NCBI GenBank assembly: GCA_030378035.1
Contig: JAUCGI010000037.1
Location: 1 to 38,081 of the forward strand
Direction: 5' to 3'
DNA from: Desulfobacterales bacterium HSG2
Lineage (GTDB): Bacteria; Desulfobacterota; Desulfobacteria; Desulfobacterales; 4be13
Length of the DNA: 38,081 bases
In this document: piece by piece, positions 1-38,081 of the stretch
Position numbering within the stretch: the first letter of the stretch is position 1
How the letters are laid out: each line of letters opens with the position of its first letter
The notes under the pieces: generated by a model
What the model was told of the DNA's origin: nothing
The model's input: the letters and a program-made list of their open reading frames with translations, nothing else
Database searches by the model: none
Made by a program: the position numbers and the translations under genes

Positions 1-153
1 GAACATACCTTTATATATAGAGTGGTCCCCATGAAGGATGAACATACCTTTATATATAGAGTAGTCCCCATGAAGGATGAACATACCTTTATATATAGAG
101 TAGTCCCCATGAAGGATGAACATATACCTTTATAGAGTTGTCTCCGTGAAGGA
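1..153. repeat. 39-bp tandem repeat, 4 units
   Basis: Three nearly identical 39-bp units begin at 1, 40 and 79, and a degenerate fourth runs from 118 to about 153. Each contains CCTTTATATATAGAG followed by a GTCCCCATGAAGGATG-like segment. The array may extend left of the window. It lies directly upstream of the gene at 181, whose Shine-Dalgarno-like AAGGATGAAGG resembles the repeat end, so the array may have grown out of that leader. Confidence 0.85.
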
Positions 154-180
154 TGAATTGTGAAAGATAAAGGATGAAGG

Positions 181-504
181 ATGAAAAAACTGAGTGAATT
201 GCAATCGTCTGATTTTTCCCCGTTTCTGAACCAGACTTTCCAAGTCCATGCGGGATTGACCGAGCCTGTCGCAGCCGAACTGATCAAAGTCGCGGACCGC
301 GGATGGGGAATGCACGACCCGGAAACCGCAAAGCGGAGGCCATTTGAAATCATGTTCCGGTTTCCGGCCGGGATCCATGTGCCGCAGAAGATCTATCCCA
401 TTGAACATGAAAATATGGGAACACTTAACATATTTATTGTGCCGGTGGGGCCGGAACCTACAGACCCGGAACACCGTATTCTCTATCAGGGAATATTTAG
501 TTGA
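181..504 (+). CDS. DUF6916-like domain protein
   Basis: A 107-residue soluble protein with no signal peptide or membrane segment. The pattern of an N-terminal LxxxDFxxxLNxTF segment, a central RRPFEIMFRFP strand and a C-terminal LNIFIVPVGPEP...YQGIFS block matches my recollection of the DUF6916 family, small proteins often found near phage-tail-collar or secreted-structure genes. Length is normal for that family. The start at 181 is supported by AAGGATGAAGG immediately upstream. No partner gene of that type is visible here, so its role is unknown. The family assignment is by eye. Confidence 0.65.
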   Translation: MKKLSELQSSDFSPFLNQTFQVHAGLTEPVAAELIKVADRGWGMHDPETAKRRPFEIMFRFPAGIHVPQKIYPIEHENMGTLNIFIVPVGPEPTDPEHRILYQGIFS

Positions 505-636
505 AGGGATTCAGGCTCCCTTCAGCTTGAACTTAAACTTGAAGTTATACCTGACCACGTTCAAGGCAGAAAGGAGGTGATAGCCGATTCAAAAGGAAGT
601 CACAAAAAGAAACCCAGGTTTTTATGTCTGATTGTA

Positions 637-953
637 GAACGATTTTCCAAATCGTTCACAGAACAGTAAAACGATTTTCCAAATCGTTCACAGTAAAACG
701 ATTTTCCAAATCGTTCACAGTAAAACGATTTTCCAAATCGTTCACAGAACAGCAAAACGATTTTCCAAATCGTTCAAAGAACAGCAAAACGATTTTCCAA
801 ATCGTTCACAGTAAAACGATTTTCCAAATCGTTCAAAGAACAGCAAAACGATTTTCCAAATCGTTCACAGTAAAACGATTTTCCAAATCGTTCACAGAAC
901 AGCAAAACGATTTTCCAAATCGTTCACAAACAGCAAAACGATTTTCCAAATCG
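637..953. repeat. 11-copy hairpin array (AACGATTT-TCC-AAATCGTT)
   Basis: Eleven copies of a perfect inverted repeat, AACGATTT/AAATCGTT around a TCC loop, are separated by 7-13 bp linkers such as CACAGTAA or CACAGAACAGCAA. The last copy lacks the right arm end. The spacers are not unique sequences, so this is not CRISPR. An open frame across it (624-1031) is a by-product of the repeat. The array could form consecutive hairpins in RNA or cruciforms in DNA; no function is assigned. Confidence 0.9.
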
Positions 954-1095
954 GCATTCTTCATTTGTCGGTTTACACTTTCGGGTGTCAGGGTGAATTT
1001 TTTTTGCCTTTGTGCCCTTTGTGAGACATAAAATGCTGGCTGGCTCTGATTGGAAAAAAGTGTAAGCTACTTCCGGCTTTTATGAAGGATGCCCG

Positions 1096-1316
1096 AATAT
1101 TTGCACTTTTTCAACAGAAACACTTGGAATGCCCCCGGATTTGCCAATCCGAAGCGAGTGTGAGCTGAAACGAATGTGGCCGAGACCACAAAAAAAATGC
1201 AAATATTTGCAGATACAAATATTTGCACTTTCCTGTAACATGCGGGCTTGCGATTAGAGCGAATCTAAAGAAAAAGTCATCATATCGCCGGGTGTCTGAC
1301 GTGCAAATTTTTGCAC
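1096..1316. promoter_or_regulatory. cluster of TGCAAATATTTGCA-like palindromes
   Basis: Within about 220 bp there are four related sites: AATATTTGCAC at about 1097, the perfect 14-bp palindrome TGCAAATATTTGCA at 1198-1211, ACAAATATTTGCAC at about 1215, and GTGCAAATTTTTGCAC at 1301-1316. Spaced near-identical palindromes look like operator sites for a dimeric repressor. There is no obvious regulator gene beside them, so this is a suggestion only. Otherwise 954-1614 holds no convincing gene. Confidence 0.3.
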
Positions 1317-1614
1317 ATTTCCCGTCCGAAAGACTTTTTCGGCACATTCGCTTTGATGTTGAAACTGACGGCTGGCATCAAAAAAAATGTGATGGATGGG
1401 CAAGGAAGAATATTTCATTATTTCACGCAGTTGATTCACAACACAAAAGCCGGACTGAGCAGACAGGAACAATTTTAAAAAAATTTACGAAAAATCAGCG
1501 GTCAGGCACGGACATTGCATACCTTAATAGGCAGTCTGACCCGCATGAAATTTGCGTGGGTTTGCAGGCATTTGGTTTTAACTTATGCAAGGAACATATA
1601 AAAAGGAACATAAA

Positions 1615-1756
1615 AATGAACCGGAAAGAAAAGGAAACCAGAAAGTCCTCGGGAGAACTGTACCGGCTGAGAACAGGGGTCAGGGCCATGGGGAGATTTG
1701 ACAAAATGTTCAAAAAGGCCAAGGCTCAGATAGTGAAAGGCCAAAATCCGGGTTGA
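1615..1756 (+). CDS. small basic hypothetical protein
   Basis: A possible 46-residue, lysine- and arginine-rich protein with the stretch YRLRTGVRAMGRFDKMFKK. It starts at an ATG preceded by AAAAGGAACATAAAA, which gives a weak ribosome binding site. The frame is open further upstream (from 1223), but that part looks like non-coding sequence. No family is recognised. It may be a remnant or not a gene at all. Confidence 0.22.
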
Positions 1757-1914
1757 GGGTTTTAAAAAAATTATCCCACATATGGGGACTCAGATAAGAA
1801 AACGTGACTTACTGAGATTTCCTGATTTAGCCCGGTTGCAGTGTTAATCCGGCATACTATGTTTAGTCGTATGCTCAATAAGATACATTTTTTCATCTTA
1901 GTCCCCATATTTTT

Positions 1915-2940
1915 ATCAAAACAAAACCATGTCATTCCCGCGTCATCGAGCAGCTTCAACTGGTTGACTTCAAGAACTTCAAACGAGCTCAACTGGTTGA
2001 CCTGGAAAGCGGGAATTCACTCTTTCCCATCTGAAATATCCGTTTTGCCTCAACACCTCCCCTACCGGATCAAATGTGTCAGGAGCGGAACTCATGACGC
2101 ATGTATCCACAGGGATTGGCGACAAGAAAAGGTTTTCGGCCTAAGACTGGCAACCTGTCCCGCATGGCAGGTTCATGCCTGAATTATCAGGCGATCCCCG
2201 ACATTTCCAGTCTAAGACTGGCAACCTGTTTTCAAATAACAAAACCATGTCATTCCCGCGTCATCGAGCAGCTTCAACTGGTTGACTTCAAGAACTTCAA
2301 ACGAGCTCAACTGGTTGACTTGGAAAGCGGGAATCCACTTTTTTTCATCTGAAATATCGAAATATCCGTTCAAAAGCATGTCATTCCCGCGTCATCGAAC
2401 AGGCAACCTGTCCGCACGGCAAGTTCGGGCCCGAATTATCAGGCGTCCCGGGTTCTTGAAAAACAGTTTCCCATAGACACCCGGCAGGTAACCAGTCTAA
2501 GACTGGCAACCTGAAATATTAGCTTTCAAAACAATTCATATGTCGGCATGTTAAAAATATGCCCGCGGTTTTCTTTCAGAGCTTATCGCTAATCCCTGTA
2601 AATACACGCCTGGAATGAAGTCTTCCGAACAAAACTACAGTTGCATATGTCCTGCTCCTGACGTATTTAATCCGGTAAGGGAGGTATTGAGGTAAAACGG
2701 ATATTTCAGATGAAAAGAGTGGATTCCCGCTTTCCAAGTCAACCAGTCGAGCTCATTCGGAGTTTTCGAAGTCAACCTGTCGAGCCTGCTCGATGACGCG
2801 GGAATGACATGGTTTTGTTATTTGAAAACAAGATGAAAAAGAGTGGATTCCCGCTTTCCAAGTCAACCAGTCGAGCTCATTCGGAGTTTTTGAAGTCAAC
2901 CTGTCGAGCCTGCTCGGTGACGCGGGAATGACATGGTTTT
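1915..2940. repeat. composite of long inverted repeats
   Basis: A left arm of about 190 bp (around 1915-2105) reappears as an imperfect reverse complement around 2640-2822. Partial copies lie at about 2240-2355 (direct) and 2830-2940 (inverted). The arms share CATTCCCGCGTCATCGAGC, CAACTGGTTGACTT and CTCAATACCTCCC-like blocks. Short palindromes reading CCAGTCTAAGACTGG, followed by CAACCTG, are interspersed (about 2145, 2210 and 2490) and recur at 19150 and 19260. No open frame of substance lies between the arms. This is a repeat island, possibly a degenerate non-autonomous element. Confidence 0.7.
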
Positions 2941-2984
2941 AGATAAAAATATTTTCTTAGTAGAAAAGGATTTCAGGGGCCGGA

Positions 2985-3178
2985 CTTCCAAAGTTTTGAA
3001 AACTTCGGAAGAGGACAGCCCTGTATCGTGCGGGAAAAATCTTTACCATGAAAATACATTTTCATCACCGGGGTGAAAAGTCCTTTTCATGGAAGTTTAT
3101 GTGGAATCCCTGGAATCCCTGTAGTTTTGTTCAGAAGTTTTCAAATATCAGTTGCAAAAAACACAGGTACCTGATAAA
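2985..3178. repeat. leader repeat shared with the DGR target genes
   Basis: This roughly 190-bp block, from ACTTCCAAAGTTTTGAAAAC to ACACAGGTACCTGATA, recurs with minor changes at about 19331-19520, upstream of the target gene at 19808. Its last 50 bp recur at about 14410-14460, upstream of the target at 14550. Here it precedes a broken FGE remnant. The block therefore travels with the leader region of this gene family. Confidence 0.75.
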
Positions 3179-3445
3179 TAAGCTGAATCAGAAGGAAGAC
3201 ACCGGCAAATGCAGGTTGCCGACCAAGGCGGAATGGGGATACGCCTGCGGGAACGGATACGCCGTTTTCGTTCGGAATGTGTCTGTCAGCGGATCAGGAC
3301 AATTATGATGGCAGGTATCCGCTGGAAGGCCGTTCCAATGGGAACTATCAGGAAAAAACGGTTCCGGTCGCAAGGTTTCTCTGCCAATTCATGGGGCTGT
3401 ATGATATGCATGGAAATGTTTGGGAGTGCGGAGTTTCCTTGGATA
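3179..3445 (+). pseudogene. FGE-sulfatase domain remnant, broken DGR target
   Basis: Two frames carry fragments matching the intact FGE domains elsewhere in the window: KLNQKEDTGKCRLPTKAEWG in one frame, then CLSADQDNYDGRYPL and GLYDMHGNVWE in another. DNA similarity is closest to the target at 14550 (its region from about 16085 to 16330). The remnant has a frameshift near 3270 and stops before the point where a variable repeat would begin, so no VR is present. There is no signal peptide or start. It shows that another target copy once lay here, next to the chimeric gene at 3668 that carries a DGR accessory head. Confidence 0.8.
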
Positions 3446-3573
3446 AACAAGCCTGCATACCGAGACTATAATTTTAGGCATAACTACAAGGAACTGGTGT
3501 GGCAAGGATGGGCGGAGCTGTCCCTTTTATCCTTACCAAACCCGATCCCTGTAGTTACCATCTACTACCACAA

Positions 3574-3627
3574 CTTGCAAATTCGTCCCCCACTCTTATA
3601 ATGGAAAAGGGGGTGACGAATTTACAA
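3574..3627. repeat. long imperfect hairpin upstream of the glycosyltransferase gene
   Basis: TTGCAAATTCGTCCCCC pairs with GGGGGTGACGAATTTACAA around a loop of about 18 bp containing TATAATGG. It lies 40 bp upstream of the ATG at 3668. It could be a leader structure or cruciform. TATAAT within the loop is compatible with a promoter -10 box, but no good -35 box was identified. Confidence 0.5.
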
Positions 3628-3667
3628 AGTTGCTGTACTACATGGATTACGAGTATAGAGGGAATAC

Positions 3668-6148
3668 ATGTTCAAAATCATCACAATGCCTTTTAACCGA
3701 AACATAGAAAACTTCGATGAAGACCTGCTGAACCACTTCTCCGTGGACAAGTACATCAGAAGCCAAGCCGAATTCTTTGCAGGAGGAACAGCCGATATCT
3801 GGCGCTGCTATCACAGAGTCCGGAACGCGATATGGACCAAAGCCATGGCCAGAGTGGATTTTGACACGTTTAGCATTGAAGAAAATCTCAGACACCTATA
3901 CCGCATCCCGTTTCTGACTCTATCCTATGTGATTCAGGTATTGATCTGGCCGCCTGCGAGAGCTGAAAGTCAGAAGCCGGAACTCAAAGATCGGATGGCG
4001 GAACCCGAAGATCGGGAAGCCGAAGATCGGAAGCCGGAAATCAAAGATCGGATGGCGGAAGCTGAAGATCGGAAGCCGGAACTCAAAGATCGGATGGCGG
4101 AAGCTGAAGATCGGAAGCCGGAACTCAAAGATCGGATGGCGGAAGCTGAAGATCGGAAGCCGGAACCCGAAGATCGGAAGCCGGAACCCGAAGATCGGAA
4201 GCCGGAACCCGAAGATCGGAAGCCGGAACCCGAAGATCGGAAACCGGAACCCGAAGATCGGAAACCGGAACCCGAAGATCGGAAGTTGGAACTCAAGACT
4301 GAACCTGAAGATCGGAAGCCGGAAATCAAAGATCAGAAGTCGGAAATCAAAGATCGGAAGCCGGAACATCGGAAGCCGGAACTCGAAGATCGGATGGCGA
4401 GACTCGAAGATCGGATGGCGAGACTCGAAGATCAGATGGCGGAACTCAAGCCGGAACCCGAAGATCGGAAGCCGGAACTCGAAGATTGGAAGCTGGAACT
4501 CGAAACTCGAAAGCCGGAAGCCAAAACTCGATACCCGGAAGCCGCTGACCGCCCGTCTCTCGTCTCGGCCCGATTTTCAGTCCTTGTGCCCACATACAAC
4601 AGCCATCTCGGTTATTTTAGGGAACTGACTGATTCCCTCAAGGCCCAGACATACGATCACTTTGAGGTGTGCGTGAGTGATGACGCATCAACCGATGCGA
4701 TGCTTGAAGATTATCTGAAAGATCTTGCCGAGAACGATTCCCGTTTCCGAGTAATGTTCTGGGAGAAAAACGGCGGCATCGCGGAGAATACCAACCGGGC
4801 CATGAACATGGCAAGGGGCGATTTTCTGGTACTGTGTGACCATGATGATCGCATGGACCCCTTTGCCCTTGAAGCCTTTGCTGAGTATGTCAGTGATCAT
4901 CCTGAGAGCGATGTGATTTACACTGATGAGGACATGATTGATACCCGAGGTTTTCGCCACAGCCCCCGGTTCCAGACCGACTGGAACCCGGATCTCCTGA
5001 CAAGCCATATGTACTGTCCCCATCTCATCGCTGTAAGAACCAGTCTGGCAAAGGATGCGGGGCTTATGGAACCCTTGCTGGACGGGGCTCAGGACTATGA
5101 TTTCTTTCTGAGAGTCACGGAAAAGGCGCGTCACGTCGGCCATATCCCTCTGATTCTCTATTCATGGCGCAGCGCGCCCGGGTCCATTGCCATGGATTGC
5201 GCGGAAAAGATGTACGCGTATGAAGCCGGCAGAATAGCCCTTGAAAATGCCATGGAAAGACGAGGAGAGGATGCCGTGGTGGTAAAGGTTCCGGGAACGA
5301 ATCTGGGGGTCTACCGGGTAAAGCGGAAGGTTTCGGAATGCGATGTGTCTCATATTGTGGAAGGCCGTACCAAAGATGTGATTACCGCTGTGAGGAGCAT
5401 AAGACTGGTTTCGCCAGTTCCCGTGGAGATACTGGTGGTTACTGAAGATGATCGGGATGAGGTTTCGGAGGTTTTGGAAAAGGAGCGGGATGTGAAGCTG
5501 ATCATCGGGCCCAAAGGTTCCGGCAGGGCAGGGCTTTATAATCAGGGGGCCGGTGCCGCTCAATCCCGATTCTTATTTTTTTCCGGGCACAATGTGGAGA
5601 TTCTGGACAGCGAATATCCTCTGGCCGCACTGGAACATACCCGGAGGCCCGAGATCGGCGCGGTGGGAGTGAAACTGAGTTATCCTAACGGCCGGTTTTA
5701 TCATACCGGCATGATTATGGGCGTGAACGGGCTTTGCGGTTATGCCCATCGGAATACGCCCCATGGTCCCGGTTATTTCAACTATGCCGCGTGTATAAGG
5801 AATTATACCGCGGTGTCATGGGATCTGATGGCTGTGGATAAGCGGAAATGGGAGGAGGCAGGCGGTTTCGATGAGACCCTGCCCTTTTACGGAGATATTG
5901 ATTTTTGTCTGAAGCTGATACGCGAAGGGTACCGAAACCTTTACACGCCTTATATTTCAGGGGTGTTAAAAAGCAGGGTTCACGGGTTGGAGGAACTCCG
6001 CAACAAAGAGGCCGCTCATATCCTGATAGGCCGATACGGAAGCGAGATATTGGAGGATCCCTTTTACCATCCGCTACTTTCAAAGCTGGTTGAGGACTTT
6101 TCAGTAGCTCGAAACTCGGAAGCCGACCTTGAGAGTCCTGCGGAATAA
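3668..6148 (+). CDS. chimeric protein: DGR-accessory head, heptad linker, double-domain family 2 glycosyltransferase
   Basis: An 826-residue protein with three parts. Residues 1-40 (MFKIITMPFNRN...HFSVDK...AEFF) are nearly the same as the start of the HRDC accessory protein at 11375, also at DNA level. Residues 41-97 are not recognised. Residues about 98-296 are a heptad repeat, mainly EDRKPEP or DRMAEAE and ending in LEDRMARLEDQMAEL, probably an extended helix or coiled coil. From about residue 302 comes a GT-A glycosyltransferase: VLVPTYNS, VSDDASTD, NGGIAENTN, the CDHDD metal-binding region near 390 and VIYTDED near 415. A second GT2-like half ends with GGFDETLPFYGDIDFCLKL. This resembles O-antigen or surface-glycan transferases with two GT2 modules. 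The start follows AGAGGGA. The head probably came from recombination with a DGR cassette. Confidence 0.85.
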   Translation: MFKIITMPFNRNIENFDEDLLNHFSVDKYIRSQAEFFAGGTADIWRCYHRVRNAIWTKAMARVDFDTFSIEENLRHLYRIPFLTLSYVIQVLIWPPARAESQKPELKDRMAEPEDREAEDRKPEIKDRMAEAEDRKPELKDRMAEAEDRKPELKDRMAEAEDRKPEPEDRKPEPEDRKPEPEDRKPEPEDRKPEPEDRKPEPEDRKLELKTEPEDRKPEIKDQKSEIKDRKPEHRKPELEDRMARLEDRMARLEDQMAELKPEPEDRKPELEDWKLELETRKPEAKTRYPEAADRPSLVSARFSVLVPTYNSHLGYFRELTDSLKAQTYDHFEVCVSDDASTDAMLEDYLKDLAENDSRFRVMFWEKNGGIAENTNRAMNMARGDFLVLCDHDDRMDPFALEAFAEYVSDHPESDVIYTDEDMIDTRGFRHSPRFQTDWNPDLLTSHMYCPHLIAVRTSLAKDAGLMEPLLDGAQDYDFFLRVTEKARHVGHIPLILYSWRSAPGSIAMDCAEKMYAYEAGRIALENAMERRGEDAVVVKVPGTNLGVYRVKRKVSECDVSHIVEGRTKDVITAVRSIRLVSPVPVEILVVTEDDRDEVSEVLEKERDVKLIIGPKGSGRAGLYNQGAGAAQSRFLFFSGHNVEILDSEYPLAALEHTRRPEIGAVGVKLSYPNGRFYHTGMIMGVNGLCGYAHRNTPHGPGYFNYAACIRNYTAVSWDLMAVDKRKWEEAGGFDETLPFYGDIDFCLKLIREGYRNLYTPYISGVLKSRVHGLEELRNKEAAHILIGRYGSEILEDPFYHPLLSKLVEDFSVARNSEADLESPAE

Positions 6149-6174
6149 ACAACCGAAACATTTACACGGGTTAT

Positions 6175-6222
6175 GGGTAAGAAAGGATTATGCCCGACCG
6201 AACCACACAATCCGTGCAGATG
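6175..6222. repeat. leader repeat (GGGTAAGAAAGGATTA / CACAATCCGTGCAGATG)
   Basis: A shortened copy of the repeat found as long palindromes at 13571-13638 and 17131-17206 and as a leader at 8630-8687. It sits 18 bp before the start of target 1. Because it recurs next to two target genes, the TR cassette and the CHASE2 gene, it is either a shared leader element or a small mobile repeat. Confidence 0.6.
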
Positions 6223-6240
6223 AAAAGAAGGAGGAGACTC

Positions 6241-8362
6241 ATGAAAAAAGTAGCTATGTGTATGGTCGTTCTGTTCTGTTTTTCTTTTCTGGCCGCGGCG
6301 CTGGCATGGAACGACGGCCGGGGGATCAAAAGGATCAAGAAAATCGCCGATCTGAGCCATGACAGCGGGAAGCTGGGAAGGTATCACGCCCTGGTCATCG
6401 GAATCGACAAATATCAGGATGACCTGATCCGAAATTTGAAGACGGCCCGGAACGATGCCGTGGCAGTGGCCGGGTTGCTCAGGGAGCGTTACGGGTTCCG
6501 AACGGAGCTCCTGCTGGACGGGCAGGCCACGAAGGAGGCTGTTTTCAATGCCCTGCGCCGGCTGGCCGCCGAGTCGGAGGAGCATGACAGTCTGCTGATT
6601 TATTATGCCGGGCACGGGGAGCCTGACCCGGTTTACAATGATGGTTGGTGGATTCCGACGGACGCGGAGGCGGGGAAACCCCTGACCTATCTGCGCAACA
6701 CCGAGGTGCAGATGGCCATGAAGAGCATGAACGCCCGGCATGTCCTGCTGATCTCCGACTCCTGCTATTCGGGAACGCTTTTCGGGCAGACCCGTGGAAT
6801 GCCGACAGTGATTGGTGAGCGGTATTACCTGAGTCTGCACAATAAGAAGAGCAGGTGGGGCATGACCTCGGGGAGCATGGAGCCCGTGTCGGATCTCGGA
6901 AGCGGGGGGCACAGCATCTTTGCCTACCAGTTGCTCAGTGCGTTGGAGGAGAATGAAAAGGCATACATCAGCACCCAGGAGATATTCACCCAGATCGCAC
7001 CGGTTGTCGGAAACAACTCGACGCAGACTCCGGAATGCCGGCCGATTCTGCACACCGGTGATCTGGGCGGACAGTTTGTGTTTGTAAGGTCAAAGGGTAT
7101 CAGGGTGGCAACAGGCGGGGCAACCGTGACCCGGCCCTCGGCAAAAGGCACTCTGGATGTGGAATGCAGCGTGTCCGGTGCGAGGGTGCTGGTGGACGGC
7201 GGATATGTTGGAACGACGGATCTGTCAGGTGTGGCGGTCACGCCGGGCGAGCACAGGATACTTGTCGAAAAGGAGGGGTATGAGACCTATCAGCGTCGGA
7301 TAAGCATCGAGGCGGGAAGGAGCATGTCCCTGTTTGTGGAACTGACGCCTGTGAAGAAAAAGATGAGGCTCTATGTGGACACACATCCCGCAGATGCGGG
7401 CATACGGATTCTGAACATCCGGCCCCGTTTTCGTCAGGGGATCGAACTGGACCCGGGTGAGTACCATCTGGAAATATCGGCTGACGGATATGAAACGGAA
7501 AAAAGATGGATCACGACGGAGGCGGGAAGGGACAGAAGTCTGAGCATTCGTCTGAACGCGGTTATTGTTGCCAGCAGGCCGGCTGAAAGCGGTTTTGCCA
7601 ACAGCATCGGCATGAAGTTTGTTCACATATCGGCGGGGACGTTTATGATGGGAAGTCCTTCGGATGAGCCCGAAAGGGACGATGATGAAAGGCTGCACCG
7701 GGTGACGCTGACCAAGGGTTTTTACATGCAGACCACCGAGGTGACCCAGGGACAGTGGAAGGCGGTTATGGGAAGCAATCCGTCCCGTTTTAAAAACTGC
7801 GGGAATAACTGTCCGGTTGAGAAGGTCTCCTGGGATGATGTGCAGGAGTTCATAAAGAAGCTGAACCGGAAGGAAGGTACGGGCAAATACAGACTACCGA
7901 CCGAAGCCGAATGGGAATACGCTTGTCGTGCTGGTACGAAAACGGCTTTATACACAGGCAATATAAGGATACTTGGTGATAATAACGCGCCGGCACTTGA
8001 CAGCATGGTACGGGGGAAACAGTTGTGTAAGTTACTCAGGCGGCCATGACTGTTCGAGTTGGGATGAAAAGCAATATTCCTGTCCAAAGTGCGGCACAAA
8101 CCCGGTTGCTCAGAAGAAGCCGAACGCGTGGGGACTGTATGACACCATTGGTAATGTATATGAATGGTGTCAGGACACTTTCGGTACCGATATATATGCC
8201 AGAGATCAAACCGATCCTATATATATAGTCGGCTCTGATCGGGTGATTCGGGGCGGCCGTTGGTTCGACGACGCCCGTCACTGCCGCTCGGCCTACCGGT
8301 ACAGCGACAGCCCGGACAACAGGAGCAGCCACGTCGGGTTCCGTCTCGCCAGGACCCCTTAA
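6241..8362 (+). pseudogene. DGR target 1: exported caspase-PEGA-FGE protein, frameshifted before its VR
   Basis: About 95% identical by eye to the intact gene at 8705. The start at 6241 is preceded by AAGGAGGAGACTC and gives a signal peptide (MKKVAMCMVVLFCFSFLAAALA). In order follow a caspase-like (peptidase C14) domain with YYAGHGE and SDSCYSG catalytic motifs, two PEGA domains and an FGE-sulfatase domain. At 8002-8006 only one AGCAT is present where the paralogue has two (10472-10481). This 5-bp loss shifts the frame and stops the protein at 8049. The remaining FGE part, with the variable repeat, is open in another frame (7973-8362). As written the product lacks its variable region. Slippage between AGCAT copies could reverse this, so phase switching is possible; a sequencing error is the alternative. 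Confidence 0.85.
8226..8352 (+). other. DGR variable repeat VR1
   Basis: Aligns gap-free over 127 bp with the TR at 13290-13416. By hand count there are 15 differences, 13 at TR adenines. TR codons SWNNNARNC become RWFDDARHC. The 3' constant block GTCGGGTTCCGTCTCGCCAG is unchanged. In the present sequence it is out of frame with the caspase start because of the upstream frameshift. Confidence 0.95.
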
Positions 8363-8400
8363 CTTTTGGATTTTTACTTTTTTACCTTCTGGAAGGCGAT

Positions 8401-8431
8401 ATCTGCGGTTCAGTTTAATACTTCCGCAGAT
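8401..8431. promoter_or_regulatory. conserved hairpin downstream of VR1
   Basis: ATCTGCGG and CCGCAGAT form a perfect 8-bp stem with a 15-nt loop, 48 bp past the end of VR1. The same stem follows VR2 and VR3 at similar distance and is missing after VR4 and the TR. Known DGRs often have a hairpin just after the VR that aids retrohoming, usually nearer and with a short loop. No T-tract follows, so it is not a classical terminator. Confidence 0.55.
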
Positions 8432-8452
8432 TCGTAATTCAGGGGTAAAAAG

Positions 8453-8690
8453 GCGAATCCAAAGGGATGCAGTTTTTTTTGGACAAACGAAGCATGGAAT
8501 CCTGCATACCGATACTATAATTTTAGGCATAACCACAAGGATTGTGGATAAAAAACTTCCATGAAAAGGACTTTTCACCCCCGGTGATGAAAATCTATTT
8601 TCATGGTAAAGGATTGCTCTCAGCCGAGGACCCGTAATCCTTTCTTACCCACAATCCGTGTAGATGGACGCACAATCCGTGCAGATAATC
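8453..8690. repeat. repeat-rich spacer between targets 1 and 2
   Basis: No gene is visible. It holds a CATACCGATACTATAATTTT stretch also found at about 3457-3495, a block ending CCGGTGATGAAAATC related in inverted orientation to about 19580-19630, and the AATCCTTTCTTACCCACAAT leader repeat at 8630-8687 with a doubled CACAATCCGTG. These repeats could have mediated the target duplication. Confidence 0.6.
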
Positions 8691-8704
8691 AAAGGAGGAG
8701 ACTC

Positions 8705-10837
8705 ATGAAAAAAGTAGCTATGTGTATGGCCGTTCTGTTCTGTTTTTCTTTTCTGGCCGCGGCGCTGGCATGGAACGGCGGCCGGGGGATCAAAAGGATC
8801 AAGAAAATCGCCGATCTGAGCCATGACAGCGGGAAGCTGGGAAGGTATCACGCCCTGGTCATCGGAGTCAACAAATATCAGGATGACCTGATCCGAAATT
8901 TGAAGACGGCCCGGAACGATGCCGTGGCGGTGGCCGGATTGCTCAGGGAGCGTTACGGGTTCCGAACGGAGCTCCTGCTGGACGGGCAGGCCACGAAGGA
9001 GGCTGTTTTCAATGCCCTGCGCCGGCTGGCCGCCGAGTCAGAGGAGCATGACAGTCTGCTGATTTATTATGCCGGCCACGGGGAGCCTGACCCGGTTTAC
9101 AATGATGGCTGGTGGATTCCGACGGACGCGAAGGCGGGGAAACCCCTGACCTATCTGCGTAACACCGAAGTGCAGATGGCCATGAAGAGTATGAACGCCC
9201 GGCATGTCCTGCTGATCTCCGACTCCTGCTATTCGGGAACGCTTTTCGGGCAGACCCGTGGAATGCCGACAGTGATTGGTGAGCGGTATTACCTGAGTCT
9301 GCACAATAAGAAGAGCAGGTGGGGCATGACCTCGGGGAGCATGGAGCCCGTGTCGGATCTCGGAAGCGAGGGGCACAGCATCTTTGCCTACCAGTTGCTC
9401 AGTGCGTTGGAGGAGAATGAAAAGGCATACATCAGCACCCTGGAAATATTCACCCAGATCGCACCGGTTGTCGGAAACAACTCGACGCAGAGTCCGGAAT
9501 GCCGGCCGATTCTGCACACCGGTGATCTGGGCGGGCAGTTTGTGTTTGTAAAGTCAAAGGGAATTGAGGTGGCAACAGGTGGTGCAACCGTGACCCGGCC
9601 CTCGGCAAAAGGGACTCTGGATGTGGAATGCAATGTGTTCGGTGCGAGGGTGCTGGTGGACGGCGGATATGTTGGAAAGACGGATCTGTCAGATGTGACG
9701 GTCACGCCGGGCGAGCACGGGATACTTGTCGAAAAGGAGGGATATGAGACCTATCAGCGCCGGATAAGCATTGAGGCGGGAAGGAGCATGTCCCTGTTTG
9801 TGGATCTGACGCCTGTGAAAAGAAAGACGAGGCTCTATGTGGACACACATCCCGCAGATGCGAGCATACGGATTCTGAATATCCGGCCCCGATTTCATCA
9901 GGGGATCGAACTGGATCCGGGTGAGTACCATCTGGAAATATCGGCTGACGGATATGAAACGGAAAGAAGATGGATCACGACGGAGGCGGGAAGGGACAGA
10001 AGTCTGAGCATTCGTCTGAACGCGGTTATTGTTGCCAGCAGGCCGGCTGAAAGCGGGTTTACCAACAGCGTTGGCATGAAGTTTGTTCACATATCGCCGG
10101 GGACGTTTATGATGGGAAGTCCCTCGGATGAGCCGGGCCGATATGATGATGAAAGGTTGCACCGTGTGACACTGACCAAAGGTTTTTACATGCAGACCAC
10201 GGAAGTGACCCAGGGGCAGTGGAAGGCGGTTATGGGAAGCAATCCTCCGAAACTTCGTTTTAAGAACTGCGGTGACAACTGTCCGGTGGAGCGGGTCTCC
10301 TGGAATGATGTGCAGGAATTCATAAAGAAGCTGAATAGGAAGGAAGGCGCGGGCAAATACAGACTGCCGACCGAAGCTGAATGGGAATATGCCTGTCGTG
10401 CCGGTACGGAAACGGCTTTATACACAGGCAATATAAGGATACTTGGCAAACGTAATGCACCGGCACTTGACAGCATAGCATGGTACGGAGGAAACAGTTG
10501 TGTAAATTACTCAGATGGCTATGATTGTTCGAGCTGGGATGAAAAGCAGTATTCCTGTCCAAAATGCGGCACAAGCCCGGTTGCTCAGAAGAAACCGAAC
10601 GTGTGGGGACTGTATGACACTATTGGTAATGTATATGAATGGTGTCAGGACACTTTCGGTACCGATATATATGCCAGAGACCAAACCGATCCTATATATA
10701 CAGTCGGCTCTGATCGGGTGATTCGGGGCGGCGGTTGGTACGACTACGCCCGTTACTGCCGCTCGGCCTTCCGGGACAGCCTCAGCCCGGACTACAGGAG
10801 CAACTACGTCGGGTTCCGTCTCGCCAGGACCCCTTAA
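8705..10837 (+). CDS. DGR target 2: exported caspase-like protease with PEGA and hypervariable FGE/CLec domain
   Basis: A 710-residue protein that starts at 8705 after AAAGGAGGAGACTC; an in-frame ATG upstream at 8603 lacks this site. Residues 1-22 form a signal peptide ending ALA. Residues about 47-285 are a peptidase C14 caspase-like domain with His125 in YYAGHGE and Cys175 in SDSCYSG, both catalytic residues present. Two PEGA repeats follow (about 302-370 and 376-440), then an FGE-sulfatase domain from about 452 to the end with GMKFVHISPGTFMMGS, EVTQGQWKAVMG, RLPTEAEWEYACRAG and GFRLAR. Residues about 666-708 are encoded by VR2. Six cysteines cluster at 599-650, perhaps as disulfides. It is the intact member of a tandem pair and is likely exported. 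I infer that binding by the variable domain is coupled to the protease; substrate and ligand are unknown. Confidence 0.92.
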   Translation: MKKVAMCMAVLFCFSFLAAALAWNGGRGIKRIKKIADLSHDSGKLGRYHALVIGVNKYQDDLIRNLKTARNDAVAVAGLLRERYGFRTELLLDGQATKEAVFNALRRLAAESEEHDSLLIYYAGHGEPDPVYNDGWWIPTDAKAGKPLTYLRNTEVQMAMKSMNARHVLLISDSCYSGTLFGQTRGMPTVIGERYYLSLHNKKSRWGMTSGSMEPVSDLGSEGHSIFAYQLLSALEENEKAYISTLEIFTQIAPVVGNNSTQSPECRPILHTGDLGGQFVFVKSKGIEVATGGATVTRPSAKGTLDVECNVFGARVLVDGGYVGKTDLSDVTVTPGEHGILVEKEGYETYQRRISIEAGRSMSLFVDLTPVKRKTRLYVDTHPADASIRILNIRPRFHQGIELDPGEYHLEISADGYETERRWITTEAGRDRSLSIRLNAVIVASRPAESGFTNSVGMKFVHISPGTFMMGSPSDEPGRYDDERLHRVTLTKGFYMQTTEVTQGQWKAVMGSNPPKLRFKNCGDNCPVERVSWNDVQEFIKKLNRKEGAGKYRLPTEAEWEYACRAGTETALYTGNIRILGKRNAPALDSIAWYGGNSCVNYSDGYDCSSWDEKQYSCPKCGTSPVAQKKPNVWGLYDTIGNVYEWCQDTFGTDIYARDQTDPIYTVGSDRVIRGGGWYDYARYCRSAFRDSLSPDYRSNYVGFRLARTP
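10701..10827 (+). other. DGR variable repeat VR2
   Basis: Gap-free 127-bp match to the TR with 17 hand-counted differences, 14 at TR adenines. [11 protein letters not shown] becomes GWYDYARYC, and several AAC codons become TAC, GAC, TTC or CTC. It is in frame at the end of target 2, nine bases before the stop codon. Confidence 0.96.
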
Positions 10838-10876
10838 CTTTTGGATTTTTACTTTTTTTACCTTCTGGAAGGCGAT

Positions 10877-10907
10877 ATCTGCGGCTCAGTTTGAGACTTC
10901 CGCAGAT
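10877..10907. promoter_or_regulatory. conserved hairpin downstream of VR2
   Basis: The same 8-bp stem ATCTGCGG/CCGCAGAT with a 15-nt loop as after VR1, 49 bp past VR2. The whole flank of roughly 80-90 bp after the stop codon is conserved among VR1, VR2 and VR3. Confidence 0.55.
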
Positions 10908-11374
10908 TCGTCATTCAGGGTAAAAAAGGGGCAATCGGGGGAAGATCAGCATTTTTCCAAATAAAAGGGGCAGGAGTCCCGCACATCGGCCCATAATTTT
11001 TTTTATCATCAGAATCGACAAAAAATTTTAGGTCGCGGAGCTTTCTTCCTGAATTTTTATAATCTTTTGGATTATTATAACCAAAGAACTATATTGGACG
11101 ATCTTTGCGAGCAATTTTTTATAACTTCGAGCATAACTACAAGGATTTGGTTTAGTAAGGATGTGTATTAAACTCAATCCTATTAGTTACGAAAAATAAC
11201 TAACTGATAAAAAAACCTTTACAAAACACATCAACAAGTATATACAGCTTTTTGTCACACGGAAATCAGCATATAGTAAATAAACACAGCATATATACAT
11301 CTGCCATATTGTATATATGCATACACATTCACTATATACTATATTTTTTTCTTACCATTATACATAGGGAAAAT
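10908..11374. other. AT-rich spacer before the DGR operon
   Basis: About 470 bp without a convincing gene. It becomes strongly AT-rich from about 11000, with TATATACAGC-, TATATACATC- and TATACTATATT-like stretches just before the ATG at 11375. This is the natural place for the promoter of the accessory-Avd-RT-TR transcript, but no -35/-10 pair stands out enough to be called. Confidence 0.45.
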
Positions 11375-11947
11375 ATGTTCAAAATAGTAACAATCCCTTT
11401 TAACCGAAACATAGAAGGTTTTGATGAGGACCTGCTGAACCACTTCTCGGTAGATAAGCACATCAGAGGCTACCGAGCCGAATTCTTTGTAGACGGCGAA
11501 GAGAAATACTGGACCGTGTTTGTTGAATATGAACCGGTTCTTGAAGAAAAAACCTCCCGCCAGAAAAAAAGAAGTCAGGATCTCGGTCTTGATGAAACCC
11601 AGAAAGTCCTCTTTGAAAGACTCAGAAAATGGCGAAGGGAACGGTCCAAAAAAGACGGACTGTCGGTCTATATCCTGGGAACCAACAGCGAGCTGGCAGA
11701 AATTGTCAAATCAGCTCCCAGAAGCCTTGAAGCACTTTCAAATGTGAAAGGATTCGGCAAAAGCAAAGTTAAAAGCTACGGAAAGGACATTATCAGCATC
11801 GTCAAAGCATTCTATGCAGATAAAGGCCCGGAAACCCAACCGGAACCTGAAAAGGAACCAGCAACTGAAAATCATCCGAAACCGGATGAGGAACCAACAA
11901 CTGAAAATCATCCGAAACCGGATAAGAAATCGGAAACCAAGGAATGA
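11375..11947 (+). CDS. DGR accessory protein with HRDC domain
   Basis: A 190-residue protein. Residues 1-50 form a motif-like head (MFKIVTIPFNRN, LNHFSVDK, AEFF, YWTVFVEYEP) that is repeated in the chimeric gene at 3668. Residues about 74-148 match an HRDC fold, the nucleic-acid-binding helical domain of RecQ helicases and RNase D: LFERLRKWRRERSK..., VYILGTN, LAEI, LSNVKGFGKSKVKSYG. The tail (150-190) is proline- and acid-rich with a repeated ENHPKPD. HRDC proteins are known DGR accessory genes and may act on the cDNA or TR RNA. The start at 11375, after ATAGGGAAAAT, is preferred over the longer frame from 11252 because the head sequence begins there. It overlaps avd by 4 bp (ATGA), so the two are translationally coupled. 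Confidence 0.88.
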   Translation: MFKIVTIPFNRNIEGFDEDLLNHFSVDKHIRGYRAEFFVDGEEKYWTVFVEYEPVLEEKTSRQKKRSQDLGLDETQKVLFERLRKWRRERSKKDGLSVYILGTNSELAEIVKSAPRSLEALSNVKGFGKSKVKSYGKDIISIVKAFYADKGPETQPEPEKEPATENHPKPDEEPTTENHPKPDKKSETKE

Positions 11948-12276
11948 AAGAGAATTACCCCATCTTCGTCAAATGGCTTGAAGCAACCGACTGGATACTC
12001 GAAAGACTCGACAAATATCCCAAATCCGTCCGATCCACCATATCAAACCGGATCGCCGACATGACCCTTGACGTCATGGAACAGATCATCGAAGCCATAT
12101 ACACAAAAAACAGATCGCCCATATTGGACAGAATCAACCTGCACATAGAAAAGCTCAGAGTCATGTTCAGGATAAGCTTTAAAAGACGGTACATATCCAA
12201 AAAACAGTACGCATACATCAGCGAATCGCTCAATGAAACCGGAAGAATGGTGGGAGGCTGGAAAAAAAGACCATGA
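11944..12276 (+). CDS. avd: DGR accessory variability determinant
   Basis: A 110-residue, basic, all-helical protein matching the Avd four-helix bundle family: YPIFVKWLEATDWILERLDK, FPKSVR-like YPKSVRSTISNRIAD, IIEAIYTKNRSPILDRINL, EKLRVMFRIS and a C-terminal NETGRMVGGWKK. Avd forms a pentameric barrel that binds reverse transcriptase and TR RNA and is required for mutagenic cDNA synthesis in studied DGRs. Length is typical. It overlaps the HRDC gene at its start and the RT gene at its end by 4 bp each, giving a tightly coupled operon. Confidence 0.95.
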   Translation: MKENYPIFVKWLEATDWILERLDKYPKSVRSTISNRIADMTLDVMEQIIEAIYTKNRSPILDRINLHIEKLRVMFRISFKRRYISKKQYAYISESLNETGRMVGGWKKRP

Positions 12277-13292
12277 AACGCAAAGGCTACCTTTTTGAAG
12301 AAATCATCACCTTTGAAAACCTGTACGAAGCTTTCAGAAAAGCATACAGCGGATCAGGCAGAACCGGAGAGACATGCCGTTTCAATTTCAACCTGGAAAA
12401 CGAGCTGCTTCAGCTAAAAACGGAAATTGAAACCGAAAGATACAAACCTGCCAGATACAGATATTTCAAAATCTTCGACCCCAAAGAAAGGCAGATCAGC
12501 GTGGCCCCCTTTCGGGACCGTGTGGTGCATCACGCCCTCGTCCGGGTCATCGAGCCTGTTTTTGAACGAAGCTTCATCTTTGACTCCTATGCCACCCGCG
12601 TCGGAAAAGGCACACACCGGGCAGTGGAACGGGCACAGAAATTCCTCAGAAAAAATTTCTGGTATCTGAAAACAGACGTTGAGAAATATTTCGACAGCGT
12701 TGACCACGATATCCTGCTGAAACTGATCCGCAGAAAAATCAAAGATGAAAAAGTCATCAGACTCACAGAAAAAATCATTCGCAACAGCGACCGGAGCAGA
12801 GACCTCGCACACGGAAAAGGTCTGCCCGTGGGAAACCTGACCAGCCAGTTCTTCGCCAATGTTTACTTGGATCCGCTCGACCACTTCATAAAAGACCGCC
12901 TGGGCGTGAAATGCTACATCCGATACATGGATGACATGGTCATATCCTCGGATTCCAAAGATGACCTCAGAGACCTTCTCAAAATAAAGGAAACCTTTCT
13001 CGCGGAGAATTTGGAACTGAGGCTGAATCCGAAAGCGACCCGCCTGAACAACTGCCTTCACGGGCTTCCGTTCCTCGGATTCATGATATTCCCGAATCTG
13101 AAAAGAATCAGAAAAGAAAACCTGAAGCGGGTCAAAAAAAGACTGAGGCAGCGAAAAAACGAGTTTGAAGCCGGCATCATCACAGAGGAGCAGTTTGCGA
13201 TGAGCGTCCGGTCCGTGTTTGAGCATGTCAGGTTTGCCGACACCTACAGGCTCAGAAGATCATTTCTTGCAGACTGGGCAGGCGTCGAATAG
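12273..13292 (+). CDS. DGR reverse transcriptase
   Basis: A 339-residue reverse transcriptase of DGR type. Visible motifs are [17 protein letters not shown] (72-89), [14 protein letters not shown] (133-146) with the first catalytic Asp, [18 protein letters not shown] (183-200), which carries the SQ version of motif 4 seen in DGR enzymes, [10 protein letters not shown] (215-224) with the catalytic Asp pair, and LPFLGFMI near 270. There is no maturase or endonuclease domain, as expected. It copies the TR RNA into cDNA with errors opposite adenines. It starts by a 4-bp overlap with avd. Its TAG stop forms the first bases of the TR. The coding strand is A-rich compared with the GC-richer targets. 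Confidence 0.97.
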
Positions 13293-13416
13293 TCGGCTCT
13301 GATCGGGTGATTCGGGGTGGCAGTTGGAACAACAACGCCCGTAACTGCCGCTCGGCCAACCGGAACAGGAACAGCCCGGACAACAGAAACAACAACGTCG
13401 GGTTCCGTCTCGCCAG
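13290..13416 (+). other. DGR template repeat (TR)
   Basis: A 127-bp non-coding template matching all four VRs gap-free. It contains 32 adenines, many in AAC triplets at the variable positions. AAC gives NNC codons when both A positions vary, so no stop codons can arise. The invariant 3' block at 13397-13416 (GTCGGGTTCCGTCTCGCCAG) fits the initiation-of-mutagenic-homology segment; identity ends abruptly after it. The TR begins with the RT stop codon. Three TR bases or codons disagree with every VR: T13318, AGG at 13367-13369 and A13387. Confidence 0.97.
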
Positions 13417-13522
13417 CACACGGAATAAGTGAGATTCGGTTCGTTTACGGATGGCCCGAGAGTACCTTTCTGTGTCCAGACGCCTGCCCCGCTCCGGGAT
13501 TTCCCGGACGAATATTCCCATT

Positions 13523-13571
13523 GCCGCCGCGGCCGGTAGCCCGCATTCAGCGGGTCGAAAGTGGCGGCGGC
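13523..13571. repeat. nested GC-rich hairpin after the TR
   Basis: GCCGCC and GGCGGC can pair outside an inner CCCGC-ATTCA-GCGGG hairpin. It lies 106 bp downstream of the TR end. The inner part recurs at about 17098-17130. It could end or stabilise the TR transcript, or simply be part of the repeat element that continues at 13571. Confidence 0.5.
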
Positions 13572-13638
13572 ATCTGCACGGATTGTGGATAAGAAGGGAT
13601 TACCCGTAATCCTTTCTTACCCACAATCCGTGCAGATG
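13571..13638. repeat. 68-bp near-perfect palindrome
   Basis: Two 33-bp arms (13571-13603 and 13606-13638) around a CC centre, with about two mismatches. The arms read CATCTGCACGGATTGTGG... and its complement. It is directly upstream of the small gene at 13666 and related to the repeats at 6175, 8630 and 17131. In RNA it would fold into a very stable stem, so it may mark the 3' boundary of the DGR transcript. Confidence 0.75.
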
Positions 13639-13665
13639 GGAACAAAAGAACAAAGGAGGTAAATT

Positions 13666-13950
13666 ATGAAAACCGAAATTCTCAATGTGAACGACAAATT
13701 TCAGGACATGGGGATAAGCGTGATTGACAGTCACAAGCGCATCTCCGTTGCCAATCTGATCGGAAATCGGATAACGACGGTTCGGATGTATATGAACACT
13801 CAGGGGGAAATCCTTTTACAGCCGCTTGCTGCCGTCCCGCATGACGAGCAGTGGCTTTTCAAAAATGAGAAGGCGATTGAGAGCGTCCGAAAAGGGTTGA
13901 GAGATGCTGCCGGGGGGAAAATTTCAAAATTTGATCATGAGGACGATTAA
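13666..13950 (+). CDS. small hypothetical protein, possible antitoxin
   Basis: A 94-residue soluble protein starting after CAAAGGAGGTAAATT, a strong ribosome binding site. No family is recognised with certainty. The C-terminal KNEKAIESVRKGLRDAAGGK segment resembles antitoxin C-termini, and the next gene (13953), two bases after the stop, encodes a broken RelE/ParE-like toxin. Antitoxin function is inferred from this arrangement alone. Confidence 0.6.
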   Translation: MKTEILNVNDKFQDMGISVIDSHKRISVANLIGNRITTVRMYMNTQGEILLQPLAAVPHDEQWLFKNEKAIESVRKGLRDAAGGKISKFDHEDD

Positions 13951-13952
13951 AA

Positions 13953-14245
13953 ATGTTTCAGATATTTCTTACCGACGAGGCAAAGGCTCAGTTAAACAGG
14001 CTGAAGACTGACAGAGGGCTTCAGAAAAGATACGGGGCCGTCAAAAAGCCATCCGTTTTCTGGCATCAAATCCAAAACATCAGAGTCTCAACACGCATGA
14101 ATTTACAAGCTTGAAAGGAGCAAAAGGAGAAAAAATTTTTGAGGCATATGCGGAACAGGCCACACCGGCGGCATACAGAATTTTCTGGCATTACGGCCCC
14201 TCTCAGAATCAGATAACGGTTATTGCCATAACGCCCCATCCGTAA
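13953..14245 (+). pseudogene. RelE/ParE-like toxin, frameshifted
   Basis: Starts as MFQIFLTDEAKAQLNRLKTD. Near 14043, in the AAAAAG run, the frame shifts by one base. Restoring a base continues as KAIRFLASNPKHQSLNTHEF, then GEKIFEAYAEQ, AAYRIFWHYGP and ITVIAITPHP, ending at TAA 14243-14245. The joined product of about 97 residues has the size and strand/helix order of a RelE/ParE-type ribonuclease or gyrase toxin. As read, the protein stops early, after NLQA. A homopolymer sequencing error is a real alternative. Confidence 0.65.
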
Positions 14246-14549
14246 ACTGAAAGGATAGAAGCATGAATGTCAGAATCCTTTTATCTCCGCCGCCTCGGTC
14301 AGTATCGTCACACAGGTCTCCTGATGACCTCCTGATGACCCGCAAGTACGGGATGACTTTTTTCTACCCGAAATATCCGTTCAAAACTACGTCATTCCCG
14401 CGTCATCGGAAGTTTTCAGTTTTCAAATATCAGTTGCAAAAAACACAGGAACCTGATAGAATGATTTTTGTTGTCCGGTTCGGATTGGCAAATCCGAGCT
14501 GGCAGGAGTATTTAATTTTTTTTACCACAATCATGAAAGGAGATAACTT
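14246..14549. repeat. repeat-rich leader of target 3
   Basis: No gene. It contains a CATTCCCGCGTCATCGGAAG stretch related to the repeats at 1.9-2.9 kb, and from about 14410 a block (TTTTCAAATATCAGTTGCAA onward) shared with 3130-3178 and 19480-19590. The target's ribosome binding site AAAGGAGATAACTT closes it. Confidence 0.6.
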
Positions 14550-16529
14550 ATGAAAAGAAGGCCGCTGTTTTTCATATCCGTTCTGACAGGAATTCTGCTG
14601 GTCTCGTCTCTGAGCTTTTCCGACAGGACCATAATACGAAACCAGGATGGGAAGAGCCGGCTGGCCCTTGTGATCGGAAATGCCGATTACAAGGGGGAGG
14701 CCCTGCTGAGAAATCCGGTCAATGACGCACGGGACATGACCCGCGCCCTGAGAAGCCTCGGTTTCGAGGTGATTCACAGGGAGAACGCCAAAATCAGGGA
14801 GATGAAGGACGCCTTGCGGGAATTCGGGAGGCGGCTGAGCAGAGGCGGAGGCACGGGCCTGTTTTATTTTGCGGGTCACGGGATTCAGGTGAGGGGGCGG
14901 AATTATCTGATTCCGATCGGAGCGGAGATCGATACCGAATCGGATGCGGAATTCGAGTCCGTGGATGCCGGCCGTGCGATGGGGAAGATGCAGGATGCGG
15001 GGAACGCGCTGAACATTGTCATTCTGGATGCGTGCCGGAACAATCCGTTCACCAGGGGGTTCAAAAGCAGAGGCCCGGGTTCCCGGGGTCTGGCAAAGAT
15101 GAACGCGCCGACCGGCTCGATCATCGCCTATGCCACCGCTCCGGGATCGCTGGCCAAGGACGGCACGGGCCGGAACGGTGTTTACACCAAGCATCTGATA
15201 AGGCACATGAGGACTCCGGGGCTGACCATCGAGCGGGTCCTGAAAAACACCCGCATTGATGTGGCCAGGGAGACCGGAAGGAAACAGATTCCTTGGGAGC
15301 ATTCGTCGCTGATGGGGGATTTTTATTTTGCCAGCAGCAGCTTCGGCCGGGATGAGCCGCAGCCCGTGCCTTCGGCAAAAGGTTCCCTGGATGTGGAATG
15401 CAGCGTGTCCGGTGCGAGGGTGCTGGTGGACGGCGGATATGTTGGAACGACGGATCTGTCAGGTGTGGCGGTCACGCCGGGTGAGCACGGGATACTTGTC
15501 GAAAAGGAGGGGTATGAGACCTATCAGCGTCGGATAAGCATCGAGGCGGGAAGGAGCATGTCCCTGTTTGTGGAACTGACGCCTGTGAAGAAAAAGATGA
15601 GGCTCTATGTGGACACATATCCGGCAGATGCGGGCATACGGATTCTGAACATTCAGCCCCGTTTTCATCAGGGGATCGAGCTGGAACCGGGTGAGTACCA
15701 TCTGGAAATATCGGCTGACGGATATGAGACAGAGAGGCGATGGATCACCGCTGGGGCGGGGGACAGAAATCTGAGTATCCGCCTGAACGCCGTTGTTGCT
15801 GCCCGGCCGGATGAAAGCGGGTTCACCAACAGCATCGGCATGAAGTTTGTTCACATATCGCCGGGGACGTTTATGATGGGAAGCCCATCGGATGAGCCTG
15901 AAAGGGACGATGATGAAAGGCTGCACCGAGTGACGCTGACCAAAGGTTTTTATATGCAAACTACGGAGGTGACTCAGGGGCAGTGGAAGGCGGTTATGGG
16001 GAACAATCCGTCCAATTTTAAGAACTGCGGGAACAACTGTCCGGTTGAGCAGGTCTCCTGGGATGATGTGCAGGAGTTCATAGAGAAGCTGAACCGGAAG
16101 GAAGGCGCGGGCAAATACAGCCTGCCGACCGAAGCTGAATGGGAATATGCCTGCCGTGCCGGAACGGACACGCCGTTTTCGTTCGGAAGGTGTCTGTCAA
16201 CAAATCAGGCCAATTATGACGGCAACTATCCGCTGAAAGGCTGTTCCAAAGGGAAATATCGGGAAAAAACGGTTCCGGTCGCAAGCTTTCCCGCCAATCC
16301 GTGGGGGCTGTACGATATGCATGGGAATGTCTGGGAATGGTGCCAGGATACTTTCGGTATATATGCCAGAGACCAAACCGATCCTATATATATAGTCGGC
16401 TCTGTTCGGGTGTTTCGGGGCGGCAGTTGGGTCTACGACGCCCGTGACTGCCGCTCGGCCAACCGGTACAGCTACAGCCCGGCCTACAGGCTCAACTACG
16501 TCGGGTTCCGTCTCGCCAGGACCCCTTAA
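14550..16529 (+). CDS. DGR target 3: exported caspase-like protease (different type) with PEGA and hypervariable FGE domain
   Basis: A 659-residue protein starting after AAAGGAGATAACTT. Residues 1-24 are a signal peptide (MKRRPLFFISVLTGILLVSS). The caspase-like domain (about 37-262) is of a different subgroup from targets 1 and 2: LALVIGNADYKGEALLRNPVND, His110 in YFAGHG, Cys162 in LDACRNNP, and GSIIAYATAPGS, the common metacaspase-like arrangement. Two PEGA repeats follow, almost identical to those of target 2. From about residue 425 comes the FGE-sulfatase domain, but its middle (CLSTNQANYDGNYPLKGCSK) belongs to the version seen in target 4 and in the 3.2-kb remnant. The C-terminus is encoded by VR3. 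The family thus exchanges catalytic and recognition modules around conserved PEGA linkers. Confidence 0.93.
   Translation: MKRRPLFFISVLTGILLVSSLSFSDRTIIRNQDGKSRLALVIGNADYKGEALLRNPVNDARDMTRALRSLGFEVIHRENAKIREMKDALREFGRRLSRGGGTGLFYFAGHGIQVRGRNYLIPIGAEIDTESDAEFESVDAGRAMGKMQDAGNALNIVILDACRNNPFTRGFKSRGPGSRGLAKMNAPTGSIIAYATAPGSLAKDGTGRNGVYTKHLIRHMRTPGLTIERVLKNTRIDVARETGRKQIPWEHSSLMGDFYFASSSFGRDEPQPVPSAKGSLDVECSVSGARVLVDGGYVGTTDLSGVAVTPGEHGILVEKEGYETYQRRISIEAGRSMSLFVELTPVKKKMRLYVDTYPADAGIRILNIQPRFHQGIELEPGEYHLEISADGYETERRWITAGAGDRNLSIRLNAVVAARPDESGFTNSIGMKFVHISPGTFMMGSPSDEPERDDDERLHRVTLTKGFYMQTTEVTQGQWKAVMGNNPSNFKNCGNNCPVEQVSWDDVQEFIEKLNRKEGAGKYSLPTEAEWEYACRAGTDTPFSFGRCLSTNQANYDGNYPLKGCSKGKYREKTVPVASFPANPWGLYDMHGNVWEWCQDTFGIYARDQTDPIYIVGSVRVFRGGSWVYDARDCRSANRYSYSPAYRLNYVGFRLARTP
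16393..16519 (+). other. DGR variable repeat VR3
   Basis: Gap-free 127-bp match to the TR with 17 hand-counted differences, 15 at TR adenines. [11 protein letters not shown] becomes SWVYDARDC. Two upstream adenines (in GATCGG and GTGATT) are also changed to T, so mutagenesis reaches towards the 5' end of the repeat. Confidence 0.96.
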
Positions 16530-16567
16530 CTTTTGGATTTTTACTTTTTTACCTTCTGGAAGGCGAT

Positions 16568-16598
16568 ATCTGCGGCTCAGTTTGATACTTCCGCAGAT
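16568..16598. promoter_or_regulatory. conserved hairpin downstream of VR3
   Basis: An ATCTGCGG/CCGCAGAT stem with a 15-nt loop, 48 bp past VR3, in the same relative position as after VR1 and VR2. Confidence 0.55.
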
Positions 16599-16664
16599 TC
16601 GTCATTCAGGGTAAAAGAGGGGCAATCCGGGGGAAAACAGCATTTTTCACCTGAATATGCTGAA

Positions 16665-17090
16665 TATGACAACGGATCGGAGGATTAAACGGATTTGCCT
16701 GATATCCGTTTAATTTTCTTTTTATCTGAATATGACAACGGATTGGAGGATGAAACGGATTTACTTTTTATCTGAATATGACAACGGATCGGAGGATTAA
16801 ACGGATTTGCCTGATATCCGTTCAATCCAGATATCCGTTGTCATTTTTCACCTGAATATGACAACGGATCGGGGGGTTAAACGGATTTTTTACCTGAATA
16901 TAACAACGGATCGGAGGATGAAACGGATTTGCCTGTTATCCGTTTAATCCTGATATCCGTTGTCATTTTTCACCCGAATATGACAATGGATCAGGGGATG
17001 AAACGGATTTGCCTGATATCCGTTCAATCCTGGTATCCGTTGTCATTTTTCACCCGAATATGACAACGGATCGGAGGATTAAACGGATTT
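16665..17090. repeat. array A of ~80-bp palindromic units (about 7, some truncated)
   Basis: Units begin with GAATATGACAACGGATC and, when complete, end with ATCCGTTGTCATTTTTCAC. The two halves are inverted repeats of about 27 bp around a loop containing TTTGCCTG. Units start near 16667, 16730, 16778, 16855, 16897, 16977 and 17057. The same family forms the larger array at 21520-22265. No open frame is supported. Confidence 0.85.
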
Positions 17091-17206
17091 GCCCGGTAGC
17101 CCGCATTCAGCGGGTCGAAAGTGGCGGCGGCATCTACACGGATTGTGGATAAGAAAGGATTATGCCCGACCGAGAACCCGAAATCCTTTCTTACCCACAA
17201 TCCGTG
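17088..17206. repeat. palindromic element, second large copy
   Basis: From CGGTAGCCCGCATTCAGCGG to CACAATCCGTG this matches about 13532-13634. The arms CATCTACACGGATTGTGG... (17131) and its complement (ending 17206) flank a roughly 20-bp centre containing GCCCGACCGAGAACCC. It abuts the 3' end of the minus-strand CHASE2 gene. Confidence 0.7.
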
Positions 17207-17208
17207 TT

Positions 17209-18516
17209 TCAGGGCACAGGGGACTGTCGCTTTTTTCCGACATATCGGATCACGGATTCCAAAACCGTGAGATATGCGGCGATCAGCAGGATGTTGATAT
17301 GAATGTTGAAGATGAAATATAAGATCACGGAAAAGGCGCCCAGGACCAGAAGATAGTTCACCAGTTTGGCGATGAATCTGCCTCTGATCACGGATCGTAT
17401 CATCCTGATCCGCCACTGTCGCTCTTCAAGCGTTTTGCCGGAGAAGATGTGGAAGGATAACAGCAGACAGACCCCGAACAGAACCATGATAAGCGGAGCG
17501 GAGACAATGTTCTCCTTGTTCACGAGGGAGAGATACGCATTCAGCAGAATCAGGGTCCCTGCCGTTTCTCCGAACACCGTTTCGTGCATATCCCGCTCTT
17601 TGAGATCGCCGATGACGATGATGCGGTCTTTTGTCAGTTCGTGCAGCACCGCATCCGGGAGAGAGAGCAGCTCCCACAGGTTCATGCAGAAATCGCCGTA
17701 ATATCCGCCCTCGTTCAGGTGGCTGTTCCGGATTCTGAAATCCAGGATAACGGAATTCAGGCTCAGTTTTCCGTTCATAAGGTATAAAAACCCCTTTTTT
17801 CGGAATGTTGCGCTGTGCAGTCTTTCGTACATGCGCAACGGGATCGTTTTCCGCATATCCTCACCTGTCAGTGCGAATTTCAGAAATGTCCCTTTGGTGT
17901 CCGCGGTGGTGTAATCCGCAGCGCCGCTCTCGATTCCGTCGAAAATCGGAAACTCCCACCGGCCGGGTGCGGTTTTGTGATAGGGGATGAGGATGTGCCT
18001 CATTTTCCTCATCTCAGTCAGGAGCATACGGTCATCCGGCGAGGGGTCTCTGAAAAAAATGTCGCACAGGATGAACCGGTGGTTATCCGGTCTCTGACTC
18101 AGAACGCGGAAGAACTGTGCAAGCTTTGCCCGGTCCGTTATGTCCTGATTGCCTGAGAAAATGCCATTCTTACGCTTCTCAATCAGCTTCCTGTCATAAG
18201 CGACATTGACGAAGAGAAAGTCGTTTTTATCCGGTTTCTCCTCAAGACCGAGGATCAGACGCTTCACGCCCGAAGTCATCTGAATCAGAAACATCTCATC
18301 GCCGTAAGTGACGCTCCGGTTTAACCAGACAAAGGTTAATATGAGCATCCACAGGGCATGAATGACACTGAGAGAGATCATGCGGTTTGCTTTCAGCCAT
18401 TTGATTATCTCTAACAGGACATGAATGAAATTTGCTTTCAGCCATTTGATTATCTCTAACAGGACATGAATGAAATTTGCTTTCAGCCATTTGATTATCT
18501 GTGACAGAAGATACAT
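17209..18516 (-). CDS. CHASE2-like sensor membrane protein
   Basis: A 435-residue protein. After a threefold repeated N-terminal helix (IIKWLKANFIHVLLE) comes a membrane segment (MISLSVIHALWMLILTFVWL), then an extracytoplasmic region of about 270 residues with CHASE2-type features (FLFVNVAYDRKLI, FILCDIFFRDPSPDD, DRIIVIGDLKERDMHETVFG, GTLILLNAYLSL), and a C-terminal set of hydrophobic helices (APLIMVLFGVCLLLSF, VNYLLVLGAFSVILYFIF). CHASE2 domains usually sense extracellular signals and pass them to a kinase or cyclase; none is attached here, so any output partner must be separate. It lies 11 bp downstream of the exported protein gene at 18528 in a likely operon. Confidence 0.78.
   Translation of the reverse strand: MYLLSQIIKWLKANFIHVLLEIIKWLKANFIHVLLEIIKWLKANRMISLSVIHALWMLILTFVWLNRSVTYGDEMFLIQMTSGVKRLILGLEEKPDKNDFLFVNVAYDRKLIEKRKNGIFSGNQDITDRAKLAQFFRVLSQRPDNHRFILCDIFFRDPSPDDRMLLTEMRKMRHILIPYHKTAPGRWEFPIFDGIESGAADYTTADTKGTFLKFALTGEDMRKTIPLRMYERLHSATFRKKGFLYLMNGKLSLNSVILDFRIRNSHLNEGGYYGDFCMNLWELLSLPDAVLHELTKDRIIVIGDLKERDMHETVFGETAGTLILLNAYLSLVNKENIVSAPLIMVLFGVCLLLSFHIFSGKTLEERQWRIRMIRSVIRGRFIAKLVNYLLVLGAFSVILYFIFNIHINILLIAAYLTVLESVIRYVGKKRQSPVP
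18386..18500. repeat. 45-bp in-frame tandem repeat
   Basis: Copies of TTTGCTTTCAGCCATTTGAT begin at 18386, 18431 and 18476, exactly 45 bp apart. They encode three IIKWLKANFIHVLLE-like amphipathic segments at the N-terminus of the CHASE2 protein. Because the unit is a multiple of three, copy-number change would lengthen or shorten the helix without breaking the frame. Confidence 0.85.
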
Positions 18517-18527
18517 AAATTTTCAGC

Positions 18528-19094
18528 CTATTTCCCCTCGCTGAACGAAAAATTCCTGTTCAGCCATCTCTCCGCCTTGTCCGCATTCTCTTTGTCATAA
18601 TAAAAGTCAGTCAGAAAACCGAGGGCCTCCTTCCTGATTTCATCCTCTTTCTTGTGATATGATCTGAGTATCGAAATCACGAGACTGACCTCCTCTTTCA
18701 TCTGCTCCTGATTTATCATTGCGGTGCGGGTGCTGATTCCCTTGGATGAGGGCAGGAGAGCATTTTTCAGGAAGCAGATGATTTCACGCATCCTTGTCAG
18801 CTTGTCCGGTTTTTCCGACCGGAGTACAAACCGCCCTTTCCGCGGACTGATGAGAATGGCCGACGCGTCAGACGGTCTGAAAATGATCTCGCTCTCATCC
18901 GTGACGCCCCTGATGATGTCGTCTCGTTTCAGCGGGGCCTTTGCATTTCTGAGCTGAACGGTTCCCTCAACCCGGATCACATAGAATGTGTCGGCAGAGC
19001 CGGGTTGTTCGGATAACTCGGTTTCAGATAAGCTGGTCCCCGGTATGCTGAATAGAAAAATAATCACTGTGGCAATGTGTCGGAAATTTTTCAT
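18528..19094 (-). CDS. exported hypothetical protein, FecR-like N-terminal part
   Basis: A 188-residue protein with a signal peptide (MKNFRHIATVIIFLFSIPGTSLS). Residues about 35-95 (YVIRVEGTVQLRNAKAPLKR, IIFRPSDASAILISPRKGRF) resemble a FecR-type beta domain that reads like a periplasmic sensor module. The second half is helical (VSLVISILRSYHKKEDEIRK). The start follows GAAAGGAGAGGAAAGC. It is upstream of the CHASE2 gene, and the two are probably co-expressed and may work together at the cell envelope. Family assignment is tentative. Confidence 0.65.
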   Translation of the reverse strand: MKNFRHIATVIIFLFSIPGTSLSETELSEQPGSADTFYVIRVEGTVQLRNAKAPLKRDDIIRGVTDESEIIFRPSDASAILISPRKGRFVLRSEKPDKLTRMREIICFLKNALLPSSKGISTRTAMINQEQMKEEVSLVISILRSYHKKEDEIRKEALGFLTDFYYDKENADKAERWLNRNFSFSEGK

Positions 19095-19807
19095 GCTTTC
19101 CTCTCCTTTCGGTTTTTAAAACTTGTTTTGTTGGGCGTTTCCAGATTACCAGTCTAAGACTGGCAACCTGTTTTCAAATAACAATCTTTAACACTTGAAT
19201 TATCAGGTGTCAAGGGTATTTTTGAAAAAAATAGTTTCCCGCTAATACCCGACAGGTTACCAGTCTAAGATTGGCAGCCTGTCCTGTATGGACACTTTTG
19301 GAAAAACAATGGGACGCAGATAAACGCGCTTGAACTTCCAAAGTTTTGAAAACTTCGGAAGAGGCCTGTATCGTGCGGGAAAAATCCTTTACCGTGAAAA
19401 TACATCTTCATCACCGGGTGAAAAAGCTTTTTTCATGTAAATTTCTTATGTGGAATCCCTGTAGTTTTGTTCAGAAACTTTCAAATATCAGTTGCAAAAA
19501 ACACAGGTACCTGATAGAAGATTTTTTTGTCGTCTGGTTCAATTGGTAAATCTGAACTGGCGAGAGTATTTAAAACTTTTACCATGAAAATAGATTTTCA
19601 TCACTGGGCTGAAAATTTTTTTCCATGGAAATTTCAGCATCCTTCATAAAAGCCGAAAGTGGTTTACACTTTTTCCAACCGGCATTTCACATCTCACACA
19701 AAGGTCACAAAGGACAAAAAAAGAATTCACCTGACACCCGAAAGTGTAAAGCGACAAATGAAGGATGCCGAAATTTCTTACCCAAATTCATGATAAGGAG
19801 GTAGTTT
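19095..19807. repeat. repeat-filled spacer before target 4
   Basis: About 700 bp without a gene. It holds two CCAGTCTAAGACTGG-type palindromes (about 19150 and 19260, the second degenerate), the leader block shared with 2985-3178 (19331-19520), a block shared with the leader of target 3 (to about 19590), and a GAAAATAGATTTTCATCAC palindrome near 19587. It separates divergent genes, so promoters for both should lie here. Confidence 0.6.
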
Positions 19808-20941
19808 ATGAAAAGAAGGCTGCTGTTTTCTGTATTAATTTTGGCAGGAATTCTGTCAGTCTCGTCTCTGAATTTTTCCGAGAAGGCCGTAAGACAGAAT
19901 CAGGAAGGAGATGTGACGGAAACCGGGTCGGATCACATCCGTCTGAACGCTGTTGACGCTGACCGCTCGGATAAAAGCGAGTTCACCAACAGCATCGGCA
20001 TGAAGTTTGTTCTTATATCGCCGGGGACATTTATGATGGGAAGCCCTCCGGATGAGCCGGGCCGATTTGATAGGGAAAGGCTGCACCGGGTGACGCTGAC
20101 CAAAGGTTTTTACATGCAGACTACGGAGGTGACCCAGGGGCAGTGGAAGGCGGTTATGGGAAACAATCCGTCCGAGTTTAAGAACTGCGGGAACAACTGT
20201 CCGGTTGAGAAGGTCTCCTGGGATGATGTGCGGGAGTTCATAAAGAAGCTGAACCGGAAGGAGGGCGCGGGCAAATACAGACTGCCGACCGAGGCTGAAT
20301 GGGAATATGCCTGTCGTGCCGGAACAGACACGCCGTTTTCGTTCGGAAGGTGTTTGTCAACGGATCAGGCTAATTATTGGGGTGAGTATTTTTCGCTGCC
20401 CGGCTGTCCCAAAGGAGAAGATCGAGGCAAGACGGTTTCGGTTGCAAGCTTTCCCGCCAATTCGTGGGGACTGTACGATATGCATGGGAATATTCACGAA
20501 TGGTGTCAGGACACTTTCGGTACCGACACATATGCCAGAGACCAAACCGATCCCATATATATGGTCGGCTCTGATCGGGTGCTTCGGGGCGGCAGTTGGT
20601 TCAGCTTCGCCCGTATCTGCCGCTCGGCCGACCGGCGCAACCTCAGCCCGGACAGCAGGGGCAGCAACTTCGGGTTCCGTCTCGCCAGGACCTATCAGCG
20701 CCGGATAAGCATTGAGGCGGGAAGGAAGCATGTCCCTGTTTGTGGACCTGACGCCCGTGCCGGCAAAGGCGAGGCTTTATGTGGACACATATCCGGCGGA
20801 TGCGAGCATACGGATTCTGAACATCCGGCCCCGGTTTCTGCGTTGCAGGAGCGGGACATATCCGTTCATCCGCAGGCAGAGTATGAGTTGCACTACATAG
20901 GGATATCGGATTGGCCGTTTCTTTGTGGATGTGCTGGCTGA
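19808..20941 (+). CDS. DGR target 4: exported FGE-only protein with VR4 and a scrambled tail
   Basis: A 377-residue frame starting after TAAGGAGGTAGTTT. The signal peptide (MKRRLLFSVLILAGILSVSS) is close to that of target 3, but the caspase and PEGA parts are missing: about residue 58 begins directly with the FGE domain (NSIGMKFVLISPGTFMMGS, CLSTDQANYWGEYFSL). VR4 supplies the end of the FGE domain to GFRLAR. Instead of the usual TP-stop, the frame runs into TYQRRISIEAGR, a PEGA piece, shifts frame by one inserted A near 20728, and ends in sequence that belongs to the GxxExxY gene (ALQERDIS...AEYELHYIG). The roughly 75-residue tail is therefore an artefact of recombination and unlikely to be functional. 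The FGE part itself looks intact. Confidence 0.85.
   Translation: MKRRLLFSVLILAGILSVSSLNFSEKAVRQNQEGDVTETGSDHIRLNAVDADRSDKSEFTNSIGMKFVLISPGTFMMGSPPDEPGRFDRERLHRVTLTKGFYMQTTEVTQGQWKAVMGNNPSEFKNCGNNCPVEKVSWDDVREFIKKLNRKEGAGKYRLPTEAEWEYACRAGTDTPFSFGRCLSTDQANYWGEYFSLPGCPKGEDRGKTVSVASFPANSWGLYDMHGNIHEWCQDTFGTDTYARDQTDPIYMVGSDRVLRGGSWFSFARICRSADRRNLSPDSRGSNFGFRLARTYQRRISIEAGRKHVPVCGPDARAGKGEALCGHISGGCEHTDSEHPAPVSALQERDISVHPQAEYELHYIGISDWPFLCGCAG
20562..20688 (+). other. DGR variable repeat VR4
   Basis: Gap-free 127-bp match to the TR, the most diverged of the four: 22 hand-counted differences, 18 at TR adenines. [11 protein letters not shown] becomes SWFSFARIC. It includes one G-to-T change in the otherwise constant GTCGGG. 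The usual downstream flank and hairpin are absent because a PEGA fragment joins after CTCGCCAGGACC. Confidence 0.95.
20690..20837 (+). pseudogene. PEGA domain fragment
   Basis: DNA matching the PEGA region of the caspase targets (for example from about 9750 onward), beginning at ACCTATCAGCGCCGG and running to CCCCGGTTT. One extra A (AGGAAGCATG against AGGAGCATG) breaks the frame. The left junction lies in the shared ACC of GGACC/GAGACC, suggesting recombination at microhomology. Confidence 0.8.
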
Positions 20942-21518
20942 TGAGAGGCTGGTGATCGAGCTGAAAGCAAAGGCGGCGTTGCTGCCTGTTGACAAGGCCC
21001 AGGTTATCACATATCTCAGGGTGACCGGCCTGAAACTCGGCATTTTGGTCAACTTCGGAGGTGAGGAGTTGGAAATCATACGCATTCCGAACTTTGTCAG
21101 TGACCGGCCTGCCCGACCTTTCCGGACTGGTGCCGCACCGTCTTCAGACCAATGGCTGTATCCGGCGCTGACAAGAAAACTGCGGGCCGTTCTTTATGAA
21201 GTTCATGGCGAACTGAGACCCGACTTTATGCATATGCACTACCGACGGGCCGTCCAAATCGAACTGGGCATGCGTTCCATCCCTTACGAGGTGAAGAAGG
21301 AAATTGTCATCCCGTTCCGTCAGCAGCCTGTCGAGACCCGTGAAACCCGGATGATTCTTGTGGATGGCAAGGTACTGCTGGTTCCCACTGCCGTTCTTGG
21401 AATCACACCAAAACTCATAGGTCGTCTTCGTCAGTATCTCAGACTTTTGGAACTTAAGATCGGACTTGTTGCCAATTTTCACACATCCAGTTTGGAAATT
21501 GAAGTGGTCAGAATATGA
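20925..21518 (+). CDS. GxxExxY-like protein, duplicated and 5'-damaged
   Basis: A 197-residue frame; the GTG start is nominal because the gene's true 5' end is lost. The sequence before it reads ALQERD...AEYELHYIG in another frame and then YRIGRFF in this one, so a one-base shift lies near 20903. Residues 1-48 (VDVLADERLVIELKA, AQVITYLRVTG, GILVNFG) match the C-terminal half of the GxxExxY family, a small PD-(D/E)XK-fold group. Residues about 70-197 form a second, degenerate copy (LRAVLYEVHGELRPDF, SIPYEVKKEIVIPF, LVDGKVLLVP, LRQYLRLLELKIGLVANF) in which the ELKA motif is lost. Family function is not established. Confidence 0.7.
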   Translation: MDVLADERLVIELKAKAALLPVDKAQVITYLRVTGLKLGILVNFGGEELEIIRIPNFVSDRPARPFRTGAAPSSDQWLYPALTRKLRAVLYEVHGELRPDFMHMHYRRAVQIELGMRSIPYEVKKEIVIPFRQQPVETRETRMILVDGKVLLVPTAVLGITPKLIGRLRQYLRLLELKIGLVANFHTSSLEIEVVRI

Positions 21519-21519
21519 C

Positions 21520-22265
21520 AGCGGATATGACAACGGATCGGAGGATGAGACGGATTTGCCTGTTATCCGTTTCATCCTGATATCCGTTGTCATTTTTTAC
21601 CCGAATATGACAACGGATCAGGGGATTAAACGGATTTGCCTGTTATCCGTTTCATCCTGATATCCGTTGTCATTTTTCACCCGAATATGACAACGGATCA
21701 GAGGATTAAACGGTTTTGCCTGTTATCCGTTCAATCCTAATATCCGTTGTCATTTTTTACCCGAATATGACAACGGATCAGGGGATGAAACGGTTTTGCC
21801 TGTTATCCGTTTCATCCTGATATCCGTTGTCATTTTTCACCCGAATATGACAACGGATCAGGGGATGAAACGGTTTTGCCTGTTATCCGTTTCATCCTGT
21901 TATCCGTTGTCATTTTTTACCTGATATCCGTTCAATCCTGATATCCGTTGTCATTTTTTACCTGATATCCGTTTAATCCTAATATCCGTTGTCATTTTTC
22001 ACCCGAATATGACAACGGATCAGGGGATGAAACGGTTTTGCCTGTTATCCGTTCAATCCTGATATCCGTTGTCATTTTTCACCCGAATATGACAACGGAT
22101 CAGGGGATGAAACGGTTTTGCCTGTTATCCGTTCAATCCTAATATCCGTTGTCATTTTTCACCCGAATATGACAACGGATCAGAGGATGAAACGGTTTTG
22201 CCTGTTATCCGTTCAATCCTGGTATCGGTTGTCATTTTTCACCCGAATATGACAACGGATCAGGG
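21520..22265. repeat. array B of ~80-bp palindromic units (about 10)
   Basis: A regular array of the unit seen in array A, with starts near 21525, 21606, 21686, 21766, 21846, 22006, 22087, 22167 and 22246, and half units near 21920-22000. Each full unit is an imperfect palindrome: ATGACAACGGATCAGGGG ... ATCCTGATATCCGTTGTCAT. Units are separated by a TTTTTCACCCGAAT linker. Unit-to-unit similarity is very high, indicating recent amplification. Confidence 0.9.
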
Positions 22266-22391
22266 GAAGGGATATAATGCCTTCTGACCGGCTTTGGAAC
22301 AATGTGGCCCCATAGTGGATGATGAAATAAAAAAAAAGAAAAGCTTGACATGAATCATGAATCCATATAATATTTTGTCCAATAACACTGA

Positions 22392-22509
22392 GTACAGGAC
22401 AAAAATGGATTCCGGGTCGGAAATGCCGGGAATCCCGCCGATTCCCGGCATTTCCGCCCGGAATGACAGTGTGCCGTTTTTCAGGCATCCGAAGTTTATT
22501 GTCCTGTAC
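22392..22509. mobile_element. MITE-like element, copy 1
   Basis: A 118-bp element bounded by GTACAGGACAA and TTGTCCTGTAC, perfect 11-bp terminal inverted repeats. The interior reads GGAAATGCCGGGAATC and so on, with an internal palindrome. A second copy lies at 23673-23782. There is no coding capacity, so it would need a transposase elsewhere. Confidence 0.6.
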
Positions 22510-22762
22510 ACAGCCAATAACAATAATTCTGTCACCGGACTTCGGGGTTTCACTCCGGAAGTCTGACATTGGCGAGGCGCAGAGAATGCAAGGCAAAAAA
22601 ACGGGAAACCAGGACCAAAAAACGGATCCGTGGTCAGCGAAAGAGGAGGCTCCGAAGCAGGACGAAAAAACGGAGGCTCCGAAGCAGGACGAAAAAACGG
22701 ATCCGTGGTCAGCGGAACCGGAAAAGCAGGCAGAGGAAACCCAAACCCAAAAGGAGGAAATA

Positions 22763-23257
22763 ATGGAAACTGAAACAACAACGGTAACGGAAACAACGGC
22801 GGAGGGAGTGTCCAAAGACGAATTGGACAGGCTTATCAGACATCATGTGTATGGTTCGATGGCCGTGGGGCTCATTCCCATACCCCTGGTCGATTTTGCA
22901 TGTGTGACACTCATTCAGATGAACATGCTCAGGGTCCTGGCCAGGCGGTATGATGTTCCTTTTTCAAAGGATGTGGTGAAAAACATCCTGTCCGCTCTGG
23001 TCGGCGGCATGGTGCCCGCGACAGCATCGCTTCCCCTGGCAGCCAGCATCTCCAAAACCGTTCCGGTAGCAGGAACTGCGGCCGGGATCGTGACCATGCC
23101 GATTATCGGAGGCGCGTCCACATATGCTGTGGGCAAAGTCTTTATCCAGCATTTTGCTTCCGGCGGAACCTTCCTGACCTTTAATCCTGAAAAGGTGAGA
23201 GAATATTACGCAGAAATGTTCAAAGAAGGAAAAAACGTTGCCGGGGCAGCTAAATAA
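22763..23257 (+). CDS. DUF697 (YcjF-like) membrane-associated protein
   Basis: A 164-residue protein. After an acidic, threonine-rich start comes a DUF697-type domain: DRLIRHHVYGSMAVGLIPIP, DFACVTLIQMNMLRVLARRY, two glycine/alanine-rich hydrophobic hairpins (LVGGMVPATASLPLA, VAGTAAGIVTMPIIGGAST) and FNPEKVREYYAEMF. The family associates with membranes and with GTPases; no GTPase is adjacent. The start at 22763 is chosen for AAAAGGAGGAAATA directly upstream. The frame is open further 5' with an ATG at 22586, giving a disordered extension with repeated EAPKQDEKT that could also be real. Confidence 0.8.
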   Translation: METETTTVTETTAEGVSKDELDRLIRHHVYGSMAVGLIPIPLVDFACVTLIQMNMLRVLARRYDVPFSKDVVKNILSALVGGMVPATASLPLAASISKTVPVAGTAAGIVTMPIIGGASTYAVGKVFIQHFASGGTFLTFNPEKVREYYAEMFKEGKNVAGAAK

Positions 23258-23265
23258 ACATTGAA

Positions 23266-23296
23266 GACCTCCGAGGTTTTCAAAACCTCGGAGGTC
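23266..23296. terminator. perfect 15-bp hairpin after the DUF697 gene
   Basis: GACCTCCGAGGTTTT, a single C, then the exact complement. It begins nine bases after the stop codon. No T-run follows, so factor-independent termination is uncertain; the arms contain TTTT/AAAA at the loop. A hairpin of the same 15-1-15 shape lies at 26481-26511. Confidence 0.5.
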
Positions 23297-23321
23297 TCAT
23301 GCTGACAAGGAGCCTTTATCA

Positions 23322-23552
23322 ATGGACTTTATACCATTAACATGGATAGTAAGATTTCCCCTGAATATTCAGTTTCTTTATTTTGCTTCATCTCTGCTGA
23401 TCGCTGTGGCAGGGACGAACAGAAAAATGGGGTTCTGGGGGTATCTTTTCTGTTCTATCACTCTTTCACCTGTGATCGGTCTGATGATGGTTTTGGTATC
23501 AGATAAAAAGAAGACTGAAAATGAAATCAAAAAATTAGAAAACGGATCATGA
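23322..23552 (+). CDS. small two-helix membrane protein
   Basis: A 76-residue protein preceded by CAAGGAGCCTTTATCA. It has two hydrophobic segments (FLYFASSLLIAVAG and YLFCSITLSPVIGLMMVLV) and a charged tail (SDKKKTENEIKKLENGS). No family is recognised. It follows the DUF697 gene by 64 bp with a hairpin in between, so it may be a separate unit. Confidence 0.55.
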   Translation: MDFIPLTWIVRFPLNIQFLYFASSLLIAVAGTNRKMGFWGYLFCSITLSPVIGLMMVLVSDKKKTENEIKKLENGS

Positions 23553-23672
23553 AGCAGGATATGCCAAATTTGAGATACAGAGTACAGGCATATCCTCAGT
23601 GCCGATCATGCCGGAAACAGAGTCTGTCATCCATGAAACCATCATAAGTGTAAACTTAAGGATTTCCCCCGA

Positions 23673-23782
23673 GTACAGGACAAAAAGTGGATTCCGGGTC
23701 GGAAATGCCGGGAATCCTGCCGATTCCCGCCCGGAATGACAGTGTGCCGCTTTTCAGGCATCCGAAGTTTTTTGTCCTGTAC
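23673..23782. mobile_element. MITE-like element, copy 2
   Basis: A 110-bp relative of 22392-22509 with the same GTACAGGACAA ... TTGTCCTGTAC ends and a short internal deletion. The surrounding 23553-24098 has no gene. It holds this element, a fivefold TTTATC run near 23810 with its inverse near 23850, and AATTCCC-type repeats at 24057-24115 that include the last codons of the CHAT gene. Confidence 0.6.
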
Positions 23783-24098
23783 ACAGGGATTTCCCAAAAC
23801 TCTTTATCTTTATCTTTATCTTTATCTTTATCAGATGGACACGGGTAGGATAAAGATAAAGATTAAGTTTAAGTTTACACTTATGCCATTGAGCAGATTG
23901 CCCAGCGTATAAGAAAAGGATTGGGTGTAAAGCTGATTTTCCGAAGCTCAGATGCAGAGGCCGCGGAGAACGCGGAGTTTCGCAGAAAGATTCCGCCCGT
24001 TTCCGTTCTCTGTCAGGTCTCTGCGATCTCTGCGTTTAGGAGTTCTGGTCGTGTTCCCAATTTCCAATTCCCAATTCCCAATTTCCAATTTCCAATTC

Positions 24099-26405
24099 CT
24101 AATCCCAATTCCCGATCAGCAAAAACGGCCCCCAGTAAATCGGATGCCAGAACCTGCGTTGGGCGATCAGTTTCTTCTGGGCATTCTGCAATGCCCTGGC
24201 CTTTGACAGATCCGGATTTCTGAGTTGTTTGTAAAACTCCCGTATGGTCAGAGAGGTGGCCTCGTCATCCACAAACCACAGGGTGGCTATCGCAGTCCTC
24301 ACGCCGGCTTTGACCGCGACACCTGCAAGGCCCAGTGCTGCCCGCTCATTCCCCATCGCGGTCTGACATGCGCTCAGGGTGAGCAGTTCCACTTTCTGCT
24401 CCCGGAACCGGCTGAGTCCGATCAGCTCTTCAAGACGGTCCATGTCGAGTCTGCTGTTGTATGTCAGCAGAAAGGAATCCTTCGCGCTGCCGCCGAATAC
24501 GCCGTGGGTGGCCAGATGCAGAATGCCGAAGGGATTCGTTTTGAATTCGCCGGTAAGGTTGGGCACGGTAAAGTCGGCATTGAAGAGCATATCCCGGGCG
24601 TTCATAATCTGCTTCACCTCTGCCAGTTCAGCCTTGACTCCGGGCAGGGGCGTGAATTCCTGCACAGCGTCCGAAAGACCGCCCAGAAGAATATCGGCCT
24701 TTTCCGCCTGAAATTCCTCGGAAGTGGTCAGTTGGATTGCGGGCACTGTGCCGACCGCGTATTTCTCAACGAGGAACTGTTTGCCGTCATTCAGAGTGGA
24801 GAAGGGGATCAGGCGCAGCGCGCCGTCGGGAGCGATAATCAGGGTGTCAATCTTATTGGCCGCGAGTTCGGTTTCCGCGGGACGGATCAGCCAGTCATAG
24901 AACTTCCGGGCATCTTTGAGGAAACGATAGCTGGACCGGGTCTGCAACCGTTTTCGGAACCGTCTGGCCGTCTTTTTCAATTCCCGGGAACCCACCGGGG
25001 TGTTGAAGTGGGTCATGCTTCCCTGCATGTTCAGCAATACAACCAGGCGATCTTCGAGGGAGATGGGATAAACCACCGCGGTGCCCCGAGGTGTGCTGTC
25101 CAAAGACCTTTTTTTCTCCTCCATATAGGTCACACATTCATCTTTGAAGAAGTTCTGCAATTCGAGGGTCTTCAGAATCTCCATGGTATCCCTGGCTTTT
25201 TTCAGTTTGCCTTCCCGGGATTTCGGATCCTGTAATGCATCGGCCTGAATCAGATAAAGATCGGCAAGCCCGATATATACCGGCTTGACATTCTTGTCAA
25301 AGGTATCCTTCTGAGCGCGATGCCCTTTGAAGAGTTGGAGACGGATGGGGTTCAGGGTCTCAATGGCTGTCTTGTAGGCACTCAGGGACCGGTCAATATG
25401 GCCCTGGGCTTTGAGGAGTCTCCCGACCTGCCACTGCCAGAGATACAGAAATTCCGGGCAGTCGGTCTGCTGGGCAGAGAAGACCGCTCTTCGGGTGAGT
25501 CTGAGCGCTTCATCATACCGCGCCTCATTTTCATACAACTGCCCCAAATACCCGCAGGCCTGGGAAATCATCCGGGGATGTTTCAGTTCCTTGCCGATCC
25601 GCCTTGCTTCTGAGAGGCAGTGCCAGACGTTTTTAATCCTTTTTGTCATGGGGCTTCCGGACTCGCCCTCTTTTTCCAGAACTTCTCTCATCAGGAGGCT
25701 GAGAGAAATATAATTCTCCGCCTTGGCATGGGAATCCGGCAGGGTTCGGACATGCTCCAGCGTCTCCGCCAATACCGCGGGCTGAAGGCTGCCGATGAGA
25801 GATTCCATGTAGGCCATGTTAATCAGGACTTTTGCTTTCAGTTCCGCCTCTCCTGTATTGTCGAGAAGCGCGAGGGATTCGCTGTACGTCTCCGCGGCCT
25901 CCTCATAATTCCTGTCCGTGACAAGCATGTTTCCGGCGTTGTTCAGAATATCGGCCAGAAGGACCGGGTCTTTGGCCAGACGCGCTTGGTCAATCGCCTG
26001 CTTCATAGATTCCACAGCGTTTAACAGATCACCGAGTGTCAGGTGAATATCTGAGAAATTACTGAAGAACAGGGCCTTCCGATAGGGGTCATTGCTCTTC
26101 TCCGCCACGGGCAGCGCGGCGGTAAAAGCGGCCAGGGCATTTTGGTGAAGTCCGAGGGCTTTGTAGCCATAAGCCAGACGGATCAGCGTGTCCATGTAAA
26201 TTCCGGGGGATTGCTCCTTGTCCAGACTGCTGAGAACCTTTTCATAAGATGCGGCAGCATGTCCGAAGTCGCCTTTTTGCAGAAAGGCTTCCCCTGCGGA
26301 AATCTGCTCCCGGATATCCTGGCTGACAGGCAGCGCCGCATAAGAGATGCATGCACCGGCAATGCAGATGATGATTGTGAAAATTGAAATCTGTTTTTTG
26401 TTCAT
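24099..26405 (-). CDS. exported TPR-CHAT protease
   Basis: A 768-residue protein with a signal peptide (MNKKQISIFTIIICIAGACISYA). Residues about 30-420 are tetratricopeptide repeats (AGEAFLQKGDFGHAAASYEK, YKALGLHQNALAAFTAALPV, SACGYLGQLYENEARYDEAL-like units). The C-terminal third is a CHAT domain, a caspase-fold protease found with TPRs and separase-like systems: LPGVKAELAEV, LHLATHG with His634, LSACQTAMG with Cys680, GLAGVAVKAGVRTAIATLW and YWGPFLLIGNWD. Both catalytic residues are present. It is the last gene of a minus-strand group with two DUF928 proteins. Its leader carries a CTTTCT microsatellite. A second protease of caspase fold in the same window is notable. Confidence 0.92.
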   Translation of the reverse strand: MNKKQISIFTIIICIAGACISYAALPVSQDIREQISAGEAFLQKGDFGHAAASYEKVLSSLDKEQSPGIYMDTLIRLAYGYKALGLHQNALAAFTAALPVAEKSNDPYRKALFFSNFSDIHLTLGDLLNAVESMKQAIDQARLAKDPVLLADILNNAGNMLVTDRNYEEAAETYSESLALLDNTGEAELKAKVLINMAYMESLIGSLQPAVLAETLEHVRTLPDSHAKAENYISLSLLMREVLEKEGESGSPMTKRIKNVWHCLSEARRIGKELKHPRMISQACGYLGQLYENEARYDEALRLTRRAVFSAQQTDCPEFLYLWQWQVGRLLKAQGHIDRSLSAYKTAIETLNPIRLQLFKGHRAQKDTFDKNVKPVYIGLADLYLIQADALQDPKSREGKLKKARDTMEILKTLELQNFFKDECVTYMEEKKRSLDSTPRGTAVVYPISLEDRLVVLLNMQGSMTHFNTPVGSRELKKTARRFRKRLQTRSSYRFLKDARKFYDWLIRPAETELAANKIDTLIIAPDGALRLIPFSTLNDGKQFLVEKYAVGTVPAIQLTTSEEFQAEKADILLGGLSDAVQEFTPLPGVKAELAEVKQIMNARDMLFNADFTVPNLTGEFKTNPFGILHLATHGVFGGSAKDSFLLTYNSRLDMDRLEELIGLSRFREQKVELLTLSACQTAMGNERAALGLAGVAVKAGVRTAIATLWFVDDEATSLTIREFYKQLRNPDLSKARALQNAQKKLIAQRRFWHPIYWGPFLLIGNWD

Positions 26406-26480
26406 AAAATAACCTCTTCTTTCTCTTTCTCTTTCTCTTTATCTTAATCTCAAAAAAAGTTGCACATCACGTCCGCAAAT

Positions 26481-26511
26481 GACTTCCGAAGTTTTGAAAA
26501 CTTCGGAAGTC
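26481..26511. repeat. perfect 15-bp hairpin between DUF928 and CHAT genes
   Basis: GACTTCCGAAGTTTT, a G, then the exact complement. It lies 20 bp beyond the stop of the DUF928 gene and upstream of the CHAT gene. Related arms occur near 2985 and 19331. It could attenuate read-through from the DUF928 genes into CHAT. Confidence 0.55.
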
Positions 26512-26531
26512 TGATTTATGCAGAACCCGCA

Positions 26532-27449
26532 TCATCCTCCGGCATCATACGCGGCTGCCAGCGGCAAATTCACCTGCCTGAGCAACTCGGCCCGGTTCAG
26601 TTTCAAATTCCTGTCACCCGGCCTGGCCTCAATCAGTTGCGAAAGGCTTCCAATCGCGTCATACCAGTATCCTTGGCTGGCATAGACATAATACTGTTTC
26701 TCTTTCGGCGTATTTGTCAGGCGATTTGACAAGTTACCGGCCGGTTCGATATATATGATTGTGGCGCTTGTCGTAAAGTCGGCAGACCGTTCCTCATCAT
26801 CGGATACAATGGTCAGGAACCACTCATACTCCGTATCCGGTTTGAGGCTGACATTATGATCGGCAAGCCTGACGCTGAAGATTCCCTCCTTGTCGGGCCC
26901 GCTGATATCCGTATCCACCAGAGGCTCCGGGACCCCTATCTCACTGAGCCTGAACTCTATCTTATCCGGCCACGGACCGGAGATGTACCACTGCAAAACC
27001 GGCTGCCGCATTGACGTCAGGCCGATATGTTCAGGAGCAAGCGGAGACATTCGTGAGGGAAGCGAGACTGCCCCGCCTTCCCCTCGGGTGATACTGCGAG
27101 TCACACCTCGGGTCACTCCCCGAGTTACACCTCGGGTCACTCCCCGTGTGACGCTTCGGGTCACTCCCCGTGTGACGCCTCGGGTCACTCCCCGTGTGAC
27201 GCCTCGGGTCACTCCCCGTGTGACGCCTCGCGTGATTCCTGTCTTATCAACTTCACCGGCTTCTCTTCTGGTCTTTCCTTCCGCATATTTTACCATCGGA
27301 TTGTAAACCGGCGTCCCTGTGCATCCAGAAAAGCTTTCCGCTGCCGCCTGATCCGGGGCATACACCGGCGAAAACAGACAAACAGCCAGAAACAGCCAGA
27401 ACGCCGCCCCCAACGAAACATACATTTTTGAAAAATGAACAAATTTCAT
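26532..27449 (-). CDS. DUF928 protein with TRGV tetrapeptide repeat
   Basis: A 305-residue exported protein. The start at 27449 is chosen for TAAAGGAGGGATT upstream and the following signal peptide (KMYVSLGAAFWLFLAVCLF). Residues about 70-125 are a TRGV repeat of about 13 units with occasional TRSV or TRSI, encoded by a 12-bp tandem. The DUF928 domain follows: PSRMSPLAPEHIGLTSMRQP, WYISGPWPDKIEFRLSE, VSLKPDTEYEWFLTIV, GYWYDAIGSLSQLIEARPGD. DUF928 proteins are commonly found beside CHAT proteins, as here. The paralogue at 27556 has a short degenerate form of the same repeat. Confidence 0.82.
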   Translation of the reverse strand: MKFVHFSKMYVSLGAAFWLFLAVCLFSPVYAPDQAAAESFSGCTGTPVYNPMVKYAEGKTRREAGEVDKTGITRGVTRGVTRGVTRGVTRGVTRGVTRSVTRGVTRGVTRGVTRGVTRSITRGEGGAVSLPSRMSPLAPEHIGLTSMRQPVLQWYISGPWPDKIEFRLSEIGVPEPLVDTDISGPDKEGIFSVRLADHNVSLKPDTEYEWFLTIVSDDEERSADFTTSATIIYIEPAGNLSNRLTNTPKEKQYYVYASQGYWYDAIGSLSQLIEARPGDRNLKLNRAELLRQVNLPLAAAYDAGG

Positions 27450-27555
27450 AATCCCTCCTTTATTTTTTAACCAAAACACCAGATATCCAGCATCCAGCAT
27501 CAAATATCCAGCATCAAATATCCAGCATCCAGCATCCAGCATCCAGCATCAAACA

Positions 27556-28350
27556 TCACTTCCCAACATCATACACTGCAATTTTCGGCAAATTCACCTG
27601 CTCAAGCAGCTTTGCCCGGTGTCTTCGCAACACAGACTTACCCGGATCCGCTTCAATCTGCCGGGAGAGATGGTCCATGGCATCATACCAGTAGCCGGCC
27701 CCGGCATACACGGCATACCGCTGATCTTCAGGGGTATCTGCCAGACGCCGGGATACGTCATCCGGGAGTTCCTTATGCCTCACAGTTCCGCTGATGAAAT
27801 AGTCCGCGGACCGGTCATCCTCATGGAGCACAATGGTCAGAAACCATTCATACTCCACATCCGGTTTCAGCGTGACGTCATACTCGGCAAGATCGAGCCG
27901 GAAGATTCCTTCCGAAGACGGCCCCTCAATATGGGTGTCCAGGAGAGGCTCTTCAACCTTGAAAGCGTTCACCCTGAACTCCATCTTATCCGGGCAGGGA
28001 CCGGAGACATACCACAACAGCGCAGGCTGAGACTTTGACGTCAGGCCCGTTGTCTCAGGCACCAGCGGAACCATGCGGGACGGTATTGTCGGGGTTTCCC
28101 TTTTCCCGGATGTGCCCCGGACCAGTCCCCGGGTCAGTTCCCCGCTGCGCCGGGTCATCATACTTCGGCTGAACCCCCGGCTGGACCCCTCGCTGTCTCT
28201 TCTGAGTATCTCCGCATCCTTTACCACCGATTTAAAAACGGGAAACCGGATGTCGGAAATACCCTGCAAATCACTCTGATCCGCTGCAAACCCCTGGAAA
28301 GCGGTCAGCAGCAGAATCAGGCCCGTAACAATGAAAATACGTTTCATCAT
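27556..28350 (-). CDS. DUF928 protein
   Basis: A 264-residue exported protein. The start at 28350 follows GAAAGGAGGTTGTT. It has a signal peptide (MMKRIFIVTGLILLLTAFQGFA), a short SRGFSRSM...LTRGLVRG stretch in place of the TRGV array, then the DUF928 domain (PSRMVPLVPETTGLTSKSQP, WYVSGPCPDKMEFRVN, VTLKPDVEYEWFLTIVLHED, GYWYDAMDHLSRQIEADPGK). It is clearly a duplicate of the next gene downstream. A 7-bp ATCCAGC-type repeat (27481-27550) separates the two. Role unknown; probably periplasmic and linked to the CHAT protein. Confidence 0.82.
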   Translation of the reverse strand: MMKRIFIVTGLILLLTAFQGFAADQSDLQGISDIRFPVFKSVVKDAEILRRDSEGSSRGFSRSMMTRRSGELTRGLVRGTSGKRETPTIPSRMVPLVPETTGLTSKSQPALLWYVSGPCPDKMEFRVNAFKVEEPLLDTHIEGPSSEGIFRLDLAEYDVTLKPDVEYEWFLTIVLHEDDRSADYFISGTVRHKELPDDVSRRLADTPEDQRYAVYAGAGYWYDAMDHLSRQIEADPGKSVLRRHRAKLLEQVNLPKIAVYDVGK

Positions 28351-28387
28351 AACAACCTCCTTTCTTTTCTTTCCGGATTCATCCACT

Positions 28388-28499
28388 CCGGAGTGCAAAG
28401 TTTACTTTGCCCGTGGCTCATTTACGACTGACTCGCAAGGCAAGCCTTGCACTCCGGATTTACGCAGCATCTCTGATCTCCGTGATCACCTCCTTTCCA
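28388..28499. repeat. palindromic repeat plus hicB-end fragment
   Basis: CGGAGTGCAAAGTTTACTTT at the left and AAGCCTTGCACTCCGG at the right form an imperfect palindrome. The following 28456-28499 is nearly identical to 32658-32701, which encodes the end of HicB (VTDIRDAA). Related palindromes occur at 29843-29914, 31618-31693 and, as a half copy, 32633-32660. Confidence 0.65.
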
Positions 28500-28517
28500 A
28501 AATTCAAGTTTCAAAGA

Positions 28518-29660
28518 CTACAAATCGGATAACAGTTTCCGAATCTTCGCCAGTTGGCTTTGGGCAAGCTTATGATCCGATTCCAGTTCAATCGCTTTCT
28601 CTAACGCACTTGCCGCCTTTTCCATCAGGGACACATTCTGGGCATCCTTTCCGATCCGGGCGTAAGATGTTCCAAGACCGTAGAAGGCATTTGCCGTTGG
28701 GTGATATTTAATGGAAGATAAAAAGAATCGGATGGATTCGGCGGGCTGGCCCTTTGTCCAGAGGATATCCGATGCTTTTTTGTAATAGGATTTTCCCAGA
28801 CGCTTGCGTGCAACATAAAAATCCATTATCGAAAGAGCTTTTTCTCCGTATGTTATTGCTTCATCATATCTTCCTCTGCGGTAGAGAAAGCCGGCGTAAC
28901 TGTCCAAATTCCAGGCGTCATCAGGCCATATTTTCATGGTTTTCAAATACATATCCTCAACAAGGTCATATTTCTTCTGCTTCTTATATACCTTGGTCAG
29001 AAAGAAATACGCATCATGGAGCATGTATTTGTCTGCCGTTTTTGAGATGACTGAATTTGATCTGCGAATAACCTCTTCATCATCACCTTCTTCCAACGCA
29101 ATGACTGCAAAAAGGATATCGGTCTCAGGGGCGTCAGGGGAAAGCTCACGCGCCTTTTTTGCCGCCTTTCTGGCTTCCGGCAGATTGTTGCTTGCAACAT
29201 GCAAATATACCCCCTGACGATAGGCGTCATACAATGCGGGATCAATGCGGATCGCTTTCAGCAGGAATTCCCGACTTTCCTCCAGGGAACCCGGCTTGTA
29301 CTTCTTTCCGATGATGCGTCCCTCTTTGCGTGCAAGTCGGCTCAGTCCCACATACGCAAGCGCGCTGTTCGGATTCGATTCCAGTATTCGTTCCAAAAAC
29401 AGACCTGCTTTCGTCAGCAAAGAGAAGTCTCCTCTGTAACTGCTCATCAGTTGGTTTGCTTTTTCATAAAGCTTTTTCTCGCCTGCGACAGCATCATAAT
29501 CCGCCTGATGCTTCACCTCTTCCGAAGCCTCCTCAGAAGGCGGAGCATCGCTGAAATGTTTGACTCCGTTTTCGTCGGTCCAGATGTACATGCCTGCGGC
29601 CGGACCTGAGATAATAAGGCAGAAAAGCAGTGTTGAGAAAAATGCTCTGACAAGTCTCAT
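28518..29660 (-). CDS. exported DUF4124/TPR protein
   Basis: A 380-residue protein starting after CGGAGGGTTAAT. It has a signal peptide (MRLVRAFFSTLLFCLIISGPAAG), then a DUF4124 segment (MYIWTDENGVKHFSDAPP), then TPR-like helical repeats from about residue 65 to the end (ERILESNPNSALAYVGLSRL, LLKAIRIDPALYDAYRQGVY, LDSYAGFLYRRGRYDEAITY, LEKAIELESDHKLAQSQLAK). DUF4124 is a small envelope-associated domain. The gene is first in the minus-strand group leading to the DUF928 and CHAT genes and may scaffold them in the periplasm. Confidence 0.85.
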   Translation of the reverse strand: MRLVRAFFSTLLFCLIISGPAAGMYIWTDENGVKHFSDAPPSEEASEEVKHQADYDAVAGEKKLYEKANQLMSSYRGDFSLLTKAGLFLERILESNPNSALAYVGLSRLARKEGRIIGKKYKPGSLEESREFLLKAIRIDPALYDAYRQGVYLHVASNNLPEARKAAKKARELSPDAPETDILFAVIALEEGDDEEVIRRSNSVISKTADKYMLHDAYFFLTKVYKKQKKYDLVEDMYLKTMKIWPDDAWNLDSYAGFLYRRGRYDEAITYGEKALSIMDFYVARKRLGKSYYKKASDILWTKGQPAESIRFFLSSIKYHPTANAFYGLGTSYARIGKDAQNVSLMEKAASALEKAIELESDHKLAQSQLAKIRKLLSDL

Positions 29661-29842
29661 ATTAACCCTCCGTAGGGCGCATTCACGAACTGGGGATCCC
29701 CTCCGTTAATCTTCAGGGCGGATTTTCAAATGCTTCCCCCAAGTTGCGGATACGCTCCTCTCTGTGAAATTAAAAATTAATAAAATTGTTCCGGAACTTC
29801 CTTCTCACTTCTCAATCAGCCCTCTCCTGGAATGGCTCGGAT

Positions 29843-29914
29843 TCCGGAGTGCAAAGCTTGCTTTGCCCGTGGCTGGCTCAGGAGTCACTTGCAAGGCAAG
29901 CCTTGCACTCCGGA
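29843..29914. repeat. palindromic intergenic repeat
   Basis: CCGGAGTGCAAAGCTTGC ... GCAAGCCTTGCACTCCGG, an imperfect inverted repeat of about 70 bp, in the spacer between the DUF4124 gene and the ATPase gene (29661-29921). The rest of that spacer shows nothing else recognisable. Confidence 0.7.
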
Positions 29915-29921
29915 TTTGCAC

Positions 29922-31514
29922 TCATTCCCCCACATCAACAAAGACTGGCATCACCCGGACACCGGTCTCCTCATCCGTGTAAGTTTTCTCATACTTCTCC
30001 CGGCTGGCGTCATCAACATATTCCACGAAAAAAACCAGTGAGACCTCCGAAAGCCCGAGCTGTTTCCCGTATTCGGCCGCCTGCCCCAGGGCCTTTTTAT
30101 ATCCCCTCTCATGGGCGTATGATTTGAGTTCGAGTGCGTATCTCCGGCCCGCATACTCGATGACAATGTCAACCTCCCCGTTGCCTGTGGGAAATTCGGG
30201 CCACACACGGGCATATTCCGTTCCCAGGAAGTCACACAGAAACCGGTACAGGCCGAAGTGATACACCGCCTCGAAGATTCTCAGGTCCTTCCGCCTCGGC
30301 GCGTCCGCCAGCAGCCATTTCCGGTTCTTTCTCAGATGGCTCTGAAAACGTCGCATCAGGTTTCCGATGTTCAGTTCCTCTTGGGTGAGCGTGTCACTCA
30401 TATCCTCGAACGGCTCACGGACTTCTCCCACATATCCGAACAGCTCACGAGCAAAATAGCTGAACAGCCGCTTCTGGACAAAGGGGCATGCGAATCTGAC
30501 AAAATAGTCGGCCTCGTTCTCCGTTTCGCAGGAGATGACCCCGTTCATATAAAGATAGTTCAGCAGACTGTCATCATAAAAGAATTCTCTGTTTCCCCCT
30601 GTTCTGAACAGATCGAGAACCACCGACCGGTAAGGTTCCGTGTTCGCCTTGCTGATGATGTTCAGAATGTTGTCGTCGGGAAGCGCATTGACCGCGGCCG
30701 CGCTGACAATTTCAAAATTCCTCATTGAGATTGGCTCCGGGAATTTCTTATTGTATTTTTCCGTGAGCAGTTCCCCGAACCAGCAGACCAGGCCCGGATG
30801 TCCGCGGGTCTCACGGAATATCCGTTCAGTCACGTCACGGTCAGTCCTCTGACCGCTTTCCTTTTCATACCATTCAAACATCCCCTCCGTCTCCTCACGG
30901 GTCAGGTTGGGAATGTGCAGCCCGCGCTGGATGTTGGAAGGTGGTCCCGTGACATTCCTGATGCCGAGCATGCTTCTGACATCGATCAGGGCGAGTCCGT
31001 GGAGCAGGCAGCTTTTCTGATCCGTAGGTCTGTCGGACTGGTTCCGTCTTCCGATATATATGTCTCTGAACACGTTTGCGAATTTGTTGATGAATTCCTC
31101 TCCGAGAGCATCAAACTCATCCACGATCAGAATGAGCGGCTTTGCAAAATATTCCTTTTTAAACAGACGGGACAGTTTTTCCCACGACCGGATGTCCGGC
31201 AGATCCCTTTCAAACCACTCTTCCAACTTTGAGACAAAGACTTCCAGAACACCTTCTCCCGTATCCTCCTCCTTTGCGGACTGCATGCTGATGATGCCCG
31301 TCTCGAAATCCCCCTGTTCCCTGATTCTTTTCATAACCTGCTGCATGATCCAGGTTTTGCCGGTCTGGCGGGGTGCCCAGACTGTGATGTAATGACCGCC
31401 CTCCTGGGGATCATCCCCTGTCAGTTCGGCATACGCACTATCAATCAGTTCCTCCCGGGGAGCGTAATAATGAACTTTTGTGCTGACAGGGCCGTAAGAT
31501 GAAAATCTGCGCAT
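29922..31514 (-). CDS. AAA ATPase with C-terminal PD-(D/E)XK-like domain
   Basis: A 530-residue cytoplasmic protein starting after GAAAGGAGTGCGAAA. Residues 1-300 are an AAA-like P-loop ATPase: FSSYGPVSTKVHYYAPREEL, Walker A APRQTGKT (47-54), Walker B LILIVDEFD (127-135). The C-terminus (about 445-510) has a nuclease-like core (GNGEVDIVIEYAGRRYALEL, then KSYAHERGYKKALGQAAEYG) with the D...ExK pattern. Such AAA plus PD-(D/E)XK proteins are common in bacteria rich in toxin and defence genes; no specific activity is established. A broken second ATPase of related layout lies at 33312-35047. Confidence 0.82.
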   Translation of the reverse strand: MRRFSSYGPVSTKVHYYAPREELIDSAYAELTGDDPQEGGHYITVWAPRQTGKTWIMQQVMKRIREQGDFETGIISMQSAKEEDTGEGVLEVFVSKLEEWFERDLPDIRSWEKLSRLFKKEYFAKPLILIVDEFDALGEEFINKFANVFRDIYIGRRNQSDRPTDQKSCLLHGLALIDVRSMLGIRNVTGPPSNIQRGLHIPNLTREETEGMFEWYEKESGQRTDRDVTERIFRETRGHPGLVCWFGELLTEKYNKKFPEPISMRNFEIVSAAAVNALPDDNILNIISKANTEPYRSVVLDLFRTGGNREFFYDDSLLNYLYMNGVISCETENEADYFVRFACPFVQKRLFSYFARELFGYVGEVREPFEDMSDTLTQEELNIGNLMRRFQSHLRKNRKWLLADAPRRKDLRIFEAVYHFGLYRFLCDFLGTEYARVWPEFPTGNGEVDIVIEYAGRRYALELKSYAHERGYKKALGQAAEYGKQLGLSEVSLVFFVEYVDDASREKYEKTYTDEETGVRVMPVFVDVGE

Positions 31515-31529
31515 TTTCGCACTCCTTTC

Positions 31530-31693
31530 CGTCGGTTGTCGGTTGTCGGTTGTCAGTTGTCAGTTAGCCAGTTCTACAAACATGTCGGTCCCACGGGCCT
31601 CTGACTGCCAGACCTTTCCAGAGTACAAAGCCTGCTTTGTCTGTGGCTGACTCAGGACAGGACTCACTTGCAAGGCAAGCCTTGCACTCCGGA
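31530..31693. repeat. GTCGGTT tandem and palindromic repeat
   Basis: A short tandem of CGGTTGT (31533-31565) is followed by another copy of the GGAGTGCAAGGCTTGCCTTG palindrome (31618-31693). The palindrome's right arm overlaps the last codons of the nucleotidyltransferase-like gene (VQGLPCK), so the repeat has supplied its C-terminus. Confidence 0.65.
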
Positions 31694-32266
31694 TTCGCAA
31701 TTATGCAGCTTGTGCTTCAGAATATCCAGATTCACTGACGCCCTTTCTTGTTCTTCAGGGTGTTCCCCGACATATTCTTCAAGCAGTGCATCAATCTGTT
31801 CTGTCCTGACGCTGAAAACATGAACCGCACTCAGGGCAAACGCCATGTCTTTCGGTCTTCCGGCAATGATCTTGGACAATGCCAGATCCAGATAGTGCGG
31901 CACGATGATCTTAATTCCGCTCACAGGCTCTCTTTCGATTCTTATCCGTTTCTGCCATGAGGAAGGTGCCCGGAAGAGTCCCTCAATCGGATTCGGATGG
32001 GCATAAATCCCGAACGTCTCATCAAACTGGCTCAGTTCGCCGATGGTGCCGTCAATGAGTGTGTTGAGGCGGTCATCACTGCCGTCCCCGACACAGAGGT
32101 CAAGCTCTCTGGAGACATTCGCCGGATCAATGAATTCTCTCATATCCCGGATGCCCAGATCGTCAAGCCACGGGAGTATCGCATTGGATCCGAAAACAGC
32201 GACGTACTCGACATTCGCCACGGCGCATGAGGCTCTCGCGATGTGAAAGAACTGGCTCAGAAGCAC
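31664..32266 (-). CDS. nucleotidyltransferase-like protein (DUF6036 type)
   Basis: About 200 residues from a GTG start at 32266 that overlaps the end of the upstream gene. The sequence reads as a nucleotidyltransferase-fold protein: VEYVAVFGSNAILPWL, a SRELDLCVGD acidic pair in the position of the metal ligands, and VPHYLDLALSKIIAGRPKD, which is typical of DUF6036 and AbiEii-like proteins. A longer frame upstream (to 32365) would overlap the neighbour more and is less likely. With the gene before it, it forms a toxin-antitoxin-like pair. The last residues come from a palindromic repeat. Confidence 0.7.
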   Translation of the reverse strand: MLLSQFFHIARASCAVANVEYVAVFGSNAILPWLDDLGIRDMREFIDPANVSRELDLCVGDGSDDRLNTLIDGTIGELSQFDETFGIYAHPNPIEGLFRAPSSWQKRIRIEREPVSGIKIIVPHYLDLALSKIIAGRPKDMAFALSAVHVFSVRTEQIDALLEEYVGEHPEEQERASVNLDILKHKLHNCESGVQGLPCK

Positions 32267-32607
32267 CTCTGTTCCCCTTTCTCCCTTCTTTTTCTCAGCA
32301 ATGCCGCATATCTTTCCCCCGCGAAAATGGCGGCAAAGGGATGGTTCTGGATGATCCGCTCCCACCAGGCCATTATGTCAGGCCGAAGGTCGAAGAAGTC
32401 TTCCGTTCTGATGGCGGCCGCTGTCATCTCCCTGTGTCCGCCCCTCAGAATTTCGGTCCATATCTGCGTGTGATCCGGAAACCTGAGACACCATTCAAGG
32501 CATCTCTCACGATCTTCGCTGCTTTTTGAAATTCTTGACAGGCCCTCACGCACCCGCCGCCAAGTTCTGCGGGTCAAACCGATGTGTGTTCGGGGGAGTT
32601 TTTCCAT
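32257..32607 (-). CDS. small helical protein paired with the nucleotidyltransferase
   Basis: A 116-residue, arginine-rich, mostly helical protein (LTRRTWRRVREGLSRISKSS, ERCLEWCLRFPDHTQIWTEI, RTEDFFDLRPDIMAWWERII). No family is recognised with certainty. Its 3' end overlaps the start of the nucleotidyltransferase-like gene by about 10 bp, indicating translational coupling. It could be the antitoxin-like partner; this is inferred from arrangement only. Confidence 0.65.
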   Translation of the reverse strand: MEKLPRTHIGLTRRTWRRVREGLSRISKSSEDRERCLEWCLRFPDHTQIWTEILRGGHREMTAAAIRTEDFFDLRPDIMAWWERIIQNHPFAAIFAGERYAALLRKRREKGEQRCF

Positions 32608-32662
32608 TTGTTATTTGTCATTTGTCAGGATTCACTCGCAAGGCAAGCCTTGCACTCCGGAT

Positions 32663-33094
32663 TCACGCAGCATCTCTGATGTCCGTGACCACCTCCTTTC
32701 CGAGACACTTCAACGCACGGAGCAGATGGAAAATGTCCGTGTTATGATTCATGTCCAAAATCAGACGGATTTGTCTGTCATCGGCTCCGGTTTGTCGGGC
32801 GAGAATATCCCGGGTGATCTTCTGATCCCGCATGGTTTGGTAAATGCCGATCTTCATGGCTGTGGGAGGGGGGAGAGAGACCGTCTTCTGTCCCGGTTCG
32901 GGAACCGAGGCCCCGGGAATATCCCGCTGCTCATCAACATATCCGGATAGCGCGACGACAAGCGCATCCTGCGCCCGCTCAAGCACACTCTCCGTGTCAT
33001 TCCCGACGGTCAATGCCTCGGGAACATCGGGAAACTGTGCGATGATTGTGTTGTTCTGGTCATACGTCAGTATGACCGGGTAATCTGATACCAT
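32663..33094 (-). CDS. hicB: HicB family antitoxin
   Basis: A 143-residue protein from the ATG at 33094 (preceded by AAAGGAGGTTGTG; a GTG three bases earlier is possible). The N-terminal half is a HicB partial RNase-H-like fold (YPVILTYDQNNTIIAQFPDV, ALTVGNDTESVLERAQDALV) and the C-terminal half a DNA-binding helix-turn-helix (MRDQKITRDILARQTGADDR, QIRLILDM). It neutralises HicA and is expected to repress the operon. It lies downstream of hicA by about 11 bp, a common order. Confidence 0.92.
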   Translation of the reverse strand: MVSDYPVILTYDQNNTIIAQFPDVPEALTVGNDTESVLERAQDALVVALSGYVDEQRDIPGASVPEPGQKTVSLPPPTAMKIGIYQTMRDQKITRDILARQTGADDRQIRLILDMNHNTDIFHLLRALKCLGKEVVTDIRDAA

Positions 33095-33105
33095 CACAAC
33101 CTCCT

Positions 33106-33306
33106 TTACAGGATATCCTTCGGATCGAGTCCGAGCTGTTTGCAGACAAGTTTTATAAACTGGGGACCAAGATCAGTGTCCCCGTGGACCGGAATTGTTG
33201 TTTGTTTTCCCTGATATCTCGCAAGCAGATGGCCGCCTTTTCCCCGGCCTTTGACAAATCCGACACCGATCTGCCTCAGCTTTCTGATAAATTGTTTTGA
33301 TTTCAT
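33106..33306 (-). CDS. hicA: HicA family mRNA interferase toxin
   Basis: A 66-residue protein starting at 33306 (MKSKQFIRKLRQIGVGFVKG). It has the double-stranded RNA-binding-like HicA fold with the catalytic-type histidine in GKGGHLLARYQGKQTTIPVH and the C-terminal GDTDLGPQFIKLVCKQLGLD. Length is normal. A longer frame to 33330 is rejected because MKSKQ aligns with the family start. It begins six bases downstream of the broken ATPase frame, so it may be co-transcribed with it. Confidence 0.92.
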   Translation of the reverse strand: MKSKQFIRKLRQIGVGFVKGRGKGGHLLARYQGKQTTIPVHGDTDLGPQFIKLVCKQLGLDPKDIL

Positions 33307-33311
33307 TATTA

Positions 33312-35047
33312 TCACTCTCTCTCCAGCCACCGCTTATCACTCGTCCACGCAATCCCATGCTGTTTCAGATAGGTAAGCGTGTTTTTGAAGAAGCCGCTCA
33401 CGGAAAAGACGAACAGCACGGCTTTTCCCACATTCTCAAGCTGCATCAGTTCCCCGGCCTTTTCCCGGAATTCCTTTGCCTCTTTCACACTGAACTTCAC
33501 CTTGCGGTTCTTCACCTCGCCGATGAGGGAATATTCCTTTTCCCCGGCCCGGGCGAAAACATCGATCTGAAACTCCGGCTCATGCAGCGGCGGGGAATGA
33601 TATGACCACACGCTCTTATATTCGGTGAATCCGAAATCATCCGGCAGATTTTGCACGGATGCTCTGAAAAGATCACTGTTTTTCAGAACATCGTGTCTGA
33701 GATGGTGAATAATCAGAAACTCGACAAACGGCCGTATTTTCCACGGATCCGTTTGTTGTTTCTGAGCAGTTTTTCCGACAGGGCCTTGTATTCCTCTGTC
33801 ATGTCATTCGGATCGAATGTCTCGATCTCATCAGCATACACGCCCCGAAACACTTTGTCGAAGATGTTGTCCGGAACTCCCCGGTAATAAAAGTTGCTCC
33901 TGCCCTGCTCGATGATGTCCGCCTCCACCAGGATTTTCAGCTTCCTTTCCAGGTCCGAATCGCTCATCGGAAGCACCAGTTTCTCTCTCAGCTCGTCGCG
34001 GGTGACCTCTCTTTCCCGGTGCTTCGAGAGATAAAGGACGATACGCTTCGCATGGACATCGTTCGACGTCCTCATGGCACGGGTCACATATTCCATCCAT
34101 ATCCCCCTGATCCGTCCCACTTTGTGAAGTGTTTCAAACTCAAGGGTTTCAATCACGGCCTCCTCCGTGGCCAGATTTCTTCCCGGGTGTTTGGAGCGGA
34201 ACAGGGCGCCGATGTAGAAGGGGTTCCCCTCCGTTATTCCCGCTATCAGAGGCACGGTATCCTCTGACACCGGGACATCCTCCAGGTGGGAATATTTGAG
34301 GATCATCTCCGTCGCCTCACTTTCGGGAATGTTCTCAAGATAATGGAACTGGAACCTCCCCGGAAGCATCTCATCCAGATCCCGGGACAGCCATCCCACC
34401 CAGCTCCCAGCCACTAGCAGGGGGGCGTTCATGTATTCGCAGGTGTGCAGATAGCTGCCGGCGAGGTTGTCCGCCTGTCGTGTCTTCTTCCTGTCCCAGA
34501 AAATGAAGCGGTTGATAAGCTGAAACTCGTCAATGATCTGGAGAACCCGCTCATCAGTGTGCTGGGCAACCATCCGGGGAGTATCCCGGACCATATTCCA
34601 CAGGCTGTCAGCATTTCCGTTTCTGTCTGCCGACTCCGCATCCGAAATGAAGCGGGCCAGATAATCCATTTTTTCCTTCCGTGCGATCTTGTTCGCCTGT
34701 GAGTAATTCTCTTTTGAATAAAGGAAATATTCCATCTTCCTTGTTCTGAAGGCGATATACTGGTAAACAAAGGTCAGGAAGAATTCCCTGGCAAATTCGC
34801 CGATCCACTGGTCTGTCTCCTTGATTTCAAAATAGAAGGGGACGATTCCGTCATCCTTCTGAAAGGTTATGTTGTAGAGTCTTTGCAGCAGGGCGGTCTT
34901 CCCGGTCTTTCTCCGGGAGAGAATCGCCGTGCTCACGGATATTTCCCGTTTTATCCTGTCCGTCCAGTTCAGAAAATACGCCAGTTCCTTTTTCCTGCCT
35001 GTGAACAGATCCGGATTTCCGATTTTTTCCTTGAGCCAGGTTTTCAT
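33312..35047 (-). pseudogene. AAA ATPase with PD-(D/E)XK-like end, split by a frameshift
   Basis: The first frame (35047-33713) encodes an ATPase: GNPDLFTGRKKELAYFLNW, Walker A SRRKTGKT (44-51), a Walker B-like VLQIIDEFQL, a winged-helix-like part (DELREKLVLPMSDSDLERKL), and stops after YGRLSSF. In the frame one base over, translation continues without a stop as FVEFLIIHHLRHDVLKNSD and joins the second frame (33656-33312) with a nuclease-like core (FQIDVFARAGEKEYSLIGEV, then KNRKV). One missing base near 33728 explains the split. The joined protein of about 578 residues would have the layout of the intact ATPase at 29922. A sequencing error is possible. The start after GAAGAGGGAAACA is convincing. 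Confidence 0.8.
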
Positions 35048-35079
35048 TGTTTCCCTCTTCTCATTATTGATTTACCCTT

Positions 35080-35470
35080 CACGCTCCTCACTCCTCACGC
35101 TCCCGGAGGATTGCCAAATCCCCCGGCATGGCTCACCCTTCACGCTCCTCACTCCTCACGCTCCTCACGCTCCCGGGGGATTGCCAAATCCCCCGGCATG
35201 GCTCGCCCTTCACGCTCCTCACTCCTCACGCTCCTCACTCCTCACGCTCCCGGGGGATTGCCAAATCCCCCGGCATGGCTCGCCCTTCACGCTCCTCACT
35301 CCTCACGCTCCCGGAGGATTGCCAAATCCCCCGGCATGGCCCGCCCTCACTGCATGGCTCGTGAACGGGAGCGGCACGGCTCGGATTTGGCAATCCGAGC
35401 CGAGCGTGAATGGGAGCGGCATGGCTCGGATTTAGCAATCCGAGCCGAGCGTGAGGGGAGCCGAGCGTGA
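35080..35470. repeat. tandem repeat block (CACGCTCCTCACTCC / GGGGATTGCCAAATCCCCCG)
   Basis: Four units of about 60-80 bp, each with one or more CTCCTCACTCCTCACGCTCC runs and the palindrome GGGGATTGCCAAATCCCC-CGGCATGGCTCGCC. The last 120 bp have a related GGATTTGGCAATCCGAGC palindrome. Open frames across it are by-products of the repeat. It separates the exoprotein gene from the ATPase gene. Confidence 0.85.
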
Positions 35471-35507
35471 AGGGGCGGCCCGGCCCGATGCAAAAAACCG
35501 CTTCGCT

Positions 35508-38081
35508 CTATTTTTGCACTCCGGACTCATCATCCGGGTAGCCGAAGGGCCTCGGCGGGCTGGCCTGAAGGTCGTCCGGCGAGGTGGGGATGGCGTCCTT
35601 GCATTTGATGATGAACCGGCTTCTGTCCTTGGCGGTGCGCTCCTTGCACGATTTGGGCAGCATTCGGCTGACATCCAGCGGGTTTTCGGAGATGGGTATC
35701 AGGCTGCCGCTGATGTCAACGTCCGGGGCCTCGATCCTCACGCTTCCCTCGTTGCCGCGGTTTGACGTGGCCGTCACCGCGCTGTCCGAGGATTTCACGA
35801 AATTCTCCGTGCGGATGAAGATGGCGCCGCCGTCGCCCTCGTCGGCATTGGCGGTGATGTCGCCGTGATTCATGATGACGAACTTGGATTCCGCTGTCAC
35901 GTCGCCGCCCTTGCCCACGCCGATGGCCACGCTGCTGCTGATTCCGCCATCAAGGAGATAGATTTCGTTTCCTGCGGTCACGTCTATCCTGCCGCCGCCC
36001 GCGCCTTTGGCATCGGTGCTTAACGCCTTCTTACCGCCCAGTCTCACCGAATCAGCAGCTTCCACTGTGACGGTTCCGGCAGATCCGCCGAAGATTTCGG
36101 AACTGCTCTCCGAGACAACCGAGGCCCCGTCTCCGATGTCAAGCCGGTTCACTTTCAGCATGATATCCCCGGCATTTCCATGTCCCGCGGTGGAGGTGGT
36201 GATGCGGCTGCCGCCTGTCATGGTGAGGGTGTCCGCGGTGACGGTGATTCTGTCCGCATCCCCTTTGACAAACTCCGTCCACCCGGCTTCCGCATACAGA
36301 AAATTGGCGGGAGTCTGACGGTTCTCGTCGCTGTCCGTGTCGGCCACATAGACCACATCCCCGGTCTCCGGCGTGAGTTTTTCCATCGCGGCCATGTCCG
36401 GGACGGTGCGGAATTCGTTCAGGGAGACCCATTCCCTTCCCGAAAACACATAAGTCGCCTCCGGCCCGTCTCCCGTGTCCCCCACCTCCGCGACGTGGCC
36501 TGTCCGCGGGATGGTGAGGGCATTCTTTGCGGCCTGGTCCGCGACAGCGTGAACCGTGCCGAATTTTATCCATTCGCCGCTCTGAAACACAAAGTCGGCC
36601 TCGGCACCGTCACCCGCATCCGCGACCCTTGCCACATCCCCGTTCATCATGGAAAGCTGATTCGGAAGATCGTTCAGCGCGGCTGTGTCGGCCGCGTCGA
36701 ACCGGCTGAGTCTGACGGTCTTGCTGTACCACCACGGCTCACCGTCAAAATAACCAAACGGGGGGGCATAGATGTAAATTCCGGGCCTTCCGTCCCCGGT
36801 GTCCGCCACTCGGATTATGTCGCCCGGATTATGCGGCAGCTTGTCCTCGGCATCCACCCAGTACTCGCTGATCTCATCTATGTGGGTCATGTCCGGCGCC
36901 GTGACATCGGTGTTGCTACTATCAAACCTGACCCATGCATCTGTTCTAGAGTAGTGTGATTGGTGGTAATTATAGACATAGCGTGCGGACTCTCCGCTCC
37001 CTGTGTCCCGCACCTCGGCAATGTCCCCATAGGAAAGCGAATGGCGGTCTCCGAGAGCGTCCAGTTCCGTCAGGTCGGAGACTTCATAGATGTCGGGAAA
37101 ACTTACGGGTCTGCCCGCTTTCACTTCCACATAGCGGTCCGATGTCCCCCTCCCGGCATCCGCGACCTCCACCACGTCCCCGGGAAGCAACATTCCGCTG
37201 TTCTGTTCCGCAATGTCGCCGAATCTGCTGACATTGACGGCCCCGCTCCCTGACGAGACCGAGGCCCCGGTGTCAAGACGGAGTTCGGCGGCGCTCAGTT
37301 CCACCGCGCCGGCGTTTCCGCTGCCCACGGCAGAGGTGCTGATCTTCCCGCCATCCGAGAGGGATATCGTCCGTGCGGAGACCGTGATGCTCCCTCCATC
37401 CCCGGCATTCGGGGCCGTGCTTTTGGTTCCGGCGTAAATATGGGACGGCTCCCCCTCTGTGGAGGCACCTGCCACCGTGATCGCTTCTTCGGCTCTGAGC
37501 GTCACCTCCCCGCCCATGCCCCTTCCTTCGGCACCTGAATTTATATATGTGCCGCCTGTGAAAGAGATATCTTTGGCTTCAATCAGAAGGCTCCCGCCAT
37601 CACCCGCGCCCTCTCCCGCGTATTCGCTTCTCATGTAGATATAGCTGCCATCCGCATCACTGTTCTCCCCGGCAAAGGAGACTGAATCGGCTCTGAGCGT
37701 CACTTCCCCGCCCCCGCCTCTTCCAGAAGTGCCTGAATCTATATATGCACCGTCTGTGAAAGTGATATCTCCGGCTTCAATCAGAAGACTCCCACCATCA
37801 CCCGCGCCCATGCTTTTCATGTAGATATCGCTGCCCTCCGCATAACTGCTCTCCCCGGCAAAGGAGACCGAATCGGCTCTGAGCGTCACCTCCCCGCCTC
37901 CACCTCTTCCAGAAGTGCGTGACTCTATATATGCACCGTCTGTGAAAGTGATATCTCCGGCTTCAATCAGAAGGCTCCCGCCATCACCCGCGCCCTCTCC
38001 TGCGTATTCGCTATTTATGTAGATAGCGCTGCCGTCCGCCCAGCTATTCTCCCCGGCAAAGGAGACCGAATCGGCTCTGAG
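35508..38081 (-). CDS. large exported repeat protein (two-partner-secretion/filamentous haemagglutinin type), 3' part
   Basis: The frame is open to the window edge, so the N-terminus with any secretion domain lies outside; about 857 residues are visible. The right part has 62-66-residue beta-helix repeats (GDGGSLLIEAGDITFTDGAY, GGGGEVTLRADSVSFAGENS). In the middle, five to six repeats of another kind read GDIAEVRDTGSGESARYVY, GDVARVADAGDGAEADFVFQ and HVAEVGDTGDGPEATYVFSG, each ending in a W-containing strand, resembling phage tail-fibre or carbohydrate-binding modules. Beta-helix sequence resumes, then a C-terminus (SRMLPKSCKERTAKDRSRFI) typical of large TpsA-like exoproteins. It probably forms a surface fibre or adhesin. 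Confidence 0.85.
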   Translation of the reverse strand, partial: LRADSVSFAGENSWADGSAIYINSEYAGEGAGDGGSLLIEAGDITFTDGAYIESRTSGRGGGGEVTLRADSVSFAGESSYAEGSDIYMKSMGAGDGGSLLIEAGDITFTDGAYIDSGTSGRGGGGEVTLRADSVSFAGENSDADGSYIYMRSEYAGEGAGDGGSLLIEAKDISFTGGTYINSGAEGRGMGGEVTLRAEEAITVAGASTEGEPSHIYAGTKSTAPNAGDGGSITVSARTISLSDGGKISTSAVGSGNAGAVELSAAELRLDTGASVSSGSGAVNVSRFGDIAEQNSGMLLPGDVVEVADAGRGTSDRYVEVKAGRPVSFPDIYEVSDLTELDALGDRHSLSYGDIAEVRDTGSGESARYVYNYHQSHYSRTDAWVRFDSSNTDVTAPDMTHIDEISEYWVDAEDKLPHNPGDIIRVADTGDGRPGIYIYAPPFGYFDGEPWWYSKTVRLSRFDAADTAALNDLPNQLSMMNGDVARVADAGDGAEADFVFQSGEWIKFGTVHAVADQAAKNALTIPRTGHVAEVGDTGDGPEATYVFSGREWVSLNEFRTVPDMAAMEKLTPETGDVVYVADTDSDENRQTPANFLYAEAGWTEFVKGDADRITVTADTLTMTGGSRITTSTAGHGNAGDIMLKVNRLDIGDGASVVSESSSEIFGGSAGTVTVEAADSVRLGGKKALSTDAKGAGGGRIDVTAGNEIYLLDGGISSSVAIGVGKGGDVTAESKFVIMNHGDITANADEGDGGAIFIRTENFVKSSDSAVTATSNRGNEGSVRIEAPDVDISGSLIPISENPLDVSRMLPKSCKERTAKDRSRFIIKCKDAIPTSPDDLQASPPRPFGYPDDESGVQK

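Follow-up and report, generated by a model that had tools for sequence, protein, structure and literature searches.

Remnants of a Probable Second DGR Unit and Fusion of Its HRDC Start to a Glycosyltransferase Gene in a Desulfobacterales Genome

The window analyzed here (the whole 38,081-nucleotide stretch of contig JAUCGI010000037.1 from Desulfobacterales bacterium HSG2) carries a diversity-generating retroelement (DGR) together with its targets, and raises the question of what once stood near its left end, where a broken FGE (C-type lectin-like) sequence is followed by a gene that begins like the HRDC accessory gene of that DGR. An earlier note proposed that a duplicated cassette had been reduced to its edges, the remainder having been replaced by a glycosyltransferase gene. 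Based on sequence comparison, a second DGR unit (a target, then HRDC) quite probably arose here by duplication within the locus, and positions 2984–3790 represent its left edge in a decayed state. The relic pieces, the chimeric gene, targets 2–4, HRDC, Avd, RT, and TR lie on the forward strand; two high-copy repeats are given without a strand.

The Working DGR

The DGR of this contig includes an HRDC accessory gene (11375–11947), for which an AlphaFold model was available, Avd (11944–12276; bAvd E 5e-16, NF033474 E 7e-28), the reverse transcriptase (RT; 12273–13292), which contains the only RVT_1 match in the assembly, and the TR (13289–13419). Target 2 (caspase-PEGA-FGE; 8603–10837) is the intact counterpart upstream of HRDC, target 3 (14550–16529) is the closest relative of the FGE remnant, and target 4 (FGE; 19808–20941) has a 5′ flank that matches that of the relic. 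The VRs of targets 1–4 are located at 8225–8355, 10700–10830, 16392–16522, and 20561–20691, respectively.

At three non-adenine positions, the four VRs agree with one another and differ from the present TR (offset 29, T>C; offset 80, G>C; offset 128, C>G), and the difference at offset 80 sits between mutagenised adenines. The template of their last writing was evidently another TR or an earlier one; the TR of a related genome (G003) has C at the offset 29 site, and no second TR is present in the assembly. Relative to target 2, target 1 lacks 5 bp of an AGCAT repeat (7980–8049); the reading frame consequently stops at 8049, which leaves the VR out of frame. The VR of target 4 runs directly into a copy of the PEGA region (20689–20838, 88–90% identical to 9748–9896 and others), and the normal 3′ end and post-VR hairpin are consequently missing.

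Collinear Remnants of a Target and an HRDC Gene

The FGE core remnant (3174–3428) matches target 3 (16080–16339) at 82.8% identity in unbroken order (blastn, E 2e-71), and the target 4 region (20240–20494) at 75.8% (E 2e-45). The N-terminal part and the VR of this target are deleted, and the remnant ends at codons for GNVWE, immediately before the variable repeat. Compared with target 3, it has three frame-breaking indels (−5, +1, and −1 bp), and therefore no reading frame spans it. A copy of target 2 was considered as the source and rejected for the FGE part, given that only 74 bp match target 2 vs. 255 bp for target 3; the closest relation of the relic target is with targets 3 and 4, not target 2.

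The sequences on both sides of the core also have counterparts in the contig. The 5′ flank (2984–3176) is paralogous to the target 4 flank (19334–19516, 86%); the final 41 bp have a second counterpart in the target 3 flank (14418–14458, 98%). Nested within the relic's 5′ flank is a short high-copy repeat (3041–3098) with dozens of other copies, which occupies the same place in the target 4 flank and was therefore inserted before that duplication. Downstream, the spacer (3429–3510) is homologous both to the sequence after target 1 (3449–3492 with 8498–8541, 93%) and to the interval between target 2 and HRDC (3467–3510 with 11120–11163, 80%), each being a short match of 44 bp. The old HRDC leader contains a palindromic, MITE/REP-like high-copy repeat (3558–3645), also present in dozens of genome copies. 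To the left of the relic, 1906–2940 is composed of nested direct and inverted repeats of 110–180 bp that are 84–97% identical.

The HRDC head, comprising the first ∼41 codons of the accessory gene (3668–3790), has 83% DNA identity to the working copy (blastn, 3659–3782 vs. 11366–11492, 83.5%, E 8e-33), and the encoded protein is 66% identical to intact HRDC over residues 1–51 (E 1e-15). An AGGGA motif resembling a ribosome-binding site (3659–3663) precedes the ATG, as it does in the intact gene. Across the 5.6-Mb assembly, the head has no copies other than these two. Between the two copies, dN/dS is about 0.2–0.3 with one in-frame codon deletion, a value that pools both copies over 40 codons and says nothing on selection of the fused copy alone.

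Taken as a whole, the 5′ flank, the FGE core, the spacer, and the start of HRDC are all four collinear with the working unit, with E values from 1e-4 to 2e-71. The FGE core and HRDC head are equally diverged from their working copies (∼17% each), and mismatches in both are biased to the third codon position (9/8/21 in the core and 5/5/11 in the head for first, second, and third positions), so that both must have been coding during most of the time since duplication, and decay came later. Outside the nested repeats, an assembly-wide search with the core and its flanks matched only other parts of the same contig. The locus has two features of a degenerate (relic) DGR: a target remnant homologous to a target of the same genome (83% to target 3), and a machinery remnant in the order of an intact unit, with the HRDC start after the spacer as in 10837–11492.

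Several claims of the earlier note can be judged from these comparisons. The broken FGE remnant, placed at 3179–3445, is confirmed by blastn with a corrected extent, and the ∼120 bp said to match the start of the HRDC gene at 11375 do so to within a few bases. The order of target then accessory gene, likened to target 2 and HRDC, holds for flank, target, spacer, and HRDC alike. The proposal of a duplicated cassette with only edges remaining stands for the edges of a second target-HRDC unit, to which the conserved spacer can now be added; it goes further than the evidence regarding the RT and TR, whose presence in the lost unit is no more than likely, and regarding the missing older TR, which a second cassette might have held. 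No traces of RT, Avd, or TR were found at the relic: the sole RVT_1 match in the assembly (12483–13082) belongs to the other unit, and a search with the TR returned 13280–13425 and the VRs of targets 1–4, with none in 1–6000. Because only edges are left, duplication of no more than the target and the beginning of HRDC would look identical. The assembly is fragmented (5.6 Mb in 288 contigs) and 72.6% complete, and absences from it therefore carry little weight. Synteny differs in the nearest family members.

The Chimeric Glycosyltransferase Gene

The HRDC head is the beginning of an 826-codon open reading frame (3668–6148), in which it is joined to a shortened glycosyltransferase with a GT2 domain from about 4571 (Pfam PF00535, E 2e-33, 116 bits vs. 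a curated cut-off of 23.3). The nearest orthologue, from a member of the same family (G003:C231), is 1029 aa long and has two GT2 domains, one of them N-terminal. The chimera matches the second of these at 70%. Between the head and this domain, 3791–3985 encodes internal pieces of the two-domain protein (about residues 234–246 and 414–469 of the orthologue): chimera residues 44–52 are similar to the last part of the first domain, and residues 53–105 match the linker (414–469). An in-frame array of charged repeats (DRKPE/LKDRMAE; 3961–4544) lies between the junction and the GT2 domain, and is not in the orthologue. For the glycosyltransferase part compared with the orthologue, dN is 0.20 and dS is 1.74, which indicates purifying selection.

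The first GT2 domain was sought in the chimera, in the upstream window, and in the whole assembly, and was not found. The junction connects HRDC codon ∼41, with the frame kept, to the interior of the glycosyltransferase gene; with the first domain gone, this points to a deletion and not to insertion of a whole gene. Insertion of the whole glycosyltransferase gene was rejected on the same ground, as the orthologue's first domain is absent from the chimera. Replacement of the cassette by a glycosyltransferase gene, as formerly suggested, thus does not describe this junction: the gene is a 5′-truncated, internally deleted two-domain gene, fused to HRDC codon ∼41.

In the AlphaFold model of the intact HRDC protein (mean pLDDT 91), the head is predicted to form a strand (residues 2–10), a helix (19–25), and two further strands (28–40 and 43–54), followed by the HRDC helices. 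A fold search gave significant matches to HRDC-domain structures only, and the head had no confident match. The third predicted strand (43–54) falls past the breakpoint and is absent from the fused copy, which retains residues 1–41 only, has no HRDC domain, and so is not a DGR HRDC accessory protein. Without the last strand of this predicted small domain, the fused head is unlikely to fold as it does in HRDC, and probably supplies just the translation start site; this is most likely its only function, with no DGR role left.

HRDC Heads and Fossils in Related Genomes

Of 389 genomes of the order scanned with a head profile, 28 gave a match (an initial HRDC scan of the genome contigs had returned no matches). 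Around these matches, an FGE target is followed by HRDC, in some cases Avd, then RT and TR. In addition, a full head-HRDC protein is encoded at 32 of 80 named RT loci (from Bacteroidota, Spirochaetes, Desulfobacterales, and others), nearly always directly upstream of the RT. The possibility that the head is a widespread domain on unrelated proteins with no DGR nearby, which the earlier note had named as the observation contrary to its reading, was rejected, as the matches in the 389 genomes are DGR HRDC genes or pieces beside FGE targets. Two matches fall outside this: one, in G182, is weak (E 0.005) and looks like chance, and the other is a short piece with no recognized neighbor (G041:C785).

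Among the matches are about six further loci in which an FGE target is followed by HRDC or its head and the RT is missing (L058, L104, L107, L098, L111, and L056). The length of HRDC left in such RT-less loci is variable: 21 residues in G257:C239, 30 in G007:C50, 37 in G198:C314, and roughly 80 in both G043:C153 and G078:C47, the last of which also keeps its TR. In G003:C307, the whole HRDC and the TR are kept, with Avd and RT lost. Two cassettes in relatives (L056, 6639–7405, and L111, about 2060–2590) retain target, HRDC, and TR, and have Avd and RT deleted between HRDC and TR. Neither G007 nor G257 has a match to the window's RT anywhere in the genome. Since all of these relics were found via the head search, their number and share are no measure of any preference for retaining the head over the tail. 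With similar fossils present in related bacteria, the relic amounts to ordinary decay with an unusual fusion; no other fusion of the head to a glycosyltransferase was seen in the 389 genomes.

Two of these loci (L104 and L107) have strong inverted repeats with a common loop, CCGAAGGA, between the target stop and the HRDC head, with counterparts in the window at about 8400–8432 and 10876–10905. These resemble the post-VR hairpin/cruciform needed for homing in Bordetella phage BPP-1 (PMC3240598).

Origin of the Relic

The history that we propose would begin with duplication of a target-HRDC unit within the locus, after which the target would have lost its N-terminal part and VR and become frameshifted, and a high-copy palindrome would have inserted in the old HRDC leader. 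A single deletion may then have begun at HRDC codon ∼41 and ended midway through the neighboring two-domain glycosyltransferase gene, taking with it the rest of the DGR unit and the first glycosyltransferase domain, and a further deletion may have joined the two inner glycosyltransferase parts. Translation of the chimeric frame would now use the ribosome-binding site and ATG inherited from HRDC. We lean toward a full second cassette as the source of the relic. A less probable course is that only the target and the HRDC start were duplicated, came to lie in the glycosyltransferase gene or next to it, and decayed there, with no second RT or TR at any time. Such a course would explain why nothing past HRDC codon 41 is preserved, and the targets of this contig do duplicate readily without an RT (targets 1 and 2, at 94%, as well as targets 3 and 4). 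However, had a fragment been inserted into the glycosyltransferase gene, the first domain of that gene should still stand upstream, but neither the window nor the assembly has it. Relatives' full cassettes, moreover, have lost RT and Avd while keeping HRDC and TR (G003 and G078:C47), which shows that loss by deletion does take place in this group.

The fusion itself can be read in other ways. It is improbable that the head is not debris but a functional N-terminal domain that the glycosyltransferase acquired by domain shuffling under selection. The frame is kept over the junction, the head differs by a codon deletion that is in frame and has a third-position bias, and the glycosyltransferase is under purifying selection, all of which would favor a working domain; yet the bias could be older than the fusion, the third strand of the predicted domain is cut off by the breakpoint, and the fusion has no second example among the 389 genomes. 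An assembly artifact, in which two loci were misjoined at the HRDC head, is very improbable even for a contig from an incomplete assembly in 288 pieces: the HRDC heads differ by 17% and the FGE copies by 17%, leaving no identical repeat to misjoin, and the frame is open through the junction for 826 codons. The relic may also belong to a wider pattern. We tentatively suggest that loss of the DGR writer by deletions starting inside HRDC, with the adjoining written target kept, could be a recurrent way of freezing a target, of which the leftover HRDC head would be the fossil; the window would then represent a late stage, with the head having also been taken over as the beginning of another gene. 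The six or so RT-less loci listed above fit this suggestion.

Comparison With Known Degenerate DGRs and Implications

Degenerate DGR loci are already published, and the relic is a further case. In Thiohalocapsa PB-PSB1, loci termed degenerate have machinery that is missing or pseudogenised, as well as MITE-like repeats (PMC10907252). Similar to the relic, these are duplicated DGR loci within one genome, with MITE-like repeats in the decayed parts and FGE/C-type lectin targets; unlike them, the relic target has also lost its VR, and the start of its accessory gene is fused to another gene (HRDC is unmentioned in that study). In Treponema denticola, where HRDC is a known DGR accessory protein, some isolates have targets from which RT and TR are gone, interpreted by the authors as remnants (PMC4891356). 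The relic is alike in having a target with no RT or TR, and differs in its leftover, fused piece of HRDC, a feature not reported for those isolates in the accessible text. The cyanobacterial all3226 is a dispersed target paralogue with remnant TR-VR homology and no RT, for which the authors propose that the diversifying parts are lost once a good variant is fixed (PMC7517822). It is similar in lacking machinery, but the relic target is itself broken, so that no fixed variant was kept. Neither a recurrent fossil mark in the form of the HRDC head, nor the takeover of such a head as the beginning of another gene, appears in the accessible text of these three sources (PMC10907252, PMC4891356, and PMC7517822).

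As a sequence marker, the HRDC head points to DGR cassettes that have been lost. Through it, the idea that machinery is discarded after fixation of a useful variant (PMC7517822) can be tested by counting whether the targets beside head fossils are intact and conserved or, as here, broken. The window documents one case in which the start codon of a dead cassette was captured by a neighboring gene.

What the first reader, a model, noticed from the sequence alone, without database searches (positions are those of the whole stretch)
3668..6148. Glycosyltransferase with a DGR-accessory head and expandable heptad linker
The protein joins an accessory-type N-terminus, about 28 heptads (21-bp DNA unit) and a two-module GT2 enzyme. 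The heptad DNA is so regular that other frames also stay open, indicating recent expansion. The head may be a docking or targeting tag that was moved onto another enzyme.
Basis: partly seen in the sequence, partly recalled or inferred. Interest (0 to 1): 0.55.

Follow-up and report, generated by a model that had tools for sequence, protein, structure and literature searches.

The report
Chimeric glycosyltransferase with seven-base repeat linker
A sugar-transferring enzyme gene lost its first part, picked up the start of a neighbouring retroelement gene, and had its linker filled by a seven-base DNA repeat of a kind that also fills linkers of other multi-domain proteins in this bacterium and some of its relatives.

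Summary
The feature is real. P0001 (3668-6148) has a 37-38 residue head copied from the 5' end of the HRDC accessory gene of the window's own DGR (83% DNA identity over 127 bp), a ~28-unit 21-bp array, and two GT2 modules. "Docking tag moved onto another enzyme" is not supported. The best same-family relative (G003) is a three-module GT without heptads; P0001 keeps scraps of its lost first module and interdomain region between head and array. So it is a chimera: HRDC 5' fragment + GT remnant + repeat array + two maintained-looking GT2 modules. The head stops before the last strand of its parent domain, and no second GT fusion turned up among the hits examined. The heptads come from a degenerate 7-bp tandem array; such an array encodes the same heptapeptide in all three forward frames. 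Arrays of this kind sit between domains of kinases, ACP/polyketide-type synthases and others in this genome, and orthologous ACP linkers carry different 7-mers in related genera. The chimera itself is modest; the linker-filling arrays are the more interesting result. Whether they are selected or merely tolerated is untested.

The parts
3174..3428 (+). Remnant of an FGE/C-type-lectin DGR target gene, ending before the variable repeat
   Evidence: 83% DNA identity to 16080-16339
3659..3667 (+). Bases before the ATG, with ribosome-binding site, shared with the HRDC gene
   Evidence: Inside the 127-bp match; duplex energy -6.3 against -5.9 for the HRDC gene
3668..3782 (+). Head: copy of the first 37-38 codons of the HRDC accessory gene
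   Evidence: 83% DNA identity to 11366-11492; NG86 8.0 synonymous and 7.0 non-synonymous differences in 37 codons, ratio 0.16
3797..3835 (+). Remnant of the end of the lost first GT module (aa 44-56, IWRCYHRVRNAIW)
   Evidence: Matches P0002 242-254, VWRSYYRTRNSLW; 0 of 2000 shuffles of aa 39-56 reach the score
3830..3970 (+). Remnant of the ancestral interdomain region (aa 55-101)
   Evidence: Matches P0002 423-474; 0 of 2000 shuffles of aa 55-101 reach the score. About 170 residues of the G003 protein between the two remnants are missing, with a Trp codon at both edges
3973..4519 (+). 21-bp (3 x 7-bp) tandem array coding the charged, proline-containing heptapeptide linker
   Evidence: TRF 27.5 copies; identity at lag 7 0.507, 14 0.495, 21 0.753, against mean 0.250 and maximum 0.431 at lags that are not multiples of 7
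4574..5332 (+). GT2 module 1 with DHDD motif
   Evidence: PF00535, aa 304-462; dN/dS 0.13 against G003
5390..6112 (+). GT2-like module 2, acidic motif lost in both this protein and G003
   Evidence: TIGR03965 match at aa 576-762; SGHNVEI / SAGNAEI where 8 of 8 outgroups carry an acidic residue in the motif; dN/dS 0.06, dS saturated
11375..11947 (+). HRDC accessory gene of the DGR, relative of the source of the head
   Evidence: PF00570 3.3e-18; HRDC fold E 4.8e-5 to 2rhf
11944..12276 (+). Avd of the DGR
   Evidence: NF033474 7.1e-28
12273..13292 (+). DGR reverse transcriptase
   Evidence: PF00078 5.8e-26; phrog_1423 7.5e-121
13289..13419 (+). DGR template repeat
   Evidence: Mismatches to four VRs fall mainly on template A

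Best explanation
P0001 is a chimeric but apparently maintained glycosyltransferase. Shown: (a) 513 aligned residues at its C-terminal end are 73% identical to the two C-terminal GT2 modules of a three-module GT in G003; (b) short remnants of that protein's first module and interdomain region survive between head and array; (c) the first 37-38 codons and the ribosome-binding site match the 5' end of a DGR HRDC gene, and a DGR target remnant lies just upstream; (d) the linker is a 7-bp-derived tandem array, of a kind found in frame between domains of several other proteins of this genome. Inferred: a duplicated DGR target/accessory fragment recombined into the truncated GT gene and supplied a new start. 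Translation then begins at the HRDC-derived ATG, the head is a passive leader, the linker is a flexible charged spacer that grows and shrinks by slippage of 7-bp units (frame kept in steps of 21 bp), and the enzyme still transfers a sugar in cell-surface or exopolysaccharide synthesis.
For: Head homology and shared ribosome-binding site. Relationship to the G003 protein and remnants. No gaps over 513 codons, dN/dS 0.10. At 113 columns conserved in outgroups the window alone departs at 3 and G003 alone at 6, so no sign of relaxed constraint. 7-bp substructure. Dispersed arrays: 24 DNA matches in the own genome, itself included; (CGGAAAC)3 at 76 overlapping sites here, and in only 5 of 291 order genomes at all. 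Array segments lie outside the listed Pfam stretches save for edge overlaps. Orthologous ACP linkers carry different 7-mers in related genera. Duplication and recombination of DGR parts is in print (PMC10907252, passages read).
Against: The age of the fusion is unknown: the head may have diverged inside another HRDC gene before the fusion, and low dN/dS may mostly reflect time before it. The head's dN/dS of 0.16 could mean constraint on the head itself, or only on the HRDC gene. No expression data. A search of the own genome for the missing N-terminal half found nothing, but it had no positive control and did not report the remnants either, so it shows little. Array length in a draft assembly may be wrong. 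Module 2 lacks the acidic motif, so one of the two modules may be inactive (shared with G003).
Confidence: 0.78

Rival explanations
1. The head is a docking or targeting module recruited from the DGR accessory protein, which brings the GT to the DGR machinery or to a shared partner.
For: The head stays in frame with few amino-acid changes against many synonymous ones (8.0 synonymous, 7.0 non-synonymous; ratio 0.16); a low-confidence model of the head still draws a beta-alpha-beta-beta arrangement with GT-derived residues as the last strand.
Against: The copied part ends before the last strand of the parent domain; the head model has mean pLDDT 41.9; no second head-GT fusion among the hits translated; truncated HRDC 5' ends also occur as apparent debris in genomes where no full HRDC gene was found.
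Confidence: 0.07
2. The gene is dead or dying: a pseudogene that happens to be open, helped by the stop-free array.
For: It lost a whole module, sits beside FGE debris, and none of the downstream G003 genes examined resembles those downstream in the window.
Against: GT2 part gapless over 513 codons with dN/dS 0.10 and fewer departures at conserved sites than G003, 3 against 6; ribosome-binding site present.
Confidence: 0.12
3. Assembly chimera: a false join between the HRDC region and a GT contig.
For: Draft genome in 288 contigs with repeats on both sides.
Against: The head is only 83% identical to the HRDC copy, so it is a separate locus and not a collapsed one; GT remnants continue directly after it.
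Confidence: 0.04

Closest known systems
Multi-module GT2 glycosyltransferases; best solved match by E-value is chondroitin synthase 2z87 (7.4e-18)
   Same: GT2 fold family, tandem modules, DxD-type motif in module 1
   Different: First module deleted, foreign 37-38 residue head, repeat-array linker, module 2 without the acidic motif
HRDC accessory protein of DGRs (Treponema denticola, PMC4891356, passages read; Prosthecochloris aestuarii plasmid pPAES01)
   Same: First 37-38 codons and ribosome-binding site of P0001 match the window's own HRDC gene
   Different: No HRDC domain, and the N-terminal domain is incomplete
Heptameric repeats of Xanthomonas and Nostoc (PMC4692102, passages read)
   Same: Dispersed 7-bp tandem arrays
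   Different: Those are reported as under-represented in coding regions; here a good part of the examined arrays sits in frame between protein domains
Amino-acid tandem repeats of archaeal Borg elements (PMC9879509, passages read)
   Same: DNA tandem repeats that create disordered stretches in proteins
   Different: In Borgs all repeat units within ORFs are divisible by three; here the unit is 7 bp and is frame-neutral because it repeats
Duplicated and degraded DGR loci of Thiohalocapsa PB-PSB1 (PMC10907252, passages read)
   Same: DGR parts duplicated, recombined and degraded next to repeats
   Different: There target C-termini are recombined with new N-termini; here an accessory 5' end became the start of an unrelated enzyme

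Membership tests
GT2 glycosyltransferase | PF00535 above the gathering cut-off | tested here: met
   116.1 bits against 23.3, two stretches
GT2 glycosyltransferase | DxD-type acidic motif, module 1 | tested here: met
   DHDD aligned in all ten proteins of the alignment
GT2 glycosyltransferase | DxD-type acidic motif, module 2 | tested here: not met
   SGHNVEI; an acidic residue in the motif of 8 of 8 outgroups, absent here and in G003
GT2 glycosyltransferase | Sugar transfer | not testable with these tools
   Needs an assay
DGR HRDC accessory protein | N-terminal beta-alpha-beta-beta domain, complete | tested here: not met
   Copied part stops at codon 37-38; strand 43-52 of the parent is missing
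DGR HRDC accessory protein | HRDC domain | tested here: not met
   No PF00570 in P0001
DGR HRDC accessory protein | Gene directly before Avd/RT | tested here: not met
   7.7 kb upstream of the HRDC gene, which itself holds that place
7-bp tandem (STRR-like) array | 7-bp periodicity | tested here: met
   Lag-7 identity 0.507 against mean 0.250, maximum 0.431, at other lags
7-bp tandem (STRR-like) array | Near-perfect copies | tested here: not met
   75-77% matches at period 21/42: a degenerate array now in 21-bp register
Coiled-coil heptad linker | Hydrophobic a/d heptads without prolines | tested here: inconclusive
   26 Pro in 194 residues argues against most of it; the short stretch LEDRMARLEDRMARLEDQMAEL could fit; no coiled-coil predictor was run

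The most novel reading that the evidence does not exclude
In this family of bacteria, lineage-specific 7-bp tandem arrays act as a recurrent linker-building system. They enter or expand at interdomain positions of megasynthases, histidine kinases, glycosyltransferases and secretion proteins. Because the unit is coprime with the codon length they need no frame on arrival. Each genus fills the same orthologous linkers with its own heptapeptide (RKPETGN, SKLETRN, HRPSPIA), and copy-number change would tune linker length in steps of three units or switch the downstream frame.
Probability: 0.4. Interest if true: 0.65.

Novelty: new variant of a known kind. Interest (0 to 1): 0.42.

Why it matters
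In the best-studied comparable case that I read (Borgs) tandem repeats inside genes have units divisible by three. Here a 7-bp unit is tolerated between domains of large enzymes and encodes the same heptapeptide in every forward frame, so it can be accepted whatever the frame. If expansion is frequent, it is a simple natural route to new flexible linkers and perhaps to frame-switching of megasynthases and kinases. The chimera shows how a start site and N-terminus can be acquired from retroelement debris.

Tried and rejected
Head as a widespread fusion tag: sought in 291 order genomes (10 with a match at E<=0.001, the window's own included), 389 class genomes with a profile (25 with a match at E<=0.01, own included; the weak ones not followed up), viral contigs (none confirmed), phages (none), plasmids (one, an HRDC gene), and a pattern scan of 84,980 species genomes (82 stretches matched, 7 confirmed). 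No second GT fusion among those translated. Limit: the scan rests on two short conserved peptides and finds close relatives only.

A fixed break point in HRDC 5' fragments, as if a DGR cDNA always ended there: truncated heads end at about codons 21-38 in the window, G198 (same locus as L072), G007, L073 and L074. But in those genomes other than the window's no full HRDC gene and no full RT at E<=1e-30 was found, so loss of the DGR is simpler. Kept as a note.

Dating the fusion from head divergence: rejected, the head could have diverged inside another HRDC gene. The stop-survival simulation was therefore not used as evidence.

Structure of the head in P0001: mean pLDDT 41.9, not interpretable. 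PHROGs: nothing for head or HRDC protein. Rfam at gathering scores: nothing. One search found no files under the names it looked for; the analysis was done. Paper searches without use: no paper; 8 of 16 listed, none on the subject; Rickettsia palindromic elements, sought as a precedent; listing only, none read.

Full report
WHAT IS THERE. The window is the whole contig G000:C263 of an unnamed draft genome (5.6 Mb, 288 contigs, 72.6% complete). ORF 3668-6148 encodes P0001, 826 aa. Its first 37-38 codons and the bases just before the ATG match the 5' end of the gene at 11375-11947 at 83% DNA identity over 127 bp. That gene is an HRDC protein followed by Avd and a reverse transcriptase, with a template repeat at 13289-13419. 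Four variable repeats differ from it mainly at template A: 13 of 16, 14 of 17, 13 of 16 and 16 of 21 core mismatches. HRDC accessory genes of DGRs are in print (PMC4891356, passages).

ANCESTRY OF THE ENZYME. Of 58 genomes searched (own included), 56 have some match to P0001 at E<=1e-5, mostly at the level of GT2 genes in general. One, G003 of the same family, matches P0001 302-815 at 73% identity (E 1.7e-264), far above the next best (37%). I take it as the orthologue. It is a 1037-aa protein with three GT2 modules. It has no heptads; its linker is an ordinary stretch. P0001 residues 44-56 match the end of the G003 first module and residues 55-101 its interdomain region; 0 of 2000 shuffles reach either score. 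About 170 residues of the G003 protein between the two remnants are absent, with a Trp codon at both edges, and everything before the first remnant is replaced by the head. A search of the held own genome with the first 492 residues of the G003 protein found nothing at E<=0.001; it had no positive control and did not report the remnants either, so it shows little.

WHERE THE HEAD CAME FROM. Just upstream of the head lies debris of a DGR target: 3174-3428 is 83% identical to part of the FGE region of the gene at 14550-16529, without its variable repeat. The parent N-terminal domain is modelled as strand 2-8, helix 18-24, strands 30-40 and 43-52 (mean pLDDT 73.1 for the whole protein); the copied part lacks the last strand. 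A head model is not interpretable (mean pLDDT 41.9). Among genomes searched for the head, 10 of 291 (order) and 25 of 389 (class, profile) have a match, the window's own included; many of the latter are weak and were not followed up. Those that I translated are HRDC genes, truncated HRDC 5' ends, or, in L070, an HRDC start joined to the RT end. None of them is a GT. Duplication, recombination and decay of DGR parts is described for Thiohalocapsa (PMC10907252, passages).

IS IT A WORKING GENE. The start at 3668 has a Shine-Dalgarno duplex energy of -6.3 (HRDC gene -5.9); no other in-frame start before the GT2 domain is better than -3.5; a GTG at residue 336, inside the domain, has -6.9. The GT2 part has no gaps over 513 codons against G003, dN/dS 0.10 (0.13 and 0.06 for the two modules; dS is 1.7 and 3.1 for whole and module 2, so saturated). 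At 113 columns conserved in at least 7 of 8 outgroups the window alone departs at 3, G003 alone at 6, both at 20. So the enzyme part looks maintained, though these numbers may mostly reflect time before the fusion. Module 2 has lost its acidic motif in both proteins.

THE LINKER. The array has period 21 (27.5 copies), but identity is also raised at lag 7 (0.507) and 14 (0.495), against a mean of 0.250 and a maximum of 0.431 at lags that are not multiples of 7. It is thus best read as a degenerate 7-bp array in 21-bp register. It is less regular than many arrays in the same genome (75-77% against 90-100%). It carries 26 Pro, 53 Lys/Arg and 69 Asp/Glu in 194 residues, so most of it is unlikely to be a canonical coiled coil. 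A 7-bp tandem array encodes the same heptapeptide in all three forward frames, which explains why frames stay open; 11,256 of 16,380 7-mers are stop-free in this sense.

THE GENERAL PATTERN. The array DNA has 24 matches in its own genome, itself included, and each of the 19 other loci fetched holds a 7-bp array. Of 27 distinct arrays (period 7, 14 or 21, TRF score at least 90) in L024-L042, 12 lie in a frame open for at least 40 codons on both sides and 15 do not; at least one of the 12 (L032) reads as antisense. Nine proteins were examined. In eight, 18 segments pass a lag-7 threshold; L045 fell below it although its repeats are visible. All 18 lie outside the listed Pfam stretches, save for edge overlaps of at most 14 residues. 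One search lists only the best stretch per family; for three of the four ACPs the edges were extrapolated from the first. Examples (protein labels are mine, from the Pfam content): Hpt-[array]-HATPase in a CheA-like protein (L044), REC-[array]-Hpt (L033), ACP-[array]-ACP-[array]-ACP-[array]-ACP (L035), a polyketide-synthase-type protein (L040), and a pseudopilin leader directly before the methylation motif (L024). These ORFs were chosen because they stay open, so arrays that break a gene are not seen.

RELATIVES. (CGGAAAC)3 occurs at 76 overlapping sites in this genome and in only 5 of 291 order genomes at all, once or twice in each of the others. Orthologues of the ACP protein were compared: 33 loci (28 from the 30 best loci of 141 matching genomes, plus G000-G004), 67 inter-ACP linkers. 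With lag-7 identity at least 0.45 and codon-shuffle p<=0.01, 8 of 67 are 7-bp periodic: G000 3 of 3, G002 2 of 2, G004 1 of 1 (weak, 0.48), G079 (another family) 2 of 2; G003 0 of 2; the remaining 27 orthologues 0 of 57 (two of these passed p<=0.01 with lag-7 of only 0.36). G001 gave no linker in this count because only one ACP motif was recognised, but TRF shows GGGCGAT arrays beside it; G002 carries GAAACTC. So the same linkers hold different 7-mers in different genera. In other stretches 7 bp is the commonest unit up to 12 bp: window 4 of 6 arrays, G000 5 of 16, G003 3 of 3, G002 16 of 21; none in one shuffle of each. This is not a random sample: the G000 and G003 stretches come from contigs already in hand for other reasons.

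AGAINST KNOWN WORK. Heptameric G-rich repeats in Xanthomonas and Nostoc are reported as under-represented in coding regions (PMC4692102, passages). Borg repeats in ORFs all have units divisible by three (PMC9879509, passages). Frameshifts in protein tandem repeats have been surveyed (PMC12871928, abstract and section list). I saw no paper on 7-bp arrays as interdomain linkers among the titles listed (none; 10 of 21; 12 of 436; 10 of 56; 8 of 16); these searches hold open-access full text only and most of the hits were not looked at.

VERDICT. The chimera is real and explained by ordinary genome plasticity. The tag idea is not supported. The wider pattern, frame-neutral 7-bp arrays filling interdomain linkers with genus-specific heptapeptides, deserves follow-up; whether it is selected or merely tolerated is open.

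Noticed in passing
8225-8355, 10700-10830, 13289-13419, 16392-16522, 20561-20691: A DGR with one template repeat and four variable repeats in or just behind FGE genes (three of the four genes also carry caspase and PEGA domains); mismatches are concentrated at template A.
   Followed up: yes
6190-8049: Caspase-PEGA-FGE target ORF stops before its own variable repeat (8225-8355), while the sibling at 8603-10837 runs through; apparently a broken target gene.
   Followed up: partly
L063/L072, L065, L073, L074: Isolated 5' ends of the HRDC gene (about 21-37 codons) in other genomes; in L063 (= L072), L065 and L073 they sit right after an FGE target gene, and L072 and L073 show a hairpin between, loop near CCGAAGGATA (similar in L068). 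No full HRDC gene found in these genomes.
   Followed up: partly
L070 4854-5406: HRDC head joined at about codon 50 to the C-terminal half of the DGR RT, with a TR-like sequence directly upstream.
   Followed up: partly
L024 1474-1998: Pseudopilin-like protein whose leader before the prepilin motif is a RKPETGN array.
   Followed up: partly
L035, L139-L143: Inter-ACP linkers of a polyketide/PUFA-type synthase carry different 7-bp arrays in G000 and G002, with a third 7-mer array beside the ACP in G001.
   Followed up: yes
21525-22267 and 634-953: Other tandem arrays of the window: 80-bp unit x 9.3, and 32/59-bp units.
   Followed up: no
3467-3645: Two imperfect palindromes between the FGE debris and the head, perhaps terminators or MITE-like elements.
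   Followed up: no
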